A stretch of DNA of 64,000 nucleotides, taken from positions 868,001-932,000 of the forward strand of contig NZ_JASTLB010000001.1 of the NCBI RefSeq assembly GCF_030499535.1, read 5' to 3'. A program made the translations under genes and the position numbers. This document shows, piece by piece, positions 1 to 64,000 of the stretch. This DNA comes from Streptomyces sp. TG1A-8. Its GTDB lineage: Bacteria; Actinomycetota; Actinomycetes; Streptomycetales; Streptomycetaceae. The notes beneath the pieces are model-generated. The model had not been told where the DNA came from and did not search any database. It was given only the letters and a program-made list of their open reading frames with translations. How positions within the stretch are numbered: the first letter of the stretch is position 1; every line of letters starts with the position of its first letter.

Positions 1-1759
1 GCCGGTGTCCGGGCACGTCGTCCGGCGGGGCGGCGAGCAGGCCGGCGACCTCCTTGGCGTCCAGGGCGAGGGCGGGGGCCGCGTCGCGCAGCATCAGCGC
101 GATCCGCTCCTCCGGGTAGGCGGGGTCGACGGGCAGGAACGCGGCGCCCGTCTTCGCCACCGCCAGCTGCGCCAGCACCATGTCCGCCGAGCGCGGCAGG
201 AGCAGCGCGACGACGTCGCCGGGGCCCGCGCCCCGGGCGATGAGCCGGTGCGCGAGGCGGTTGGCCCTGGTCTCGGCCTGCGCGTACGTCAGCACCCGGC
301 CGGGCGCGGCGAGCGCGGGCGCGGCCGGCCACCGGTCGACGGCGGACTCGACGAGGGCGGGCAGGGTGGCCGGTGCCACCGGGGGGTGGTCCGGGCGGAC
401 CGGTCCGCGCAGCAGCCGGGCCCGGTCCGCGGGCGGCAGGACGTCGACGTCGTCCAGGCGGGCGGTGCCGTCGGACGCGGCCAGGGCCTGCAGGGTGTGC
501 AGGAGCTGCCCGGCCAGGGAGCGGGCGGTGGCCGCGTCGAAGTGGCGGGGGTCGTAGCCGAGTTCCACCGCGAGCCGGTCGCCGGGCGAGACGACCACGG
601 TGAGGGGGTAGTTGGTGGCCTCCCGGGCGTCCAGTTCCCGCAGGGTGAGGCCGTGCGCACCGGCCGTGGCGTCACCGACCGGGTAGTTCTCGAAGACCAC
701 CAGGGAGTCGAACAGCGGTGTCCCGGCGGGCAGTTCGGTGAGCCCGTGCAGCGCGTTCAGGGGGACGTGGTCGAAGCGGCGGTCCTCGGCCCGTGCGTCC
801 TGCACCGCGCGCAGCCAGGCGGCGCAGCCGGCGCCGCCGTCGACGGGGATCCGGGCGGGCAGGGTGGTGATGAACAGGCCGGTGATGGTGTCGGCGCCGG
901 GCAGGTCGGCGGGCCGCCCGGAGACGGTGGTGCCGAAGCACACCTCCCGCTCCCCGCTCCACCGGGACAGCAGCAGCGCCCAGGCACCCTGCACCAGGGT
1001 GTTGAGGGTGAGGCGGTGCCGGCGGGCGAACTCCCGCAGGCGGTGCGTGCCCTCGGCATCGAGCCGCTGGGAGAGCCAGGTGCCGGAGCGGGCCGTGGCG
1101 TCCGGTCCGGGCCTGCGGTCGTAGGGCAGCGGGGTCGGGGTGGTCAGGTCCGCCAGGACGCCGCGCCAGTACTCCTCGGCCCGGCCGGTGTCGCGGGCGG
1201 CGAGCCAGGCGGCGTAGTCCGCGAACGGCCGGCGTTCGGGCAGCCGCGGCCGCTCGTCCCGGGCGAGCGCGGCGTGGGCGGCCAGCACGTCGGACAGGAC
1301 GTGGAAGACGCTCCACCCGTCCAGCAGGACGTGGTGGAAGGTCCACACCACTCGCACGGCGTGCGGGCCGAGCCGGATCAGGGCCAGGCGCAGCAGCGGC
1401 GCCCGGTCCAGGGCGATGCCGCGGACCCGTTCGGTGGCGAGCAGCCGTTCCAGTTCCGCCGCGCGCTCCTGCTCCGGCAGGGTGCTCCAGTCGTGTTCGG
1501 TGACCGGCAGGGTGACGTCCCGGTGGACGACCTGGAGCGGCACGGGGACGCCGCGCAGGGCGACGCGGGTGCGCAGGACGGGGGTGCGGTCGACGACGTG
1601 CTGCCAGGCGGCGGCCAGCAGCCGGGGATCGCGGGCGCCGTCCACGACGAAGGTGATCTGCTCGACGTACAGGCCGTTCTCGGCGTCGTCCAGGCCGTGC
1701 ACGACCATGCCGGTCTGGGTGGGCGTGAGCGGGTAGACGTCCACGACGTCCGCGGCCCG
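1..1759 (-). other. NRPS module 5: C-A (cut by window edge)
   Basis: The C domain opens [16 protein letters not shown] and has HHVLLDGWS near 1308-1350. The following A domain starts around base 375 and is cut before its A3 motif, so neither substrate nor the presence of an epimerase can be read. Confidence 0.88.
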
Positions 1760-4700
1760 GGGCGCGGCGTCGACGAGCCGGTCGACGGCCGCCTGGTCCA
1801 GGGGGGCCAGCGGGAAGTCGGACGGGGTACGGCCGCCGGCACCGGGTTCGGCGCAGTGCCGGACGATCGCGCGCAGTTCGCCGGCCAGTTCGGCCGCCAG
1901 CCGGGCGACGGTCCCGCGCCGGTGCACCTCGCGGGAGTACGACCAGGTGAACTCCAGCCGCCCGCCGCTCACCCGGCCCAGGACGTCGAGCAGGTACGGC
2001 CGGTGCGCGGCGGGGTCGATGCCGCCGGTGAGGCCGCCGTGCGGCGCGTGCAGCAGGCCGCCCGGGCCGGCGTGGGCGTCCTGCTGGCCCAGGTAGTTGA
2101 AGCAGATCCGGGGCAGCTCCGGCAGGCCGGGGCCGGCCGTGGGGCGCAGGTGGCGCAGCGCGCCGTAGCCCAGACCGCCGCGCGGGACGGCCCGCAGGTT
2201 CTCCTTGACGGTCTTCAGCGCGGTGCCGGTGTCGGCGTCCCGTGGCACGTCCAGGGCGACCGGGTACATGGTCGTGAACCAGCCGACGGTGCGGGCGAGG
2301 TCGACGTCGTCGAACAGTTCCTCGCGGCCGTGCCCCTCCAGGGTGACCGCCACCCGGTCGCGGCCCGTCCAGCGGGCGAGGACCCGGCCCAGCGCGCACA
2401 GCAGCACGTCGTTGACGCGGGTGCGGTACGCCTCGGGGACGTCCTGGAGGAGCCGGCGGGTCTCCTCGGCGTCGAGGCCCGCGGTGACGCTCTCCTCGGT
2501 GGCGACGGTGTTGGCGCCGCCGGTGTGGTCGGCCGGCAGGGAGGGGTCGGCGTCCAGGCCCTGCCAGTGGGCGAGTTCGCCGTCGAAGCCGCCGGCCGCG
2601 GTGTGGGCGGCGAGCCGCTGGGCCCAGGCCCGGAAGGAGGTGCTCTTGGCGCCCAGGGCGGGCCGTTCGCCGTCCCGCAGGGCGCGGTAGGCGGTGTCCA
2701 GGTCCTCCAGCAGCAGCCGCCAGGAGACGGCGTCCACGACCAGGTGGTGCGCGGCCAGCAGCAGCACCGGCCGCGCGCCGTCGTCCGGCCGGCACAGCGC
2801 GGCCCGCAGCAGCGGTCCGGCGGCCAGATCGAAGCCCGCGGCGAGCGCGCCGGCCACCTGCGGCGACGGGGCGGTGCGGTGGACCTCCAGGTGGGGGGCG
2901 TCACCGGGCACGGTGCCGTACTGCCGCCACCGGCCGTCCCCGGCCGGCTCGAAGCGCAGGCGCAGCGCGTCGTGGTGCTCCAGGACGACGGCCAGGGCGG
3001 CCCGCAGCAGCGTCTCGTCGGTGTCCGCCGCCACCTCGAAGGCGACGGCCTGGCTGAAGTGGGCCGGATCGCCGGTGAGGGTGTCGAGCAGCCAGTGCTG
3101 TACGGGGGTGAGCGGGGCGTCGCCGACCACCGGGCCCTGTTCGGCGACCGCGGCCCGGGCGGGCACGTCGGCCGCGGCGGCCGCGAGTTCGGCGAGGGTC
3201 TGGTGGGTGAACAGGTGGCGCGGGGTCAGGGCGAGGCCGGCCCGGCGGGCGGCGGAGACGATCTGGATGCCCAGGACGGAGTCGCCGCCGAGCGTGAAGT
3301 AGTTGTCGTCCGCGCCGACCTCGGGCACGCCCAGGACCTCGGACCAGATCGCCGCGAGGGTCTGCTCGGCCCCGGTGCGGGGCGGGCGGCTGCCGCCGGG
3401 TGCCGGGGCCGCCCACACGGGTGCGGGCAACGCCTTGCGGTCCAGCTTGCCGGTGGCGCCGAGCGGCAGTTGCTCCAGCGGTACGACGAGGGCGGGGACC
3501 AGGTGGTCGGGGAGGCTGCGGGCGAGGAAGGCGCGCAGGTCGGCCGGGTCCGGCAGGCCCGCCCCGCGGGGCACCGCGTAGCCGACCAGCCGGCGGTGGC
3601 CGTCGTGCTCGACGACGCGGGCCGCCGCCCCCGCCACCGCCGGGTGGCGGGCCAGCGCGGCCTCGACCTCGCCGAGTTCGATACGGAAGCCGCGCACCTT
3701 CACCTGGTCGTCGCCGCGGCCGAGGTAGACGAGATCGCCCTCGGCACTCCAGCGCACCAGGTCTCCGGTGCGGTACATGCGGCTGCCGGACGGGCCGTAG
3801 GGGTCGGGCAGGAAGCGGGCGGCGGTCAGGCCGGGCCGGCCCAGGTAGCCACGGGCCACGCCGGTGCCGGCGAGGAACAGCTCACCGGGCGCGCCGACGG
3901 GCACCGGACGCATCCGGTCGTCCAGGACGTAGGCGCGGGCGCCGCCGACCGGCCGGCCGATGGGCGGGTCGCGGTCGGGGTCGGGGTCGGCGGGGTCGCA
4001 GGTGTGGGCGGTGGCGTAGACGGTGGCCTCGGTGGGGCCGTAGATGTTCCGCACCTGGCAGCCGGGGATCGCGGCGCGCACCTGGCGGACCGTCCGGGCG
4101 GGCAGGCCCTCGCCGGCCAGCACCACGGTGTCCGCGAGGACTTGCACGGCGTCCTCGGCGAGCAGCCTGCCCAGCGCGGAGGGCACCGCGCTGAGCAGCC
4201 CGGCGCGCCAGGGGCCGGGGCGCTCGGCCAGGGCCAGCAGGTCGCGGACCACCTCCACGCAGCCGCCGGACAGCAGGGGGGAGAAGATCTCGAAGACGGA
4301 CACGTCGAAGTTGAGCGAGGTGGAGGCCACCACGTGCGCCAGTCCCCGGCCGGAGAACTCGGCGGCGGCCCAGTCGGTCAGGGCCAGCACCGAGGCGTGG
4401 GCGACCACGACCCCCTTGGGCCGGCCGGTCGAGCCGGAGGTGTGGATGACGTAGGCCGGGTGGCCGGGGAGCAGGGGGCCGTGCCGCTCGTCGTCGCCGA
4501 CCGGGGCGGCCGAGGCGGCGGGCAGGCCGGGCTCGTCCAGCAGGATCCGGGTGAAGGGGCCCCCGGGCAGGCGGCCGGCGGTCTCCGTGTGGGTGATGAC
4601 GGCGTCGGGCCGTACGTCCTCGAAGAGGAACGCGATGCGCTCGGCCGGGTACCGCGGGTCCACCGGCAGGTAGGCGGCGCCGCTCTTGAGCACGGCCAGC

Positions 4701-7700
4701 AGGGCCACGACGAGGTCGGCGGTGCGGGGCAGGGCGAGGGCGACGAAGCGCTCGGGGCCGGCGCCCGCGGCGATGAGCAGGCGGGCGAGCCGGTTGGAGC
4801 GCTCGTCCAGTTCGCGGTAGGTGAGGCACTGGTCGCCGGAGCGGACCGCCGGGGCGCCGGGGGTGCGGGCGGCCTGCCGCGCGAACGCCCCGGGCAGGGT
4901 GCCGCGCGGTGCGCGCACGCTCGCCCCGCCGAACCGTTCGAGGAGGTCCCGGCCCCGGGCGGGGTCCATGAGCGGCAGGTCGGCCAGGCGGCGGCCGGGG
5001 TCGGCGGCCATCGCGGCGAGCAGGGTGTGCAGGCTCCGCCCGAGTCCTTCCACCGTCGCGGTGTCGAAGGCGGCCGGGTCGTAGTCGAGGCTGACGGCCA
5101 GGGTGTCGCCGGGCGCGACGACCACGCTGAGCGGGTAGTTGGTCGGTTCCAGGTCCCGTTCCTGTTCCATGGCCAGGCCGTGGCGCGCGAGCGACCCCTC
5201 GTCGAAGGGGTAGTTCTCGAAGACCACGATGGAGTCGAACAGGTTGGTCCCGCCGGGCACCTCGCTCCACGTCTGCAACTGGGCCAGCGAGACGAAGTCG
5301 TGGCGCCGGGCCTCGGACTGGGCGGCCTGCAGCTCGCCCAGCCACTCCAGCAGCGGGCGTTGTCCGTCCACGCGGGCCCGGGTGGGCAGGGTGTTGATGA
5401 ACAGGCCGACCATCGAGGTGACGCCCGGCAGTTCGGCGGGCCGGCCGGAGACGGTGGTGCCGAACACCACGTCGTCACCGCCGCCGTAGCGGGACAGCAA
5501 CAGCGCCCAGGCGCCCTGCAGGACGGTGTTGACGGTCAGTCCGGCCTGCTGGGCGGTTCGCCGCAGGCGGGCCGACAGCCCGCTGTCGAGCGTCACGTGC
5601 ACCGACCCGGACGAGGAGCTGCGGTGGGCCTCGACGGGCCGCCGGTCCCGGGGCAGTTCGGTGGGGGCGGCGAACCCGGCCAGGGTCTGGCGCCAGTACC
5701 GCTCGGCGCCGCCGGTGTCCTGTGCGGCCAGCCAGCGCAGGTAGTCGCCGAAGGGCCTGCGCTCCGGTACCCGGGGGCGGCGGCCCGCGGTCAGGGCGGC
5801 GTACCGCTCGCACACCTCGTCGAAGACCTGGGCGGCGCTCCAGCCGTCGAGCAGGACGTGGTGGAAGGTCCACACCAGGCGCACGCGCTGCGGTGACAGC
5901 CGGATCAGGGTCAGGCGCATCAGCGGTGCCGTCCCCAGGTCGATGCCCGCCGCGCGGTCCTCGGCCAGCAGCCGGTCGAGCGCGTGCCCGCACCAGTCGG
6001 CGGGGCGTCCGGACCAGTCGTGGTGGGTGACGGGCACGGGCGCCCGGCGCTGGACGACCTGGAGGGGTTCGGCGGTCTCCTGCCACACCAGCCGGGTGCG
6101 CAGTACCGGGTTGGCGTCCGCGGTGCGCTGCCAGGCCTCGGCGAGGGCGTGCGGGTCGGTGACGCCGGACAGCACCAGCTGCACCTGGTTGACGTAGGTG
6201 CGGCCGTCGGGGTCCAGCAGGCTGTGGAAGAGCATGCCCGCCTGCATCGGCGTCAGCGGGTGGATGTCCGCGACGGCGCGCCCGTCCCCGGCGATCCGGT
6301 CCACGGCCGCCTGGTCGAGGCGGGCCAGCGGGAAGTCGGAGGGGGTGCGGCCGCCCGCGTCCGGCGCCGCGCAGTGGGCGACGATGCCCTCCAGCGCGCG
6401 CAGCATGCCGTCGGCGAGCGCGGTGACGGTCTCCTCGCGGTGCCGTCCGCCGCCGTAGTGCCAGGTGATCTCCAGCCGGTCGTCGTGGACGCGGGCCACC
6501 ACGTCCAGCAGGTGCGCCCGCTCGGTGCCGGGTGCCTCGGCACCGCCGAGTCCGCCGGGCACCGAGCCGATGAGGGCGCCGCCGCCGGCGGACCAGTCGA
6601 AGCGGCCCAGGTAGTTGAAGCTGATGCCGGGTGCCGGGGTGTCCACGAGCCGTTCGTCGCGGGCGAGGTGGCGCAGGGCGCCGTAGCCGAGGCCCCGGTC
6701 GGGAACGGCCCGCAGCTGCTCCTTCACCGCCTTCAGCGCGGTGCCCCAGTCCCCCGTCGGCACCTGGAGGGCGACCGGGAAGAGCGAGGTGAACCAGCCG
6801 ACCGTGCGGGACAGGTCGATGTCCTCGAACAGCTGGTCCTCGCGGCCGTGTCCCTCCAGGCCGACGGCGACGGTGTCGCGCCCGGTCCAGTCGGCGAGCA
6901 CCCGGCCGAGCGCGGTGAGCAGGACGTCGTCGACGCGGGTGCGGTAGACGCCGGGGACCTTGCGCAGCAGGTCGTCGGTGCGCTCCGGGTCCAGCCGGAC
7001 GGTCACCGCGCGCACGTCGGCCGTGGTGCCGGCGCCCTGCCCGTCCTGCCCGGCGTCCACCGGCAGCGGGGCGGCGCAGTGCCGGGCGGCCTGCTCCCAG
7101 TGGGCGCGGTGGCCGGTGAAGCCGCCGTCGTCGGTGTGGGTGCGCAGCCGGCGGGCCCACTCCTGGACGGAGGTGGTGCGGGCGGGCAGCCGGACGGGCT
7201 GTCCGGCCGCGGCCTGCCCGTAGGCGGTCTCCAGGTCCTCCAGCAGGATCCGCCAGGAGACGCCGTCGACCACGAGGTGGTGCACGGCCAGCAGCAGCCG
7301 GGCGGGCCGGGTGCCGTCGGCGGTGAACAGGCGGGCGGTGAGCAGGGGGCCGCTGTCCAGGCGGAAGCCGGCGTGGGCCGCGGCCGTGACGCGGGCCTCG
7401 GTCTCCTCGGCCGCCGCCGGGTCCAAGCCGGTGAGGTCGCAGACGCCGAGCAGGTCCGGTGCGGGCGCGTCACCGGCTTCGACGTGCTGCCGCCAGGTGC
7501 CGTCCTCGTCGAGGACGAACCGGGAGCGCAGGGCGTCGTGGTGCGTCCACAGGGCGGTGAGGGCACGGCGCAGGGCGTCCTGGTCGACGGCGCCGGGCGT
7601 CTCGACGAGGACGGACTGGTTGAAGAACGCGGCGTGCGGGGGCCGGGGGTCGAGGAACCAGTGCTGGATCGGGGTGAGCCCGGCCGCCCCGCTGACCGGC

Positions 7701-10700
7701 CCGGTCCCGGCGACGGCCGCGGTGCTGCCCCCGGCGGCGGCCAGTTCGGCCACCGTGGGACGGCGGAACAGGTCGCGGGGGGTGAGGGCGAGGCCCGCCG
7801 CGCGGGCGCGGGAGACCACCTGGATGCTGAGGATCGAGTCCCCGCCCAGCATGAAGAAGTTGTCGTCGACGCCGACCCGTTCCACGCCGAGCAGGTCGGC
7901 CCAGATCCCGGTGAGGACGCGCTCGGTCTCGGTGCGCGGGGCGCGGTAGGCGCTGTCGCCGCCGCCCGACCAGTCGGGGACGGGCAGCCGGCGCCGGTCG
8001 ACCTTGCCGTTGGCCGTCAGCGGGAGCTCCGCCACCGTGACGAACGCGGCGGGCAGCATGTAGTCGGGCAGGCCGGTCGCCAGGTGGGCGCGCAGCTCGG
8101 TGCCGGAGGGCACCGCCGCGCCGTCGGCCGGCACCAGGTGGGCGGCCAGCCGCTTGCGTCCGGCGTCCTGGTACAGGGACACGACCGCCTCGGCGACGGC
8201 GGGGTGGGCGGTGAGCCGGGCCTCGATCTCGGCGGGCTCGATGCGGAAGCCGCGGATCTTGATCTGGTCGTCCGCGCGGCCGACGAAGTGCAGTTCGCCG
8301 TCGTCGCTCCAGCGCACGACGTCACCGGTGCGGTACATCCGCTCCCCGGGCGGCCCGAAGGGGTCGGCGACGTAGCGGGCGGCGGTCGCGCCGGGACGCC
8401 CCGCGTACCCGCGGGCCAGTCCGGCGCCGGCTACGTACAGCTCGCCGGGGACGCCCGGCGGCTGGGGCTGGAGGGCGCCGTCCAGGACGTACACGCGCGT
8501 GTTGTCCAGCGGGCGCCCGATGGGCAGCACGGCGGGCAGCGGGTCGCCGGCGCGGAAGACGCGCCGGGTGGCGAAGGTGGTGGTCTCCGTCGGGCCGTAG
8601 CCGTCGACGACGCTCAGGCCGGGGCAGGCGTCCAGGACCCGGCGCACGACCGCGCCCGGCACGGCCTCGCCGCCCGTCCACACCTCGCGGGCGCCGCGCA
8701 GACAGGTGGGGTCCTCCTGGGCCAGCAGGCGGAACAGGCCCGCGGTCAGCCACAGGCAGCGCACCCCCTGTTCGGTGATCGCGCGGCGGACCAGGGCGGC
8801 GTCCAGGTCGGCCGGCGGGGCCAGGACGGCCGTGCCGCCGCGCAGCAGCGGCACCCACACCTCGTAGGTGGAGGCGTCGAAGGCGTGCGGGGAGTGCACG
8901 AGGACGCGGTCGTGGCCGGCGAACGCGCGGTCCAGGGCGAGCGCGGCGACGTCCCGCTGCCGCACCGCGACGCCCTTGGGGGTGCCGGTGGAGCCGGAGG
9001 TGAACATCAGGTACTGCACGTTGTCCGGGTGCACCGCGAAGCGGGTCCCGTCCGTGGCCGGGGCGCCGGCGCGCGTTTCGTCCCCGGCCGGGGCGCCGGC
9101 CTGCAGGACGGCCTCGGCGGGGAGCAGTTCGCGGGCCGTCTCCCGCCAGGCGGCGTCGGTGAGCAGCAGGCCGGTCCCGGCCTCGGCCAGCATGCGGCGC
9201 AGCCGTTCGCGCGGCGCCCGGCCGTCCAGCGGCACGTACACGCCGCCGGTGCGCACGAGCGCCAGCTGCGCGACGACCAGTTCGGCGGAACGGTCCATCA
9301 GCACGCCCACCGGGCGTTCCGCCCGCACCCCGAGCGCGGTCAGGCGGTCCGCCAGCGCCGCGGCGCGGGCGTCGAGTTCGCGGTAGGTGACCCGCTCCTC
9401 GCCGGCCTCCAGCGCGACGGCGCCGGGCGTGCGCCGCGCCTGCGCGGCGAAGAGGTCCGCGACCGTGCTCCCGGACGGTTCGGTGGCCGTGTCGTTCCAG
9501 TCGCGCAGCACCTGCTCGCGCCGGGCCGCCGTCAGCAGCGGCAGCCGGGCCGGGGGCCGTTCGGCCCCGGTGGTCATGCCCTCCAGCAGGACGGCGAGGT
9601 ACTCGGCCGTCCGCCGCACGGTGGCGGCGTCGAACAGCTCCGGGTCGTAGCCCAGCCGCAGGACCAGTTCGTCGCCCGGGTAGGCGACCAGGCTCAGCGG
9701 GTAGTTGGTGGTCTCGATGCCGTCCAGGTCGCTCAGGCGCAGTCCGTGCGCGGCGGCGAGCCCGTCGTCCACCGGGTAGTTCTCGAAGACGACGATGCTG
9801 TCGAACAGCCCGCTCCGCTCCGGCAGTTCGGTGAACGTCCTGATCCGGGTGAGCGGCACGTGGTCGAAGCGCCGGTCCTCGCTCTGGTCGTGCTGCAGCC
9901 GGCGCAGCCAGTCGAGCAGGGTGCCGTCGGCCGGGACGGTGACCCGGGTGGGCAGCGTGGCGATGAACAGGCCGGTCATGGCCTCGGAGCCGGGCAGCTC
10001 GGGCGGCCGTCCGGACACGGTGGTGCCGTACACGACCTCCTCCCGTCCCGACTGCCGGGCCAGCAGCAGTGCCCAGGCGCCCTGCACCAGGGTGTTCAGG
10101 GTCAGCCCGGAGGTGCGCGCCAGGTCCTCCAGCGCCCGGGTGGCGGCCGCCGGCACGGTGACCCGGACCGCCTCCGTGGACTCGGCGCGGTGGGTCTCGC
10201 GCGGTTCGCGGTCGTACGGCAGCGGCGTGGCCTCGCCCACGCCGGCCAGCCGGTGCCGCCAGTGCCCCTCGGCCTCCTCCTGGCCGCGTGCGCGCAGCCA
10301 GGCCACGTAGTCCCGGTAGGGGCGGCGGTCCGGCAGGGCGTCCGGGGCGGCCCCGGCGTGGCAGGCGAAGACGTCGGTCAGCACCTGGAACAGGCTCCAG
10401 CCGTCCAGGACCAGGTGGTGGAAGGACCACACCACCTGCACGGCGGTGTCGGAGACGCGGGCGAGCACCAGGCGCTGCAGCGGTGCCGCGGACAGGTCGA
10501 CGCCCTCGGCGCGGTCCCGTTCCAGCAGCTCCGCGAGCCGCGCGCGACGTTCGTCCCCGGTCAGCTCGCGCCAGTCCAGGTGGGTGACCGGCACACTCGC
10601 GCGGCGCTGCACCACCAGCAGCGGCTCGGGCACGTCCTGCCAGACGACCCGGCCGCGCAGGACCTGGGTGCGGTCGGTCACCCGCTGCCAGGCGGCGGCG

Positions 10701-13700
10701 AGGGCACCGGGATCGGGCACGCCGTCCAGGACGAAGGTCAGCTGCTGGAAGTAGACGCCGCGGTCGTCCTGGGAGAGTCCGTGGAAGAGCATGCCGGCCT
10801 GGGTCGGGGTCAGCGGCAGCAGGTCCTCGACCGCCGCCGGGTCCTGCCCCGTGATCCGGTCCACGGCCGCCTGGTCGAGGCGGGCCAGCGGGAAGTCGGA
10901 GGGGGTGCGCCCGGCGGCGCCCGGCCGGGCGGCGTGGCGGGCGAGGTCGGCCAGCGCGTCGGCGAACCGCGCGGCGAGACCGGCGACGGTGTCGTTGCGG
11001 TGCAGCCCGTCCGAGTGGAACCAGGTGAACTCCAGCGCGTCGCCGTCGAGCCGGCCGACGACCTCCAGCGCGTGCGGGCGCTCGGCCCGCGGGTCGGCGT
11101 CCAGCTCCAGCGGCCGTACGGTGTTCCGGTACAGGCCCCGCGGATCGTCCGGCAGCGCGATGCGCCCCAGGTAGTTGAAGCTGACCTGGGCGGCCGGGGT
11201 GCGCGGCGCGCTGTCCGGCCCGGTCAGGCGGCGCAGCACGTCGTGGCCGAGGCCGTGCCGGGGCACGGCGCGCAACTGCTCCTTGACCTGCTTGAGCACG
11301 GTGTCCCAGCCGGCCTCCTCCGGGACGGCGAGGGCGACGGGGTGCCGGGTGGTGAACCAGCCGACGGTGCGGCTGAGGTCCAGTTCGGGGAACAGTTCCT
11401 CACGGCCGTGCCCCTCGACGTCGACCACCACCCGGTCCTGGCCGCTCCAGGCGCACAGCACCCGGCCCAGGGCGCTGAGCAGCACGTCGTTGACCTGGGT
11501 GCGGTAGGTGTCGGGCAGGGTGCGCAGCAGCACCGAGGTGTCCTCGGGGCTCAGCCGTACGGTCACCGCGCGGGCCGAGGCGTAGGTGTTGCCGCCGCTG
11601 AGGTCGGCGGGCAGGGCCGGGACGGCGTCCGGGACGGCCTGCTCCCAGTACGCCCGCTCGTCGTCGAAACCGCCGTCGGCGGCGTACGCGCTCAGCCGGC
11701 GCGCCCAGTGCCGCAGCGGCGAGGACTTGGCGGGCAGCGCCGCCGCGCCGTCGCCGCCGTCGCGGCGGGCCCGGTAGGCGCGGTCGAGGTCCTCCAGCAG
11801 CAGCCGCCAGGACACGCCGTCGATCACCAGGTGGTGCACGGCGAGGTGCAGCACCCGGGGCCGGCCGGGGCCGCGGTCGTGCAGCACGGCCCGCAGCAGC
11901 GGACCCCCGGCGAGGTCGAAGGGCCCGAAGTGCGGGGTGTCGGTGTCCGGGCCGGTGTGGCGGGCCAGGGCCGTCCGCGGGACCCGGTCGGCTATGTGCC
12001 AGGCGACCGCGCCGCCGTCGCCGGGGACGAAGCGGGAGCGCAGGGCGTCGTGGTGCGCGACCAGGTCGTTCAGCGCCTCCTCCAGGGCGCCGGCGTCCAG
12101 GTCGCCGGGCACCTCGGTGGACAGCGCCTGGGCGTAGTGGCCGGCCCGCCCGGCGGCGGTGTCGAACAGCCAGTGCTGGATGGGCGTCAGGGGGGCCGTG
12201 CCGGTGGCCGCCTCCACGGCGGGGGCGGCCTCGCGGGGGGCTCCGGCCGCGTCGGCGCAGCGGGCCAGGGCGGCGACCGTCTGGTGCTGGTAGACGTCCC
12301 GAGAGGTGACCTGCAGGCCCTCCTGCCGGGCGCGGGCCACCACCTGGATGCTGACGATCGAGTCGCCGCCGAGTTCGAAGAAGTTGTCGTCGACGCCGAC
12401 CCGTTCCAGGTGCAGCACCTCCGCCATGATCGCGGCGAGGACCCGTTCGGTGGCCGTCCGGGGCGCGACGTGGCGGACGGCGCGCACGGCCGGGCCGGGG
12501 TCGGGGAGCCGGCCGCGGTCGAGCTTGCCGTTGGGGTTGAGCGGCAGGGCGTCCAGCACGACGACGGTCGAGGGGACCATGTAGTCGGGCAGCGTGCGGC
12601 CGAGGGTCCGGCGGACGGACTCCGGTTCCGCGCGTTCCCCGGGGACGGGGACGACGTAGCCGACCAGCCGGCGGTGGCCGTCGCCCCCGGTGGCGGCGGC
12701 CGCCGCCTCCGCCACGCCCGGGCAGCCGCGCAGCGCCTCCTCGACCTCGCCCAGTTCGATGCGGAAGCCGCGGACCTTGACCTGCTGGTCGACCCGGCCG
12801 ACGTACTGCAGTTCGCCGCCGGTGCTCCAGCGCACCAGGTCGCCGGTGCGGTACATCCGCTCCCCCGGCGCACCGAACGGGTCGGCGACGAACCGGGCGG
12901 CGGTCAGCCCCGGGCGGCGCAGGTAGCCGCGGGCCAGGCCGCCGCCGCCGAGGTAGAGCTCGCCCGTGACGCCGGGGGGCTGCGGGCGCAGGGAGCGGTC
13001 CAGGACGTAGGCCCGGGTCAGCGCCACCGGCCTGCCGATGGGCGGCGCCTGGTCGGGCAGCCGGTCACCGGCGAACCAGGCGGTGGCGTACACGGTGGCC
13101 TCGGTGGGGCCGTAGACGTTGGCGATCTCGCACGCGGGCATGGCGGCGCGCAGGTCCTGCACCGTCTGCAGGGGCAGGGCCTCGCCGGCCAGGACGACGG
13201 CGTCCGCCGCGACGGGGGACGTGCCGCCCGCGACCATGCGGGAGAACACGGACGGCACTCCGCTGACGAGTCCGGCCCGCCGCGGCCCCGGCGCGTCGGC
13301 GAGGGCGGGCAGGTCGGCGACCACCTCCACGCTGCCGCCGGCCGTCAGGGGGCACAGCAGCTCGAAGACCGAGACGTCGAAGTTCAGGGAGGTGGAGGCG
13401 ATGACGTGCGCCAGCCGGTCGGGGCCGAACCGTTCCCGGGCCCAGCCGGCCAGTGCGGTGACGCCGCGGTGGGTGACCACGACGCCCTTGGGACGGCCGG
13501 TCGAGCCGGAGGTGTAGATGACGTAGGCGGGGTGGTCCGGCGTGAGCGGCCGCAGGCGGTCGGCGTCGGTGAGGTCGCCGTCGGCCGCCGACAGGTCCGC
13601 GCAGTCCTCCAGGAGGAGCGCGGCACGGCCCTCGGGCAGGGCGCGGGCGGTCGCACGGGTGGCGACGACGAGGGCGGGCGCGGCGTCGGCGAGCATGAAC

Positions 13701-16700
13701 CCGATGCGCTCGGCCGGGTAGGCGGGGTCGACGGGCAGGTAGCCCGCGCCCGACTTCAGCACCGCCCACAGCACGGGCAGCAGGTCGGCGGTGCGCGGCA
13801 GGCACAGCGCGACCAGGGTCTCCGGTCCCGCGCCGCGTGCGACCAACTGCCGGGCCAGGCGGTTGGCGCGCCGGTTGACCTCGGCGTAGTCCAGCCGGTC
13901 GGGGCCGCAGAGGACGGCGGTGCGGTCGGGGGTGCGGGCCGCCTGCGCCTGGAACAGCTCGGGCAGGGTGACGTCCTCGGTGTCCCGGGAGCGGCGCGCG
14001 GGCGGATTCCAGGCGTCCACCAGCGTGCGCTGCTCCTGCGGCGCGAGCATGGGCAGCTCCGCCAGCGTCCGGTTCGGGCCGTCGGCCATGCCCTCCAGCA
14101 GGCGGTGCAGGTGGCGGGAGAGGCGGGCCGCGGTCGGGGCCCCGAACAGGTCGGTGTTGTACTCGACCGTCAGCGCACAGCCGCCCTCCGCGTCGGGGGC
14201 GAACTCCAGCACCAGGTCGAAGCGGGCGGCGGGACGGGGCAGCGGGTGGTCCTCGAAGCGCAGGCCGCCGGCGTGCGGCGGGGCGGTGCCGGCGGTCTGC
14301 TGGACGACGAGCGCCTGCACCAGCGGGGTGCGGCTGGGATCGCGGGGCGGGGCGAGTTCCTCGACCACCCGGTCGAACGGCACCCGGTCGTGGGCGAAGG
14401 CGTCCAGCACCGTCGTGCGCATGCTCTCGACGAAGGCGTCGACGGTCGCCCGCTCGTCCACGTCGCCGCGCAGGACCACGGTGTTGGCGAAGAAACCCGC
14501 CACGTCCTCCAGGTCCCGCCGGCCCCGCCCGTTGGTGACGGTGCCGAAGGCGACGTCCCGCTGTCCGCAGTAGCGGGCGAACAGCAGCGCGGAGGCACCC
14601 GCGAACAGCGTGAAGACCGTCGTGCCGCGCCCCGCCGCCAGGTGCCGCAGCCGGGCGACCAGGTCCGCGGGCAGGTGGTGCCGGTGCGCCGCCCCGGCCG
14701 TGGTGCGGACCGCGGGCCGGGGCCGGTCGGTGGGCAGGTCCAGGTGCTGGATGCCCGACAGGTGCCGTCTCCAGTAGGCGAGGTCCGCGGCGTCCTCGCC
14801 GTCGGTCCGCTGCCGCCGCTCCCACGCGGCGAAGTCCGGGTACTGGACGGCGGGGGCGGGCAGGCCGTCCGGCTCGCCGGTGACCTCCGCGTGGTAGAGG
14901 GCGGCCAGCTCGCGGGTGAGCAGGCCCACCGACCAGCCGTCGGTGACGATGTGGTGCTGGGCCAGGAGCAGCAGGTGCTCGTCGGCGGCGAGGCGGACGA
15001 GCAGCGCCCGGGTCAGCGGGCCCGCCGTCAGGTCGTAGGGGCGGCTCAGTTCTTCGGTGAGCAGCCGCTCGGCGGCCTCGGCGCGGTGCCGCGCGGGGGT
15101 GTCGCCGAGGTCGGCGGTCCGCAGCGGCAGGGACGGCTCCGGGGCGACGCGCTGCGCGCCCTGCCCGTCGGCCGTGGTGAACGTGGTGCGCAGCGCGTCG
15201 TGGCGGGCGGCGAGCCGGTGCAGGGACCGGCGCAGGGCGCCGGGGTCCAGGGGGCCGCGCAGCCGCAGCGACACGCCGGTGTTGTACTCGGTGCCGCCGG
15301 CGGTGAGGTCGTCGAGGAACCACAGCCTGCGCTGGGCGCTGGACAGCGGCACGGTGCCCCCGCGGGGCGCGGGCGGTATCGGTTCCGGCGGGGCGGCGGC
15401 GGACGGCTCGCCGAGCAGGGCGGCCAGGGCGGCGACGGTGCGGGCGGTGAAGACGTCCCGCACCGTCAGCCGGACGCCCAGGTCCTCCCGGATCCGGGCC
15501 AGGGTGCGGGCGGCGAGGATCGAGTCGCCGCCCAGGTCGAAGAAGTCGTCGCCCGCGCCGACCGCGCCGACGCCCAGGACGTCCGCCCAGATCGCCGCCA
15601 GGGACCGCTCCTGCTCGGTGCGCGGGGGCACGTGGCCCGCGGCGGGCACGTGGTCGGGGACGGGCAGGGCGCGCCGGTCGATCTTGTGCTGGGCGGTGAG
15701 CGGCATCCGGTCCAGGACGACGACGGCGGAGGGCACCATGTGGGCCGGCAGGACGGCGGCCACGGCCGTGCGCAGGGCCGCCGGGTCGGGGGCGCGCGCG
15801 GGCTCGACGGGCGTGACGTAGCCGACGAGGCGCTGTCTGCCCGGCTCGTCCTCGCGGACCACGACCACGGCCTCGGCGACGCCGGGGTTCCGGCGCAGCG
15901 CCGCCTCGATCTCGCCCGGTTCGATCCGGAAGCCGCGGACCTTGACCTGCCGGTCGAGCCGGCCGAGGAACTCCACGTCCCCGTCGGCCGTCCAGCGCGC
16001 CCGGTCGCCGGTGCGGTACAGCCGGGCACCGGGCGGTCCGAAGGGGTCGGCGACGAAGCGGGCGGCGGTCAGACCGGGGCGGCCCAGGTAGCCCCGGGCC
16101 AGCGCGTCGCCGCCGATGAACAGCTCGCCGTCGGTGCCGGGCGGTACGGGCCGCATCGCGGCGTCGAGCACGTGCACCCGGGTGTGCGGCAGGGCACTGC
16201 CGATGGTGGGCGCGCCGCGGCCGGCGGTGAGCGGCCCGGTCCAGGTCGCGACGATGGTGGCTTCGGTCGGGCCGTAGGAGTTGATCATGCGGCGGCCGGG
16301 TGCCCAGCGGTCGACGAGCGCGGCCGGGCAGGCCTCGGCGCCCACGACCAGCGTGCGCAGGTGGCGTGCCGTGCCCCCGGCCGGGTCGGGGAGGGTGGCC
16401 AGGGCGGCCGGCGGGATCAGGGCGTGGGTGATCCGGTGGCCGTCCAGGACGGCGGCGAGTTCGTCGCCCAGCCAGGGGCCGTCCGGCGGTACGACGAGGG
16501 TGGCGCCCGACAGGACGGAGATGAACAGCTCCAGCACGGAGGCGTCGAAGCTGGGCGAGGAGAACTGCAGCACGCGGTCGCCCGGGCCGACGGCGTACTG
16601 GGCGGCGGCGGCCGTGGTGAAGCCCACGATGCCGCGGTGGGTGACCGTCACGCCCTTGGGGGTGCCGGTGGAGCCGGACGTGTAGATCACGTAAGCCGCG

Positions 16701-17323
16701 TGGTCGGCACCGGTCTCGGCTCCGGCCGGGTACGCGGGTGTGGGTGTGGGTGTGGGTGTGGGTGCCACGCTGCCCGCGGTATCAATGTGCCCGGCATCCA
16801 TGGGTTTCGCACCCATGTGCCTGGTGCCCGTGTGCCGGGGATCCACGTGCGTGCCACCCATGTGCGCCGCGTCCACATACGCGCCGTCCATGAGGTCACG
16901 GACCTGCCGCGGGTCGTCGAGGATCACGGCGGGCGCGGCGTCGGCGAGCATCAGTGCCCGCCGCTCGGCGGGGTAGGCGGGGTCCACCGGCAGGAAGGCG
17001 GCGCCCGCCCGGGCCACGGCCAGCTCGGCCGCGATCAGTTCCATGGAGCGCGGCAGCACCAGCGCGACCACCCGGTCCGGTCCGGCGCCCCGTGCCGAGA
17101 GGTGGCCGCCCAGCCGGTCGGCGCGGGCCGCCAGTTCCCGGTAGCTCCACGTCCGCCGGCCGTCGGTGAGCGCCGGTGCGTCCGGGGTGCGGGCCACCCA
17201 GGCGGTGAACAGCTCGCCGAGCGTCGGGGGAGCCTGCGCCGCGGCGCTCCCGGCGGGCCCGGCGGCCTGGTCGGCCTGGGGCAGGGGGGACGCCGGTGCG
17301 GGCTTGTCGTGCAGGTCCGTCAT
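1..17323 (-). CDS. Multimodular non-ribosomal peptide synthetase, 3' part outside the window
   Basis: The frame stays open from ATG 17323 to the left edge, giving at least 5774 residues. Domains seen in order: A-T, C-A-T-E, C-A-T-E, C-A-T-E, C-A(partial). Each T domain carries GGDS, with the pantetheine serines at residues 601, 1655, 3163 and 4682. C domains keep HHxxxDGWS and E domains keep HHLVxDxVSW. The first module has no C domain, so it is an initiation module and this protein probably starts the peptide. Three E domains in a row predict D residues at positions 2, 3 and 4. No MbtH-like gene and no thioesterase is visible. The P450 and the free serine hydrolase upstream lie on the same strand, with 250 bp before this start, so all three may belong to one transcription unit. 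The family and layout are read directly; the product is unknown. Confidence 0.97.
1760..6279 (-). other. NRPS module 4: C-A-T-E
   Basis: The C domain opens [14 protein letters not shown] and has HHVLLDGWS near 5840-5875. The A domain has [11 protein letters not shown] (about 4420-4445) and [11 protein letters not shown]. The code by eye is DVFSVAIVYK, one residue different from module 2, so modules 2 and 4 probably load the same amino acid. The carrier serine is residue 4682 (3278-3280). The E domain carries [10 protein letters not shown] near 2730-2752, so the residue should be D. Confidence 0.88.
6280..10839 (-). other. NRPS module 3: C-A-T-E, Val-like
   Basis: The C domain opens [13 protein letters not shown] and carries HHLVLDGWS (about 10396-10425); its position after an E domain makes it DCL-type. 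The A domain has [11 protein letters not shown] (about 8970-9005) and [10 protein letters not shown]. The code by eye is DAYWWGGTFK; the GGTFK ending is well known for Val and close branched-chain activators. The carrier serine is residue 3163. The E domain carries [10 protein letters not shown] near 7255-7286. The predicted third residue is D-Val or a close relative. Confidence 0.88.
6293..6349. repeat. 57-bp exact direct repeat, copy 1 (E-C linker)
   Basis: Identical base for base to 10853-10909. It encodes the linker between the E domain of module 3 and the C domain of module 4. The copies are 4560 bp apart, exactly one module and a multiple of three. Confidence 0.95.
10840..15359 (-). other. 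NRPS module 2: C-A-T-E
   Basis: The C domain starts at [11 protein letters not shown] and has HHIVTDGWS near 14930-14955, as expected for an LCL-type domain accepting an L donor. The A domain has [11 protein letters not shown] near 13490-13520 and [10 protein letters not shown]; the specificity code by eye is DVFSVAVVYK, substrate not recognised. The carrier serine is residue 1655. The E domain begins [10 protein letters not shown] and has [10 protein letters not shown] near 11821-11835, so the second residue should be D. It ends in the linker [18 protein letters not shown]. Confidence 0.9.
10853..10909. repeat. 57-bp exact direct repeat, copy 2 (E-C linker)
   Basis: Second copy, in the linker between the E domain of module 2 and the C domain of module 3. 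A third, diverged version of the linker lies near 1785-1840. Confidence 0.95.
15360..17323 (-). other. NRPS module 1: A-T (initiation)
   Basis: Adenylation core motif [11 protein letters not shown] lies near 16660-16690, INSYGPTE marks A5, and the terminal Lys sits in [10 protein letters not shown]. Aligned by eye to GrsA, the ten specificity residues read DALLVGSIVK. I cannot assign a substrate from this; a hydrophobic or aromatic residue is only a guess. The carrier serine is residue 601 (15521-15523). No epimerase follows, so the first residue should be L. A low-complexity insert lies between core motifs A2 and A3. Confidence 0.9.
16736..16897. repeat. Tandem repeats inside the first A domain: hexamer plus degenerate 15-mer
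   Basis: Bases 16736-16764 hold nearly five copies of GGGTGT on the plus strand, read on the minus strand as a run of Thr-Pro. Next to it, about 16777-16897 encodes roughly eight five-residue units such as [20 protein letters not shown] and GHIDT, i.e. degenerate 15-bp repeats. Both keep frame and fall between core motifs A2 and A3, where A domains normally have only a short loop. Confidence 0.85.
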
Positions 17324-17469
17324 GGGTCAAGTCCTTCGGAAGCGGGACGGTGCGTCGGCAGCCCGGACCCACCGGAGCGGTGCGGCGGGTCGGCACGGGC
17401 GGGGCACATCGGGCATGCGGGGGCGGTGCTGCGGGGCGGTGCTGCGGGAGGACCGCCCCGCCGGGGCCG

Positions 17470-17508
17470 GTCCGGTGACCGCACTGCGGGGGAACAGCGT
17501 CACCGGAC
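17470..17508. promoter_or_regulatory. Inverted repeat in the NRPS leader
   Basis: GTCCGGTGAC (17470-17479) and GTCACCGGAC (17499-17508) are perfect inverted copies with a 19-nt spacer, in the 250-bp gap between the hydrolase stop and the NRPS start. It could fold in the RNA as an attenuator or mark a protein site; the sequence does not decide. Confidence 0.45.
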
Positions 17509-17572
17509 GGTGCGCCGGGGCGGCCGTGGGCGGTCGGCGGTGGCGCCGGAACCGGCGCGTCGCCCGCGTGGC

Positions 17573-18925
17573 TCAGCCGTCGCCGGTACGGCGGGCCGTG
17601 CGCCCGGATATCTGTACGCGGTCGATGCCGCCGGTGACGGGGTCGCGGTGGAACCTGCCGCCGGGCTCGGGCCGCCCGGTGACCGGGTCGACCAGGTCGC
17701 ACGACAGGTCGGCGTGGCACACCAACGGGAGGGGCAGGTCACCGTCCACGGACAGGGTCACCGAGCCGTCCGGCCGGGAGGCGACGTGGTAGGTCAGGGC
17801 GCCGTTGCGGTAGGTGCCCACGCAGTCGGGCAGCACGACGGGACGGCCCCGCTCGGCGGGCGTGACGGCGGCGGGCACGCGCACGCCGGCGATCCGGGTC
17901 AGGTCCTCGGCGAAGTCGCGCCAGAGCGCGGTGGCACCGCCGGCGTTGCCGGTGAAGGCGACCACCACGCCGCTCACCGGGTCGGCCCGCAGGTGGCAGG
18001 AGGTGCCCTGGGCGTTGCCGTCGTGGCCGCACCACACGCGGTCGTCCTGCCGGTACAGCGCCGCTCCCGCCCCCCAGCCGTCGGCCAGCGCGCCGGGCCG
18101 GGCCGCGGGCTCGGGGCGGCGCATCTCCTTGGCGGTGGCGGGCGGCAGGACGTCCGAGCGGCCGATCAGCGCGGCGCCCAGCGCGGTCAGGTCCAGGGCG
18201 CTCGCGAGCAGCGCGCCGGCCGGTGCCTCCACCGGGGCCAGGTTCTGGCGGGCCGGGCGGGCCCGGCCGGTGGCGGTGTTGAGCGCGTGTCCGGCGGCGA
18301 CCGGGCGGCCGTGGGTGCGGTCGCCGAGGAACGCGGGGACCGTGCCGAGCGGTTCGAGGAGGAGCGCGCGGACCGCCTCGTGCCACGGCATGCCGGTCAC
18401 CGCCTCCACCAGCCGTCCGGCGGCCACGTAACCGGCGTTGGAATACGAGAAGTCGGTGCCGGGCGGGAAGAGCGCGTCGTCGGCGGTGCACACGGTGGCG
18501 AGGTAGCGGGCGCCGGTCAGCGCGGCGGCCGTGTCGGAGTCGGGCCCGGTGGGCAGCCCGCCGGTGTGGCTGAGGAGCTGGCGGATGGTCACCTTGGGCG
18601 TCGCGCGCAGCTCGGGGAGGTGGTCGGCGGCCGGCTCGTCCAGGTCGAGGTCGCCGTCGTCGGCGAGGAGCAGCACGAGGGCGGCCGTGTAGGGCTTGGT
18701 GAGCGATCCCAGGGGTACGGCCGTGGCCGCGGTGAAGGCCGCGCCGGTGGCGGTGTCGGCCGTGCCGGTGTGCAGGCTGACGACGTCGGTGCCGGTGTCC
18801 AGGGCCAGTTGGGCGCCGGGCACCCGGTGGACGCGGGCCAGGGTGTCGAGGCGGTCCTGCAACTCCTGGCGTAACGGGGACGGCGCCCAGGGGGTGGGCG
18901 GGGCGGCGGGGACGGTGTACGGCAT
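17573..18925 (-). CDS. Serine hydrolase of the beta-lactamase/PBP fold, probable stand-alone NRPS thioesterase (cyclase)
   Basis: 450 residues. The penicilloyl-serine fold motifs are all present: SxxK as S74-L-T-K77, YxN as Y161-S-N163, and HxG as H301-D-G303 within GHDGNAQG. No clear signal peptide is seen, which argues against an exported DD-peptidase. The length, the motifs, a C-terminal beta-rich part (from about residue 360) and the position beside an NRPS fit the PBP-type thioesterases (SurE is the founding example), which release and macrocyclise peptides whose last residue is D. That role is inferred; the plain alternative is a class C beta-lactamase-like resistance or unrelated esterase. 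A GGGAG lies about 12 nt before the ATG. It sits between the P450 and the NRPS on the same strand. Confidence 0.85.
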   Translation of the reverse strand: MPYTVPAAPPTPWAPSPLRQELQDRLDTLARVHRVPGAQLALDTGTDVVSLHTGTADTATGAAFTAATAVPLGSLTKPYTAALVLLLADDGDLDLDEPAADHLPELRATPKVTIRQLLSHTGGLPTGPDSDTAAALTGARYLATVCTADDALFPPGTDFSYSNAGYVAAGRLVEAVTGMPWHEAVRALLLEPLGTVPAFLGDRTHGRPVAAGHALNTATGRARPARQNLAPVEAPAGALLASALDLTALGAALIGRSDVLPPATAKEMRRPEPAARPGALADGWGAGAALYRQDDRVWCGHDGNAQGTSCHLRADPVSGVVVAFTGNAGGATALWRDFAEDLTRIAGVRVPAAVTPAERGRPVVLPDCVGTYRNGALTYHVASRPDGSVTLSVDGDLPLPLVCHADLSCDLVDPVTGRPEPGGRFHRDPVTGGIDRVQISGRTARRTGDG

Positions 18926-19026
18926 GAGAAGGGGACTCCCGTTGCGTGGGTCTCATGTGCGGGTGGAACGGTCCGGCCCGTGAGCGAGCGGGTGCGGGGG
19001 CCGGCCGGGGCGAAAGGCGCCGGGGC

Positions 19027-20238
19027 TTACGCCCGGCTGACCTCGACGGGCAGGTGGCGGACGCCGACGATGACGGCCGGATTCTGGAAGACGACGTCCT
19101 CGTAGGAGGGGACCGCCAGCACGGGGAACCGTTCGTGCAGCATGCGCAGGGCGATCCGCGCCTCCAGCCGGGCCAGCGGCGCGCCGAAGCAGAAGTGGAT
19201 GCCGTGACCGAACGTCAGGTGGGGATTGGGCTGACGGGTCACGTCGAAGACGTCGGGCGCGTCGAAGGCGGCCGGGTCCCGGTTGGCGGCGCCGATGTGC
19301 GCCATGACCAGGCTGTCCGCCGGGAGTTCGTGGCCGCCCAGGACGACCGGCCGGGTGACGCGGCGCCCCAGTTCGGGGAAGGGGGGCAGCCAGCGCAGCA
19401 CCTCCTCGACGGCCGGGGGCAGCAGGCCGGGGTCGGCGCGCAGCGCGGCGCCGGTGCCGGGACGCCGGTCGAAGGTGACGACGGCGTTGCCGAGCAGGGC
19501 GGTCGTGGTGATGTGCCCGGCGACCAGCAGGAGTGCCACGAACCCGACCGTCTCCTGGTCGGTGAGGCGGACGCCGTCCACCTCGGCGGCGATGAGCCGG
19601 CTGGTGAGGTCGTCGCCGGGGCGGGCGCGGCGGGCGCGGATGTGTTCCAGCACGTAGCCGTTCATCTCGCGCACCGTGGGGGCGACGGCCTCCAGCGCCC
19701 GTGCCAGGTCGGCCGTGTCGGGCGCGTCGCCGAGCTGGTCGCCGCTGAAGAGGACGGCGGCCCACTCCTGGAAGAGCCGGTGCTCCTCGGCCGGGATGCC
19801 GAGCAGTTCGGCGATGACGATGATGGGCAGCGGATAGGCCAGCGCGTCGACCAGGTCGAACCGGTCCCGGTCGGCCACGGCGTCCAGCAGGTCCGCGCAC
19901 ACGGCCTCGATGCGGGGGCCGAGGCCCTGCACGACCCGCGGGGTGAACGCCTGGCTCACCAGCGTGCGGAGCTTGCGGTGCTCGGGCGGGTCCATGCCGA
20001 CGAAGTTGCCCTGGCGGAAGGTCTCGAAGTCGGACTGGGTGGGGGCCAGGGCGGAGAGGTCCGAGGAGTACGTCGCCGGGTCGGCGAGCACGGCGGCGAC
20101 CGTCTCGCGGTCCAGGACCTGCCAGGAGCCCCGGCTCTCGTGGTAGCGCACCGGACCGGACGCGCACGGGCTCCGCCAGCGGCCGGGTAACTCCTCCGGC
20201 AGGAGCGAGTCACCCGTCAGTTCGTTGCCTATCACCAT
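19027..20238 (-). CDS. Cytochrome P450, probable tailoring enzyme of the NRPS cluster
   Basis: About 403 residues, the usual bacterial P450 length. The I-helix oxygen-binding motif reads AGHITTT, the ExxR motif is EEVLR, and the haem loop FGHGIHFCFG places the thiolate ligand at Cys350. It probably hydroxylates or oxidises a residue of the peptide or a precursor; this is inferred from location only. GAGGAG lies only 2 nt before ATG 20238 but 5 nt before the next codon, GTG 20235, so GTG may be the true start. The gene reads toward the hydrolase and the NRPS, with 101 bp to the former. No ferredoxin gene is adjacent. Confidence 0.93.
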   Translation of the reverse strand: MVIGNELTGDSLLPEELPGRWRSPCASGPVRYHESRGSWQVLDRETVAAVLADPATYSSDLSALAPTQSDFETFRQGNFVGMDPPEHRKLRTLVSQAFTPRVVQGLGPRIEAVCADLLDAVADRDRFDLVDALAYPLPIIVIAELLGIPAEEHRLFQEWAAVLFSGDQLGDAPDTADLARALEAVAPTVREMNGYVLEHIRARRARPGDDLTSRLIAAEVDGVRLTDQETVGFVALLLVAGHITTTALLGNAVVTFDRRPGTGAALRADPGLLPPAVEEVLRWLPPFPELGRRVTRPVVLGGHELPADSLVMAHIGAANRDPAAFDAPDVFDVTRQPNPHLTFGHGIHFCFGAPLARLEARIALRMLHERFPVLAVPSYEDVVFQNPAVIVGVRHLPVEVSRA

Positions 20239-21435
20239 TTCTCCTCGGTACGGCGCGCGGGAAACGCAGGGATCGTGCGGGCGTGGGTGCCGCGGGGCGA
20301 CTGCGGGCGGGGCAGGCCGCACAGGGCGTGGGTCACGGGCACGCCTGCGGCACCGTCGACGGAACGTCGGGGAGCGCGGAACGTGTGACCCGCGTGGCTT
20401 CGTCGTGCGCGGCGCTGCGGCCGGATGCCGTCAGCCTGCCGCCGGAGCGGTCCGGAGCGTCTCGACACGCCCGGGGAGGGGCGTGCCGGCGCCACGGCCG
20501 TCACTGCCCCGTGCCACTGGGCTCTGCGGCCCGTCGGACCAACTCATCGCGCATCCCCCTTGATGTCGCCTTCCCGCGCGACGACCGCGCGGGACCCTCC
20601 CGGCTCCTGAGCGACGGCGGGCCACCGACCCGACCGTGTGAAACGAGGCGAGAGAATACTCAGTACCGACCGGTACTGCCTCACGATTGGCACGATACGC
20701 ACCCAGAATCGCCTTCGTTTCCATGGAACTCGGCCACAGTCTTCACGGCCTGTCACCCGAAGGCAACCCCATGAAATCGAACGGAGCGTGATTTGGCGGT
20801 GCTTTTGCGTCACCGCTTCGCCACTTCGACACGGGCGGTGCACCCACGTCGCCCGGGTCGGATCCCGCCTCGGCGCCCGCTCCGGCGATTCGCCGGCAAA
20901 CCCGTGATTCTCGAAAAAGACGCCTGTCGCCCCCCCTCCGCCACACCGACCGGCCGGCCCGCCCCACCGCCCCGGAGTCCGCCGCGACGGCCGGCACCAC
21001 CCCTGATCTGGAGGAATGTTTCGGCCAACGACAAGCGAGGACACATGGACACAACCGGAACACAACGTACCGGTCAGCGGGCCGATCGCCGACCGACGGG
21101 AACCGGCCGGCACGCGGTCCGTGCGGCCGACACGTCGTCTGGTCGGCGCCGGGCACCGGGATCGTTCCCCCTCGTCCGCCACCCCCGGCCGCCGGGCGTC
21201 GCAAATCAGCCATCCTGGCGCGTAGGAGCACATGAACCATGTCGGCTCGCGCCCCGATCACGCGGGCTTGAAGGAAGCGGATCCGGGTATGCGGGTGGGT
21301 TGGCTCGTCCCGGTCCGGGCGCGGCACGGGCGGGCCGCACGACGCGCGGGCGGGTGGTTCGCCGTGCGCGGGGCGCGTCCGCGAGGGAGCCTTGACCCGG
21401 GATGCGACGCGCGGCCGTACGAGGAGGTGGTCGGC
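20239..21435. other. 1.2-kb divergent non-coding region at the cluster edge
   Basis: No reading frame here has convincing codon bias or a recognisable product. The stretch 20630-20800 is clearly less GC-rich than its surroundings and should hold the promoter(s) of the leftward P450-hydrolase-NRPS set. It separates the peptide cluster from the SpoIIE gene. Confidence 0.6.
20662..20677. promoter_or_regulatory. Near-perfect palindrome, candidate operator
   Basis: AGTACCGACCGGTACT: seven-base arms AGTACCG/CGGTACT around two unmatched bases, in the AT-richer part of the divergent region about 430 bp before the P450. The size suits a dimeric repressor; no regulator gene lies next to it. Confidence 0.4.
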
Positions 21436-23592
21436 GTGCCCGACGGGCCAGGACCCGGGCAGGCGCCGGGTGCCGCCGACACGGCGGACGGCCGGCCGCT
21501 GCTGTCGCTCGCGCTGACCGCGATGATGGAGCAGGTGCACGCCCACACGGGCGCGGTGTACCTGCTCCGGCCCGACGAGCCGGTGCTGGAGATGGTGGTG
21601 ATGGCGGGCATGCCCCGGGCGTTCGCGGCGCCCTGGGAGCGGGTCGGGCTGAGCGCGCCGATCCCGGTCGCGGACGCGGTCCGCGAACGGCGCCTGGTCT
21701 GGGTGGGCGGCGAGGAGGAGATGGCGCGCCGCTACCCGCGCGTCTCCGTGGTGCTGCCCTACCCGTTCGCACTGGCCGCGGTACCGGTGGCGACGGGACG
21801 GGCCGTGTACGGCGCCGTCTTCGTCACCTGGCCCGGCGGGCACCCGCCGGAGCTGTCCGACGGGGAGCGCGAACGTCTGACGGCGGCCTGCGGCCGGCTG
21901 GCGCAGCGCCTGGAGCTGGTGGCCAGGGAGAACCGGCGGCTCGGTCCGGAGACCGATCTGGTCGCGACGCCCTGGGCCGGGGTGTCGGGGACGCTGGAGT
22001 CGCTCGAGGCGGCCCGGATGGTGGCCCGGCTGCCGTACGGGCTGGTGTCGCTCGACCTGCTCGGGCGGGTCTCCTTCGTCAGCCCGGCCGCCGCCGACCT
22101 GCTCGGCCGGCCCGCCCGGGAGCTGCTCGGCACCCTGCCGTGGGTGTCGGTGCCGTGGCTGCGCGACCCGGTGTACGAGGACCGCTACCGGGCCGCCCTG
22201 CTGAGCCAGCAGGCCACGTCGTTCGTGGCGCTGCGTCGGCCGGGCGACCCGCTGTCCTTCCGGCTGTATCCGAGCACGACCGGGCTGAGCATCCGCGTCA
22301 GCCGGGCCCCGGCGGTGGCGGACACGGCGGTGGCGGACACGGCGCGCGCGGCACCGCGGGCGGGCCCGGGGCCGTCGCGGCTGGTCACCATCTCCCAGGT
22401 GCTGAGCCTGGCCGGGGCGCTGACCGAGGCCGTGGGGGTGCAGGACGTCGTCCAGCTGGTCGCCGACGAGGTCGCCCCGGCGGTCGGCAGCCGGGCACTG
22501 GTGATCCTCGGCACCCGGGGCGGGCGGCTGCACGTCCTGGGACACCGCGGGTATCGGGACCCGCGCGTGGTGGAGCGGCTGGACGGCCTGCCGCTGGGCG
22601 AGCGCACCCCGGGCACCCAGGTCCTGACCACCGGAGTACCGGCGTTCCTCGACTCGCGCGAGCAACTGGAACGGCTGTATCCGGGCCGGCCCGCGGCCCC
22701 GGACGGATTCGCCGCCTGGGCCTACCTGCCACTGATCTCCTCCGGGCGGCCGGTCGGCACGTGTGTGCTGGCGTACGCCGCCCCCCGCGTCTTCCCCGCC
22801 GACGAGCGGGTGGTCCTGACCAGTCTCGGCGGGCTGATCGCGCAGGCGCTGGAGCGGGCCCAGCTGTACGACGCCAAGCACCGGCTCGCGCACGGACTGC
22901 AGGAGGCGCTGCTGCCGCACTCGCTGGCGCCGCTGCCCGGCGTCGAGGCGGCCGCCCGCTATCTGCCGGCCACCCACGGCATGGAGATCGGCGGCGACTT
23001 CTACGACCTGGTGCCGGCCCGGCCGCTGCCGGCGGCGGTGATCGGGGACGTGCAGGGGCACAACGTGACGGCGGCGGCCCTGATGGGGCAGATCCGCACC
23101 GGGGTCCGGGCCTACACCACGGTGGGGCAGGCGCCCCACGAGGTGATGAGCAGCGCCAACCGGCTGCTGATCGACCTCGGCAGCGAGCTGTTCGCCAGCT
23201 GTCTGTACCTGCGGCTGGACGCGGCGCGGGGGCGGGCCGTGATGGCGCGCGCGGGGCACCCGCCGCCGCTGCTGCGCCACCCGGACGGACGGGTGCGGGT
23301 GCTCGACCTGGCCGGGGGGCCGCTGCTGGGCATCGACGCGGCGGCCTCGTACCCGACGACCGAGGTGGCACTGGCCCCCGGTTCCGTGCTCGCCCTCTAC
23401 ACGGACGGCCTGGTCGAGTCGCCGGGCGTCGACATCGAGGACGCCCTGGTCGGGGTGGGTGGGCTCCTCTCCGAAGCGGGCGAGGAGCCGCTGGAGAACC
23501 TGGCCGACGCGCTCGTCCGCCACGGCGCGGCGGGTGGGGAGCGGATCGACGACGTGGCGGTCCTGCTGCTGAGGGTCCGGAACCCCGCCTGA
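21436..23592 (+). CDS. GAF-PAS-GAF-SpoIIE family PP2C serine/threonine phosphatase
   Basis: From GTG 21436 the protein has 718 residues. An N-terminal GAF-like sensor (about 20-165), a PAS-like domain (about 190-300, LPYGLVSLDLLGRVSFVSPA), a second GAF domain (about 320-465) and a C-terminal SpoIIE/PP2C domain (about 490-715) with metal-binding GGDFYD and GDVQGHN are visible. Such proteins dephosphorylate STAS anti-anti-sigma factors in partner-switching pathways; the ligand is unknown. The frame extends upstream to ATG 21232, but that stretch has poor codon bias, while GAGGAGG lies 8 nt before GTG 21436, so I prefer the later start. A converging protease gene follows after a hairpin terminator. 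Confidence 0.92.
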   Translation: MPDGPGPGQAPGAADTADGRPLLSLALTAMMEQVHAHTGAVYLLRPDEPVLEMVVMAGMPRAFAAPWERVGLSAPIPVADAVRERRLVWVGGEEEMARRYPRVSVVLPYPFALAAVPVATGRAVYGAVFVTWPGGHPPELSDGERERLTAACGRLAQRLELVARENRRLGPETDLVATPWAGVSGTLESLEAARMVARLPYGLVSLDLLGRVSFVSPAAADLLGRPARELLGTLPWVSVPWLRDPVYEDRYRAALLSQQATSFVALRRPGDPLSFRLYPSTTGLSIRVSRAPAVADTAVADTARAAPRAGPGPSRLVTISQVLSLAGALTEAVGVQDVVQLVADEVAPAVGSRALVILGTRGGRLHVLGHRGYRDPRVVERLDGLPLGERTPGTQVLTTGVPAFLDSREQLERLYPGRPAAPDGFAAWAYLPLISSGRPVGTCVLAYAAPRVFPADERVVLTSLGGLIAQALERAQLYDAKHRLAHGLQEALLPHSLAPLPGVEAAARYLPATHGMEIGGDFYDLVPARPLPAAVIGDVQGHNVTAAALMGQIRTGVRAYTTVGQAPHEVMSSANRLLIDLGSELFASCLYLRLDAARGRAVMARAGHPPPLLRHPDGRVRVLDLAGGPLLGIDAAASYPTTEVALAPGSVLALYTDGLVESPGVDIEDALVGVGGLLSEAGEEPLENLADALVRHGAAGGERIDDVAVLLLRVRNPA

Positions 23593-23633
23593 GGCCCACG
23601 CCCGCCGCGCCCGCCCGCTTTTCCGGCGGTCCC

Positions 23634-23663
23634 GGTCCGGCCCTCCCGCCGGAGGGCCGGACC
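23634..23663. terminator. Hairpin terminator between converging genes
   Basis: Arms GGTCCGGCCCTCC and GGAGGGCCGGACC form a perfect 13-bp stem with a 4-nt loop; it can serve both the phosphatase and the protease gene. Confidence 0.75.
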
Positions 23664-23699
23664 GCTCGCGGCCGGCCGGTGCCGGACCGTGCGGACGGC

Positions 23700-24983
23700 T
23701 CAGCGGGTCCCGGTGAGGGACGACCCGCCGACGGCCCCCGTGCCGTAGGGGTCACCGCCCGCCCGGTCGTCCCCGGCACCCGCCCGGTCGTCCCTGGCGC
23801 CGGTGGGGTCGTCCGCTCCGGCCGTGTCGCCCGCGCCGGCGCCGAGGGTGGCGCCGGTGGCCCGGAGGGCGGTGGTGACCGGCTGGAAGAAGGTCTCGCC
23901 GCCGCTGGTGCAGTCACCGCTGCCGCCCGAGGTCAGGCCGACCGCGCCGCCGTCCGCGGTGAACAGGGGGCCGCCGCTGTCGCCCGGCTCGGCGCAGACG
24001 TCGGTCCGGATCAGACCGGTGACGGTGTCGACGCCACCGGGGTCGGTCTCGCTCTGGAAGTTGACGGTGGCGTCGAGGCCGGTCACCTGCCCGTCGTGCA
24101 GGCCGGTGGTGGAGCCCATCCGGAACACGCTCCCACCGACGGTGGCGTCCTCGGCCCGGGTGATGGGCACGGTCCGGCCGTCGCCGGTGTCGACCTCGCC
24201 GGGCGCCCGGGTGGCGGGGTCGTCGTACTTGACGAGCGAGAAGTCGCCCCCGCCGGGGAAGGTGGCCCGGTCGACCGTGGCGACGGGCTGCCCGGCCTGG
24301 GAGTCGGACCACTCCTTGGCGGCGACTCCGCAGTGACCGGCCGTCAGGAAGGCGGGACCGCCGTCGGCGGCGGTGACGTTGAAACCGAGGGAGCAGCGGA
24401 CGGTGCCGCCCTGCACCCGGGAGAAGACGGCGTCGCCGCCGGAGGCGAGGGTCTTGAAGGTGCCCGCGGACTTCTTGAGGGTCGCCGTGCCGGGCCCGAG
24501 GCCGCGCACGGTCGACCGCAGCCGGTCCCAGCGGGCGCCGGTGACGGTGGAGTCGGCGGTGACCACGAGCCGGTCGGTGCGCGGGTCGACGGCCCAGGCC
24601 GTGCCCGCCATGGTCGCCCGGGTCCGCAGGGTGCGGGCGGCGGACCGGAGTTCGGCGGCGCTGTTGTCGACCCGGCGGACGACCGCGCCGGTCCTCCTCA
24701 CCCGCGCGACGGTGTCCTCGTCCGCGCCGGCCACGTTGACGACCAACCGCCGTCCGCCACCGTCGTAGTAGGAGCCGGCGAGGGTGTCGCCGAGCGTTCG
24801 CCGCAGTCGTGCGGCGAGGTCCGAGGCGTCCGCGGCCCGCAGCGTCCTCGCGGTGACGGTGGCGCCCGCGACCCCGTCCTGCGAGGCGTTGGCGTGGGGC
24901 AGCAGCAGGGCGGCGGCTCCGAGCGCCGCGACACCGCCGGCCGCCAGCGCGGCCTTCCGCCTGGGCATTCGCTTGTGACTCAA
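23700..24983 (-). CDS. Secreted S1 family serine protease (streptogrisin-like) with propeptide and acidic tail
   Basis: 427 residues. A signal peptide (KRMPRRKAALAAGG... to about residue 34) is followed by an alpha-lytic-type propeptide (about 35-170) and a chymotrypsin-fold domain with His217 (TAGHC), Asp247 (DFSLV) and Ser336 (GDSGGP). The last 45 or so residues are a Gly/Asp-rich tail (GAGDDRAGGDPYG) absent from short streptogrisins such as SGPA/B; it may be a spacer or be trimmed. The start is TTG 24983, with AGGAGG 9 nt upstream; the in-frame ATG 24968 is too far from that site. The gene stands alone. A possible natural partner is the SSI inhibitor at 36.1-36.5 kb. Confidence 0.93.
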   Translation of the reverse strand: MSHKRMPRRKAALAAGGVAALGAAALLLPHANASQDGVAGATVTARTLRAADASDLAARLRRTLGDTLAGSYYDGGGRRLVVNVAGADEDTVARVRRTGAVVRRVDNSAAELRSAARTLRTRATMAGTAWAVDPRTDRLVVTADSTVTGARWDRLRSTVRGLGPGTATLKKSAGTFKTLASGGDAVFSRVQGGTVRCSLGFNVTAADGGPAFLTAGHCGVAAKEWSDSQAGQPVATVDRATFPGGGDFSLVKYDDPATRAPGEVDTGDGRTVPITRAEDATVGGSVFRMGSTTGLHDGQVTGLDATVNFQSETDPGGVDTVTGLIRTDVCAEPGDSGGPLFTADGGAVGLTSGGSGDCTSGGETFFQPVTTALRATGATLGAGAGDTAGADDPTGARDDRAGAGDDRAGGDPYGTGAVGGSSLTGTR

Positions 24984-25590
24984 CCTTCTCGACCTCCTGG
25001 GGGACGGGGACCTGCCGCTGTCGGGCGGTCGACCGGGGCGCCTGGACGGCTGTGGGTACGGCGGGCCGGGCCGGTGCGTTCAATTCCGCTTCCCGGCCCC
25101 CCGCCGGCGGAGGGCCGGGCCGGCCCCTGTTCCGGATGCACCGGGTGAGCGGGCGGTGACCTTCCGTTCCGAACACGTACCGGAATCCCCGCTTCAGGAA
25201 ATCTGCACAGCGCGCACCCAAGCGGGTCACCGCCGTCAGCGGTCCTGCACATCCGTGCGCCCCCCGGCACACCTTTGGCGTGGAGTGCCGGATTCACCTC
25301 CCGGGGGGCAAGGACACGGGGCCGCCGATGCCGCGCGGCGTGTGAAGGAGTGGCCGACATGTCGTGCGGACGCCTGCACGGAAGGACCCCCACGAAGGAG
25401 AAGTGCCCTGGTGAGAGGCCTGGTTGAGTGGAAGCACGGCCCGCGTGCGTGCTTTGATCCATCGCACCGCGGGGGTCCTGCGGGTCTCCGTCCCACGGAT
25501 GCCCGGCGCCCGCGGCCGCGGCCGTCCGTCTGTACCCCAGAGGGGGCCGCTCCCCCCATGTGAACCATCCGTACGAAGGGAAGTCCCCCC
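24984..25590. other. 607-bp divergent non-coding region
   Basis: It lies between the protease start and the double-glycine peptide start. No frame looks coding. It must contain both promoters; I see no clear operator. Confidence 0.6.
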
Positions 25591-25806
25591 ATGAACTCCA
25601 CCTCCCGGGTCGAGACCGCCGAGATCTCGGACGCCGAGCTGGACAACGTCTCCGGCGGTCTGTCCGTGAACGCCCTGGCCACCGTCACCGGCGCCGTGAA
25701 CGGTGTCGTCCCGGTCGCCGGTCTGGTGGACACGGCCGTCGGCACCGTCGAGGGTGCCACCGGCCTGAGCGTCCAGCCGGTCACCAACCTGGTCGCCGGT
25801 CTCTGA
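25591..25806 (+). CDS. Double-glycine leader peptide, bacteriocin-like precursor without cysteine
   Basis: 71 residues. The leader MNSTSRVETAEISDAELDNV-SGG has the acidic, ELDNVSGG ending cut by C39 peptidases. The predicted 48-residue core has no Cys, Lys, Arg, His or aromatic residue; it is rich in Val, Gly, Ala and Thr, carries one Asp and one Glu, and has two GxxxG motifs (GAVNG at core 11-15, GTVEG at 28-32). Without Cys it cannot form lanthionine rings, so a lanthipeptide label would be wrong. GAAGGGAAG precedes the ATG. The exporter genes follow directly. It may be an unmodified membrane-active peptide, a signal or a surface peptide; function is unknown. Confidence 0.85.
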   Translation: MNSTSRVETAEISDAELDNVSGGLSVNALATVTGAVNGVVPVAGLVDTAVGTVEGATGLSVQPVTNLVAGL

Positions 25807-25825
25807 CCGCACCTCGGTGTCCCCC

Positions 25826-25856
25826 GTGTCCCGGAGCCGCCCCGGCTCCGGGACAC
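25826..25856 (+). terminator. Intercistronic hairpin after the precursor gene
   Basis: GTGTCCCGGAGCC and GGCTCCGGGACAC form a perfect 13-bp stem with a 5-nt loop, 20 nt after the peptide stop. No U-run follows. A partial terminator or 3'-end stabiliser would let the peptide be made in excess of its exporter. Confidence 0.6.
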
Positions 25857-25909
25857 CCGGGTGCCCGGGCACGTCGTGACGTCGTCTCTCCTCGGGTGAG
25901 GGAAGTTCC

Positions 25910-26716
25910 GTGCAGTTCCGCCAACAGGCCCTCGCCAAGCTGCAGTCACCGGAGGAACTGGACCTCCCGGTGCGGCTGGCGCGCCCGCAGGGCCGGCTCG
26001 CGCTGGGCGTCACCGTCGTCGTCATGGCGGCGGCCTCCGTGTGGGCGGTGACCGGTTCGGTCGCCTCCACCGTCGGCGCGCAGGCCGTCCTCACCCACGC
26101 ACAGGGCAGTTACCCGCTGCAGAGCCCGGTGACCGGCCAGGTGACCGCCGTCCTCGCCCGGCAGGGCGAGCGCCTGCCCGCGAACGCCCCCGTCCTCAGG
26201 GTCCGTACGGACCGGGGCGACGCGGTGGTCCGGACGGTCGCCGCGGGACGGGTCACCGCGCTCGCCGCCGCCCTCGGGCAGATCGTGCGCACCGGCACCA
26301 CCGTGGCCTCCGTCGAGAAGGTCGCCCACGCCTCGGACCCGCTGTACGCGACGGTCTACGTCCCCGCCGAGAACGCCGCCGCCATCCCCGCGCACGCCCC
26401 CGTCGACCTCACCGTGGCGTCGGTGCCGGCACAGCGGTACGGCGTGCTGCGCGGGCACGTGAAGGCGGTGGACCGCAGCGCGCAGTCCGCCCAGTCGATC
26501 TCCGCGTTCCTCGGTGACGGCCAGCTCGGCGAGCAGTTCACCCGGAACGGGCGCCCGGTGGCCGTCCTGGTGTCGCTGGACAGGTCGGCGTCCACGCGCA
26601 GCGGTTACCGCTGGTCGTCCGCCGGCGGACCGCCCTACCGGCTCGACTCCATGACCCTGGCCGAGGCCTCGATCCGGCTGGCCGACCAGCGTCCCGTCGA
26701 CTGGCTGCTCCCGTGA
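25910..26716 (+). CDS. HlyD-like membrane fusion / adaptor protein of an NHLM-type exporter
   Basis: 268 residues from GTG 25910, preceded by GAGGGAAG. One N-terminal membrane span (about 30-48) is followed by lipoyl/barrel-sandwich-like segments (VTGQVTAVLARQGERLPANAPVL, given here only in part) typical of HlyD/NHLM secretion proteins. It would couple the two ABC proteins to substrate release outside the membrane. The stop overlaps the GTG of the next gene by 4 nt, so the genes are translationally coupled. Short for an HlyD protein, as is usual in Gram-positive systems. Confidence 0.82.
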   Translation: MQFRQQALAKLQSPEELDLPVRLARPQGRLALGVTVVVMAAASVWAVTGSVASTVGAQAVLTHAQGSYPLQSPVTGQVTAVLARQGERLPANAPVLRVRTDRGDAVVRTVAAGRVTALAAALGQIVRTGTTVASVEKVAHASDPLYATVYVPAENAAAIPAHAPVDLTVASVPAQRYGVLRGHVKAVDRSAQSAQSISAFLGDGQLGEQFTRNGRPVAVLVSLDRSASTRSGYRWSSAGGPPYRLDSMTLAEASIRLADQRPVDWLLP

Positions 26717-28935
26717 GCGCCGTCCGGCAGGGCCGCGGCCGCAGGCGGGCCGCCCCGTCCCGGCGTCCGGTCCCCCGTCCCCGCACCGGCACCGTCCGCA
26801 CCCCGACCGTGCTCCAGATGGAGGCCGTCGAGTGCGGCGCCGCCGCCCTCGCCATGGTCCTCGGCCACTACGGCCGGCACGTCCCACTGGAGGAACTGCG
26901 CATCGCCTGCGGGGTGTCCCGGGACGGCTCGCGGGCCGGCAACCTGCTGAAGGCGGCCCGCGGTTACGGGCTGACCGCCAAGGGCATGCAGATGGACCTG
27001 GCCGCGCTCGCCGGGGTGCGGGCACCGGCCATCCTGTTCTGGGAGTTCAACCACTACGTCGTCTTCGACGGCATGGGCCGCCGCTTCGGCCGCCGCGGGG
27101 TGTACGTCAACGACCCCGCCAAGGGCCGCCGGTTCGTCCCCATGGAGGAGTTCGACGGCAGCTTCACCGGGGTCGTCCTGGTGCTGGAGCCCGGCGAGGA
27201 CTTCACCCGGGGGGGCCGCAGGCCGGGCGTGCTCGACGCGGTGCCGGCCCGGCTGCGCGGCACCGCGGGCACCCTGCCGGCGGCGGTGCTGGCCAGCCTG
27301 CTGCTGGTGGCGGTCGGTGCGGCCGTGCCCGCGCTCAGCCGCACCTACATCGACATGTTCCTCATCGGCGGGCAGACCTCCCTGCTGGGCGTGCTGTTCA
27401 CCTCGATGGCCGCCTGCGTGCTGCTCACGCTGGTGCTGACCTGGCTCCAGCAGGCCAACCTGCTGCACGGCCGGATCGTCTCCTCCACGCTGTCCAGCGC
27501 CCGTTTCCTGCGCCACCTGCTGCGGCTGCCGGTGACGTTCTTCGCCCAGCGCTCCCCGGCCGACCTGGTGCAGCGCCTGCAGTCCAACGACCAGGTCGCC
27601 GAGACGCTGGCCCGCGACCTCGCGTCGGCGGGCGTGGACGCCGTCGTGGTCGTGCTGTACGCGGTGCTGCTGTACACCTACGACCCGCAGCTGACGTTCG
27701 TCGGCATCGGCGTGGCCCTGCTGAACGTGGTGGCGATGCGGCTGGTCGTACGGCTGCGGGCGGCCCGGACGGCGAAACTGCGCGCGGACACCGCGCGGCT
27801 CACCAACACCGCGTACACCGGCCTGCAGCTGATCGAGACGCTGAAGGCGACCGGCGGCGAGGACGGCTACTTCCGCAAGTGGGCCGGGCAGCACGCCACC
27901 ACGCTGGAGGAACAGCAGCGGCTCGGCGTGCCGAGCGCGTGGCTCGGCGTGGTCGCCCCGACACTCGCCACCTTCAACAGCGCGCTGATCCTGTGGATCG
28001 GCGGTCTGCGGGCGGTCGAGGGGCACCTCTCGGTCGGTCTGCTGGTCGCGTTCCAGGCGCTGGTCACGCGCTTCACCGCGCCGCTGACCCGGCTGAACGG
28101 CGTGGCGGGCCGCATCCAGGACTTCGCGGCCGACGTGGCCCGGCTGAAGGACGTGGAGGACTTCCGGGCCGATCCGCTGCACGCCCGCCCCGGTGCCGGT
28201 GACTCCACGCGCCGGCTGCACGGGCACGTCGAGCTGGAGAACGTCAGCTTCGGGTACAGCCCGCTGGACCGTCCGCTGCTGACCGGCTTCGACCTGAGCG
28301 TCGGCCCGGGACGGCAGGTGGCGCTGGTCGGCGGCTCGGGCAGCGGCAAGTCGACGGTGTCCCGGCTGATCTCGGGCCTGTACGCGCCGTGGGACGGGGT
28401 GATCCGCATCGACGGCCGCCGGCTGGAGGACATCCCGCGCGGCGCGCTCGCGGCCTCCGTCTCCTTCGTGGACCAGGACGTGTTCCTCTTCGAGGGCTCG
28501 GTCCGCGACAACGTGGCCCTGTGGGACCCCTCGGTCCCGGACGAGGCCGTGGTGGAGGCGCTGCGGGACGCGGCCCTGTACGACGTGGTGATGCGCAGGC
28601 CCGGCGGCATCCACAGCAGGGTTGAGCAGGACGGCCGCAACTTCTCCGGCGGGCAGCGCCAGCGCCTGGAGATCGCGCGGGCGCTGGTGCGCGGGCCCAG
28701 CGTCCTGGTGCTGGACGAGGTGACCAGCGCGCTGGACGCGGAGACCGAGCTGGTCGTGATGGACAACCTGCGCCGGCGCGGCTGCGCCTGCGTGGTGATC
28801 GCGCACCGGCTGAGCACGGTCCGCGACAGCGACGAGATCGTCGTGCTCCAGCAGGGCACGGTCGTCGAGCGCGGGCGGCACGAGGAACTGGTGGCGCGCG
28901 GCGGCGCGTACGCCGCGCTGGTCAGGGAGCGCTGA
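26713..28935 (+). CDS. NHLM-type peptidase/ABC exporter (C39 peptidase, permease, ATPase)
   Basis: 740 residues. An N-terminal C39 protease with Cys41 (EAVECGAAALAM), His114 (NHYVVFDG) and Asp134 (YVNDPA), all present, should cut the leader after Gly-Gly. A six-helix permease (about 170-440) follows, then a nucleotide-binding domain with Walker A GGSGSGKST near residue 540, signature SGGQRQR near 646, Walker B VLVLDEVTSALD and the H-loop IAHRLST. The next gene starts one base after the stop. With the preceding peptide it forms a self-contained processing and export unit. Confidence 0.95.
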   Translation: MSAVRQGRGRRRAAPSRRPVPRPRTGTVRTPTVLQMEAVECGAAALAMVLGHYGRHVPLEELRIACGVSRDGSRAGNLLKAARGYGLTAKGMQMDLAALAGVRAPAILFWEFNHYVVFDGMGRRFGRRGVYVNDPAKGRRFVPMEEFDGSFTGVVLVLEPGEDFTRGGRRPGVLDAVPARLRGTAGTLPAAVLASLLLVAVGAAVPALSRTYIDMFLIGGQTSLLGVLFTSMAACVLLTLVLTWLQQANLLHGRIVSSTLSSARFLRHLLRLPVTFFAQRSPADLVQRLQSNDQVAETLARDLASAGVDAVVVVLYAVLLYTYDPQLTFVGIGVALLNVVAMRLVVRLRAARTAKLRADTARLTNTAYTGLQLIETLKATGGEDGYFRKWAGQHATTLEEQQRLGVPSAWLGVVAPTLATFNSALILWIGGLRAVEGHLSVGLLVAFQALVTRFTAPLTRLNGVAGRIQDFAADVARLKDVEDFRADPLHARPGAGDSTRRLHGHVELENVSFGYSPLDRPLLTGFDLSVGPGRQVALVGGSGSGKSTVSRLISGLYAPWDGVIRIDGRRLEDIPRGALAASVSFVDQDVFLFEGSVRDNVALWDPSVPDEAVVEALRDAALYDVVMRRPGGIHSRVEQDGRNFSGGQRQRLEIARALVRGPSVLVLDEVTSALDAETELVVMDNLRRRGCACVVIAHRLSTVRDSDEIVVLQQGTVVERGRHEELVARGGAYAALVRER

Positions 28936-28936
28936 G

Positions 28937-31753
28937 ATGACGTCCGTGCACGGAGGCGACCCCGTCCTCGACGCCCTCGGCTCGCTGGGCACGCCGATCG
29001 ACTGCGCCGGTCCCGGCCGGCTGGACCTGGCCGGTCCCCAGGTGCTGTGGCTGGTCGCGGCCGGTGCCCTGGACCTGTTCGCGGTGGACGCGGACCAGCA
29101 GGGCCACTGGCACCCCCTGGGCCGGCTGGAGGCGGGCGCGCTGCTGCTCGGCCCGGTCTCGGGCCCCCGGCACACCCTCGTGGCGCGTCCGGTGCGCGAC
29201 TGCGTGGTGCGCCGCGTCGCCCTGCGCGAGCTGTACCGGACGGAGCCCGCCCCGGCGTGGCCGTCCGACGGGTACGGCGGTCCCCGGTGCGTCCCACCGG
29301 CCCCGGACCCGCTCGAACACGCCCTGGCCCTGGGCGTGGGCCGCGGCCTGTCCGTCCTGTTCCAGGCGCCGGCGGCCGAGGAGCGGGCCGCGGCGCCCGC
29401 CGACGACGACGTGTTCTGGATGCAGGTGCCGCCCGGCAGCGTGCGGTACGGCTCCCTGTACGGCGCGGAGGCCGCCGCCGACCTGCTGGTGGACCCCGTG
29501 CTGTGGCAGAGCATGGTCGATCAGCAGTACCGGCTGCTGACCGTGCTGGACCGGTGGATCGAGCAGCTCGAACGCGCCCACGAGATGCGCACGGCGGCCG
29601 GGATCGAGGCCGGTGAGGCGGTGCGCGCCCAGGCCGACCGGACCCTGCTGGCGTCCATCGGCAAGCGCTCGGCGGGCCGTCCGACGGCCGCCGACACCGA
29701 CGCCGGCCACGCCGCCTGCAGGCTGGTGGCCGAGGCGGCCGGGATCACCCTCGCCGAGCCCGTGGGCGCCGGCGCCGGGAGCGAGCGGCTGGACCCGGTC
29801 GAGCGGGTGGCCCTGGCGTCCCGGGTGCGGACCCGGGCCGTGCGCCTGGACGGGCACTGGTGGCGGGAGAACGTGGGCCCGCTGGTCGGTCACCGGGCGC
29901 TGTCGGGGGCACCGGTCGCGCTGCTGTGGCGGCGCGGCGGCTACGTGGCCGTGCACCCGGTGACGGGACGCCAGACCCCGGTCGGGAAGGCGAACGCGAC
30001 GGAGTTCGAGCCGCGCGCGGTGATGTTCTACCGGCCGCTGCCCGAGCGGCGGCCCACACCACTCGGCCTGCTGCGGTTCAGTCTGCGCGGCACGCGCGGC
30101 GACCTGCTGAACCTGCTGCTCGCCGGGCTGGTGACGGTGGCCATCGGCGCGCTGGTGCCCGTCGCCACGGGCAAGGTGCTCGGCGAGTACGTGCCGAGGG
30201 CCCAGGAGGGCCCGATCGCCCGGGTGTGCCTGGCGGTCATGGTCAGCGGGGTCGTCTCGGCCGTGTTCACCCTGCTGGAGAACCTGACCGTCCTGCGCCT
30301 GGAGGGCCGTGTCGAGGCGGCGCTGCAGCCGGCGGTCTGGGACCGGCTGCTCAGGCTGCCGGCCCGGTTCTTCACCGGACGCTCGACCGGTGAACTGGCG
30401 AGTGCCGCCATGGGGATCAGCGCGATCCGGCGGCTGCTGGCGGGCGTCGGCCCGGTGGTCGTGCAGTCGGTGACGGTCGGCACCGTGAACCTCGCCCTGC
30501 TGTTCTGGTACAGCGTGCCGATGGCCGCGGCGGCGCTCGGCATGCTCGTCGTCATCGGTGTCGTCTTCCTCGGGCTCGGACTGTGGCAGGTGCGCTGGCA
30601 GCGCCGCCTGGTGGTGCTCGGCAACAAGCTGAACAACCAGGCCTTCCAGACCCTGCGCGGCCTGCCCAAGCTGCGGGTGGCGGCGGCGGAGAACTACGCC
30701 TACGCGGCCTGGGCGCGGCAGTTCGCGCGCAGCCGGGAGCTGCAGCGCAAGGTGGGCCGCATCAGGAACCTCACCTCGGTGCTGGGCGCGGTCTACCTGC
30801 CCGCCTGCACCCTGCTGATGTTCATGCTGCTGGCCGGTCCGGCGAAGGGCGCGATGCCGGCGGCGGCGTTCCTCACCTTCAGCACGTCGGTGACGATGGT
30901 GCTGACCTCCGTCACCCAGCTCACCGGTGCCTTCGTCTCCGCGGTGGCCGCGCTGCCGCTCTTCGAGGAGATCAGGCCGGTCCTGGACGCCACGCCCGAG
31001 GTGCGCACGGCGAGCACCCGGCCGGGGCCGCTGTCCGGCGCGGTGGAGGCCCGCCGGCTGTCCTTCCGGTACGCCGACGACGGCCCGCTGGTGCTGGACG
31101 ACGTGTCCTTCGCCGTCCGTCCCGGCGAGTTCGTGGCGATCGTCGGCCCCAGCGGCTGCGGCAAGTCCACCCTGCTCAGGCTGCTCATCGGCTTCGACAG
31201 GCCGGTCTCGGGCAGCGTCCTGTACGACGGCCAGGACCTGGCGGCCCTCGACCGGTCGGCGGTGCGCCGCCAGTGCGGTGTCGTCCTCCAGCACGCGCAG
31301 CCGTTCACCGGTTCCGTCCTGGACGTCATCTGCGGCTCGGAGCCGTACACGCCCGAGGAGGCGATGGCCGCCGCCGAACTGGCGGGACTCGCCGAGGACA
31401 TCCGGCGGATGCCGATGGGCCTGCACACGATCGTCGCCGGCAACGGCGCGATCTCCGGCGGGCAGCGGCAGCGCCTGATGATCGCCCAGGCACTGATCCG
31501 GCGCCCGCGCATCCTGTTCCTCGACGAGGCGACCAGCGCCCTGGACAACGAGACCCAGCGCACGGTCATCGAGAGCACCCGCAAGCTCAACGCCACCCGC
31601 GTCGTGATCGCCCACCGCCTGTCGACGGTGCTCGACGCGGACCGGGTCGTCGTCATGGAGGACGGCAGGATCGTCCAGCAGGGCCCGCCCGCCGACCTGC
31701 TCGCCGACACCGGCGGCCGGCTGCACGAGCTGGTGCGCCGGCAGCTCGCGTAG
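28937..31753 (+). CDS. NHLM-type ABC transporter, second permease/ATPase subunit
   Basis: 938 residues. The first 300 or so residues lack a peptidase and instead show a cupin/cyclic-nucleotide-binding-like start (VLWLVAAGALDLFAV) and a long soluble region, as in the second ABC protein of NHLM systems. A permease (about 385-680) and an ATPase follow, with Walker A GPSGCGKST near 737, ISGGQRQRL near 838, LFLDEATSALD and IAHRLST. It probably pairs with the peptidase-ABC protein as a heterodimer. Last gene of the operon; a strong hairpin follows 12 nt later. Confidence 0.93.
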   Translation: MTSVHGGDPVLDALGSLGTPIDCAGPGRLDLAGPQVLWLVAAGALDLFAVDADQQGHWHPLGRLEAGALLLGPVSGPRHTLVARPVRDCVVRRVALRELYRTEPAPAWPSDGYGGPRCVPPAPDPLEHALALGVGRGLSVLFQAPAAEERAAAPADDDVFWMQVPPGSVRYGSLYGAEAAADLLVDPVLWQSMVDQQYRLLTVLDRWIEQLERAHEMRTAAGIEAGEAVRAQADRTLLASIGKRSAGRPTAADTDAGHAACRLVAEAAGITLAEPVGAGAGSERLDPVERVALASRVRTRAVRLDGHWWRENVGPLVGHRALSGAPVALLWRRGGYVAVHPVTGRQTPVGKANATEFEPRAVMFYRPLPERRPTPLGLLRFSLRGTRGDLLNLLLAGLVTVAIGALVPVATGKVLGEYVPRAQEGPIARVCLAVMVSGVVSAVFTLLENLTVLRLEGRVEAALQPAVWDRLLRLPARFFTGRSTGELASAAMGISAIRRLLAGVGPVVVQSVTVGTVNLALLFWYSVPMAAAALGMLVVIGVVFLGLGLWQVRWQRRLVVLGNKLNNQAFQTLRGLPKLRVAAAENYAYAAWARQFARSRELQRKVGRIRNLTSVLGAVYLPACTLLMFMLLAGPAKGAMPAAAFLTFSTSVTMVLTSVTQLTGAFVSAVAALPLFEEIRPVLDATPEVRTASTRPGPLSGAVEARRLSFRYADDGPLVLDDVSFAVRPGEFVAIVGPSGCGKSTLLRLLIGFDRPVSGSVLYDGQDLAALDRSAVRRQCGVVLQHAQPFTGSVLDVICGSEPYTPEEAMAAAELAGLAEDIRRMPMGLHTIVAGNGAISGGQRQRLMIAQALIRRPRILFLDEATSALDNETQRTVIESTRKLNATRVVIAHRLSTVLDADRVVVMEDGRIVQQGPPADLLADTGGRLHELVRRQLA

Positions 31754-31765
31754 GCCCACCCCGCC

Positions 31766-31806
31766 GGTGACCGGCCCCGGCCCCTGGCGGGCCGGGGCCG
31801 GTCACC
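31766..31806 (+). terminator. Strong hairpin terminator of the export operon
   Basis: A perfect 18-bp stem (31766-31783 with 31789-31806) and a 5-nt loop CTGGC begin 12 nt after the stop codon. Confidence 0.9.
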
Positions 31807-31861
31807 GCCGGTGCGTCCACGACCGCCGACTGCGCGCTCCCCCGGGCCGGGCCGCCCCGTG

Positions 31862-31922
31862 AGCGAAACTTTGCCGTTTCGCTAGGAGTGCTCTAGGCTC
31901 GATGTGTACGAAACGGTTTCGT
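31862..31922 (+). promoter_or_regulatory. Promoter with two inverted-repeat operators for the efflux gene
   Basis: TTGCCG (31871-31876) and TAGGCT (31894-31899) are 17 bp apart, a good vegetative promoter. AGCGAAAC-6 nt-GTTTCGCT (31862-31883) overlaps the -35 box, and ACGAAAC-G-GTTTCGT (31908-31922) sits at the expected transcription start. Both share CGAAAC/GTTTCG half sites, as expected for a TetR-type repressor. No regulator gene is adjacent. Confidence 0.75.
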
Positions 31923-31975
31923 TTACGCGCTCTTTGCACGCGATCAGCGAACGACTTCCCTGGAGTGGTTCCCCC

Positions 31976-33481
31976 ATGCCCCACAAGACCCTGGCCGACG
32001 GCTCCCCCGCGGGAACCCTGCAGACGGCCCCCGCCGAAGCCCCGCCCAGGCGGTGGTGGGTCCTCGCGGTCATCGCCACGGCCCAGCTGATGGTGGTCCT
32101 CGACGCCACGATCGTGAACATCGCCCTGCCCTCCGCCCAGGCCGACCTCGGCTTCTCCGACGGCAACCGGCAGTGGATCGTCACCGCCTACGCGCTGGCC
32201 TTCGCCTCGCTGCTGCTGCTCGGCGGCCGCATAGCCGACCTGTTCGGCCGCAAGCCCGCCTTCCTCGCCGGCGTCGTCGGCTTCGCCGCGGCCTCCGCGC
32301 TCGGCGGTGCCGCCAACGGCTTCACCATGCTGGTCACCGCGCGTGCCCTGCAGGGCGCCTTCGGCGCGCTGCTCGCGCCCGCCGCGCTGTCGCTGCTCAA
32401 CACGACGTTCACCGACGCCAGGGAACGGGCCCGCGCCTTCAGCGTGTACGGCGCCATCGCCGGCGCCGGCGGCGCGGTCGGCCTGCTGCTCGGCGGTGTG
32501 CTGACCGACGCGTTCGACTGGCGCTGGACCCTGTACGTCAACGTGGCCATCGCGGTCCTCGCCTTCACCGGCGGCTGGGTGCTGCTGGGCAGCCACCGCG
32601 ACGCGGCCGGCGCCAAGCTGGACGTGCCCGGCACGGTGCTGGTCGCCGCCGGCCTGTTCTCCGTGGTGTACGGCTTCTCCAACGCCGAGACGCACGACTG
32701 GGACTCGCCGCTGACCTGGGGCTTCCTGATCGCGGGCGGTCTGCTGCTGACGGCCTTCGCCTGGTGGCAGACCCGGGCGGCGCACCCGCTGCTGCCGCTG
32801 CGCATCCTGCTCGACCGCGACCGCGCCGCCTCGTTCCTCGCGGTGCTCATCTCCGGCGCGGGCATGTTCGGCGTGTTCCTCTTCCTGACCTACTACCTCC
32901 AGCTCAACCTCGGCTTCAGCCCCACCAGGACGGGTGCGGCCTTCCTGCCGATGGTCGGCGCGCTGATGGTGACCGCGCAGCTCGGCACCACCGTCCTGCT
33001 GCCCCGGATCGGCCCGAAGGCGGTCATCCCGCTGGGCTTCGCGATCGCCGCGGTGGGCATGGCCTGGCTGACCGGCATCGACGTCGGCTCGCACTACGTC
33101 AGCGCGGTGCTGCCGCAGCTCGTCGTGACCGGTGTCGGCCTCGGCCTGGTCATGCCGCCCGCCATGCAGCTGGCCACCGGCGGGGTCGCGGCCGAGGACG
33201 CGGGCGTCGCCTCCGCCACCGTCAATGCGATGCAGCAGGTGGGCGGCTCGATCGGCACCGCCCTGCTGAACACCCTGGCCGCGAGCGCCGCCACCGACTA
33301 CCTGGCCGGCCGCGACGCCACCAGCAGGCTCGTCCGGGCCCGGGCGACGATCGAGAGCTACACGACCGCCTTCTGGTGGTCGGCCGGCTTCTTCGCCGCG
33401 GGCGCGGTCATCGCCTTCCTGCTCCACCGGCGCGGAGCGCCGACGCAGGACGCCGGGGCCGCACCGGTCGTCCACATGTGA
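31976..33481 (+). CDS. MFS multidrug efflux transporter, DHA2 (EmrB/QacA) family
   Basis: 501 residues from ATG 31976; an upstream in-frame ATG at 31904 would lie inside the promoter and is rejected. About 14 hydrophobic helices are visible. The family motifs include LDATIVNIALP in helix 1, GGRIADLFGRK after helix 2 and the antiporter motif around GAIAGAGGAVGLLLGG. It should export drugs or a metabolite by proton exchange. It is monocistronic, with its own promoter, two operators and terminator, so it is probably induced by a ligand of an unlinked repressor. Confidence 0.93.
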   Translation: MPHKTLADGSPAGTLQTAPAEAPPRRWWVLAVIATAQLMVVLDATIVNIALPSAQADLGFSDGNRQWIVTAYALAFASLLLLGGRIADLFGRKPAFLAGVVGFAAASALGGAANGFTMLVTARALQGAFGALLAPAALSLLNTTFTDARERARAFSVYGAIAGAGGAVGLLLGGVLTDAFDWRWTLYVNVAIAVLAFTGGWVLLGSHRDAAGAKLDVPGTVLVAAGLFSVVYGFSNAETHDWDSPLTWGFLIAGGLLLTAFAWWQTRAAHPLLPLRILLDRDRAASFLAVLISGAGMFGVFLFLTYYLQLNLGFSPTRTGAAFLPMVGALMVTAQLGTTVLLPRIGPKAVIPLGFAIAAVGMAWLTGIDVGSHYVSAVLPQLVVTGVGLGLVMPPAMQLATGGVAAEDAGVASATVNAMQQVGGSIGTALLNTLAASAATDYLAGRDATSRLVRARATIESYTTAFWWSAGFFAAGAVIAFLLHRRGAPTQDAGAAPVVHM

Positions 33482-33564
33482 GGCCACGGGCGGGAGCCGC
33501 CGCGGCCGGCGCGTGATCACCGTGCCGGTTCCGCGGGGCCGCCGAGCCGAGCCGTCCGGTCCCG

Positions 33565-33596
33565 GGGGCCGCCGTCAGCAGGGAGACGGCGGCCCC
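33565..33596 (+). terminator. Hairpin terminator after the efflux gene
   Basis: GGGGCCGCCGTC (33565-33576) pairs with GACGGCGGCCCC (33585-33596) across an 8-nt loop. Confidence 0.75.
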
Positions 33597-33685
33597 TTCC
33601 CGTCGTACCCGCGGCGGGGACGCTTGAGGACGCGCGGGCGGGTAACCCGCTGTGGATCACGGCCCCAGCGACGGAAGGAGACGGC

Positions 33686-33868
33686 GTGTCCGGCGAGAAC
33701 GACCACCGGGAACGGCCCGAGACGGCCCTGGAGGAGGTCCTCCAGGAGGCCGAGGAGGCCCAGAAGCGCAACGTCGACGGCGACGGTGACGACGAGCGGG
33801 ACGGGGGCGAGGCCGCCGACGCCATCACCCCCAACGTCCGGGCGCAGGAGGAGTCGCGGGGGAACTGA
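33686..33868 (+). CDS. Small acidic conserved protein, function unknown
   Basis: 60 residues from GTG 33686, with AAGGAG placed well upstream. Very rich in Glu, Asp and Gly, with no hydrophobic segment and no Cys; it looks disordered (ALEEVLQEAEEAQKRN then a DGDGDDERDGG run). I recognise it as a type common in Streptomyces but know no function. It stands alone between terminators. Confidence 0.7.
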   Translation: MSGENDHRERPETALEEVLQEAEEAQKRNVDGDGDDERDGGEAADAITPNVRAQEESRGN

Positions 33869-33983
33869 CGGCCGCGGCCGGCTGGCCCGGGCGAGCGCCG
33901 CGCACCGGCGCCACCGGTCCGCCGCGGAGCGCGGCGGACGAGCGCCCACCACTGTTTCCGGGGCGCGCGGGTACTAGAGGTCC

Positions 33984-34997
33984 ATGAACCACCACCTGCG
34001 AGGACCCGAGCTGCCCCCGGCGCGCGGACCGCTGTCCGCCGCCGTCGCCGCGTACCTGCGCGGCACCGGCCCGCTGCCCGGCCCCGACGGGGCCGGGGAC
34101 GCCGACCCCTACGGCGACGACCTGCAGCTCGCCCTGTACCTGTGCTACGAGCTGCACTACCGCGGCTTCGCGGGGGTTTCTCCGGAACACGAGTGGGACC
34201 CCGGGCTGCTGCGGGTGCGCGCCGCGCTGGAGGGGCGTTTCCTGTCCGCTCTGCGCGCCGACACACCCGGGCACGACAGCCTCGACGACGCGCTCGCCGG
34301 CCTCCTGTCCGAGCCGGTCGAGGGTGCGGGCGTCTCGCACTTCCTGCGCGACGAGGGCGAGCTGTGGCAGCTGCGCGAGTACGCGGCCCAGCGCTCCCTG
34401 TACCACCTGAAGGAGGCCGACCCGCACGCCTGGGTGCTGCCCCGGCTGTGGGGCCGGGCGAAGGCCGCCATGGCGGCGGTGGAGTTCGACGAGTTCGGCG
34501 GCGGCCGGGCCGAGCGGATGCACGCGCGCCTGTTCGCCGACCTGATGACGGACCTGGGCCTGGACACCGCCTACGGCCGGTACCTGGACGCGGCCTGCGC
34601 CGAAATGCTCGCCGTGGTCAACCTGATGTCCCTGTTCGGACTGCACCGGGCGCTGCGCGGCGCGCTCGTGGGCCACTTCGCGGACGTCGAGATCACCTCG
34701 TCCCCCGGCTCGCGCCGGCTGGCCGAGGCCATGCGCCGCACCGGCGCGGGGCCGGCCGCGGAGTTCTTCTACGACGAGCACGTGGAGGCCGACGCGGTGC
34801 ACGAGCAGGTGGTCCGGCACGAGGTGATCGCCGGTCTGCTCGCCGAGGAACCGGAGCTGTCGGCGGACGTCGCCTTCGGGATCGACGCGACCGAGTACCT
34901 GGAGGACCGGCTCGCGCGGCGGCTGCTCGGCGAGTGGCGCGCGAGCCGGTCGTCGCTCCGTGTGCCGCTCGTCCCCGAAACGGCCCATACATACTGA
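33984..34997 (+). CDS. Iron-containing redox enzyme, haem-oxygenase-like diiron fold
   Basis: 337 residues, helical. The C-terminal half shows the spacing of haem-oxygenase-like diiron oxidases: VEFDEFGGGRAERMH (Glu167, Glu170, His180) and FYDEHVEADAVHEQV (His266, Asp270, His273), with earlier candidate ligands around Glu132, His141 and His148. Relatives oxidise amino acids, fatty acids or guanidines with oxygen; the substrate here is unknown. It leads a three-gene set with a methyltransferase 21 nt later and a CDGSH iron-sulfur protein, which could deliver electrons to the diiron centre (inference). Confidence 0.85.
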   Translation: MNHHLRGPELPPARGPLSAAVAAYLRGTGPLPGPDGAGDADPYGDDLQLALYLCYELHYRGFAGVSPEHEWDPGLLRVRAALEGRFLSALRADTPGHDSLDDALAGLLSEPVEGAGVSHFLRDEGELWQLREYAAQRSLYHLKEADPHAWVLPRLWGRAKAAMAAVEFDEFGGGRAERMHARLFADLMTDLGLDTAYGRYLDAACAEMLAVVNLMSLFGLHRALRGALVGHFADVEITSSPGSRRLAEAMRRTGAGPAAEFFYDEHVEADAVHEQVVRHEVIAGLLAEEPELSADVAFGIDATEYLEDRLARRLLGEWRASRSSLRVPLVPETAHTY

Positions 34998-35018
34998 TCG
35001 CCGGGGTACTCGGGCCAC

Positions 35019-35669
35019 GTGATCGCTATGGTGCTCCCGGGCGTGTACGCCCCACAGGACGACACGGCCCTGCTGGCCGAGGCTCTGCAGGAGGAGGCGC
35101 CCCTGCCCGGCGTGCGGGTGCTGGACGTGGGCACCGGCAGCGGCGCCCTGGCGTTGGAAGCGGCCCGGCACGGTGCCGAGGTGACCGCGGTGGACGTGTC
35201 CCGGCGGGCGGTGTGGACGGCGCGGCTGAACGCGTGGCTCACCCGGCTGCCGGTGCGGATCCGGCGCGGCAACCTCTTCGGCCCGGTCCGGGACCGGACC
35301 TACGATCTGATCCTCGCCAATCCGCCCTACGTGCCGGCGCCCGACGCCGGACGGCCGCGCGGCCGGTCCCGGGCCTGGGACGCGGGCCACGACGGGCGAC
35401 TGGTACTGGACCGGATCTGCCGGGACGCCCCCGGACTGCTGCGGCCCGGCGGTGTGCTGCTGGTCGTGCACTCGGCGCTGAGCGGTCCCGAGCGCACGCT
35501 GGAAATGCTGCGGGCGGCCGGCCTGAAGGCCACGGTGGTCCGGCGCCGCTGGATCGCCTTCGGCCCGGTGATGCGCTCGCGGGAGGGCTGGCTGCGCCGT
35601 CGCGGCCTGCTCTCGGCGGCCGACGAGAAGGAAGAACTGGTGGTCATCCGTGCCGAACGACCCTGCTGA
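35019..35669 (+). CDS. HemK2/MTQ2-like class I SAM methyltransferase
   Basis: About 216 residues. SAM-binding motif VLDVGTGSGALALEAAR and catalytic NPPY (ILANPPYVPAPD) are present, the latter typical of enzymes that methylate the side-chain nitrogen of Gln or adenine. ATG 35028 (MVLPGVYAPQDD) is an equally good start. The 3' end overlaps the CDGSH gene by 20 nt. The substrate may be a release factor-like protein or a small molecule made with the diiron enzyme. Confidence 0.88.
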   Translation: MIAMVLPGVYAPQDDTALLAEALQEEAPLPGVRVLDVGTGSGALALEAARHGAEVTAVDVSRRAVWTARLNAWLTRLPVRIRRGNLFGPVRDRTYDLILANPPYVPAPDAGRPRGRSRAWDAGHDGRLVLDRICRDAPGLLRPGGVLLVVHSALSGPERTLEMLRAAGLKATVVRRRWIAFGPVMRSREGWLRRRGLLSAADEKEELVVIRAERPC

Positions 35670-35859
35670 GCAGGCCGCCGAGCGGCCTCGCCGGATCCGG
35701 ATGCAGCGGCAGGGGCCGCTGCTCGTGGACGGCCCGGTGGAGGTGGAACTGGAGGACGGGAGCACGGTCTCCTCGGACCGGTTCCGCGTCGCCCTGTGCA
35801 CCTGCCGGCGCAGCCGCCGCTACCCGTGGTGCGACACGAGCCACCGGCCGCGGATCTGA
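35650..35859 (+). CDS. CDGSH iron-sulfur domain protein
   Basis: 69 residues from GTG 35650. The cluster motif is CTCRRSRRYPWCDTSH: Cys50, Cys52, Cys61 and His65 match CxC-x8-C-x3-H of CDGSH proteins that hold a 2Fe-2S cluster with a single His ligand; the Gly of CDG is Thr here. Overlap with the methyltransferase implies translational coupling. It is probably a one-electron carrier for the operon. Confidence 0.88.
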   Translation: MPNDPAEQAAERPRRIRMQRQGPLLVDGPVEVELEDGSTVSSDRFRVALCTCRRSRRYPWCDTSHRPRI

Positions 35860-35876
35860 GAAACCGGCCGTTTTTC

Positions 35877-35920
35877 GCCGCTCTCCGGACGGCCCCCCAC
35901 GGGCCTGTCCGGAGAGCGGC
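35877..35920 (+). terminator. Hairpin terminator of the diiron/CDGSH operon
   Basis: GCCGCTCTCCGGAC (35877-35890) pairs with GTCCGGAGAGCGGC (35907-35920), a 14-bp stem with a 16-nt loop, right after a TTTTT run. Confidence 0.75.
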
Positions 35921-36061
35921 TGTGCACCGGGGCCGGCGGATGGCCCCACTCCGCCCGCCGATCCCGGCTGCGGGACCGCGGGGTTCCCCGCCCGAGGGGC
36001 CGCACTCCCCAGTTGCGGACCTGATCCGGCGTGGACGGGGACCCCGGTGCGATCCCGGTCC

Positions 36062-36493
36062 CTAGAACGCGAAGACGCTGCTGTCCAGCGCGTCCTTCGC
36101 GCAGCTGTTGCCGAAGGTCCGCTCGTACGAGACGCGCTCGCCCCGCCAGACGCCCTCGACGGTGACGACGACGGGGTCGTAGAGCCTGGTGCACCGTACG
36201 TCGGTGCGGCCCGTCAGGGCGTCGAGGTCGCCGCCCACGTCGCGCAGCTCGGCGCAGGCCCGGGCCGGGGCCGGGTGGGTGCCGGAGGCGGTGGGAGCGC
36301 AGGAGAGGGTGACGGCGCGCTCCGGGACGACCGTGGCGGCGGTGTCGCCGTGGCCCGTGGCGAGGACCAGCGCCGAGGGGGCGTAGAGCGACGGCGCGGC
36401 GTCCGGCGCGGCGACGGAGGCCCCGGTCAGGGGTCCGCAGACGGCGGCGGCCGTGAGGCCGAGGGTCATTGCCCAGCGCGCGGTGTTCCGCAT
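36062..36493 (-). CDS. Streptomyces subtilisin inhibitor (SSI) family protease inhibitor
   Basis: 143 residues from ATG 36493, which has GGAAGG 9 nt upstream; the ATG at 36502 touches that site and is rejected. A signal peptide (to about Ala29) precedes the mature domain starting [10 protein letters not shown], with the SSI landmarks [33 protein letters not shown] and the C-terminal SSVFAF. Four Cys fit two disulfides. In the reactive loop RCTRLYDPV the P1 residue is Arg103 of the precursor, where classical SSI has Met, so it should favour trypsin-like targets. It is secreted and monocistronic. Confidence 0.95.
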
Positions 36494-36915
36494 TGTGTGC
36501 ATCCTTCCGCTCGAACGGATCGGGTGCCGGCTCCGGTCCGGTGGGACCGGGAGCGGCGAGCGCCACTCTGCCGAGTCCGCCGTGGAAACACACATCGAAC
36601 CCATAGGTTTCGGTAACCTTGTGTGTTCAATCAGTGGCGTGAAGTTACGGAAATCGAACAACTCGGCCCCGTGACTGCGCGGTCCTTGATCATGGCAAGC
36701 GGTCACATGGCCGAAAGACGCCGCCTCGTCAATCGGCCTGAAACATTCCGGTACCGGCGCGCGCCGACGTCTCCACGATCCGTCCACGCCTTCTCGCGTT
36801 CATCCCCGCGTCCGGTCCCGGAGCGCGGTCGGGGGACCGCCGTGGTCGCCGGTACCACCGGTCAGTATCGTCTGGCTCCGGCGCGTACCTCGGCGGCGAG
36901 AGGCGGGAGCGGCGG
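36494..36915. other. 422-bp divergent non-coding region
   Basis: The part next to the SSI start (36590-36740) is AT-richer and should hold the SSI promoter. An imperfect palindrome GGTTTCGGTAACC lies near 36607. No coding signal is seen. Confidence 0.55.
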
Positions 36916-38085
36916 ATGGCCGGACACTGGGGCGACTTCCAGTACGAGATCTACCTGAACGGGATGACGGGCGCCGTGCCCCGGCTCCCCACCGACCTGA
37001 CGCGCCTGGAGGAGCTGGCCGAGCACCGGCTCGGACCGGGCCCGGTGGGCTACGTGGCGGGCGGCGCGGGCGACGGCAGCACCGCCCGGGCCAACCGGGC
37101 GGCGCTGGCCCGGCGCCGGATCGTGCCGCGCATGCTGCGGGACGTGGCCGAGCGCGACGTGTCGGTGGAGGTGCTGGGCCGCACGCTGCCGGCACCGCTC
37201 GCCCTCGCTCCCGTGGGCGTGCTGTCGATCGTGCATCCGGACGCCGAGCCGGCCGCGGCCCGGGCCGCGGCGGCACAGGGCGTGCCGTACGTCCTGTCCT
37301 CGGCGTCCAGCACGCCGATGGAACAGGTCGCCGAGACCATGGGGGACGCCGAGCGGTGGTTCCAGCTGTACTGGGGCAAGGACCGCGAGGTGACGCGGAG
37401 CTTCCTGATACGGGCCCGGGCCTCGGGCTTCTCCGTACTGGTCGTCACCCTGGACACCCCGCTGCTGTCCTGGCGGCCGCGCGACCTGGACCAGGCGTAC
37501 CTGCCCTTCCTGCACGGGGTGGGCACCGCCAACTACTTCACCGACCCGGCCTTCCGGGCGGGCCTCGCCAAGCCCGTGCACGAGGACCCGAACGCGGCGG
37601 TGCTGCACTTCCTCGGCCTGTTCGGGGACGCCGGCCACACCTGGCCCGACCTGGGCTTCCTGCGGGAGAACTGGGACGGGCCGATCGTCGTCAAGGGCGT
37701 GCTGCACCCGGACGACGCCCGGCTCGCCGCGGAGGCGGGCATGGACGGGGTGGTGGTCTCCAACCACGGCGGCCGGCAGGTGGCGGGTTCCGTCGCCGCG
37801 GCCGACGCGCTGCCCCGGGTCGCGGACGCGGCCGGCGACCGGCTCACGGTGCTGTTCGACAGCGGGGTGCGCACCGGCGACGACGTGTTCAAGGCGCTCG
37901 CCCTCGGCGCGCGGGCGGTGCTGCTGGGCCGGCCGTACGTCTACGGCCTCGCCCTGGACGGGCAGGCCGGGGTCGAGCACGTCGTCCGCAGCGTCCTCGG
38001 GGAGTTCGACCTCACGCTCGCCCTGTCCGGGCACCGCACCCCGGCCACCGTCACGGCGGCCGACCTCGTCGAGTCGCCCGTGTGA
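36916..38085 (+). CDS. FMN-dependent alpha-hydroxy-acid oxidase family, lactate 2-monooxygenase-like
   Basis: 389 residues. The TIM-barrel signature SNHGGRQ (near residue 282) carries the catalytic His and the substrate-binding Arg; LFDSGVRTGDDVFKALALGA and GRPYVYGLAL are the phosphate/FMN region (given in part). The start GHWGDFQYEIYLNGM and the extended middle loop fit lactate 2-monooxygenase better than lactate dehydrogenases. It would oxidise lactate or a related 2-hydroxy acid. ATG 36916 follows a weak purine-rich site. It stands alone, with a converging toxin gene downstream. Confidence 0.9.
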   Translation: MAGHWGDFQYEIYLNGMTGAVPRLPTDLTRLEELAEHRLGPGPVGYVAGGAGDGSTARANRAALARRRIVPRMLRDVAERDVSVEVLGRTLPAPLALAPVGVLSIVHPDAEPAAARAAAAQGVPYVLSSASSTPMEQVAETMGDAERWFQLYWGKDREVTRSFLIRARASGFSVLVVTLDTPLLSWRPRDLDQAYLPFLHGVGTANYFTDPAFRAGLAKPVHEDPNAAVLHFLGLFGDAGHTWPDLGFLRENWDGPIVVKGVLHPDDARLAAEAGMDGVVVSNHGGRQVAGSVAAADALPRVADAAGDRLTVLFDSGVRTGDDVFKALALGARAVLLGRPYVYGLALDGQAGVEHVVRSVLGEFDLTLALSGHRTPATVTAADLVESPV

Positions 38086-38160
38086 GGCCACGGTCCGCCG
38101 GTGCCGCTCCCACCCCGGCGGCCGGCGGCCCCGGCGGTCTCCCCCGCCCGCCGGGACGGA

Positions 38161-38541
38161 TCAGATCTGCCAGGAGCGGAGCCGGTCGGCCGCGCCGTAC
38201 ACGTCGGCCTTGCCGGCCATCAGGTCCCGGGCCAGGTCGACGAGCGCACCGTAGGGCGGATCGATGCCCACGCCGCTGACGAACATGTAGGCGACGGCGG
38301 TCGCGCAGGCGAAGCGGGCGTTGGCCGCGGGCAGCGGCTTGAGCAGGGCGAGGGTGTGCAGCAGGGCGGCGGCCCGCCAGGCCGGGTCGGAGTCCACGCC
38401 GAGCCGGGGCGGGTCGACGCGGTGCCGGGCGACGGCGGCGACCAGCGCGGAGAAGTCGTCCACCGTGGGCTGGTCGGGCAGGACCTCCTCGTGGCGCTGC
38501 AGCAGCCAGGGGACGTCGATGTGGATGACGGAGGGCATCAT
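38161..38541 (-). CDS. Fic/Doc-like toxin component with a degenerate Fic motif
   Basis: 126 residues. The helical core LLHTLALLKPLPAANARFA aligns with the Doc/Fic region, but the motif HxFx(D/A)(G/A)NKR reads KPLPAANAR: the catalytic His is Lys and the Lys of NKR is Ala. Either the fold lost kinase/AMPylation activity or it works differently. The start ATG (38541, with another ATG at 38538) immediately follows the TGA of the preceding small gene, so the two are coupled as a toxin-antitoxin pair. Confidence 0.8.
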   Translation of the reverse strand: MMPSVIHIDVPWLLQRHEEVLPDQPTVDDFSALVAAVARHRVDPPRLGVDSDPAWRAAALLHTLALLKPLPAANARFACATAVAYMFVSGVGIDPPYGALVDLARDLMAGKADVYGAADRLRSWQI

Positions 38542-38781
38542 TCAGGCGGCCTCGCCCCGGGCGGGGGACTCGTCGTCGGGGAACGCGGCCGCGAACTCCT
38601 CGGCGTGGGTGGTGAAGAAACTCCGGAAGGCCTCCGCGCCCTCCTGCAGCGCCCGGTGCCGGGCGATGTCCGCGGCGGCGGCCTCGCGCACCAGGGCCTT
38701 CATCGACGTACCGCGCTCCTTGGCGATCTGCCGCAGGTCCTCTAGTTCGCGTTCGCTGAACTCCACGTTGAGAGCTGGCAT
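38542..38781 (-). CDS. Antitoxin of the Fic/Doc-like pair
   Basis: 79 residues from ATG 38781 (GAGGAG just upstream). The N-terminal half, LNVEFSERELEDLRQIAKERG then SMKALVREA, looks like a ribbon-helix-helix DNA-binding domain; the C-terminal half is acidic and probably wraps the toxin. It is expected to bind its own promoter, where a palindrome lies at 38847-38862. Confidence 0.78.
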   Translation of the reverse strand: MPALNVEFSERELEDLRQIAKERGTSMKALVREAAAADIARHRALQEGAEAFRSFFTTHAEEFAAAFPDDESPARGEAA

Positions 38782-38846
38782 GCTCCTCACGGTACCGCGC
38801 GGGTACTCCACCGTAAATAGCCGCAGGTCAAGCGCTTCCACCTCCG

Positions 38847-38862
38847 GTACCTCAGGAGGTAC
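38847..38862. promoter_or_regulatory. Palindrome upstream of the toxin-antitoxin pair
   Basis: GTACCTCAGGAGGTAC: seven-base arms GTACCTC/GAGGTAC around AG, 66 bp before the antitoxin ATG. A likely autoregulatory operator. Confidence 0.5.
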
Positions 38863-38990
38863 GGGCGGCTCGTCGCGGCACGCTCCCGCGGTCCGCGCCG
38901 GGCGGCCCCGTCCCGGGCCGGCGCCGACACCCCCGAACGCGCCGCTTTCATTCCGTCACACAGCCCTGCACAACCTGTCTCATTTCAGGC

Positions 38991-40634
38991 ATGCACACAC
39001 CTTCACGGCGTACTCTCCTCCGTGCCCCGACCGCGGTCGCCGCGGCGGGGCTCCTCGCTTCCTGCACCGGCACCGGCACCCGGTCCCGCTCCGGCGCCCG
39101 GGGCGGCGGGACGGGCGAGGGCGGCTTCGTTCCCCCCGGCCCCAGGGGATATGTCGACCCGTCGGGGCCGCAGGTCCGGGCCGCCGAGCGCAGGCGCGGC
39201 TCCGGCCCGGTCCGCATGATCAGGTTCACCGCGGCCGAGACCACCGTGGACCTGGGCGGGCGGAGCGTGCGGACCTGGACGTACCACGAGACGCTGCCCG
39301 GCCCGCTGGTGCGCGTCACCGCCGGCGACGTCCTCAGCCTCACCCTCGCCAACCGCCTGCCGGCCACCACCACGCTCCACTCCCACGGCGTGCGCCTGCG
39401 CTGCGACATGGACGGCGCCCCCGGTCTGACCCAGAACGCCGTTCCCCCCGGGTCCGACTTCACCTACCGCTTCACGGTCCCGCACCCGGGCACCTACCTG
39501 CTCCACTCGCACGTCGGGCTCCAGCCGGACCGGGGTCTGTACGCCCCGCTGATCGTGGACGACCCCAAGGAGCCGCTCTCCTACGACAAGGAGTGGATCA
39601 TCGTCCTGGACGACTGGCTCGACGGCGTGCAGGGCTCCACCCCCGATCAGGTGCTCACGCAGCTCCTGCCGGACGCCGGCGCGTCGACGGCGGCCGCGTC
39701 GGCGGGGAGCATGGCGATGGGCCCCGGACCCGGCCGTCCGGCTCCCGGCGGGAACGCGAGCCCGCACGCGTCGCCCCCGCACCGGCCGACCGGCCCGTCC
39801 CGCGTGCTGCACCGGTCGTACAGCCGCGCGCTCGGCGGTGACGCCGGCAACGTCGCCTACCCCCACTACCTGGCCAACGGCCGGCTGCCCGGCAACCCGT
39901 CGGTGTTCCGCTGCCGTCCCGGCGAGCGGATCCGGCTGCGCATCATCAACGCCGGCTCCGACACCGCCTTCCGCGTCGCGCTCGGCGGCCACGCCATGAC
40001 CGTCACGCACACCGACGGCTATCCCGTGGCGCACAAGGACACCGACGCCCTGCTCCTCGGCATGGCGGAGCGGTACGACGTCCTCGTCACCGCCGGGGAC
40101 GGCGTCTTCCCCTTCGTCGCCCTGGCCGAGGGCAAGAAGGGGCAGGCCCTCGCCGTGCTGCGCACCGACAGGGGCAGGACCCCGCCCCCGGCCGGCGTCC
40201 GCCCGGGCGAACTCGACGGGCGGACCGTCCCCGCCCACCGCCTCGCACCGGACGACTCCGTGGCCCTCGACCACCGCGAGCCCGACCGCGAGCTGCGCCT
40301 GCGGATCACCGGCACGATGCGGAAGTACGACTGGGGCTTCGACCACCAGCCGTACTCCGCGAACCGGCGGCACCCGGTCCGCGAGGGCGAGCGGGTACGG
40401 CTCACCCTCATCAACGCCACCGACATGTGGCACCCCATGCACCTGCACGGCCACACCTTCGCCCTCACGGGCATCGACGCCGCCGGCGCGCGCAAGGACA
40501 CCGCGGCGGTCCTGCCCCACCGCAAACTGGTCGTCGACTTCGACGCCGACAACCCCGGCCTGTGGATGCTCCACTGCCACAACCAGTACCACTCGGAGAC
40601 CGGCATGATGACCGTCCTCGGCTACCGCGCGTGA
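38991..40634 (+). CDS. Multicopper oxidase, Tat-exported lipoprotein
   Basis: 547 residues. The N terminus has a twin-arginine motif (SRRTLLR) and a lipobox LLASC with Cys25, so it should be exported folded and anchored outside the membrane. Copper-binding segments are LHSHG, LLHSHVG, MWHPMHLHGH and HCHNQYHSETGM; the last gives the type 1 ligands with an axial Met. It oxidises phenols or metals such as Cu(I) using oxygen. A Pro/Gly/Ser-rich insert lies at about 225-265. No copper operon neighbours are visible. Confidence 0.93.
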   Translation: MHTPSRRTLLRAPTAVAAAGLLASCTGTGTRSRSGARGGGTGEGGFVPPGPRGYVDPSGPQVRAAERRRGSGPVRMIRFTAAETTVDLGGRSVRTWTYHETLPGPLVRVTAGDVLSLTLANRLPATTTLHSHGVRLRCDMDGAPGLTQNAVPPGSDFTYRFTVPHPGTYLLHSHVGLQPDRGLYAPLIVDDPKEPLSYDKEWIIVLDDWLDGVQGSTPDQVLTQLLPDAGASTAAASAGSMAMGPGPGRPAPGGNASPHASPPHRPTGPSRVLHRSYSRALGGDAGNVAYPHYLANGRLPGNPSVFRCRPGERIRLRIINAGSDTAFRVALGGHAMTVTHTDGYPVAHKDTDALLLGMAERYDVLVTAGDGVFPFVALAEGKKGQALAVLRTDRGRTPPPAGVRPGELDGRTVPAHRLAPDDSVALDHREPDRELRLRITGTMRKYDWGFDHQPYSANRRHPVREGERVRLTLINATDMWHPMHLHGHTFALTGIDAAGARKDTAAVLPHRKLVVDFDADNPGLWMLHCHNQYHSETGMMTVLGYRA

Positions 40635-40905
40635 CGGGCGCGGCCTCACGCGAACGGCCCGGGCCGCGTCACCGCGGCGCCCGGCCCGTCCCCCCGCCCC
40701 GGGCGTCGAGACGGCTGATCCGCACCCCTCCCCGGGGTTCGCCCGGGTGCGCGCCGGTCGGCGGGAGCCGGGTGCGGGGCCGCGCAGCGGGTCGAGGGGG
40801 CACCGGCCGACCGCAGTCGTGGTCTGCGCCCGCGCGCGACGCACTGCGCTGGAGCGCGAGTGGTGCCACCTGTTCACTGTGGGTGTGCGCTTGGGAGCGG
40901 CGACG

Positions 40906-41624
40906 ATGAGCCGGGTCCATCCGTTCGACGACGCGGCGACGGCCCGGGCTGTCATCGACGACGACGGAACGCTGGTGGAGTGGAACGAGGACGCGCGGCG
41001 CCTGCTCGGCCACCCCGCCGAGACCGTCGTGGGACGTCCCGCCGTCCGGCTGCTGGCCGGGGACGGCGGGACACCGGTGCCGTCCCGCGCGCGCTGGGAG
41101 GGCACCGTCGAGCTGCGCCACCGGGACGGCCGTGCCGTTCCCGTCCGGCTGATCGCCCACCGCCGGCCGCCCGCCGCCGGCCGCGGCGGTGACTGGCTCG
41201 TGGTCACCCCGCCGACCGGCACCCGGCTCCCCGCGGTCGGCGACCCGCTGGCGGCGGCCGGCCCCGTCCAGTCGCCCTGCGCCGTCGCCGTCTACGACCA
41301 CGAGCTGCGGCTGCGCCGGATGAACGGCGCCATGGCCGCGATCACCGGCCTGCCCGAGGACCGGGTGCGGGGCCTGCGGATCTCCGAGATCAACGGCGGG
41401 CCGCAGGGCGAGGAGCTGGAGCGGAGCACGACGCGGCCACGCTGATCTGCGAGGTGTCCGACACCAGCCACACCGCCCCGCACCTCAGGCGGGCCAAGAC
41501 CTTCGACGAGGGCGGCCGGGGCCTGCTGCTGGTCGCCCAGCTCACCCAGCGCTGGGGCAGCCGGCACACCTCGGAGGGCAAGACGATCTGGGCCGAGCTG
41601 GGGCTGCTGGAGGAAGACCGGTAG
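40906..41624 (+). pseudogene. Remnant of a PAS / SpoIIE phosphatase / HATPase protein with the middle deleted
   Basis: From ATG 40906 a PAS-containing protein reads normally (VIDDDGTLVEWNEDARRLLGH, given in part; then a second PAS start YDHELRLRRMNGAM) until stop 41443-41445. From about 41420 another frame reads LICEVSDTSHTAPHLRRA and FDEGGRGLLLVAQLTQRWG, the C-terminal HATPase end of the same protein type, to TAG 41624. The rest of the second PAS, the GAF and the SpoIIE domains are missing, so a deletion joined the two ends out of frame. Confidence 0.8.
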
Positions 41625-41643
41625 GCGCGGGCCGCCGGGGCGG

Positions 41644-42192
41644 TCAGTCCGCCCTCAGCCAGGGCCGCACCTGCTTGCGGGCCTCGTGCAGGCGGGACTT
41701 GAGGGTGCCGAGGGGGATGCCGGCCCGCTCGGCGGCCTCGGCGTAGTCGAGCTGGCAGATGTCCCGGTAGACCAGGGGCGCCACCAGGTGCGGGCGCTCG
41801 CGCTCCAGCCGCTCCAGCGCCTCCAGCAGGTCGACCCGGGAGCCGGCGATGACGCTGGTGGTGCGCGGATCGGCGGGCTCGGCGGGCTCGACGGCCACGG
41901 GCTGCTCGGCGGCCCGCCGCCTCAGCTCGCGGTACTTCTGCCGGCAGCAGTTGGCGACGACCGTGTACAGCCAGGTGCTGAAGCGGCTGCGGCCCTCGAA
42001 GGCGGTGATGTGCCGGGCCACTTGGAGCAGCACGTCCTGCGCGGCCTCCTCGGCGTCCTCCCGGCAGGGCAGGAAGCGCCCGCAGCGCAGCACGGCCTCG
42101 GGCCACAGTTCGGCCAGCAGCCGGTCCAGGGCCGCCCGGTCGCCGGCGGCGGCACGCCGGGCGAGTTCTTCGGCCGTCGCCTCGTCCCGCAC
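41644..42192 (-). CDS. ECF-family RNA polymerase sigma factor
   Basis: 182 residues from GTG 42192. Region 2 (FLPCREDAEEAAQDVLLQVARH, given as a marker, and FSTWLYTVVANCCRQKYRE) and region 4 (YRDICQLDYAEAAERAGI and GTLKSRLHEARKQVRPWL) are complete. It diverges from a Ser/Thr kinase gene across only 46 bp, so the two probably share control. No anti-sigma gene lies beside it; control by the kinase is possible but not shown. Confidence 0.92.
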   Translation of the reverse strand: MRDEATAEELARRAAAGDRAALDRLLAELWPEAVLRCGRFLPCREDAEEAAQDVLLQVARHITAFEGRSRFSTWLYTVVANCCRQKYRELRRRAAEQPVAVEPAEPADPRTTSVIAGSRVDLLEALERLERERPHLVAPLVYRDICQLDYAEAAERAGIPLGTLKSRLHEARKQVRPWLRAD

Positions 42193-42238
42193 GTCAAGGC
42201 CCCCTCGGAGTCGATCTCAGGGCAGGCATGATAGTCGT

Positions 42239-43624
42239 ATGCACTCCCCGGAGCGGATCGGCCGCTACCGCGTCCAACGGCGTCTGGGCACCGGCGCCTT
42301 CGCCACGGTGTGGCTCGCCCACGACGAGGAACTGCAGGCCCCGGTCGCGGTGAAGGTCCTCGCCGAGAACTGGGCGCACCGGCTCGACGTCCGGGAGCGG
42401 TTCCTGTCCGAGGCCCGGCTGCTGCGCCGGGCCGGCTCCAGCCGGGTGGTGCAGGTCCACGACATCGGTGAGCTCGCCGACGGCCGGCCGTACTTCGTGA
42501 TGGAGTACGCCGACGGCGGCACCCTGGCCGATCTGCTGACGGCCGGTTCACTGCCGGTGGCGCGGGCGCTGGCGCTGACGGCGCTGGCCGCGCGGGGCGC
42601 CGCCGCGCTGCACGAGGCGGGCATCGTGCACCGCGACATCAAGCCGACCAACGTGCTGCTGCACACCGCCCCGGACGGCGAGCGGCGGGTGCTGCTGGCC
42701 GACCTGGGGCTGGCCAAGAGCCTCGCGCAGGCCTCGGCACTGACCCTGGCGGCGGGCTCGGCCGGTTACCAGCCGCCGGAGCAGGCAGAGCCCGGTGCGG
42801 GCATCGACGCGCGCGCCGACGTCTACAGCCTGGGCGCGGTCGGCTACGAGCTGGTCACCGGGACCGTGCCGGGGCCGCCGGGGAAGGCGGTGCCGCCCGG
42901 CCGGCTGAGGCCGGGACTCGACGCGGACGTGGAGCGGGCGCTGCTGCGCGCCCTGGAGCCGGACCGGGAGCGGCGCTGGCCCGGCGCGCAGGCCTTCGCG
43001 CAGGAGCTGGAGCGGCTGGCGGCGGGTCCGCCCGCCCGGCGGGGCGGACGGGCCGGCACCGTCCGGGGCCGGGCCGCCGCCGCGCTGTGGCTGGCCGCGG
43101 CGCTCGCCGCCGCGGTGGCCGCCGGCGCCGTCACCCCGGCGCTGCACCGGCAGGGCGGCGGTGCCGGGGGCACGCGGGTGACGGACTCCACCGGGCGGGT
43201 GGTGGTCGAGGTGCCGGCCGGCTGGGGCCGTGAGCTGCGGGACGCGGGTTGGGACCCGCGCGCGCTCGGGCTGGCGGCGGGACACGAACCCGGGTTGGTG
43301 GTCGCCGACCACCTGGCCGGGTGGTCCGACCTGAGGGCTCCGGTGAACGGGGTGTTCGTCGGGGTCGGCGGGCACGGCGACGTCACCGCCCGGGTGTCCG
43401 CCCTCACCCACCCGGGCTGCCACTACACCGGCAGCCGCGCCTTCACGGGTGCGGGCTGGCGCGGCAGGGTGCGCAGCTGGAGCGGCTGCCCGGACGGCGG
43501 CTCGGTCACCGAGACCGCGCTGCGCCCCGCGCACGGCGCCGGCCGGCCCCAGGTGTACGTGCAGGTGCGGGAGCAGGGCGCGGACGCGACCGACGGCATA
43601 CTCCGCTCCCTGCGGGTCACCTGA
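42239..43624 (+). CDS. Membrane Ser/Thr protein kinase (PknB-like)
   Basis: 461 residues from ATG 42239. The kinase domain (about 7-265) has the glycine loop GTGAFATVWLA, VAVKVL, the catalytic loop HRDIKPTNVLL (His131-Arg-Asp133) and DLGLAK in place of DFG. A single membrane span (about 285-305) leads to an extracellular domain of about 150 residues with two Cys, a likely sensor. The divergent sigma gene is the obvious candidate partner. Confidence 0.93.
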   Translation: MHSPERIGRYRVQRRLGTGAFATVWLAHDEELQAPVAVKVLAENWAHRLDVRERFLSEARLLRRAGSSRVVQVHDIGELADGRPYFVMEYADGGTLADLLTAGSLPVARALALTALAARGAAALHEAGIVHRDIKPTNVLLHTAPDGERRVLLADLGLAKSLAQASALTLAAGSAGYQPPEQAEPGAGIDARADVYSLGAVGYELVTGTVPGPPGKAVPPGRLRPGLDADVERALLRALEPDRERRWPGAQAFAQELERLAAGPPARRGGRAGTVRGRAAAALWLAAALAAAVAAGAVTPALHRQGGGAGGTRVTDSTGRVVVEVPAGWGRELRDAGWDPRALGLAAGHEPGLVVADHLAGWSDLRAPVNGVFVGVGGHGDVTARVSALTHPGCHYTGSRAFTGAGWRGRVRSWSGCPDGGSVTETALRPAHGAGRPQVYVQVREQGADATDGILRSLRVT

Positions 43625-43782
43625 ACGGGCGGAACGGGGCACCCGGGGCCCACGGCGGGGTGCGGAACCCCGGGCGTGCCGAACTTTTCCGCCGCCCCGC
43701 GCATCGGAGTGGGTGGCGGCGCATCCGGCGCCGCGGGCACGCGTGCGTCGCGTGCCGTGGAGAACCAGGAGTGTTGAGCGAG

Positions 43783-44493
43783 ATGGCGTACTCATCCCAG
43801 TCAATTCAGCGCGGGGCCCTGCTCGCGGGCGCGGTCGCCGTCCTGGGCCTCCTGACCGCCTGCGGCGGCGAGGACGTGCAGGCCGGGCCGGTGAGGACGG
43901 CTTCCGGCACGGCCGCACCGGCGACCGGGGACACCGGACGGCCGACGTCCCCCGCCGCCGCCACGCCGTCCGGCGGCACCTCGTCCGGCAGCACGCCGTC
44001 CGCCGCCCCGCGGCCGACCGGCTCCGCGACCGAGGACACCGGCACCGGCACCGGCGGCGGGACCGGGAGCACCACCACCCGCTGCCACACCTCCGAACTG
44101 CGCGCGTCCGTCGGCCGCAACGACCCGGGGGCCGGTCAGGAGAACTTCCCGCTCGTGCTGACCAACAGGTCCGCCCGGACCTGCACCCTGCGCGGTTATC
44201 CGGGCGCGGCCTTCGTGAACGCCTCCGGCACCCAGCTCGGTCCCGACCCCAGGCGTTCCACCGCCTCCCCGGTGACGGTCACGCTCAGGCCCGGGCAGAG
44301 CGCCTGGGCCGGGCTGACCTTCTCCAATCCGGAGATCAGCGGCGCGAGGACGGCCGCACCGGCCGCCCTGCTGATCACCCCGCCCGACGAGCGGGACCAC
44401 CTGCGGGTGGCGTGGACGGCCGGACGGGTCCCGGTCTCCGGTGACTCCTCCACCGTCTCCCTGACCGTCTTCACCCCCGGAGCCGGGGCCTGA
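43783..44493 (+). CDS. DUF4232 lipoprotein
   Basis: 236 residues. The signal peptide ends in a lipobox LLTAC; a Thr/Ser/Gly-rich linker (about 30-95) leads to a DUF4232 domain (CHTSELRASVG, NFPLVLTNRSARTCTLRGYPG). Such proteins are abundant surface lipoproteins of unknown role in actinomycetes. An alternative TTG start lies 9 nt upstream. A terminator follows. Confidence 0.88.
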   Translation: MAYSSQSIQRGALLAGAVAVLGLLTACGGEDVQAGPVRTASGTAAPATGDTGRPTSPAAATPSGGTSSGSTPSAAPRPTGSATEDTGTGTGGGTGSTTTRCHTSELRASVGRNDPGAGQENFPLVLTNRSARTCTLRGYPGAAFVNASGTQLGPDPRRSTASPVTVTLRPGQSAWAGLTFSNPEISGARTAAPAALLITPPDERDHLRVAWTAGRVPVSGDSSTVSLTVFTPGAGA

Positions 44494-44513
44494 CCAGAGC
44501 TCCCCTCCCCCGT

Positions 44514-44556
44514 GCCCCGGCGCACCCCGGCGCCCGGGCACGGGGTGCGCCGGGGC
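44514..44556 (+). terminator. Hairpin terminator after the DUF4232 gene
   Basis: A perfect 16-bp stem, GCCCCGGCGCACCCCG (44514-44529) with 44541-44556, and an 11-nt loop. Confidence 0.8.
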
Positions 44557-44607
44557 GGTCTGCTTTCATGGGCGGGCGCCGCCTGACCGACCCCGGAGGG
44601 GACCGCC

Positions 44608-45861
44608 CTGAACACCGCACTCGCCGAGGCCCTGTCCGCGGTCCTGCTCGCCGCCGTGCTCGCCTGGGCCGTCGTACGGCCCTTCGGGTGGCCGGAGGCG
44701 GTCATGGCCGTCCCGGCCGCCGGCCTGGCGGTCGCCACCGGGGTGATCCCGCTGGAGCACGCCCGGGCCGAGGCGCAGCGGCTCGGTCCGGTGGTCGGAT
44801 TCCTCGCGGCGGTGCTGGTCCTCGCCCACTTCTGCGACGTGGAGGGTCTGTTCCGGGCCTGCGGGGCGTGGATGGCGCGCTGGTCGGCGGGCCGCCCGGT
44901 GCGGCTGCTGACGGCGGTGTTCGCGCTGGCGTCGGCGATCACCGCCGTGCTCAGCCTGGACGCCACGATCGTGCTGCTGACCCCCGTCGTCTTCGCCACC
45001 GCCGCGCGGACGGGCGTACGGCCCGGACCGCACGTGTACGCCTGCACGCACCTGTCGAACACGGCGTCGCTGCTGCTGCCGGTGTCCAACCTGACGAACC
45101 TGCTGGCCTTCGCGGCCAGCGGGCTGAGCTTCACCCGGTTCGCGGCGCTGATGGCGCTGCCGTGGCTGGTGGCGATCGGGGTCGAGTACCTGGTGTTCCG
45201 GCGGTTCTTCGCCCGTGACCTCGCCGCGGCGGCCCCCGTCGGCGCGGGCACCGGGGAGGCGCCCGCCCCGCCGTGGTTCGCGCTGGTGACCGTGGGCTGC
45301 ACGCTGGCGGGGTTCGTGGTGGCGTCGGCGTTCGCGGTGGACCCGGCGTGGGTGGCCGCCGCCGGGGCGCTCGTCCTGGCCGGGCGGGCGCTGCTGCGGC
45401 GCCGGGCGACCCCGCTCACCGTCGTCCGCGCGGCGGCACCGGCCTTCCTGGCGTTCGTGCTCGCGCTGGGCGTCGTGGTGCGCGCGGTCGTCGACAACGG
45501 ACTCGCGGACGCGCTCGGACGGGTGCTGCCGGGCGGGGCCGGGCTGCCCGCGCTGCTGGGGACCGCGGCGCTGGCCGCCGTCCTGGCGAACGTGATCAAC
45601 AACCTGCCCGCCGTGCTGGTGCTGCTGCCGCTGGCCGCTCCCGCCGGTCCCGGCGCGGTGCTGGCGGTGCTGCTCGGGGTGAACATCGGTCCGAACCTGA
45701 GCTACGCCGGGTCGCTGGCCACCCTGCTGTGGCGGCGGATCGTGCACCAGCACCGGCACGGCGTGGACCTCGGCGAGTTCACCCGGCTCGGCCTGCTGGC
45801 CGTGCCCTCGGCGCTGGCGGTGTCGGTGGTGGCGCTGTGGGGCTCGCTGCGGGTTCTGTGA
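44608..45861 (+). CDS. ArsB/NhaD-like (SLC13-type) membrane transporter with probable CTG start
   Basis: About 417 residues and about 11 membrane helices. Marks of the ArsB/ion-transporter superfamily are LSLDATIVLLTPVVF, the re-entrant THLSNTASLLLPVSNLTNLL and INNLPAVLVLLPL. The ion could be arsenite, another anion or sodium; no arsR or arsC is near. The first ATG/GTG-type codon, GTG 44656, would cut off the first helix, whereas CTG 44608 has GGAGGGG just upstream and restores LNTALAEALSAVLLAAVLAW; an in-frame stop at 44584 excludes earlier starts. A universal stress gene follows 31 nt later. Confidence 0.88.
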   Translation: MNTALAEALSAVLLAAVLAWAVVRPFGWPEAVMAVPAAGLAVATGVIPLEHARAEAQRLGPVVGFLAAVLVLAHFCDVEGLFRACGAWMARWSAGRPVRLLTAVFALASAITAVLSLDATIVLLTPVVFATAARTGVRPGPHVYACTHLSNTASLLLPVSNLTNLLAFAASGLSFTRFAALMALPWLVAIGVEYLVFRRFFARDLAAAAPVGAGTGEAPAPPWFALVTVGCTLAGFVVASAFAVDPAWVAAAGALVLAGRALLRRRATPLTVVRAAAPAFLAFVLALGVVVRAVVDNGLADALGRVLPGGAGLPALLGTAALAAVLANVINNLPAVLVLLPLAAPAGPGAVLAVLLGVNIGPNLSYAGSLATLLWRRIVHQHRHGVDLGEFTRLGLLAVPSALAVSVVALWGSLRVL

Positions 45862-45892
45862 GGGTGCGGGAGCGCCGCGGGAGGCCGACCGG

Positions 45893-46387
45893 ATGCGTGT
45901 GATCGCCTGGCTCGTCGAGGGCACCTGGCCCGCCTGCGTGGACGCGGTGCGCACCCACGCCCCGCACGCGTCCGAAGTGGTGCTGCTGCACGTGAACGGC
46001 CCCGAGGTGCCCGGCGTGGCGCACGGTGCGTTCGCCGGACTGCTCGGCCGCGGGCACCCCGAACGGGACCCCGGTGACCGGCTGGAGGAGCTCGGCGGCG
46101 GTTCGGCCGCCGAGCTCCTCGACGCCGCCGCCGGGCGGCTGGGACGGCCGTGCCTGCGCGAGGAGCGCTCGGGGCGGGCCGAGCGGGAGGTGGTGGCCGC
46201 CGCCGAGGGCGCCGGTCTGCTGGTGCTGGCCCGGGACGGCGACCGGTCCCGGCTCGGGCCGCACAGCCTGGGCCCCGCCGCGCGGTTCGCCGTCGACCAC
46301 GCGCCGTGCCAGGTCCTGCTGGTGTGGCCGGAACCGGCGCCCGGCCCGGGCACGCCACCTCCCCCGCCGCCGCACCGCCGCCCCTGA
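45893..46387 (+). CDS. Universal stress protein (UspA-like)
   Basis: 164 residues, preceded by GGGAGG. One Usp fold: VIAWLVEGTWPACVDAV at the start, EVVLLHVNG, and the C-terminal nucleotide-binding strand CQVLLVW. The usual ATP loop G-x2-G-x9-G(S/T) is only loosely kept (RDGDRSRLGPHSLGPAARF). The tail is Pro-rich. It is probably cotranscribed with the ArsB-like gene. Confidence 0.78.
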   Translation: MRVIAWLVEGTWPACVDAVRTHAPHASEVVLLHVNGPEVPGVAHGAFAGLLGRGHPERDPGDRLEELGGGSAAELLDAAAGRLGRPCLREERSGRAEREVVAAAEGAGLLVLARDGDRSRLGPHSLGPAARFAVDHAPCQVLLVWPEPAPGPGTPPPPPPHRRP

Positions 46388-46399
46388 GCCCGGAGCCGG

Positions 46400-48238
46400 T
46401 CAGCGGCGGCGGTCCCGGCTGCCGCCGGGGCCCCGGCCGCCGTCGTGACGGCCGCCCGCGGCGCAGGGGGACGGGCGGACGGCGCAGCCGTCGGGCGCTG
46501 CCGGGCGGGCGGACGGCTGCGGGGCCCGCGCGGGGCGCGGGGCCGTCCCCGCCGGCGCGGCGGGGGACGGAGTGCTGTCCGCGTCCCAGCCGGCGGTCCG
46601 CACCTGCGGGTCGGTCCGGGCGGGGTCGACGGTCCAGCGCTGGACCGCGGTGCCGGTGCGGTTCTTCAGGACGAGCGTGCCGGAGCCGTCGGTGGCGGCG
46701 GGGGTCAGCGCCAGGTCCTGGTCCCGGCGGGGCACGAAGACGCCCTGGAGGGTGAAGTCGTAGCGGACGCCGCGGGCGGCCCTCCCGGTGGCCGTGCAGG
46801 AGGTGAGCCGGACCGAGTAGCCCAGGCGGGAGTCCAGGCACAGACCGGGATCGGAGGCGCTGCGCAGCAGTCCGTCGCTCTCGTACCGCCACTGCTGGTC
46901 CTCCGTGCCGGAGCAGGGGGCGAGTTCGGCCTCCGCGCCCCGGACGGCCTGCCCGCCGGCGACGTCCACGCACAGTCCCGAGGCGAGGTTGCGCAGCCGG
47001 CCGGCCAGTGCCCCCCGGGCGCCGCCGTTCCCGCCCGCCCAGGACGCTCCCGGCGCCGGGGGCTTTTCGCCGGAGGCCTCCGGGGGGCTGCCGGGGGCGC
47101 CGGCCCGGTCGCCACCCCCGGAGCCGAGCACCGACCACAGGGCCAGCGGGAGGATCACGAGACCGCCGACCGCGCCGGCGGCCAGTGCGAGGGTGCGGCG
47201 GCGGGCGCGGCGGGCGGCCCGGTGCGCGGAGCGGCGGGACGGACCGGGCGCGCCCGGGGGCGCGGCCGGGGCGGCGGCCCGGGCCCGCCGGCGTGGCGGG
47301 CGTGCGGCCGCGGCGGCCGGCGGGGGCGCGGCCGGGGCGCCGAAGTCCTCGCCGCCGGGCGGTGCGGGCGGGGTCGCCCGCGGGCGCGGCCCGGTGGTCC
47401 CGCCGTCACGGGCCGCCCGGGACTCCCGGTAGGCGCGGGCGCCCCAGCCGAGGACCGCCTCGGCCAGCGGGAGGCCGAGGCCCGTGGTGAAGTGGTCGAG
47501 CTGGTCGGCGGTCCGCCGGCAGTGCCGGCACCCCGCCAGGTGCTGCCGCAGGTCCGGGTCGACGTCGGTGCCGCCGCGCCGGAAGGTGACGTCCAGCATG
47601 CGCAGGTAGCGCCGGCACTCGTCCTGGGGGGCGAGTTCGCGGTGGGCCTGGAGGCATTCCTCGCGCAGTCGCTCACGGGCCCGGCGCAGTTCGCCGCGGG
47701 CGTCCTCCTCGTCCAGGCCCAGCAGCGCGGCCGGGACGGCGAGCGGCTCGGCCTCGGCCTCGGCGTGCCACAGCAGGACGCGGGCGGACTGCGGGAGCCG
47801 CTGGAACGCCCGGGTCAGCAACCGGCGGCCGGGCGGCGGGAGCAGCCGGGCCACCGCGCGCTCCCCGGTCCCGGCGTTCGACCGCAGGGCGGGGTGCAGC
47901 AGTTCCCGGCGGCCGTCGCCGTCCCATTCCGCGGCGATGTGGCGCACCGTGACCAGCAGGTGGGGCCGCCAGGCGGCGGACGGCCCGGCCTGTCCGAGGG
48001 ACTCCCCGAAGAGGCGGGTGAAGGCGGCGGTGGTGAGCATGCCGGCGGCGCGCGGTCCGTCGGTGCACAGCCGGGCGTAGGCGAAGGCCGCCGCCCAGTG
48101 CCGGTCCAGGAGGACGCCGACGGGGTGGAGCGCGGGCGCCGTCACCGTCCACTTCCTCAGCGCGGCGCTCAGTTCCTCGTCCGAGACGTCGGACGGCCGG
48201 CCGGAGGCGGGGGGATCCGGCGGGCCTGCGTCGTTCAC
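46400..48238 (-). CDS. Sigma-like / zinc-finger / membrane / ricin-B-lectin fusion protein
   Basis: 612 residues from GTG 48238, with GGAGGA upstream. The first 200 or so residues resemble ECF sigma regions (TRAFQRLPQSARVLLWH, LLGLDEEDARGELRRARERL, given in part). HLAGCRHCRR at about 230 is the HxxxCxxC zinc finger of anti-sigma factors. A Pro/Ala/Arg-rich linker and one membrane span (about 355-375) follow. The C-terminal part (about 410-545) is a ricin-type trefoil (LRNLASGLCVDVAGG, QQWRYESDGLL). It may sense sugars outside and signal inside. No separate partner is visible. Confidence 0.85.
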   Translation of the reverse strand: MNDAGPPDPPASGRPSDVSDEELSAALRKWTVTAPALHPVGVLLDRHWAAAFAYARLCTDGPRAAGMLTTAAFTRLFGESLGQAGPSAAWRPHLLVTVRHIAAEWDGDGRRELLHPALRSNAGTGERAVARLLPPPGRRLLTRAFQRLPQSARVLLWHAEAEAEPLAVPAALLGLDEEDARGELRRARERLREECLQAHRELAPQDECRRYLRMLDVTFRRGGTDVDPDLRQHLAGCRHCRRTADQLDHFTTGLGLPLAEAVLGWGARAYRESRAARDGGTTGPRPRATPPAPPGGEDFGAPAAPPPAAAAARPPRRRARAAAPAAPPGAPGPSRRSAHRAARRARRRTLALAAGAVGGLVILPLALWSVLGSGGGDRAGAPGSPPEASGEKPPAPGASWAGGNGGARGALAGRLRNLASGLCVDVAGGQAVRGAEAELAPCSGTEDQQWRYESDGLLRSASDPGLCLDSRLGYSVRLTSCTATGRAARGVRYDFTLQGVFVPRRDQDLALTPAATDGSGTLVLKNRTGTAVQRWTVDPARTDPQVRTAGWDADSTPSPAAPAGTAPRPARAPQPSARPAAPDGCAVRPSPCAAGGRHDGGRGPGGSRDRRR

Positions 48239-48502
48239 GGCGGCATTCCTCCGGCGGCTCTTCTCGAGCGTGGGGGACGTACGGGAGCGGCCTGGCGCGT
48301 GCGGGGGAGGAAGTCAGTGGCTGCACGCCGGCAGCGCACACTTTCGCACAGGCCGGCAGCGCGGAACAAGGGACCCTCCACCGCGCGCGGTTGCGCGCGG
48401 GAAGTCCTCTTCCGGCGTCGCGCCGGCGAAAGCCGGCCACCGTGGAAGCGGGGGCCGTGCGCCCGCCCGGCGAGCCCGCCGGCGTCGCCGGGCGGGCGGG
48501 TT

Positions 48503-49466
48503 TCAGTGACCGGCGACGGCGCGGGGCGTGCAGGGCTGCTGCGGTTCCTCGATCTCCTCGTCGCTCCGCCGGAGTTCGACCGCGGCCACGGCGTCCTCGA
48601 TGTGCCCCGGCCTGGCGGCGCCGACGATCGGCGCGGTCACCGTGGGCTGGTGCAGGAGCCAGGCGAGGGCCACCTGGGCGCGCGGGACGCCGCGGTCGCC
48701 GGCGATGCGGGTGACGGCCTCGACGACGGCGCGGTCGCCGTCGGAGTGGAGGCCGCTGCCGAAGGCGTCGGTGGCGCTGCGCTCGGTCGCCGTGCCCCCG
48801 CCGCGGGTGAGCCGGCCCCGGGCGAGCGGGCTCCACGGCAGCACGCCCACGCCCTGGTCCGCGCAGAGCGGCAGCATCTCCCGCTCTTCCCCCGCTCTTC
48901 CTCGCGGTAGAGGAGGTGGTAGCGGTTCTGCACGGACACGCACTTCGTCCAGCCGTGCCGCTCCGCCGTGTACGGGGCCTTGGAGAGCTCCCACGCGTAC
49001 ATCGAACTCACCCCGATGTAGCGCACCTTGCCCGCCTTCACCAGGTCGTGCAGCGCCTCCGTCGTCTCCTCGACGGGCGTGGCGTGGTCGAAGCGGTGGA
49101 TCTGGTGGAGGTCCACGTAGTCGGTGCCGAGCCGGCGCAGGCTGTGGTCGATCTCGGTCATGACGGCTTTGCGGGACAACCCGGCGCCGTCGGGGTCCGG
49201 CCGCATCCGGCCGTGCACCTTGGTGGCGAGCACGATCTCGTCGCGGTTCGCGAACTCGCACAGGGCCTTGCCGACGATCTCCTCACTGGTGCCGTCGGAG
49301 TAGACGTCCGCGGTGTCGAAGAAGGTGACGCCCGCCTCCAGCGCCTGGCGGATCAGCGGGCGGGACGCCTCCTCGTCCAGGGTCCACTCGTGCGCGCCGC
49401 GGTCATGCAGCCCAGACGGATCCGCGACACCCCCAGACCCGTCGAACCGGGCTTCACGTACTGCAT
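48503..49466 (-). pseudogene. Aldo/keto reductase, broken by two frameshifts
   Basis: Starts MQYVKPGSTGLGVSRIRLGCM at ATG 49466, continues in another frame GAHEWTLDEEASRPLIRQAL ... SVQNRYHLLYREEER, then in a third EMLPLCADQGVGVLPWSPLA to the stop at 48503. The second break is an exact 11-bp tandem duplication of CCCGCTCTTCC (48880-48890 and 48891-48901); removing one copy restores the frame exactly. The first break, near 49410, lacks roughly 13-16 nt after LGCM. The catalytic Tyr segment FDTADVYSDG survives. The enzyme cannot be made whole from this sequence. Confidence 0.88.
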
Positions 49467-49564
49467 CGTTGCTGCTCCCTGCCTCCAGACGGTGGGCGCG
49501 TCGAGCGTACGGGCTGCCCGGGGCCGGCTTGACCGCGGCCACGCCCGGACGGTTGGATCCTGGC

Positions 49565-50416
49565 GTGCCACGCACCCAAGACCCCTCCCGCGTCCCAGGT
49601 CCCCGGACGACCGCCGGTGCCGCGCTGCTCGCCCTGACCGTCGTCGCCTGCGGGCTGTCCGGCTGCCGGGCCGACGGCACGCACTCCGGCGCGTCGGAGC
49701 CCCCCGCGGTGCGCCTGCCGCCGCGCCACGCCGGGTTCGACTACCAGATCGGCGGCGCCTACCCCCCGCCCGCCGGGGTCCGGATCGTCAGCCGCGACCG
49801 GTCGGACTCCCCCGCGCCCGGCCTGTACAACATCTGCTACGTCAACGCCTTCCAGGCCCAGCCCCAGGAGCGCTCCGCCTGGCCCGCCGACCTGCTGCTG
49901 CGCGACGCGCACGGTGACGTCGTCATCGACCGGGACTGGAACGAGCCGCTGCTCGACATCCGCACCCCGGCCAAGCGCGAGCGCGTGGCCCGGCGGGTGA
50001 ACGGGTGGATCGACGGCTGCGCGAGGAAGGGCTTCGACGCCGTCGAACCCGACAACTACGACAGCTACACCCGCTCGCGGCACCTGCTGACCGCCGCCGA
50101 CGCCACCGCGTTCATGCGGCTGCTCTCCCGGCACGCGCACGCCCGGCGGCTGGCCATCGGGCAGAAGAACACCGCGGAACTGGCCGGGCTGCGCGAACGC
50201 GCCGGGCTGGACTTCGCGGTGACGGAGGAGTGCGGGCAGTACGACGAGTGCGGGGTGTACGCCGACGCGTTCGACAACCGGGTGGTGGACATCGAGTACA
50301 CCGGCACCGGTCTGCGCAGGGCGCGCGCCCGCTGGGGCGGCCGGATCAGCATCGTCCGCCGTGACGTGAACGTCTCCACCCCGGGCAGCGCGCAGTACGT
50401 CCGCGCGGTGCGGTGA
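49565..50416 (+). CDS. GH114-like endo-alpha-1,4-polygalactosaminidase family lipoprotein
   Basis: 283 residues from GTG 49565. The signal peptide has a lipobox LSGC. The TIM-barrel of the TM1410/GH114 type is seen in FDYQIGGAYPPPAGV, YNICYVNAFQAQP, CARKGFDAVEPDNYDSY (the conserved acidic pair), AIGQKNTAEL and DFAVTEECGQYDEC. Relatives cleave alpha-1,4-galactosaminogalactan-like polymers. It is divergent from the broken reductase and converges on the flavoprotein gene 6 nt away. Confidence 0.85.
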   Translation: MPRTQDPSRVPGPRTTAGAALLALTVVACGLSGCRADGTHSGASEPPAVRLPPRHAGFDYQIGGAYPPPAGVRIVSRDRSDSPAPGLYNICYVNAFQAQPQERSAWPADLLLRDAHGDVVIDRDWNEPLLDIRTPAKRERVARRVNGWIDGCARKGFDAVEPDNYDSYTRSRHLLTAADATAFMRLLSRHAHARRLAIGQKNTAELAGLRERAGLDFAVTEECGQYDECGVYADAFDNRVVDIEYTGTGLRRARARWGGRISIVRRDVNVSTPGSAQYVRAVR

Positions 50417-50422
50417 CGGCCC

Positions 50423-50948
50423 TCAGGGCCGCTCCAGCAGGTCCAGGGCCCGTTCCCAGCCGAACGCGGGCCGGGTGCCGTCCGGCCGGGGCGCGCCCGA
50501 GTACCGCTCGCCGAGGCGGACGCCCGTGCCCCGCAGCCGCGGCAGGCTGTCCCGGCAGGCGGGGTGGGCGGCGAGCGCGTCGGCCACGCAGGGCAGGACG
50601 GCGATCGGCACCCCCAGGCCCAGGGCCTCGCACAACGTGCCCGGGGCGAGGGTGCCGGCGGTCCCGGCCGCCCACTTGTTGACCGTGTTGAAGGTGGCGG
50701 GCGCCACCACCGCGGCGTCCGGCGGCGGGAACGGCCGGGGGCCCTCCGGGGAGCGCCACGCCGACCGCAGGGGACGGCCCGCCCGGGCCTCGACGGCGGC
50801 GGTGTCGAAGAACCCGCCCGTCGCGACCGGTGTCGCGATGACGCCGGCCTGCCAGTTGCGCTCCCGCGCGGGCCGTGACCAGTTCGCCGGCGGCGGTCCC
50901 GGCCGCGCAGACGACGTAGCGGAAGGGCCGCCCGGTGTCTTCGGTCAT
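50423..50948 (-). pseudogene. Flavoprotein (HFCD fold) with a one-base frameshift
   Basis: ATG 50948 opens MTEDTGRPFRYVVCAAGTAA, but from about 50870 the family sequence continues in another frame (ERNWQAGVIATPVATGGFFD, then VVAPATFNTVNKWAAGT) to the stop at 50423. Removing one C from GCCCGCGCGG in the LVTAAREER region restores a complete Streptomyces flavoprotein of about 175 residues. It is either a real lesion or a base-call error. The PATFNTVNKWAAG flavin site is intact. Confidence 0.8.
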
Positions 50949-50997
50949 CCGGGCACCCTGCTGACGCCGCCGTCCGGGCCGCGGCCGGTCCCTGCCG

Positions 50998-51198
50998 TCA
51001 GCCTGCCGCCCCGCCGATCGTGATCGCGCCGACCGGGCAGGCGCGGGCCGCCTCCCGGACCATCGCGTCGCCCGCGCCGTCCTCGCGGCCGGGGATCAGC
51101 GTGCTGTAACCGTCGTCGTCCTGGGTGAACACGCCCGGCGCCGCGAGCGCGCACTGGCCCGCGCCGATGCAGGCGTCCTTGTCGATGTCGATGTGCAT
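50998..51198 (-). CDS. [3Fe-4S] ferredoxin, partner of the adjacent P450
   Basis: 66 residues. Cys10, Cys16 and Cys54 in CIGAGQC and CPVG supply three ligands, as in the 3Fe-4S ferredoxins that feed actinomycete P450s. It starts 10 nt after the P450 stop on the same strand, clearly one operon. It passes electrons from a reductase, not encoded here, to the P450. Confidence 0.92.
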   Translation of the reverse strand: MHIDIDKDACIGAGQCALAAPGVFTQDDDGYSTLIPGREDGAGDAMVREAARACPVGAITIGGAAG

Positions 51199-51208
51199 GG
51201 GCAGAGCC

Positions 51209-52456
51209 TTACCAGGTCACGGGGAGTTCCAGCATCCCCTGGATGGTGTCGCCGGGCTTGAAGGGGATGTCCCGCGCGGGTGCGGCGAGCCGGAGGCCGG
51301 GCAGCCGCTCGAAGAGGCTGCCGAGGGCGATCTCCAGTTCCGCGCGGGCGAGGTTCTGGCCCAGGCACTGGTGGATGCCGAAGCCGAACGCCACGTGGTG
51401 CCGGGCGGAGCGGTGCCAGTCGAGGGCGTCGGGGTCGTCGTACACCGCCGGGTCGCGGTTGATCACCGAGGTGGCGAAGAGGACTCCGTCCCCGGCACGG
51501 ATCGTGACGCCGGCGACCTCGATGTCCTCCAGGGCGATGCGCTGCAGTCCCTCCGCGATCGACAGCATCCGCATCAGCTCCTCGACGGCCGCGGGCAGCA
51601 GCGCCGGATCGGTGCGCAACTCCGCGAGCCGGTCGGGGTGCTGGAGCAGGGTGTAGGTGCCGAGGGAGATCATGTTGGCGGTCGTCTCGTGGCCGGCGAC
51701 CAGCAGGATGACGGCCATCGAGACGAGTTCGGCGCGGTCGAGCGTGCCGTCGCGGAGCTGGTGGTGGACCAGGTCGTCCAGGACGCCGTCGCCGGGCGTG
51801 CGCTGCTGCGCCTTGCGGTCGACCAGCGCGCCGAGGTAGGCCTCCAGGCGGTCGCGCGCCTGTGCGGTGTCGGCGGCCGTGGGACCGCGCAGCAGCGTGC
51901 GGGACTGCTCCTCGAAGAACTCGTGGTCCTCGTACGGCACTCCGAGCAGCCCGCAGATCACCATGGACGGCACGGGCAGGGCGAACGCGGAGACCAGGTC
52001 GGCGGGCGGCCCCTTCTCGATCATCGCGTCCAGCAGCCCGTCGACGGTCCGCTGGATCTGCGGCCGCATCCCGGTCGCCCGTTTGAGGGTGAACGACGGC
52101 ACGACCGTCCGCCGCTGGGCGCGGTGTTCGGGGTCGTCGACACCGAGGAGCCCGACCCGGCGGCCGCGGCCGGCCAGGAAGCGGGGGCTGGGCACGGGGA
52201 AGTCGTGGCGGCTCCGGTCGGAGGACAGCCGGCTGTCGGCCAGCAGTGCGCGGGCGGTGGCGTGCCCGGTGACCAGCCAGACCTCGCGGCCGTCGAAGAG
52301 GGTGACGCGGGACAGGGCTCGCCCGTCGCGCAGCGGGTCGTATCCGGTGGGCGGGTGGTAGGGGCAGGTGCGGTCCTGTGGGAAGGGGACTGGCGCGGCC
52401 GGGATCTCGGGGCCGGTGGTGTCCGTGCCTTCCGTCAGTTCCGTCAGTTCCGGCAT
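51209..52456 (-). CDS. Cytochrome P450, CYP105-like
   Basis: 415 residues from ATG 52456 (GAGG 8 nt upstream). I-helix VAGHETTAN, EELMR, and the haem loop FGFGIHQCLGQNLAR with Cys364. The N-terminal AAPVPFPQDRTCPYHPP and SRDSRLSSDR-type regions, plus the downstream ferredoxin, fit CYP105, a family of substrate-inducible xenobiotic or antibiotic hydroxylases. A palindrome at 52502-52518 just upstream suggests repressor control. No regulator is adjacent. Confidence 0.93.
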   Translation of the reverse strand: MPELTELTEGTDTTGPEIPAAPVPFPQDRTCPYHPPTGYDPLRDGRALSRVTLFDGREVWLVTGHATARALLADSRLSSDRSRHDFPVPSPRFLAGRGRRVGLLGVDDPEHRAQRRTVVPSFTLKRATGMRPQIQRTVDGLLDAMIEKGPPADLVSAFALPVPSMVICGLLGVPYEDHEFFEEQSRTLLRGPTAADTAQARDRLEAYLGALVDRKAQQRTPGDGVLDDLVHHQLRDGTLDRAELVSMAVILLVAGHETTANMISLGTYTLLQHPDRLAELRTDPALLPAAVEELMRMLSIAEGLQRIALEDIEVAGVTIRAGDGVLFATSVINRDPAVYDDPDALDWHRSARHHVAFGFGIHQCLGQNLARAELEIALGSLFERLPGLRLAAPARDIPFKPGDTIQGMLELPVTW

Positions 52457-52501
52457 GGAAAGACCTCGCAGACGAAGGAGTGCGTCGTACCGACCTCCAT
52501 T

Positions 52502-52518
52502 AGATGCCTCAGGCACCT
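52502..52518. promoter_or_regulatory. Palindrome upstream of the CYP105-ferredoxin operon
   Basis: AGATGCCTCAGGCACCT has a perfect core TGCCT-C-AGGCA and nearly matching flanks, next to TATATG that can serve as the -10 region on the minus strand, 46 bp before the P450 ATG. Confidence 0.5.
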
Positions 52519-52636
52519 ATATGGCGACGGCAAGTCCGGCCAGATCGGTGATCGGCGGGATCTGGCCGAAGAGCGCGCGCACGCGGGGCGGTCACCGGCC
52601 GCGGTCCGCACCGGGTGCGGTGCCCGTGGGGCGGGC

Positions 52637-53080
52637 TCACGGGGTGTCCGGCGCGAAGGCCCGGGCCACGGCGAGGCTGTCCTCGTACACGTGGTGGCGT
52701 ACGACCAGGCCGTCGCGGACCGTGAGGTGCAGGGCGAACCGGGCCGCGTAGGAGCGGCCGGTCGGCGCGGCCGTCTGCCGGACGACGCCGAGGACGACCG
52801 CGTCCTCGCCGTCGACCAGGATGCGTTCGACCGCGGTGTCCGCTTCCTCCGGGACGTGGTGGGCGGCCAGTGCCCGGTAGTGCGCGGCGGCGTCGGCGCG
52901 GGTGCGGCGGTGCCGGATCCACGGGGTGTCGGCGCGGCCGTGCTCGTCCTGCGGCCAGCTCAGCCGCCAGTCGCCGCGCTCCGCGTAGAGCTCGGCGATC
53001 CGCGCCGGATCGCCCTGGCCGATCCGGCGCAGCAGTTCCTCCACGACGGAACGGGTCGGGGTGGTGCAGTCGACGTACAC
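52637..53080 (-). CDS. SnoaL/NTF2-like protein
   Basis: 147 residues from GTG 53080. The cone-shaped NTF2 fold is suggested by VVEELLRRIGQGDPARIAEL, YRALAAHHVP, VDGEDAVVLGVV and the C-terminal strands FALHLTVRDGLVVRHHVYED (given at the limit). Members are isomerases, hydrolases or ligand-binding proteins; no catalytic residue can be assigned. It stands alone. Confidence 0.78.
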   Translation of the reverse strand: MYVDCTTPTRSVVEELLRRIGQGDPARIAELYAERGDWRLSWPQDEHGRADTPWIRHRRTRADAAAHYRALAAHHVPEEADTAVERILVDGEDAVVLGVVRQTAAPTGRSYAARFALHLTVRDGLVVRHHVYEDSLAVARAFAPDTP

Positions 53081-53302
53081 GAACGGTCCTGCCCCCTTCC
53101 AGCGGCCGGGTGCGGCGGGTGCGCGGCGGTCACCGCGCCCACCACTGTGCCGCAGCCGCCGCGGACGGCACGGTGACGCGCGCGGTAATCACTCCCCCGG
53201 GGAACGTGCCCGCGGTGCGGATGATTCGGGCGGCCGCCGGTGTTGAAGGGGGTTGCAGGTGACCGTGATGAGCCGTTGGACCGATGAAGGGGACGGAATT
53301 CC

Positions 53303-53752
53303 ATGCCGCTTGAGGGCGAGTACGAGCCCAGCCCGACCCAGTGGGTGCGCGAGCAGGTCGAGTTGTACGAGAGGTCCGGCGGGACCGAGGGCACGACGTT
53401 GCGGGACACCGGGCTGCCGGTCATCCTCCTGACCACCCGCGGCGCCCGCAGCGGCAAGCTGCGCAAGACCCCGCTGATGCGGGTCGAGCACGAGGGCAGG
53501 TACGCCGCGGTGGCCTCGCTCGGGGGCGCGCCCAAGCACCCGGTGTGGTACTTCAACGTCCTGGCCGACCCGCACGTCGAGCTGCAGGACGGGCCGGTGA
53601 AGCGGGACATGACGGCCCGTGAGGTCACCGGGGCGGAGAAGGCCGAGTGGTGGGAGCGTGCCGTGGCCGCGTTCCCGCCGTACGCGGAGTACCAGGAGAA
53701 GACCTCCCGGGAGATCCCGGTGTTCGTCCTGGAACCCCGCGACGGGGACTGA
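53303..53752 (+). CDS. F420H2-dependent (deazaflavin) nitroreductase family protein, Ddn-like
   Basis: 149 residues. The split beta-barrel family marks are [40 protein letters not shown] and VELQDG, which bind the F420 phosphate and deazaflavin. It should reduce quinones or nitro compounds with F420H2. GAAGGGG lies upstream of ATG 53303. Monocistronic, converging on the CDF gene. Confidence 0.9.
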
Positions 53753-53843
53753 ATCCCGCGCGCGGTTCCGGCCGGGGAGCGGTTCCTTCCGGAAATGCCC
53801 GTGCGCGGGCGCATGAACCGGCTCCCCGGCGGGCAACGGTGCG

Positions 53844-55070
53844 TCAGGCCCCGCCGCGCTCCCCCGTAGCGGCGGGGTTTCTTCCTGCCTCGCCCGCCGG
53901 CCGGTCGGTGATGTCGAGGAAGATCTGGTCGGTGGCCGGAAACATGTGGGCGAGCGAGCGCTTGATGCGTACGGCGACCTCCTCGACGCGCTCGCTGTCC
54001 AGGCCGGGGACGAGGTCGATGCGGGCGGCCACCATCGTGGAGTCGAGGCCCATCTGCATGGTGAACAGCGCCTCCACGCTGTCGATCTCCGGCTGGGCCT
54101 CCAGCAGCGCCTGGATCCGGCCGCTCAGCTCGGGGTCGGCGGCCTCCCCGATGAGCTGGTCGCGGGCGTCACGGCCGAGCCGGTAGGCGACGTACACCAG
54201 CAGCAGGCCGATCGCCAGCGAGGCGGAGGCCTCCCACACGACCTGTCCGGTCACCAGGTGCAGGGCCATGCCGATGAGGGCCAGGGTGACGCCGAGCACC
54301 GCCGTGCCGTCCTCGGCGACCACCGTGCGCAGCGCGGGGTCGCGCAGTCCGCTGAGGCCGCCGCCCTGCCGGCGCACCTGGTGCAGCGCCCGCAGCAGCG
54401 ACAGGGCTTCGGCGACCAGTGCCACGCCCAGCACCGCCAGGCCCACCACGTAGCCGCTGAACTCCTCGTCGGCGCCGCTGCGCAGGGCCTCGACGCCCTG
54501 GTAGAAGGAGAAGCAGCCGCCCATGACGAAGATCCCGACGGCCGCGAGGAGGGACCAGAAGAACCGTTCCTTGCCGTAGCCGAAGGGGTGCCGCCGGTCG
54601 GCGGGGCGGCGGCTGCGGCGCAGGGCGGCCAGCAGGAAGACCTCGTTGAGGCTGTCGGCGACCGAGTGCGCGGCCTCCGACAGCAGTGCGGGCGAGCCCG
54701 CGAGCACGCCGCCGACGGCCTTGGCCACGGCGATCACCAGGTTCGCGGCGAGGGCGACGAGCACGGTGACGCGGGTGTGCCGGTCGGCCTGGGAGTCCTC
54801 CGGCCGGCTCGCGGCACGCTCCGCCGGGGCGGCGCCGGGTGCCCGCGGGTCCGGATCGTGCGGGACGGCGCCCTTCGGCGACGTCCGGGGAGCGCCGTCG
54901 GCGGTCCGGTCCCGTGCCCCGGCGGTCGGTTCGGTGGTCGGTTCGCGCGTGGCCGTGTTCGTCCTCCCGGTGTCGTGTCCGCCGACCGGCGGCGCAGACG
55001 TGCTCGCCTCTCCGGTCCTGTCCTCGGCCGTCCGTGCGGCCCTCTCCCGTTCCGAGGATGTACCGCTCAC
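53844..55070 (-). CDS. Cation diffusion facilitator (CDF) metal transporter
   Basis: About 408 residues from GTG 55070. Six helices (about 95-310) with the metal sites SEAAHSVADSLNE and EDGTAVLGV, then a cytosolic domain (EIDSVEALFTMQMG, VEEVAVRIKRSLAHMFP) that dimerises. It exports Zn, Fe or Mn by proton exchange. The 85-residue N terminus is low-complexity and charged, so the exact start is uncertain. Confidence 0.9.
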   Translation of the reverse strand: MSGTSSERERAARTAEDRTGEASTSAPPVGGHDTGRTNTATREPTTEPTAGARDRTADGAPRTSPKGAVPHDPDPRAPGAAPAERAASRPEDSQADRHTRVTVLVALAANLVIAVAKAVGGVLAGSPALLSEAAHSVADSLNEVFLLAALRRSRRPADRRHPFGYGKERFFWSLLAAVGIFVMGGCFSFYQGVEALRSGADEEFSGYVVGLAVLGVALVAEALSLLRALHQVRRQGGGLSGLRDPALRTVVAEDGTAVLGVTLALIGMALHLVTGQVVWEASASLAIGLLLVYVAYRLGRDARDQLIGEAADPELSGRIQALLEAQPEIDSVEALFTMQMGLDSTMVAARIDLVPGLDSERVEEVAVRIKRSLAHMFPATDQIFLDITDRPAGEAGRNPAATGERGGA

Positions 55071-55372
55071 CTCTCGGCGACTGCCCGCGCCCACGCGGAT
55101 CACACCGTGCCGGCGGCGGGAAACGGTGAACGCGTCCGGCGCGGGCGCCCCGCTGCGCGCAGGCGCGCACTGCGGTCTCCGGCGGCTGGAGGCGCCCGCC
55201 TCCCGGCCGCCGGGGCAGCGCCGCCGACCCCACCGGCGTCCTCCCGCTCGGCCCGGACCCCGCCGAACGGCACACCGCCCCGCGCCACCGCCCGGGCCGG
55301 TGCCGCAGGGCGAACGAGTGGCGCCCGAAGGAGGCCTCGCATGAGGGCCGGATGACGAGGAAGGAGTCACAC
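55071..55372. other. 302-bp divergent intergenic region
   Basis: Between the CDF and DUF4235 starts. GC-rich, with no coding signal and no clear operator. Confidence 0.5.
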
Positions 55373-55684
55373 ATGGCGAAGAACAAGAGCAAGAGGAAAC
55401 AGGCGCTGCCCCTGGCGTACAAGCCGGTCGGTTTCGTGCTCAGCTGGGCGGGCGGCGCGCTGGCGGGAATGGCCTTCCGCAAGGCGTGGAAGATCGTGCG
55501 GCACGAGGAGGACGCCCCCGACGCGCTGGACCCGGACCGCGGCTGGGGCGAGATCCTGCTGGCCGCGGCGGTCCAGGGCGCCATCTTCGCGGTGGTGCGC
55601 AGCGCCGTGGACCGCACCGGGGCGAAGGCCATCGCCCGGTCCACCGGTGTGTGGCCGACCACCGACAAGGGCGGCCGGGACTGA
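55373..55684 (+). CDS. DUF4235 small membrane protein
   Basis: 103 residues from ATG 55373, with AAGGAG 6 nt upstream. A Lys-rich start (MAKNKSKRK) is followed by two hydrophobic segments (LSWAGGALAGMAF and ILLAAAVQGAIFAVVRSAVD). Common in actinomycetes; function unknown. A very strong terminator follows. Confidence 0.88.
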   Translation: MAKNKSKRKQALPLAYKPVGFVLSWAGGALAGMAFRKAWKIVRHEEDAPDALDPDRGWGEILLAAAVQGAIFAVVRSAVDRTGAKAIARSTGVWPTTDKGGRD

Positions 55685-55696
55685 TTCGGGCGTCAG

Positions 55697-55745
55697 GGGG
55701 GTGTCTTCCGGGCCGGACCACCAGTCCGGCCCGGAAGACACCCCC
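55697..55745. terminator. Bidirectional terminator, perfect 22-bp stem
   Basis: Bases 55697-55718 pair perfectly with 55724-55745 across the 5-nt loop CACCA, between converging DUF4235 and VOC genes. Confidence 0.9.
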
Positions 55746-55775
55746 GCGCCCTGTCCTCGGCCCTGTTCCGGGGCC

Positions 55776-56168
55776 TCAGCCCTGCTTCGGGGCCGTGGGC
55801 TGGACCAGGCGCAGGGTGAAGGAGTGGCCGGCCGGGTCGGCGTAGCCGCGCTCCTCGTAGGGGCCGTGGGCGTCCCGCGTCTGCAGCGGCCGGCCGCCGA
55901 GCGCCACCACCCGGCGTTCGGCCTCGTCCAGGTCCTCGACCAGGAAGTCCAGGTGCGCCTGCAGGGAGTTCTCGGGGCGCGGCCAGCTCGGGGGGGTCGC
56001 GGCCGTGTCCCGGCGGCAGGCGATCCGGATGCCGTCGGCACCCCTGACCTCCACGAGGTTGGCGGACGCCTCGGTCTGCCGGCCTTCCAGCAACTCCTTG
56101 TAGAACTGGGCGAGTTTCTCGGGCTCGACGCAGTCCAGCACCACGACGCCCGCGGTGACGAGGGGCAT
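55776..56168 (-). CDS. VOC superfamily (glyoxalase-like) protein
   Basis: 130 residues from ATG 56168 (GGAGGAG upstream). Two beta-alpha-beta halves: VVLDCVEPEKLAQFYKELL and LDFLVEDLDEAERRVVALG, ending YADPAGHSFTLRLV. Such proteins act on glyoxal-like or antibiotic substrates or only bind them. Divergent from the DUF1304-TetR pair, whose operator region it may share. Confidence 0.85.
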   Translation of the reverse strand: MPLVTAGVVVLDCVEPEKLAQFYKELLEGRQTEASANLVEVRGADGIRIACRRDTAATPPSWPRPENSLQAHLDFLVEDLDEAERRVVALGGRPLQTRDAHGPYEERGYADPAGHSFTLRLVQPTAPKQG

Positions 56169-56181
56169 GTCTCCTCCTGGA

Positions 56182-56303
56182 TGTCCTCTTGTCCTGGGAC
56201 GCCCTCTTGCCGTCCTTCCCCTGCGGATACCCCGCCCACCGGTTTCACTCGGCGCCTCCTTTCTTGGACAGGTGTCCTGTTATCCTGGGCACCTGTCCAA
56301 GAA
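56182..56303. promoter_or_regulatory. Divergent control region: 14-bp inverted repeat and 17-bp direct repeats
   Basis: TTCTTGGACAGGTG (56261-56274) and CACCTGTCCAAGAA (56290-56303) are perfect inverted copies with a 15-nt spacer, ending just before the DUF1304 start. TGTCCTCTTGTCCTGGG (56182-56198) and TGTCCTGTTATCCTGGG (56273-56289) are direct repeats with two mismatches. This is a strong candidate site for the TetR protein encoded in the operon. Confidence 0.75.
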
Positions 56304-56317
56304 AGAGGGTGCCGATC

Positions 56318-56680
56318 GTGGAGATCGCGGCGAAGATGCTGGTCGGCCTGGTGGCCGTGCTGCACGTGTACTTCCTGGTGCTGGAGATGTTCCTGTGGCA
56401 GCGCGCTCCGGGGCGCGGACTGCACGGCCTGGATCCCGGGACGGCCCGGGCGACCGCACCGCTGGCCGCCAACCAGGGCCTGTACAACGGCTTCCTGGCG
56501 GCGGGCCTGGTGTGGGGGCTGGCGGCGGCCGGACCGACCGGATTCGGGGCGCGGGTGTTCTTCCTGGTGTGCGTGGTGGTGGCGGGTGTGTTCGGCGCCG
56601 TCACGGCCAACCGGCGCATCCTGTTCGCCCAGGCTCTGCCCGGAGCGCTCGCACTGGCCGCGGTGCTCGTCGCCCGATGA
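56318..56680 (+). CDS. DUF1304 membrane protein
   Basis: 120 residues from GTG 56318, the usual length; GAGGG lies about 9 nt upstream. Four hydrophobic helices with the family marks VAVLHVYFLVLEMFLW, NQGLYNGFLAAGLVWG and GAVTANRRIL. Function unknown; often next to regulators of stress or drug response. The ATGA overlap with the TetR gene shows coupling. Confidence 0.9.
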   Translation: MEIAAKMLVGLVAVLHVYFLVLEMFLWQRAPGRGLHGLDPGTARATAPLAANQGLYNGFLAAGLVWGLAAAGPTGFGARVFFLVCVVVAGVFGAVTANRRILFAQALPGALALAAVLVAR

Positions 56681-57240
56681 CCCGGGCGCCCCAGGAGGAC
56701 CCGCGGGCGGCGCGCACCCGTGCCCGGTTGCGCGCCGCCCTGCTCGACGAGTGCGCCGAGCGCCCGCTGGCGGAGGTGGGCGTGGCCGCCCTGGTGCGCC
56801 GGGCCGGGGTGGGCCGGGCCACGTTCTACGTGCACTACGACGACCTGGAGGCGCTGGCGGTCGACGCGTGCGCGGACGTCGTACGGCAGGCGGTGGACGC
56901 GCTGCACGCCTGGCGGGGGCGGCCCGACCCGGTCAACGCCCCGTCCGCGCTGCGGGAGTTCTTCCTGGGCCTCACCCCGCACGCGGGCCTGTACCGCTCG
57001 CTGCTCGCGCCGGGCGGCGGCGGCCCGCTGGGCCGGGTGCTGCACCGGGACCTGCGGGCGCGCAGCCTGGCCGAGCGCGAACTGGCGGGTGCGGCGGACG
57101 CCCCGCTGGTCGCCTCGGCCGTGGCCGCGACCTTCGCGGGGGTCCTCGCCGACTGGCTGCACGGACTGCTTCGGGCGACGCCGCGGGAAGCGGCGGACCA
57201 GGTCTGGCAGTTGCTCGTCGCGCTGCACCGCAGCCGGTGA
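56677..57240 (+). CDS. TetR-family transcriptional regulator
   Basis: 187 residues. The N-terminal helix-turn-helix reads VGVAALVRRAGVGRATFYVHY, typical of TetR (shown at the limit), and a helical ligand domain follows. Start ATG 56677 overlaps the DUF1304 stop. It probably represses its own operon through the 56261-56303 palindrome. No ligand can be read from the sequence. Confidence 0.9.
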   Translation: MTRAPQEDPRAARTRARLRAALLDECAERPLAEVGVAALVRRAGVGRATFYVHYDDLEALAVDACADVVRQAVDALHAWRGRPDPVNAPSALREFFLGLTPHAGLYRSLLAPGGGGPLGRVLHRDLRARSLAERELAGAADAPLVASAVAATFAGVLADWLHGLLRATPREAADQVWQLLVALHRSR

Positions 57241-57258
57241 CGGTCGGCCGGTGGCGGT

Positions 57259-57962
57259 TCAGTCGCGGCCGGCGCCCTCCCGCACCCGGGGCCGCTCCTC
57301 GACCCCGTCGGGCGTGCGGACGTAGACGCTCGCCCGGTCGGCGGTGAGCCACAGCCGCCAGTGGCGGTAGTGGTACCCGGTGTCGCGGGCGCCGGCGGGC
57401 ATGCGGGTGTCGCCGTCGTACCGGCCGATGAGCAGACCGTCGCCGGTGAGCACCCCCTCCGGGTCGCGGGCGTACTGCCGGGTGCCCGCGCCCTCGTCCG
57501 GTACCGGGAAGGAGGCGCTCTCCCCGCCGCAGTGCTCCGCGCCGGCCCCCGCTGCGGAGCCGGCTCACCGGCACCCGCCCGCCGTGCCCGTCCGTCCACA
57601 CCTGCCGCCCCGGGGCGGCGGCGTACCGGGCGGGCAGTTCGGCGGGGTCGCAGGAGGCGTCGGTCTCCGGGCCCCGGCCGGGGCGCCCCTCCTGGTCCTT
57701 GGCGACGACGGCGGCCTTGGTCCGGCCGCCGACGCCGAAGGAGTACAGCACCCGGTCCGCCTCCGTGCGCTCCGCGCGGTAGCCGTCGCCGGGCCGGCTG
57801 GGTCGTGTCGAAGTGGAGCCCCAGCCCCTCCTCCGGTGTGTCCCCGCCGTCGGACGTGCTCCACTCGTCGGGTCCGCCGCACCCGAAGATCTCCCCGTCG
57901 TACTCCAGGGCCCGGCCGGCCGCCCCGGAGGCCGGCCGCAGGGCGCGGGGCCCTGTCCGCAC
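57259..57962 (-). pseudogene. Decayed conserved Streptomyces protein, function unknown
   Basis: Three frames must be joined: EYDGEIFGCGGPDEWSTSDG in the first, DRVLYSFGVGGRTKAAVVAK and ASCDPAELPARY in the second, then RQYARDPEGVLTGDGL and DTGYHYRHWRLWLTADRASV in the third, to the stop at 57259. Shifts lie near 57797 and 57555; each fits one extra C. The 5' end is missing beyond about 57962, where it meets another truncated gene. Confidence 0.75.
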
Positions 57963-57976
57963 GGCCCCTTCACCAG

Positions 57977-58429
57977 GACGTACAGCGGGCCGCCAAGGCG
58001 CGCGGCGCCCACGTGATCGGCACGGCGAGCGCGGGCAAGCACGGCTTCCTGCGGGGGACCGGCGTGGACGAGCCGGTCGACTACCGGTCCGTCGACGTCA
58101 CCGGGGCGGTGCGGGACGTCGACGTGGTGCTGGACACGCCGGGCGGCGAGAGGTCCGTGCGGACCCTGCGGCCGGGCGGGGTCGTGGTGTCGGTCCCGCC
58201 GGGCGGCTCCCGGGACTTCCCCGACGAGGCGGCGCGGCCGGGGGTGCGCGCGGTGCGGGTGCCGGTGGACACCGACCGCTCCGGGATGCGGGCGGTGGCG
58301 GACCCGGTGGAGTCGGGCGGGCTGCGTACCACGATCGCCGGGACCTTCCCGCCGGCGGATGCCGCCGAGGCCCGTGAACGGGGCGGCACCGGGCGCACGA
58401 CGGGCAGGCTGGGGCTGCTGGTGGACTGA
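57977..58429 (+). pseudogene. NADP-dependent quinone/alcohol oxidoreductase, C-terminal fragment
   Basis: Begins mid-fold at VQRAAKARGAHVIGTASAGK and continues GVDEPVDYRSVDVTGAVRDV, DVVLDTPGGERSVRTLRPGG to the final GRLGLLVD. The N-terminal catalytic half and most of the Rossmann glycine motif are absent, so the piece is inactive. The join with the minus-strand remnant looks like one deletion that removed both 5' ends. Confidence 0.8.
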
Positions 58430-58564
58430 GTCCGGCGAAATCTGGTGGGCGTCGCAGGCACCGCGAAGACATATGTCAATCGAACATGCTCAAATTCACT
58501 CCATCGAGGGTAACTTGACGAGCGTGAACCGATGCCGGGGCGCGGGGTGGGAGGTAAAGCCGTC

Positions 58565-58945
58565 ATGGGACAGGGACCCGCACCGTCCGACCGGCACCTT
58601 CGGGTGCACGAGTACCGCGGCCACACGGTGCTGGAGTTCCGCGGCGAGATCGACATCGCCGCGGCGGCCGAGGTCCAGCCCGCGCTGGACCGGATCACCG
58701 ACCGGCCGGGCCTGCGCGCGGTCATCGACCTGCGGCGGGTCGAGTTCTTCGACTGCTCCGGAGTGCGCCTCATCCACCGGGCCCGCGGCCGGGTGCTGGA
58801 GCGGGGCGGGCGGTTGCACCTGGTGTGCGCCCATCCGCTGACCCTGCGCGTCTTCCGGGTCACCGGGCTGACCCGGCTGCTGACCCCCGAGCCCACGCTG
58901 GATGCGGCCCTCACCCGGTCGGAGGCCGCGTCCGGCTTGCCGTGA
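58565..58945 (+). CDS. STAS-domain anti-anti-sigma factor
   Basis: 126 residues from ATG 58565, with GGAGGT upstream. STAS core VLEFRGEIDIAAAAEVQPAL and RRVEFFDCSGVRLIHRARG; the Ser of DCSG is the usual phosphorylation site that SpoIIE-type phosphatases act on. A kinase partner is not adjacent. A perfect GACATATGTC (58468-58477) lies upstream. Confidence 0.9.
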   Translation: MGQGPAPSDRHLRVHEYRGHTVLEFRGEIDIAAAAEVQPALDRITDRPGLRAVIDLRRVEFFDCSGVRLIHRARGRVLERGGRLHLVCAHPLTLRVFRVTGLTRLLTPEPTLDAALTRSEAASGLP

Positions 58946-59044
58946 GGCCGGCCGGCGAGCGGGGACCTCGGTGCCTTTCGGCCAACTCTTCGGTCTGGCA
59001 CGCCCGGTGGCGGGCATCCGGAGAGCAGGAAGGAGGACCCTCCC

Positions 59045-59707
59045 ATGACGACTTCGGTCAGGCGCCCGCCCCGGCACGTGCCCGGCTGGGCCAAGGTGAT
59101 CGCCGCGTTGGTGGTGGTGCTCATGGTGCTGTTCGCGGGGATCCGGCTGGCCGTGCTCCCGGGCGTCAAGGACCTGTTCGGCACCGAGACCCACGACCGC
59201 TCCGGGCCCGCACTCCTGAAGTCCATCCAGGAAATGAGCCGTTACGACGCCGCGTCCGGCAACTTCCAGGTCGTCGTGGACCTGGAGAAGGACGCCAGGT
59301 TCCTGCCGGACGCGATCCGCGGCACCCGCACCCTCTACGTCGGCGCGGGCACCGTGGACGCCTACGTCGACCTCGGCCGGATCGGCCGCGACGACGTGCG
59401 GGTCGACGGTGACCGCACGTCGGCCACCCTCCGGCTGCCGCACGCGCGCCTCGGCCGGCCGGCCCTGGACCCCGACCACTCCTACGCCGTGTCCAAGCAG
59501 CGCGGTCTGCTGGACCGGCTCGGCGACGTGTTCTCGGACAACCCGAACAGCGAGCAGGCGGTGCAGAAGCTCGCGGTGCGGCACATCGGCCAGGCCGCGC
59601 GGAGCAGCGGACTGACCACGCGGGCCGAGACGAACACCACCGGCATGCTCCGGGGGCTGCTGCGCTCCCTCGGCTTCAAGGAGGTGCACGTCTCCTACGG
59701 GTCCTGA
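59045..59707 (+). CDS. DUF4230 membrane-anchored protein
   Basis: 220 residues, with AAGGAGG before ATG 59045. One N-terminal membrane span (VIAALVVVLMVLFAGIRLAV), then an extracellular domain with LLKSIQEMSRYDAASGNFQV and VDLEKDARFLPDAIRGTRTL, the DUF4230 core. Function unknown. Confidence 0.88.
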   Translation: MTTSVRRPPRHVPGWAKVIAALVVVLMVLFAGIRLAVLPGVKDLFGTETHDRSGPALLKSIQEMSRYDAASGNFQVVVDLEKDARFLPDAIRGTRTLYVGAGTVDAYVDLGRIGRDDVRVDGDRTSATLRLPHARLGRPALDPDHSYAVSKQRGLLDRLGDVFSDNPNSEQAVQKLAVRHIGQAARSSGLTTRAETNTTGMLRGLLRSLGFKEVHVSYGS

Positions 59708-59741
59708 GACCCGGCCACCGCGGTCCCGACCGCTCCCCCAC

Positions 59742-59780
59742 GGCCCCCGCCCGGCCTGCCGCGACTTCCGGGCGGGGGCC
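59742..59780 (+). terminator. Hairpin terminator after the DUF4230 gene
   Basis: GGCCCCCGCCCGG (59742-59754) pairs with CCGGGCGGGGGCC (59768-59780). Just downstream are short tandem copies of GGGGGCCGTCGCGCCCGGC and TTCGCGGCCC. Confidence 0.7.
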
Positions 59781-59957
59781 GTCGCGCCCGGCGGGGGCCG
59801 TCGCGCCCGGCCGTCCCGTTCGCGGCCCCTTCGCGGCCCGTTCGCGGCCCTGGCGGGAAGGGGGACCACCGGTGCGCCGGGCCCCGGGGCGACGGCATCC
59901 TCGGCGGCCCTCCGGGTAACCGCCTGGACGCGGGGACGCCGACGACTGGAGGATCGC

Positions 59958-60515
59958 ATGGACCGGACCGCCCTACGCCTGCCCGCGGCGCTGCGTGCCC
60001 CGAGGAAGCGGCAGCCCGCCGGGGAACCGCCCCTGGAGCGGGAACACCACGTGCTCGCGCTGCCGTGGCGGGTGCTGGCGATGCTGTGCGCCTTCGTCTT
60101 CATGGTGGCCTTCGCCGTCGTCCTCGCCCGGATCACCCTGCAGCCGTCCCCGGCGTCGGTGTCCCTGACCCACAGCAACCTGCACCCCGGACGCTCCCTG
60201 CGGGCCTACGTGGACCACGCCCCGGTGCGCGACGCGGTCAAGCAGATCGGCGGCAACGTGCTGCTCGGCGTCCCGTTCGGCGTCCTGGTGCCGGTGCTCG
60301 CCCCGCGCGCCCGGCGCGTGCTGCGGGTGCTGCTGCTCACGGCCCTCGTGATGCTGATGGTCGAGATGGCGCAGGGCGCGCTGGTCACCGGGCGGGCCTT
60401 CGACATCGACGACGTCATCCTCAACACCACCGGGGCGCTGATCGGCTGGCTGCTCCTGGGACGGCGGCTCGGACGGGCCGTGCACGCGCGCGTACGGCGG
60501 CCGGCAGCTGAGTGA
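59958..60515 (+). CDS. VanZ-family membrane protein
   Basis: 185 residues, with GGAGGA before ATG 59958. Four or so helices and the VanZ marks IGGNVLLGVPFGVLVPVL, EMAQGALVTGRAFDIDDVIL and NTTGALIGWLLL. VanZ proteins can lower teicoplanin sensitivity, but most members have no known role. Monocistronic. Confidence 0.88.
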   Translation: MDRTALRLPAALRAPRKRQPAGEPPLEREHHVLALPWRVLAMLCAFVFMVAFAVVLARITLQPSPASVSLTHSNLHPGRSLRAYVDHAPVRDAVKQIGGNVLLGVPFGVLVPVLAPRARRVLRVLLLTALVMLMVEMAQGALVTGRAFDIDDVILNTTGALIGWLLLGRRLGRAVHARVRRPAAE

Positions 60516-60543
60516 CCGTCACGCAGAGGTCCGTACCAAGGTA

Positions 60544-60573
60544 TTGACGCCTTCCTTATCTCACTCCTTAAAT
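60544..60573 (+). promoter_or_regulatory. Vegetative-type promoter of the GH16 gene
   Basis: TTGACG (60544-60549), an 18-bp spacer, then TTAAAT (60568-60573), 38 bp before ATG 60611. The only in-frame start of the GH16 frame, TTG 60544, is this -35 box. Confidence 0.6.
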
Positions 60574-60610
60574 CAAGAGGCGTCACTCCCCCCACGTGAA
60601 ACGGAGAGTC

Positions 60611-61851
60611 ATGGCCTCCCCCGCCTGCTCCGCAGATGTCTGTTCGCCGCCCTGTCGGCCGCGCTGGTCGGTTCGGTCGCCGTCGGCCCGGCCCAGGCGC
60701 ACACCGCCACCCCGGCCGTCGCCACCGCCACCACCTTCTCGGACACCTTCGACGGTCCCGCGGGTTCCGCGGTCGACTCCTCGAAGTGGACGACGGAGAC
60801 CGGCGACAACGTCAACAACCACGAGCGGCAGTACTACACCTCGGGCACGAAGAACGCGGCCCTGGACGGCCAGGGCCACCTGGTGATCACGGCCCGCAAG
60901 GAGAACCCGGCCGGTTACCAGTGCTGGTACGGCAGCTGCCAGTACACCTCGGCCCGGCTGAACACCTCCGGCAAGTTCGCCGCCCAGTACGGCCACGTCG
61001 AGGCCCGGATGAAGATCCCGCGCGGCCAGGGCATGTGGCCCGCCTTCTGGATGCTCGGCAACGACATCGGCCAGGTCGGCTGGCCGAACTCGGGCGAGAT
61101 CGACGTGATGGAGAACGTCGGCTTCGAACCCTCGACCGTGCACGGCACCATCCACGGACCGGGCTACTCCGGCTCGGCCGGCATCGGCGCGCCCTACACC
61201 CTGCCCAACGGCCAGGTCTTCGCGGACGCCTTCCACACCTTCGCCGTCGACTGGGCCCCCGACTCCATCACCTGGTCGGTGGACGGCACGGTCTACCAGC
61301 GGCGCACGCCCGCGGACGTGGGCGGCAACACCTGGGCGTTCAACAAGCCGTTCTTCCTGATCCTGAACCTCGCGGTCGGCGGCTACTGGCCGGGCGACCC
61401 GGACGCCTCCACGGCCTTCCCGGCGCAGCTGGTGGTGGACTCCGTGTCGGTGACCACGAGCAGCACCGCGGCCGGCGTCCCGATCACGGGCCTGGCGGGC
61501 AAGTGCGTGGACGTGGCCTCGGCCAGCTCGGCCAACGGCACGCCGGTCCAGCTCTACGACTGCAACGGCAGCGCCGCCCAGCAGTGGACGGTCGGCTCCG
61601 ACGGCACGATCCGGGCGCTCGGCAAGTGCCTGGACGTCACCGGCAACGGCACCGCGGACGGCTCGACCGTCCAGCTGTGGGACTGCACGGGCGGCCCCAA
61701 CCAGAAGTGGGCCGTCTCGGCCGCGCACGACATCGTCAACCCGCAGGCGAACAAGTGCCTCGACGTGCCCTCGGCCAACTCGGCCAACGGCACCCGGCTG
61801 CAGATCTGGACGTGCAACGGCACCGCGGCCCAGAAGTGGACGGTGGGCTGA
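60611..61851 (+). CDS. Secreted GH16 beta-glucanase with C-terminal ricin/CBM13 lectin; probable one-base lesion at the start
   Basis: The GH16 frame runs to 61851: signal peptide LLRRCLFAALSAALVGSVAV, a GH16 domain (FSDTFDGPAGSAVDSSKW, GHVEARMKIPRGQGMWPAFW, catalytic GEIDVMENVG) and a CBM13 trefoil with three QxW repeats (QQWTVGSDG, NQKWAVS, AQKWTVG). It should cut beta-1,3-type glucans outside the cell. ATG 60611 has GGAGAG upstream but is out of frame: one more C in the CCCCC run at 60618-60622 would give MASPRLLRRCLF and join the frames. The in-frame alternative TTG 60544 lies in the promoter. Confidence 0.85.
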
Positions 61852-61860
61852 GCCACCGGT

Positions 61861-62106
61861 TCAGTGCAGCGTCCAGGTGAACTTGTCACCGCCCACCCAG
61901 CGGACCACGTCCGGGTCGTCCAGGTCGTGGACGGTGATCCCGAAGGACGCGGCGGCCTCCAGCACGTCGGTGACGGTCCTGGCCTCGCCGACCACCTGAC
62001 CGTCGATCTCCATGATCCGGAAGGGCGGGCGGCCCGGCTTGCCCGGCATCACCCCCAGCACCAGGATCCGCGGGTGCGGGATGTGGGGAGCTGCTTGTTC
62101 GGTCAT
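61861..62106 (-). CDS. Small conserved protein, function unknown
   Basis: 81 residues from ATG 62106, which overlaps the topoisomerase stop (ATGA). Features: ILVLGVMPGKPGRPPFRIME, VGEARTVTDVLEAAASFGI and WVGGDKFTWTLH. No domain recognised; no signal or membrane segment. Coupling suggests a role with the topoisomerase or simple cotranscription. Confidence 0.8.
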   Translation of the reverse strand: MTEQAAPHIPHPRILVLGVMPGKPGRPPFRIMEIDGQVVGEARTVTDVLEAAASFGITVHDLDDPDVVRWVGGDKFTWTLH

Positions 62107-63167
62107 GCCTTCGAGGGTAGAACGCGGGCCGCTCCGGCGGCTCGTCCGCAGGAGCCGTCGAGGAGGTCGAGCACCGCCGCCTCGACGGCTCCCTGCGTGG
62201 CCGGACGCCCGAAGTCCCCGTGTTCGCCCAGCCGGGTGAGCGCGGGGGCGACGGTGACGTCCTGCTCGAACAGCTCGAAGACCTGCGGGTCGATGTAGGA
62301 GGCCCGGCACACCGCGGGGGTGTTGCCGAGGTAGTGGCTGACCTCGCGGACCGCGCGGCTGATCTGCCGGCGCCGGGAGGCCTCGGTGGCCCGGGCCGTC
62401 CCGTGGGTGACGGCGACGGCCACGGCGGCGAGCACCGTGGCGTGCCAGGTGCGGAAGTCCTTCGCCGTGACGTCCGTGCCGGACAGCCGGCGCAGCGCCT
62501 CGTTCAGGTCGTCGCCGTGCAGGTCGTGCCAGGCGCCGCGCTCGTGGAAGACCAGGAAGCGGTCGCCGCCGCGCGGACGGCGCAGCAGGGCCCGCGCCAC
62601 GGTGTTCACCTGGTCGTCGACCAGGGCCCGCACCATCTCGACGCCGCCCTTGGCGGGGAAGTTGAACGTGATCTCGCCCCGGCCGCAGCTGACGTGCTCG
62701 CGCAGCATCGTCGTCAGGCCGTAGGTCTCGCTGTTGCGGGTGTGCCGGTCGCTGCCGATGCGGAAGAACCCGAGGTCGAGCAGGCGCACCGCGCAGGCGG
62801 TGACCCGCGCGCGGCTCAGCCCGCGCCCCGCCAGGTCGGTGGCGACCTTGGCCCGCAGCTCGGGCAGGGCCCGCGCGACCTGCCGCACGTGTTCGTGCTT
62901 GGCCCGGTCCTGCTCCGTCCGGAACTGCTCGTGGTACAGGTACTGGCGGCGGCCGGCGTCGTCGGTGCCGACGGCCTGCAGGTGGCCGTTGGGCCAGGGG
63001 CAGATCCACACGTCGCGCCAGGCGGGCGGGATGGTCAGGGACCGGATCCGGGCCAGCTGCCCGGAATCGGTGAGGGGTTCGCCGGTGGCGTCGGCGTACC
63101 GGAAGCCCCGGCCGCAGCGGATGCGCTTGTAGCCGGGGCCGTCGCAGGAACTCGTGCGCAGCCTCAC
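62103..63167 (-). CDS. Type IB DNA topoisomerase (poxvirus-like)
   Basis: 354 residues from GTG 63167. N-terminal domain GFRYADATGEPLTDSGQLAR and IPPAWRDVWICPWPNGHLQA; catalytic domain with RIGSDRHTRNSETYGLTTM, FPAKGGVEM, TAKDFRTWHATVLAA and a candidate nucleophile Tyr in CRASYIDPQVFELFEQ. It relaxes supercoils through a 3'-phosphotyrosine. It starts 8 nt after the SDR stop and overlaps the next gene, forming a three-gene operon. Confidence 0.92.
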   Translation of the reverse strand: MRLRTSSCDGPGYKRIRCGRGFRYADATGEPLTDSGQLARIRSLTIPPAWRDVWICPWPNGHLQAVGTDDAGRRQYLYHEQFRTEQDRAKHEHVRQVARALPELRAKVATDLAGRGLSRARVTACAVRLLDLGFFRIGSDRHTRNSETYGLTTMLREHVSCGRGEITFNFPAKGGVEMVRALVDDQVNTVARALLRRPRGGDRFLVFHERGAWHDLHGDDLNEALRRLSGTDVTAKDFRTWHATVLAAVAVAVTHGTARATEASRRRQISRAVREVSHYLGNTPAVCRASYIDPQVFELFEQDVTVAPALTRLGEHGDFGRPATQGAVEAAVLDLLDGSCGRAAGAARVLPSKA

Positions 63168-63174
63168 CGGCGCC

Positions 63175-63993
63175 TCACGGACGGCGCCAGTCGTCGCTCG
63201 TCAGGTGCGAGCCGGCCTGCGGGCCCATGCGGAGCATGCCGCCGTCGACGCTCCAGGAGGCACCGGTGACGTAGGAGGCGTCCGGGCCCGCGAGGAAGGC
63301 GATGACGGCGGCGACCTCGCGGGCGTCACCGGGGCGGCCGAGGGGGACGCCGGGACGGCGCTCGGTGTGCACGTCGGTGTCCTCCTGGCCGGTCATCGGG
63401 GTGGCGATCTCCCCCGGCGCGACCGCGTTCACCGTGATGCCGTGCTCGGCGAGTTCCAGGGCCATGACCTGGGTGAGCAGGCCGAGGCCGCCCTTGGCCG
63501 CGCAGTAGGGGGCGGCACCGACGCGGGGCTGGTGCTCGTGGACGGAGGTGACGTTGACGATCCGGCCGCCGTCGCCCTGCCGGATCATGTGCCGCGCCGC
63601 GCGCTGCCCGCACAGGAACGGGCCGACGAGGTCCACGTCGAGCACCTTCCGCACATCCTCCAGACCGAGGTCGAGGAACGGGGTCATGGTGCCCGTGCCG
63701 GCGTTGTTGACCAGCACGTCGACCCGGCCCAGGGCCGCGCACAGCTCGTCCACGGCGTCCGCCGCCTCGGGCAGCCGGGTCAGGTCCAGCCGCGCGAGCG
63801 CGGTCCGGCGGCCGGTCGCGCGGATCTCCTCCGCCGTCCGTTCGGCGCCCTCGCGGTCGCTGTGCCAGGTGATGCCGACGTCCAGGCCCTCCCGGGCCAG
63901 GCGTACGGCGGTGGCGCGGCCGATGCCGGAGTCGGCGCCGGTGACCACGGCCGCCCTCGGCCGCCCGGCGGGAACGGAAGCGGAATCGGGCAT
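63175..63993 (-). CDS. SDR family oxidoreductase (glucose-1-dehydrogenase-like)
   Basis: 272 residues. Cofactor motif TGADSGIGRATAVRLA, NNAG, catalytic Ser in NVTSVHEHQP and YCAAKGG with the Tyr and Lys, then NAVAPGEIATPM. The final ASWSVDGGMLRMGP is typical of the classical SDR group. It uses NAD(P) to oxidise or reduce a hydroxyl/keto group; substrate unknown. First gene of the operon with topoisomerase IB; the promoter is outside the window. Confidence 0.92.
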   Translation of the reverse strand: MPDSASVPAGRPRAAVVTGADSGIGRATAVRLAREGLDVGITWHSDREGAERTAEEIRATGRRTALARLDLTRLPEAADAVDELCAALGRVDVLVNNAGTGTMTPFLDLGLEDVRKVLDVDLVGPFLCGQRAARHMIRQGDGGRIVNVTSVHEHQPRVGAAPYCAAKGGLGLLTQVMALELAEHGITVNAVAPGEIATPMTGQEDTDVHTERRPGVPLGRPGDAREVAAVIAFLAGPDASYVTGASWSVDGGMLRMGPQAGSHLTSDDWRRP

Positions 63994-64000
63994 CGCGGAC

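Follow-up and report, generated by a model that had tools for sequence, protein, structure and literature searches.

Hydrophobic peptides secreted to the hyphal surface of Streptomyces are known in the form of SapB (RamS), a lanthipeptide with its own synthetase, and of the chaplins, which are Sec-exported and carry a defined domain; we know of no use of a C39 exporter by either of them. The operon peptide described in this work would resemble both in being hydrophobic, secreted and present at the hyphal surface. Its closest described counterpart is encoded by SCO0753-SCO0756 of Streptomyces coelicolor, published as a locus for a Cys-free, hydrophobic and possibly surface-acting peptide under Sco5282/5283, i.e., under two-component system control, and as a type of cluster kept in many Streptomyces (PMC6629963); other reports term it a bacteriocin cluster (PMC5733086, PMC6414726). 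The second point of reference is the NHLM/NHLP work, in which a genome was reported to hold between one and 12 NHLP precursors, profiled together with a three-gene export cluster (PMC2887384).

The window, i.e., the whole analyzed stretch of 64,000 nucleotides from Streptomyces sp. TG1A-8, carries on its plus strand a precursor peptide gene (25591..25806, 71 aa; recognized in the ORF list and through its homologues), followed by the genes of a short HlyD-like adaptor (25910..26716, 268 aa), a C39 peptidase-ABC exporter (NHLM ABC1; 26713..28935, 740 aa) and an NHLM ABC2 permease-ATPase (28937..31753, 938 aa). This operon had been read from the sequence in the earlier note, and the profile matches given below confirmed it. 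It shares with SCO0753-SCO0756 the peptide-HlyD-ABC-ABC order and a small, hydrophobic, Cys-free peptide, the two loci being matched by order and description, not by sequence; the S. coelicolor peptide has 77 aa according to PMC6629963, in contrast to 71 aa in the window, and S. coelicolor lies outside the best 80 of 222 named loci. The new peptide class suggested in the earlier note is not supported at the level of the locus, which, including its missing cysteines and the surface-peptide idea, is already in print for S. coelicolor (PMC6629963). The locus itself is known, though unstudied, in Streptomyces, and what is new are the unlinked precursors, the common promoter element and the gene-set and LanC counts; the unlinked precursors, the element and the LanC test are additions to the account of the locus in that paper.

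The precursor leader (residues 1-23, 25591..25659, plus strand) ends in ELDNVSGG and passes the TIGR01847 bacteriocin_sig model (19.6 versus a cutoff of 15.7). The 48-residue core (25660..25803) is, as had been claimed, devoid of Cys, Lys, Arg, His and aromatic residues, and two GxxxG motifs start at precursor residues 34 and 51; its composition (V12 A7 G7 L6 T6, with D1 and E1) gives a calculated pI of 4.05, GRAVY of 1.10 and mass of 4473. Since 563 of 566 candidate proteins (the window's own counted) matched the precursor at E<=1, it is a real gene and no chance ORF. The AlphaFold2 model of the precursor, built with 47 sequences, was uninformative (pLDDT 60, pTM 0.22). Nei-Gojobori analysis of 81 operon precursors gave an omega of 0.15 for the leader and 0.54 for the core; as the third-position GC exceeds 0.9 in the operon genes, and such codon bias lowers synonymous change and affects omega, the conclusion is limited to the operon core varying more than the leader. 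A 14-bp hairpin (25826..25856, plus strand) in the precursor-HlyD gap may be an attenuator or processing stem. Helices of at least 10 bp occur in 99 percent of 126 such intergenic regions, and in 121 of the 126 the z value (40 shuffles each) is below -2, that of the window being -1.9.

Both ABC proteins exceed the curated cutoffs, ABC1 for TIGR03796 (1016.5 versus 853.3) and ABC2 for TIGR03797 (867.4 versus 709.4), and are accordingly of the NHLM exporter type. ABC1 carries Pfam C39 (PF03412, E 1.4e-33), in which Q35, C41, H114 and D134 were located, which we take to be the catalytic residues; together with the GG leader, these motifs point to a double-glycine peptide that would be exported by a C39 transporter. 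The adaptor reached 148.9 bits with TIGR03794, just short of the cutoff of 156.2, the best stretch covering only positions 255-417 of the 421 of the model. With the NHLM/NHLP systems (PMC2887384) the locus shares TIGR03796 and TIGR03797 of the exporter set TIGR03794/03796/03797; it differs from them in the partial match of its adaptor, in having no linked maturase and in its short leader: the seven NCBIfam matches with an E value of at most 0.1 include neither TIGR03793 (NHLP) nor TIGR03798 (Nif11-related). The HlyD and ABC1 genes overlap by 4 nt, and one base separates ABC1 from ABC2. As for the operon's own terminator proposed earlier, a perfect 19-bp hairpin does lie 3' of the operon (31765..31807, plus strand), but it lacks a T run.

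Loci found through the peptide alone, and not picked through leader matches, were compared for the best 80 of 222 named loci, in which sequence identity of the operon peptide is 76-89 percent (with distant loci falling to 42 percent). All four genes are present in order in 78 of these 80, and the two incomplete loci are both interrupted by contig ends, which bears out the expectation that the genes travel together without a conserved linked modifier. The wider set comprised 60 loci picked by leader matches, 45 of them with the operon, defined as any exporter gene present; 44 of the 45 are complete, a partly circular count, and the remaining one (L046) stops at a contig end. Species common to the wider set and to the set of 81 precursors were kept in both. 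Among 101 Streptomyces genomes, the leader match was found in 70, HlyD in 71 and both in 69; the discordant genomes are G001 (leader only, 79% complete) and G028 and G038 (HlyD only, 47 and 35% identical, respectively).

No LanM, LanC or radical SAM enzyme occurs among the scanned neighbours of the window operon. To this extent the earlier statement that no modifier lies nearby stands; however, possible modifiers are encoded by a PF14518 gene of the haem-oxygenase-like type (at 33984), a gene for a HemK-like methyltransferase (at 35019) and a P450 gene (at 19027). In the flanks scanned at the 80 close loci (roughly 10 kb ahead of the operon and 4 kb beyond it, with the methyltransferase near the flank end) these genes were seen in 21, 36 and 3 loci, respectively. 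No ORF of at least 100 codons recurs in more than 22 of the 45 operon loci (flanks of median 3 kb) or in more than four of the 24 divergent ones. A SpoIIE/GAF phosphatase gene (71/80 close loci) and a serine protease gene (79/80) were considered as parts of the system and rejected, being present in only 22 and 21, respectively, of the 60 wider loci, of which 45 hold the operon.

The same leader, joined to other cores, is also encoded by genes away from the exporter: the 101 genomes contain 103 leader genes, 69 linked and 34 unlinked, the latter in 27 genomes. The exporter is present in 26 of these 27, and one orphan precursor is located in a genome without HlyD. The unlinked leaders are very similar to the linked ones (leader matches below 22 bits were omitted from the comparison). 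None was found in the window genome, so trans-export is not universal. The unlinked cores are less uniform than the operon cores. Among 48 of them, 13 contain Lys, 30 an aromatic residue and nine Cys, the residue whose presence in homologous cores the earlier note had counted against its proposal and which is absent from the operon cores; 46 are net negative. Cys, Lys, Arg and aromatic residues occur in none of the 81 close operon cores and His in one, the net charge being -1 to -3 in all; the 45 wider operon cores have no Cys, Lys or Arg, His in seven, aromatics in two and a net charge of -1 to -4 throughout. The anionic character noted for the window core is therefore general in the operon cores. 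Omega values calculated by part in the unlinked families ranged from 0.16 to 1.65, with 1.65 for the family-A core and 1.16 for the family-D core. For seven unlinked loci of family A, one of which lies on a contig of 4 kb, a crude gene caller, which grouped HlyD in only 24 loci, gave no common neighbour, and no known peptide modifier was seen among the ten genes flanking six of them; the neighbour examination covered unlinked loci before L150, and L079 was left out of the loci used. We found no account of the unlinked precursors among the listed titles and abstracts of open-licence papers.

Linked and unlinked precursor genes have one upstream element in common, namely TGTGAAG, about 105 nt and GTGCTTTGATC. 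In the window the whole composite element occupies 25337..25466 of the plus strand (model R1, 81.8 bits, G000:C1:893337-893466), and this is the sole R1 match at E<=0.01 in the genome, the window being among the training sequences. Upstream-region alignments distinguished box A (TGTGAAGGAGT, 25341..25351), the -35-like box C (TTGAGTGGA, 25424..25432), which reads TTGATTGGA in many relatives and has a TGG invariant or almost so across 48 sequences, and the -10-like box D (GTGCTTTGATCC, 25449..25460), the only exact GTGCTTTGATC in the entire window genome, all on the plus strand. Within a conserved block adjoining box A, an imperfect dyad CGTGC-N8-GCACG recognized by eye (25363..25380, plus strand) is a possible regulator site. 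In A2, 48 of the 50 stretches were used (L064 and L068 excluded). The distance from the start of box A to box D is 104-108 nt in 41 of the 53 upstream regions of operons and in 30 of the 48 of unlinked genes; the other 12 and 18, respectively, lack this spacing.

In the 101 genomes R1 gave 89 matches of at least 23 bits, all directly upstream of leader-peptide genes (63 linked, 26 unlinked), including 45 of 45 outside the training set, and none fell in a genome without HlyD; 14 of the 103 leader genes have no match at 23 bits. An out-of-sample test, using 134 leader matches with the nine weakest excluded, placed 92 of 93 matches of at least 23.3 bits upstream of leader genes. Of the 110 exact GTGCTTTGATC sites, 51 are not followed by a leader gene, and 39 of these 51 fall in genomes that carry HlyD. 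A structured 5' RNA was rejected as an explanation: RNAalifold gave no pairs in the element, and Rfam yielded three weak matches far under the gathering scores (24900-26000). The element may be common through duplication of gene and promoter together, and is by itself no proof of present co-regulation.

In Streptomyces and related genera the four genes are probably the centre of a regulon devoted to peptide secretion, whose peptides would be unmodified and may act at the surface. From the gene set, the leader identity, the element specificity and the co-occurrence, as seen in the compared sequences, we infer that the C39 domain of ABC1 would cleave the precursor after GG while exporting it, with HlyD and ABC2 making up the rest of the exporter, and would release an anionic hydrophobic peptide of about 4.5 kDa without enzymatic modification. 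In many species the same exporter may also handle the unlinked precursors, with a like leader and different cores, and linked and unlinked precursors would be activated jointly through the one promoter element, which is scarce elsewhere in the searched genomes. Judging by composition and published expression, our guess is that the peptides serve at the hyphal surface as coat, surfactant or matrix, and not as bacteriocins.

The homologues carry a name of their own, as most of the 120 listed are called 'type A2 lantipeptide', and a class II lanthipeptide, or a RiPP of another class, whose modifying enzyme is encoded elsewhere in the genome would agree with the Ser and Thr of the core, with Cys in nine of the 48 unlinked cores and with the modified-peptide precursors that accompany published NHLM export sets (PMC2887384). 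This explanation is nevertheless the least probable of those weighed, given that no operon core, close or wider, has the cysteine expected of the class and that the operon has no conserved linked neighbour. Moreover, the genome-wide modifier search, which covered the LanC-like family, gave no match at E<=0.001 in 13 genomes, ten of which carry leader and HlyD; since these ten system-bearing genomes show no LanC-like match, the database name is unfit. The single LanC-like match of the window genome is about 5 Mb from the operon, and inspection by eye of the listed LanC-like places showed none closer than 40 kb to a leader gene.

Somewhat better placed, but still improbable, is a secreted signal of the colony, consisting of one or more peptides. 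Hydrophobic cores of 48 residues are long for peptide pheromones, and the operon has no conserved receptor or kinase gene beside it, although a dedicated element and exporter, as well as the two-component system control in print (PMC6629963), would suit a signal. A membrane-active peptide or multi-peptide set killing neighbours, i.e., an unmodified class II bacteriocin, is unlikely too, if less so: the leader above the bacteriocin_sig cutoff, the GxxxG motifs, the several peptides of some genomes and a family-A core far more variable than its leader argue for it, while all counted operon cores, 81 close and 45 wider, are anionic instead of cationic, no conserved ORF of at least 100 codons that might confer immunity accompanies the operon, and the operon peptide is well conserved among the best 80 of 222 named loci, if not in distant ones.

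The regulon-hub reading, which we prefer, can be extended to a dedicated secretome in Streptomyces and sister genera, made up of peptides that are unmodified and for the most part anionic and whose genes are dispersed over the genome, in which one NHLM exporter would serve several unlinked, diversified substrates, a single-purpose element would be read by one regulator (a candidate being the Sco5283-type OmpR response regulator) and the products would form a hyphal peptide layer or matrix; we consider this extension tentative, its chances falling slightly short of even. The finding would correct the widespread name 'type A2 lantipeptide' and turn a 'bacteriocin' locus into a regulon hub. It predicts many hidden secreted peptides that cluster-based miners would not connect to an exporter, and the exact promoter element offers a handle for testing the regulator and the role of the peptides in hyphal morphology.

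The precursor gene and three exporter genes, encoding a short HlyD adaptor, a C39 peptidase-ABC protein (ABC1) and an NHLM permease-ATPase (ABC2), are arranged in one direction at 25591-31753 of the window (75 percent GC). The precursor comprises a 23-residue leader with an SGG end and a 48-residue core devoid of Cys, Lys, Arg, His and aromatic residues. In profile searches, ABC1 and ABC2 scored above the curated NHLM cutoffs and HlyD (268 aa) slightly under its own, with its best stretch at positions 255-417 of the 421-position model. Residues 33-736 of ABC1 match 4RY2, a solved peptidase-ABC transporter, and ATP-binding and C39 motifs, which we take to be catalytic, were located in the ABC1/ABC2 sequences. 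The precursor and HlyD genes are separated by a strong hairpin; a helix of at least 10 bp was present in 99 percent of 126 such intergenic regions, and z was below -2 in 121 of them (-1.9 in the window). This hairpin could allow more precursor than exporter to be made, which agrees with PMC6629963 (Table 2), where SCO0753 changes by 6.3 log2 units and SCO0754 by 4.4. Elsewhere in the window, a 5773-codon open frame of megasynthase size, with the codon bias of a real gene, reaches the window start (2-17323, minus strand).

By gene order and description, the operon matches the already known SCO0753-0756 locus of S. coelicolor. PMC6629963 describes a cysteine-free hydrophobic peptide gene with a downstream HlyD/ABC/ABC set, organized in the same way in many Streptomyces. 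This peptide gene was more overexpressed than any other in a strain of dispersed growth carrying the activating Sco5282-D125G allele, and in the null mutant it was nearly silent; hyphal-surface effects were proposed by the authors. SCO0753-0756 also appears as a bacteriocin cluster in PMC5733086 and PMC6414726. At the level of the locus, the earlier note's idea of a new peptide class was thus anticipated, since PMC6629963 includes the locus itself, the cysteine-free peptide and the surface suggestion.

The expectation that the four genes travel together was borne out. They occurred in order in 78 of the 80 named Streptomyces loci kept from 222 relatives of the peptide, the remaining two being cut by contig ends, and all exporter genes were found in 44 of 45 further loci selected for having any exporter gene. 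The absence of a conserved linked modifier was likewise supported within the flanks covered, as no flanking ORF of at least 100 codons recurred in more than 22 of the 45 loci (median flank 3 kb) or in more than 4 of 24 divergent ones. Upstream of the operon lie genes for a GAF/SpoIIE phosphatase (21232-23592, plus strand; 71/80 close and 22/60 wider loci) and an alpha-lytic-type serine protease (23700-24983, minus strand; 79/80 and 21/60, respectively).

A LanC-like match was detected in 88 of 101 genus genomes, and 10 of the 13 lacking it (G002, G007, G009, G017, G021, G040, G065, G068, G093, and G098) carry both the leader peptide and HlyD. The system can therefore dispense with a LanC-type enzyme for lanthionine formation, and most of the 120 homologues listed bear an ill-fitting name, "type A2 lantipeptide". 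This name, as well as "class IIb bacteriocin" on one orphan of family A (families are our own designation), looks carried over.

Across the 101 genomes, the leader-only model A1 revealed 103 genes: 69 lie next to HlyD, and the 34 unlinked ones are spread over 27 genomes, with at most three in each. The exporter was present in 26 of these 27 (Fisher p 1.8e-4, kinship uncorrected); the genome lacking it is 79 percent complete. The unlinked genes retain the leader and ribosome-binding context, and their cores fall, by eye, into at least six types. Family A has GPTAVS and GQYxH stretches; a search with one of its members gave 390 proteins at E<=0.001, which may include other types. B is Ala/Gly-rich with one Cys, B2 Ala/Gly-rich without Cys, and C Val/Gly/Leu-rich; further types exist. 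The claim of a Cys-free core stands for the window and does not extend to all unlinked precursors: among 48 unlinked cores, Cys occurs in 9, Lys in 13, His in 29 and aromatic residues in 30, and 46 are net negative. The unlinked cores are therefore more varied than the operon ones. A SpoIIE-type phosphatase gene (L067:9937-11115, minus strand) adjoins one family-A unlinked precursor, and an ORF of locus L073 clusters with SpoIIE-type genes; this may be chance, such genes being common in Streptomyces.

Linked and unlinked genes are both preceded by TGTGAAG(A/G)AGT, followed by a dyad, then by TTGATTGG or (C/T)TGGC and finally by GTGCTTTGATCC. Of the 53 operon regions, 41 have their best box A, which the dyad adjoins, 104-108 nt upstream of the -10-like box D, the distance being 106 nt in 35; of the 48 unlinked ones, 30 do, with 104 or 105 nt in 28. 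The distance to the start codon varies. Promoter and gene are likely shared by descent through duplication, but the fact that this spacing persisted as the cores changed argues for functional conservation. No RNA structure was found in the element. The 11-mer GTGCTTTGATC occurred 110 times in the 101 genomes (reversed control, 6), and 59 of these sites precede a leader gene by 20-300 nt in the same orientation, while 51 do not. R1, which models the entire element from sequence only and was trained on 48 stretches, gave 89 matches of at least 23 bits there. All 89 precede a leader gene (a linked one in 63 cases, an unlinked one in 26), 45 lie outside the training set and none falls in an HlyD-less genome; between 18 and 23 bits, 2 of 15 matches precede such a gene. 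At 23 bits, 14 of the 103 leader genes were without the element. Among 200 family genomes, 92 of 93 out-of-sample matches of at least 23.3 bits and 102 of all 107 at E<=0.001 precede a leader gene. The sole such out-of-sample match lacking a detected one (G492:C185:7196-7308, plus strand) may hide a divergent precursor.

Leader genes were present in 95 of these 200 genomes and 9 of 17 genera, sister genera included. An HlyD match reached E<=1e-15 in 27 of 296 genomes of the class sample, 24 of them from this genus; the three other matches were just 25-36 percent identical. Leader-like peptides whose short cores are Cys-rich (e.g., SCSCSPCCTST and CCCCCPCCTCT) adjoin, at L184:6004 and L185:5974 (genera g118 and g120), exporter genes matching the window HlyD or ABC1, and look like a separate, probably modified peptide system.

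The window genome has one leader gene and one element. The sequences themselves show the leader, the element and their co-occurrence with the exporter; from these we infer co-regulation, cleavage and export in trans. A regulator would switch on the operon together with any unlinked precursors, the candidate being the published Sco5282/5283 system, whose SCO5283 is classed as an OmpR-type regulator in PMC9739842. The C39 exporter would then cut off the common leader and export the cores. The peptides may instead be bacteriocins or signals. We favor a surface role; in this weakest step of the scheme, the hydrophobic, mostly anionic peptides would take effect once exported, in all likelihood on the surface of the hyphae.
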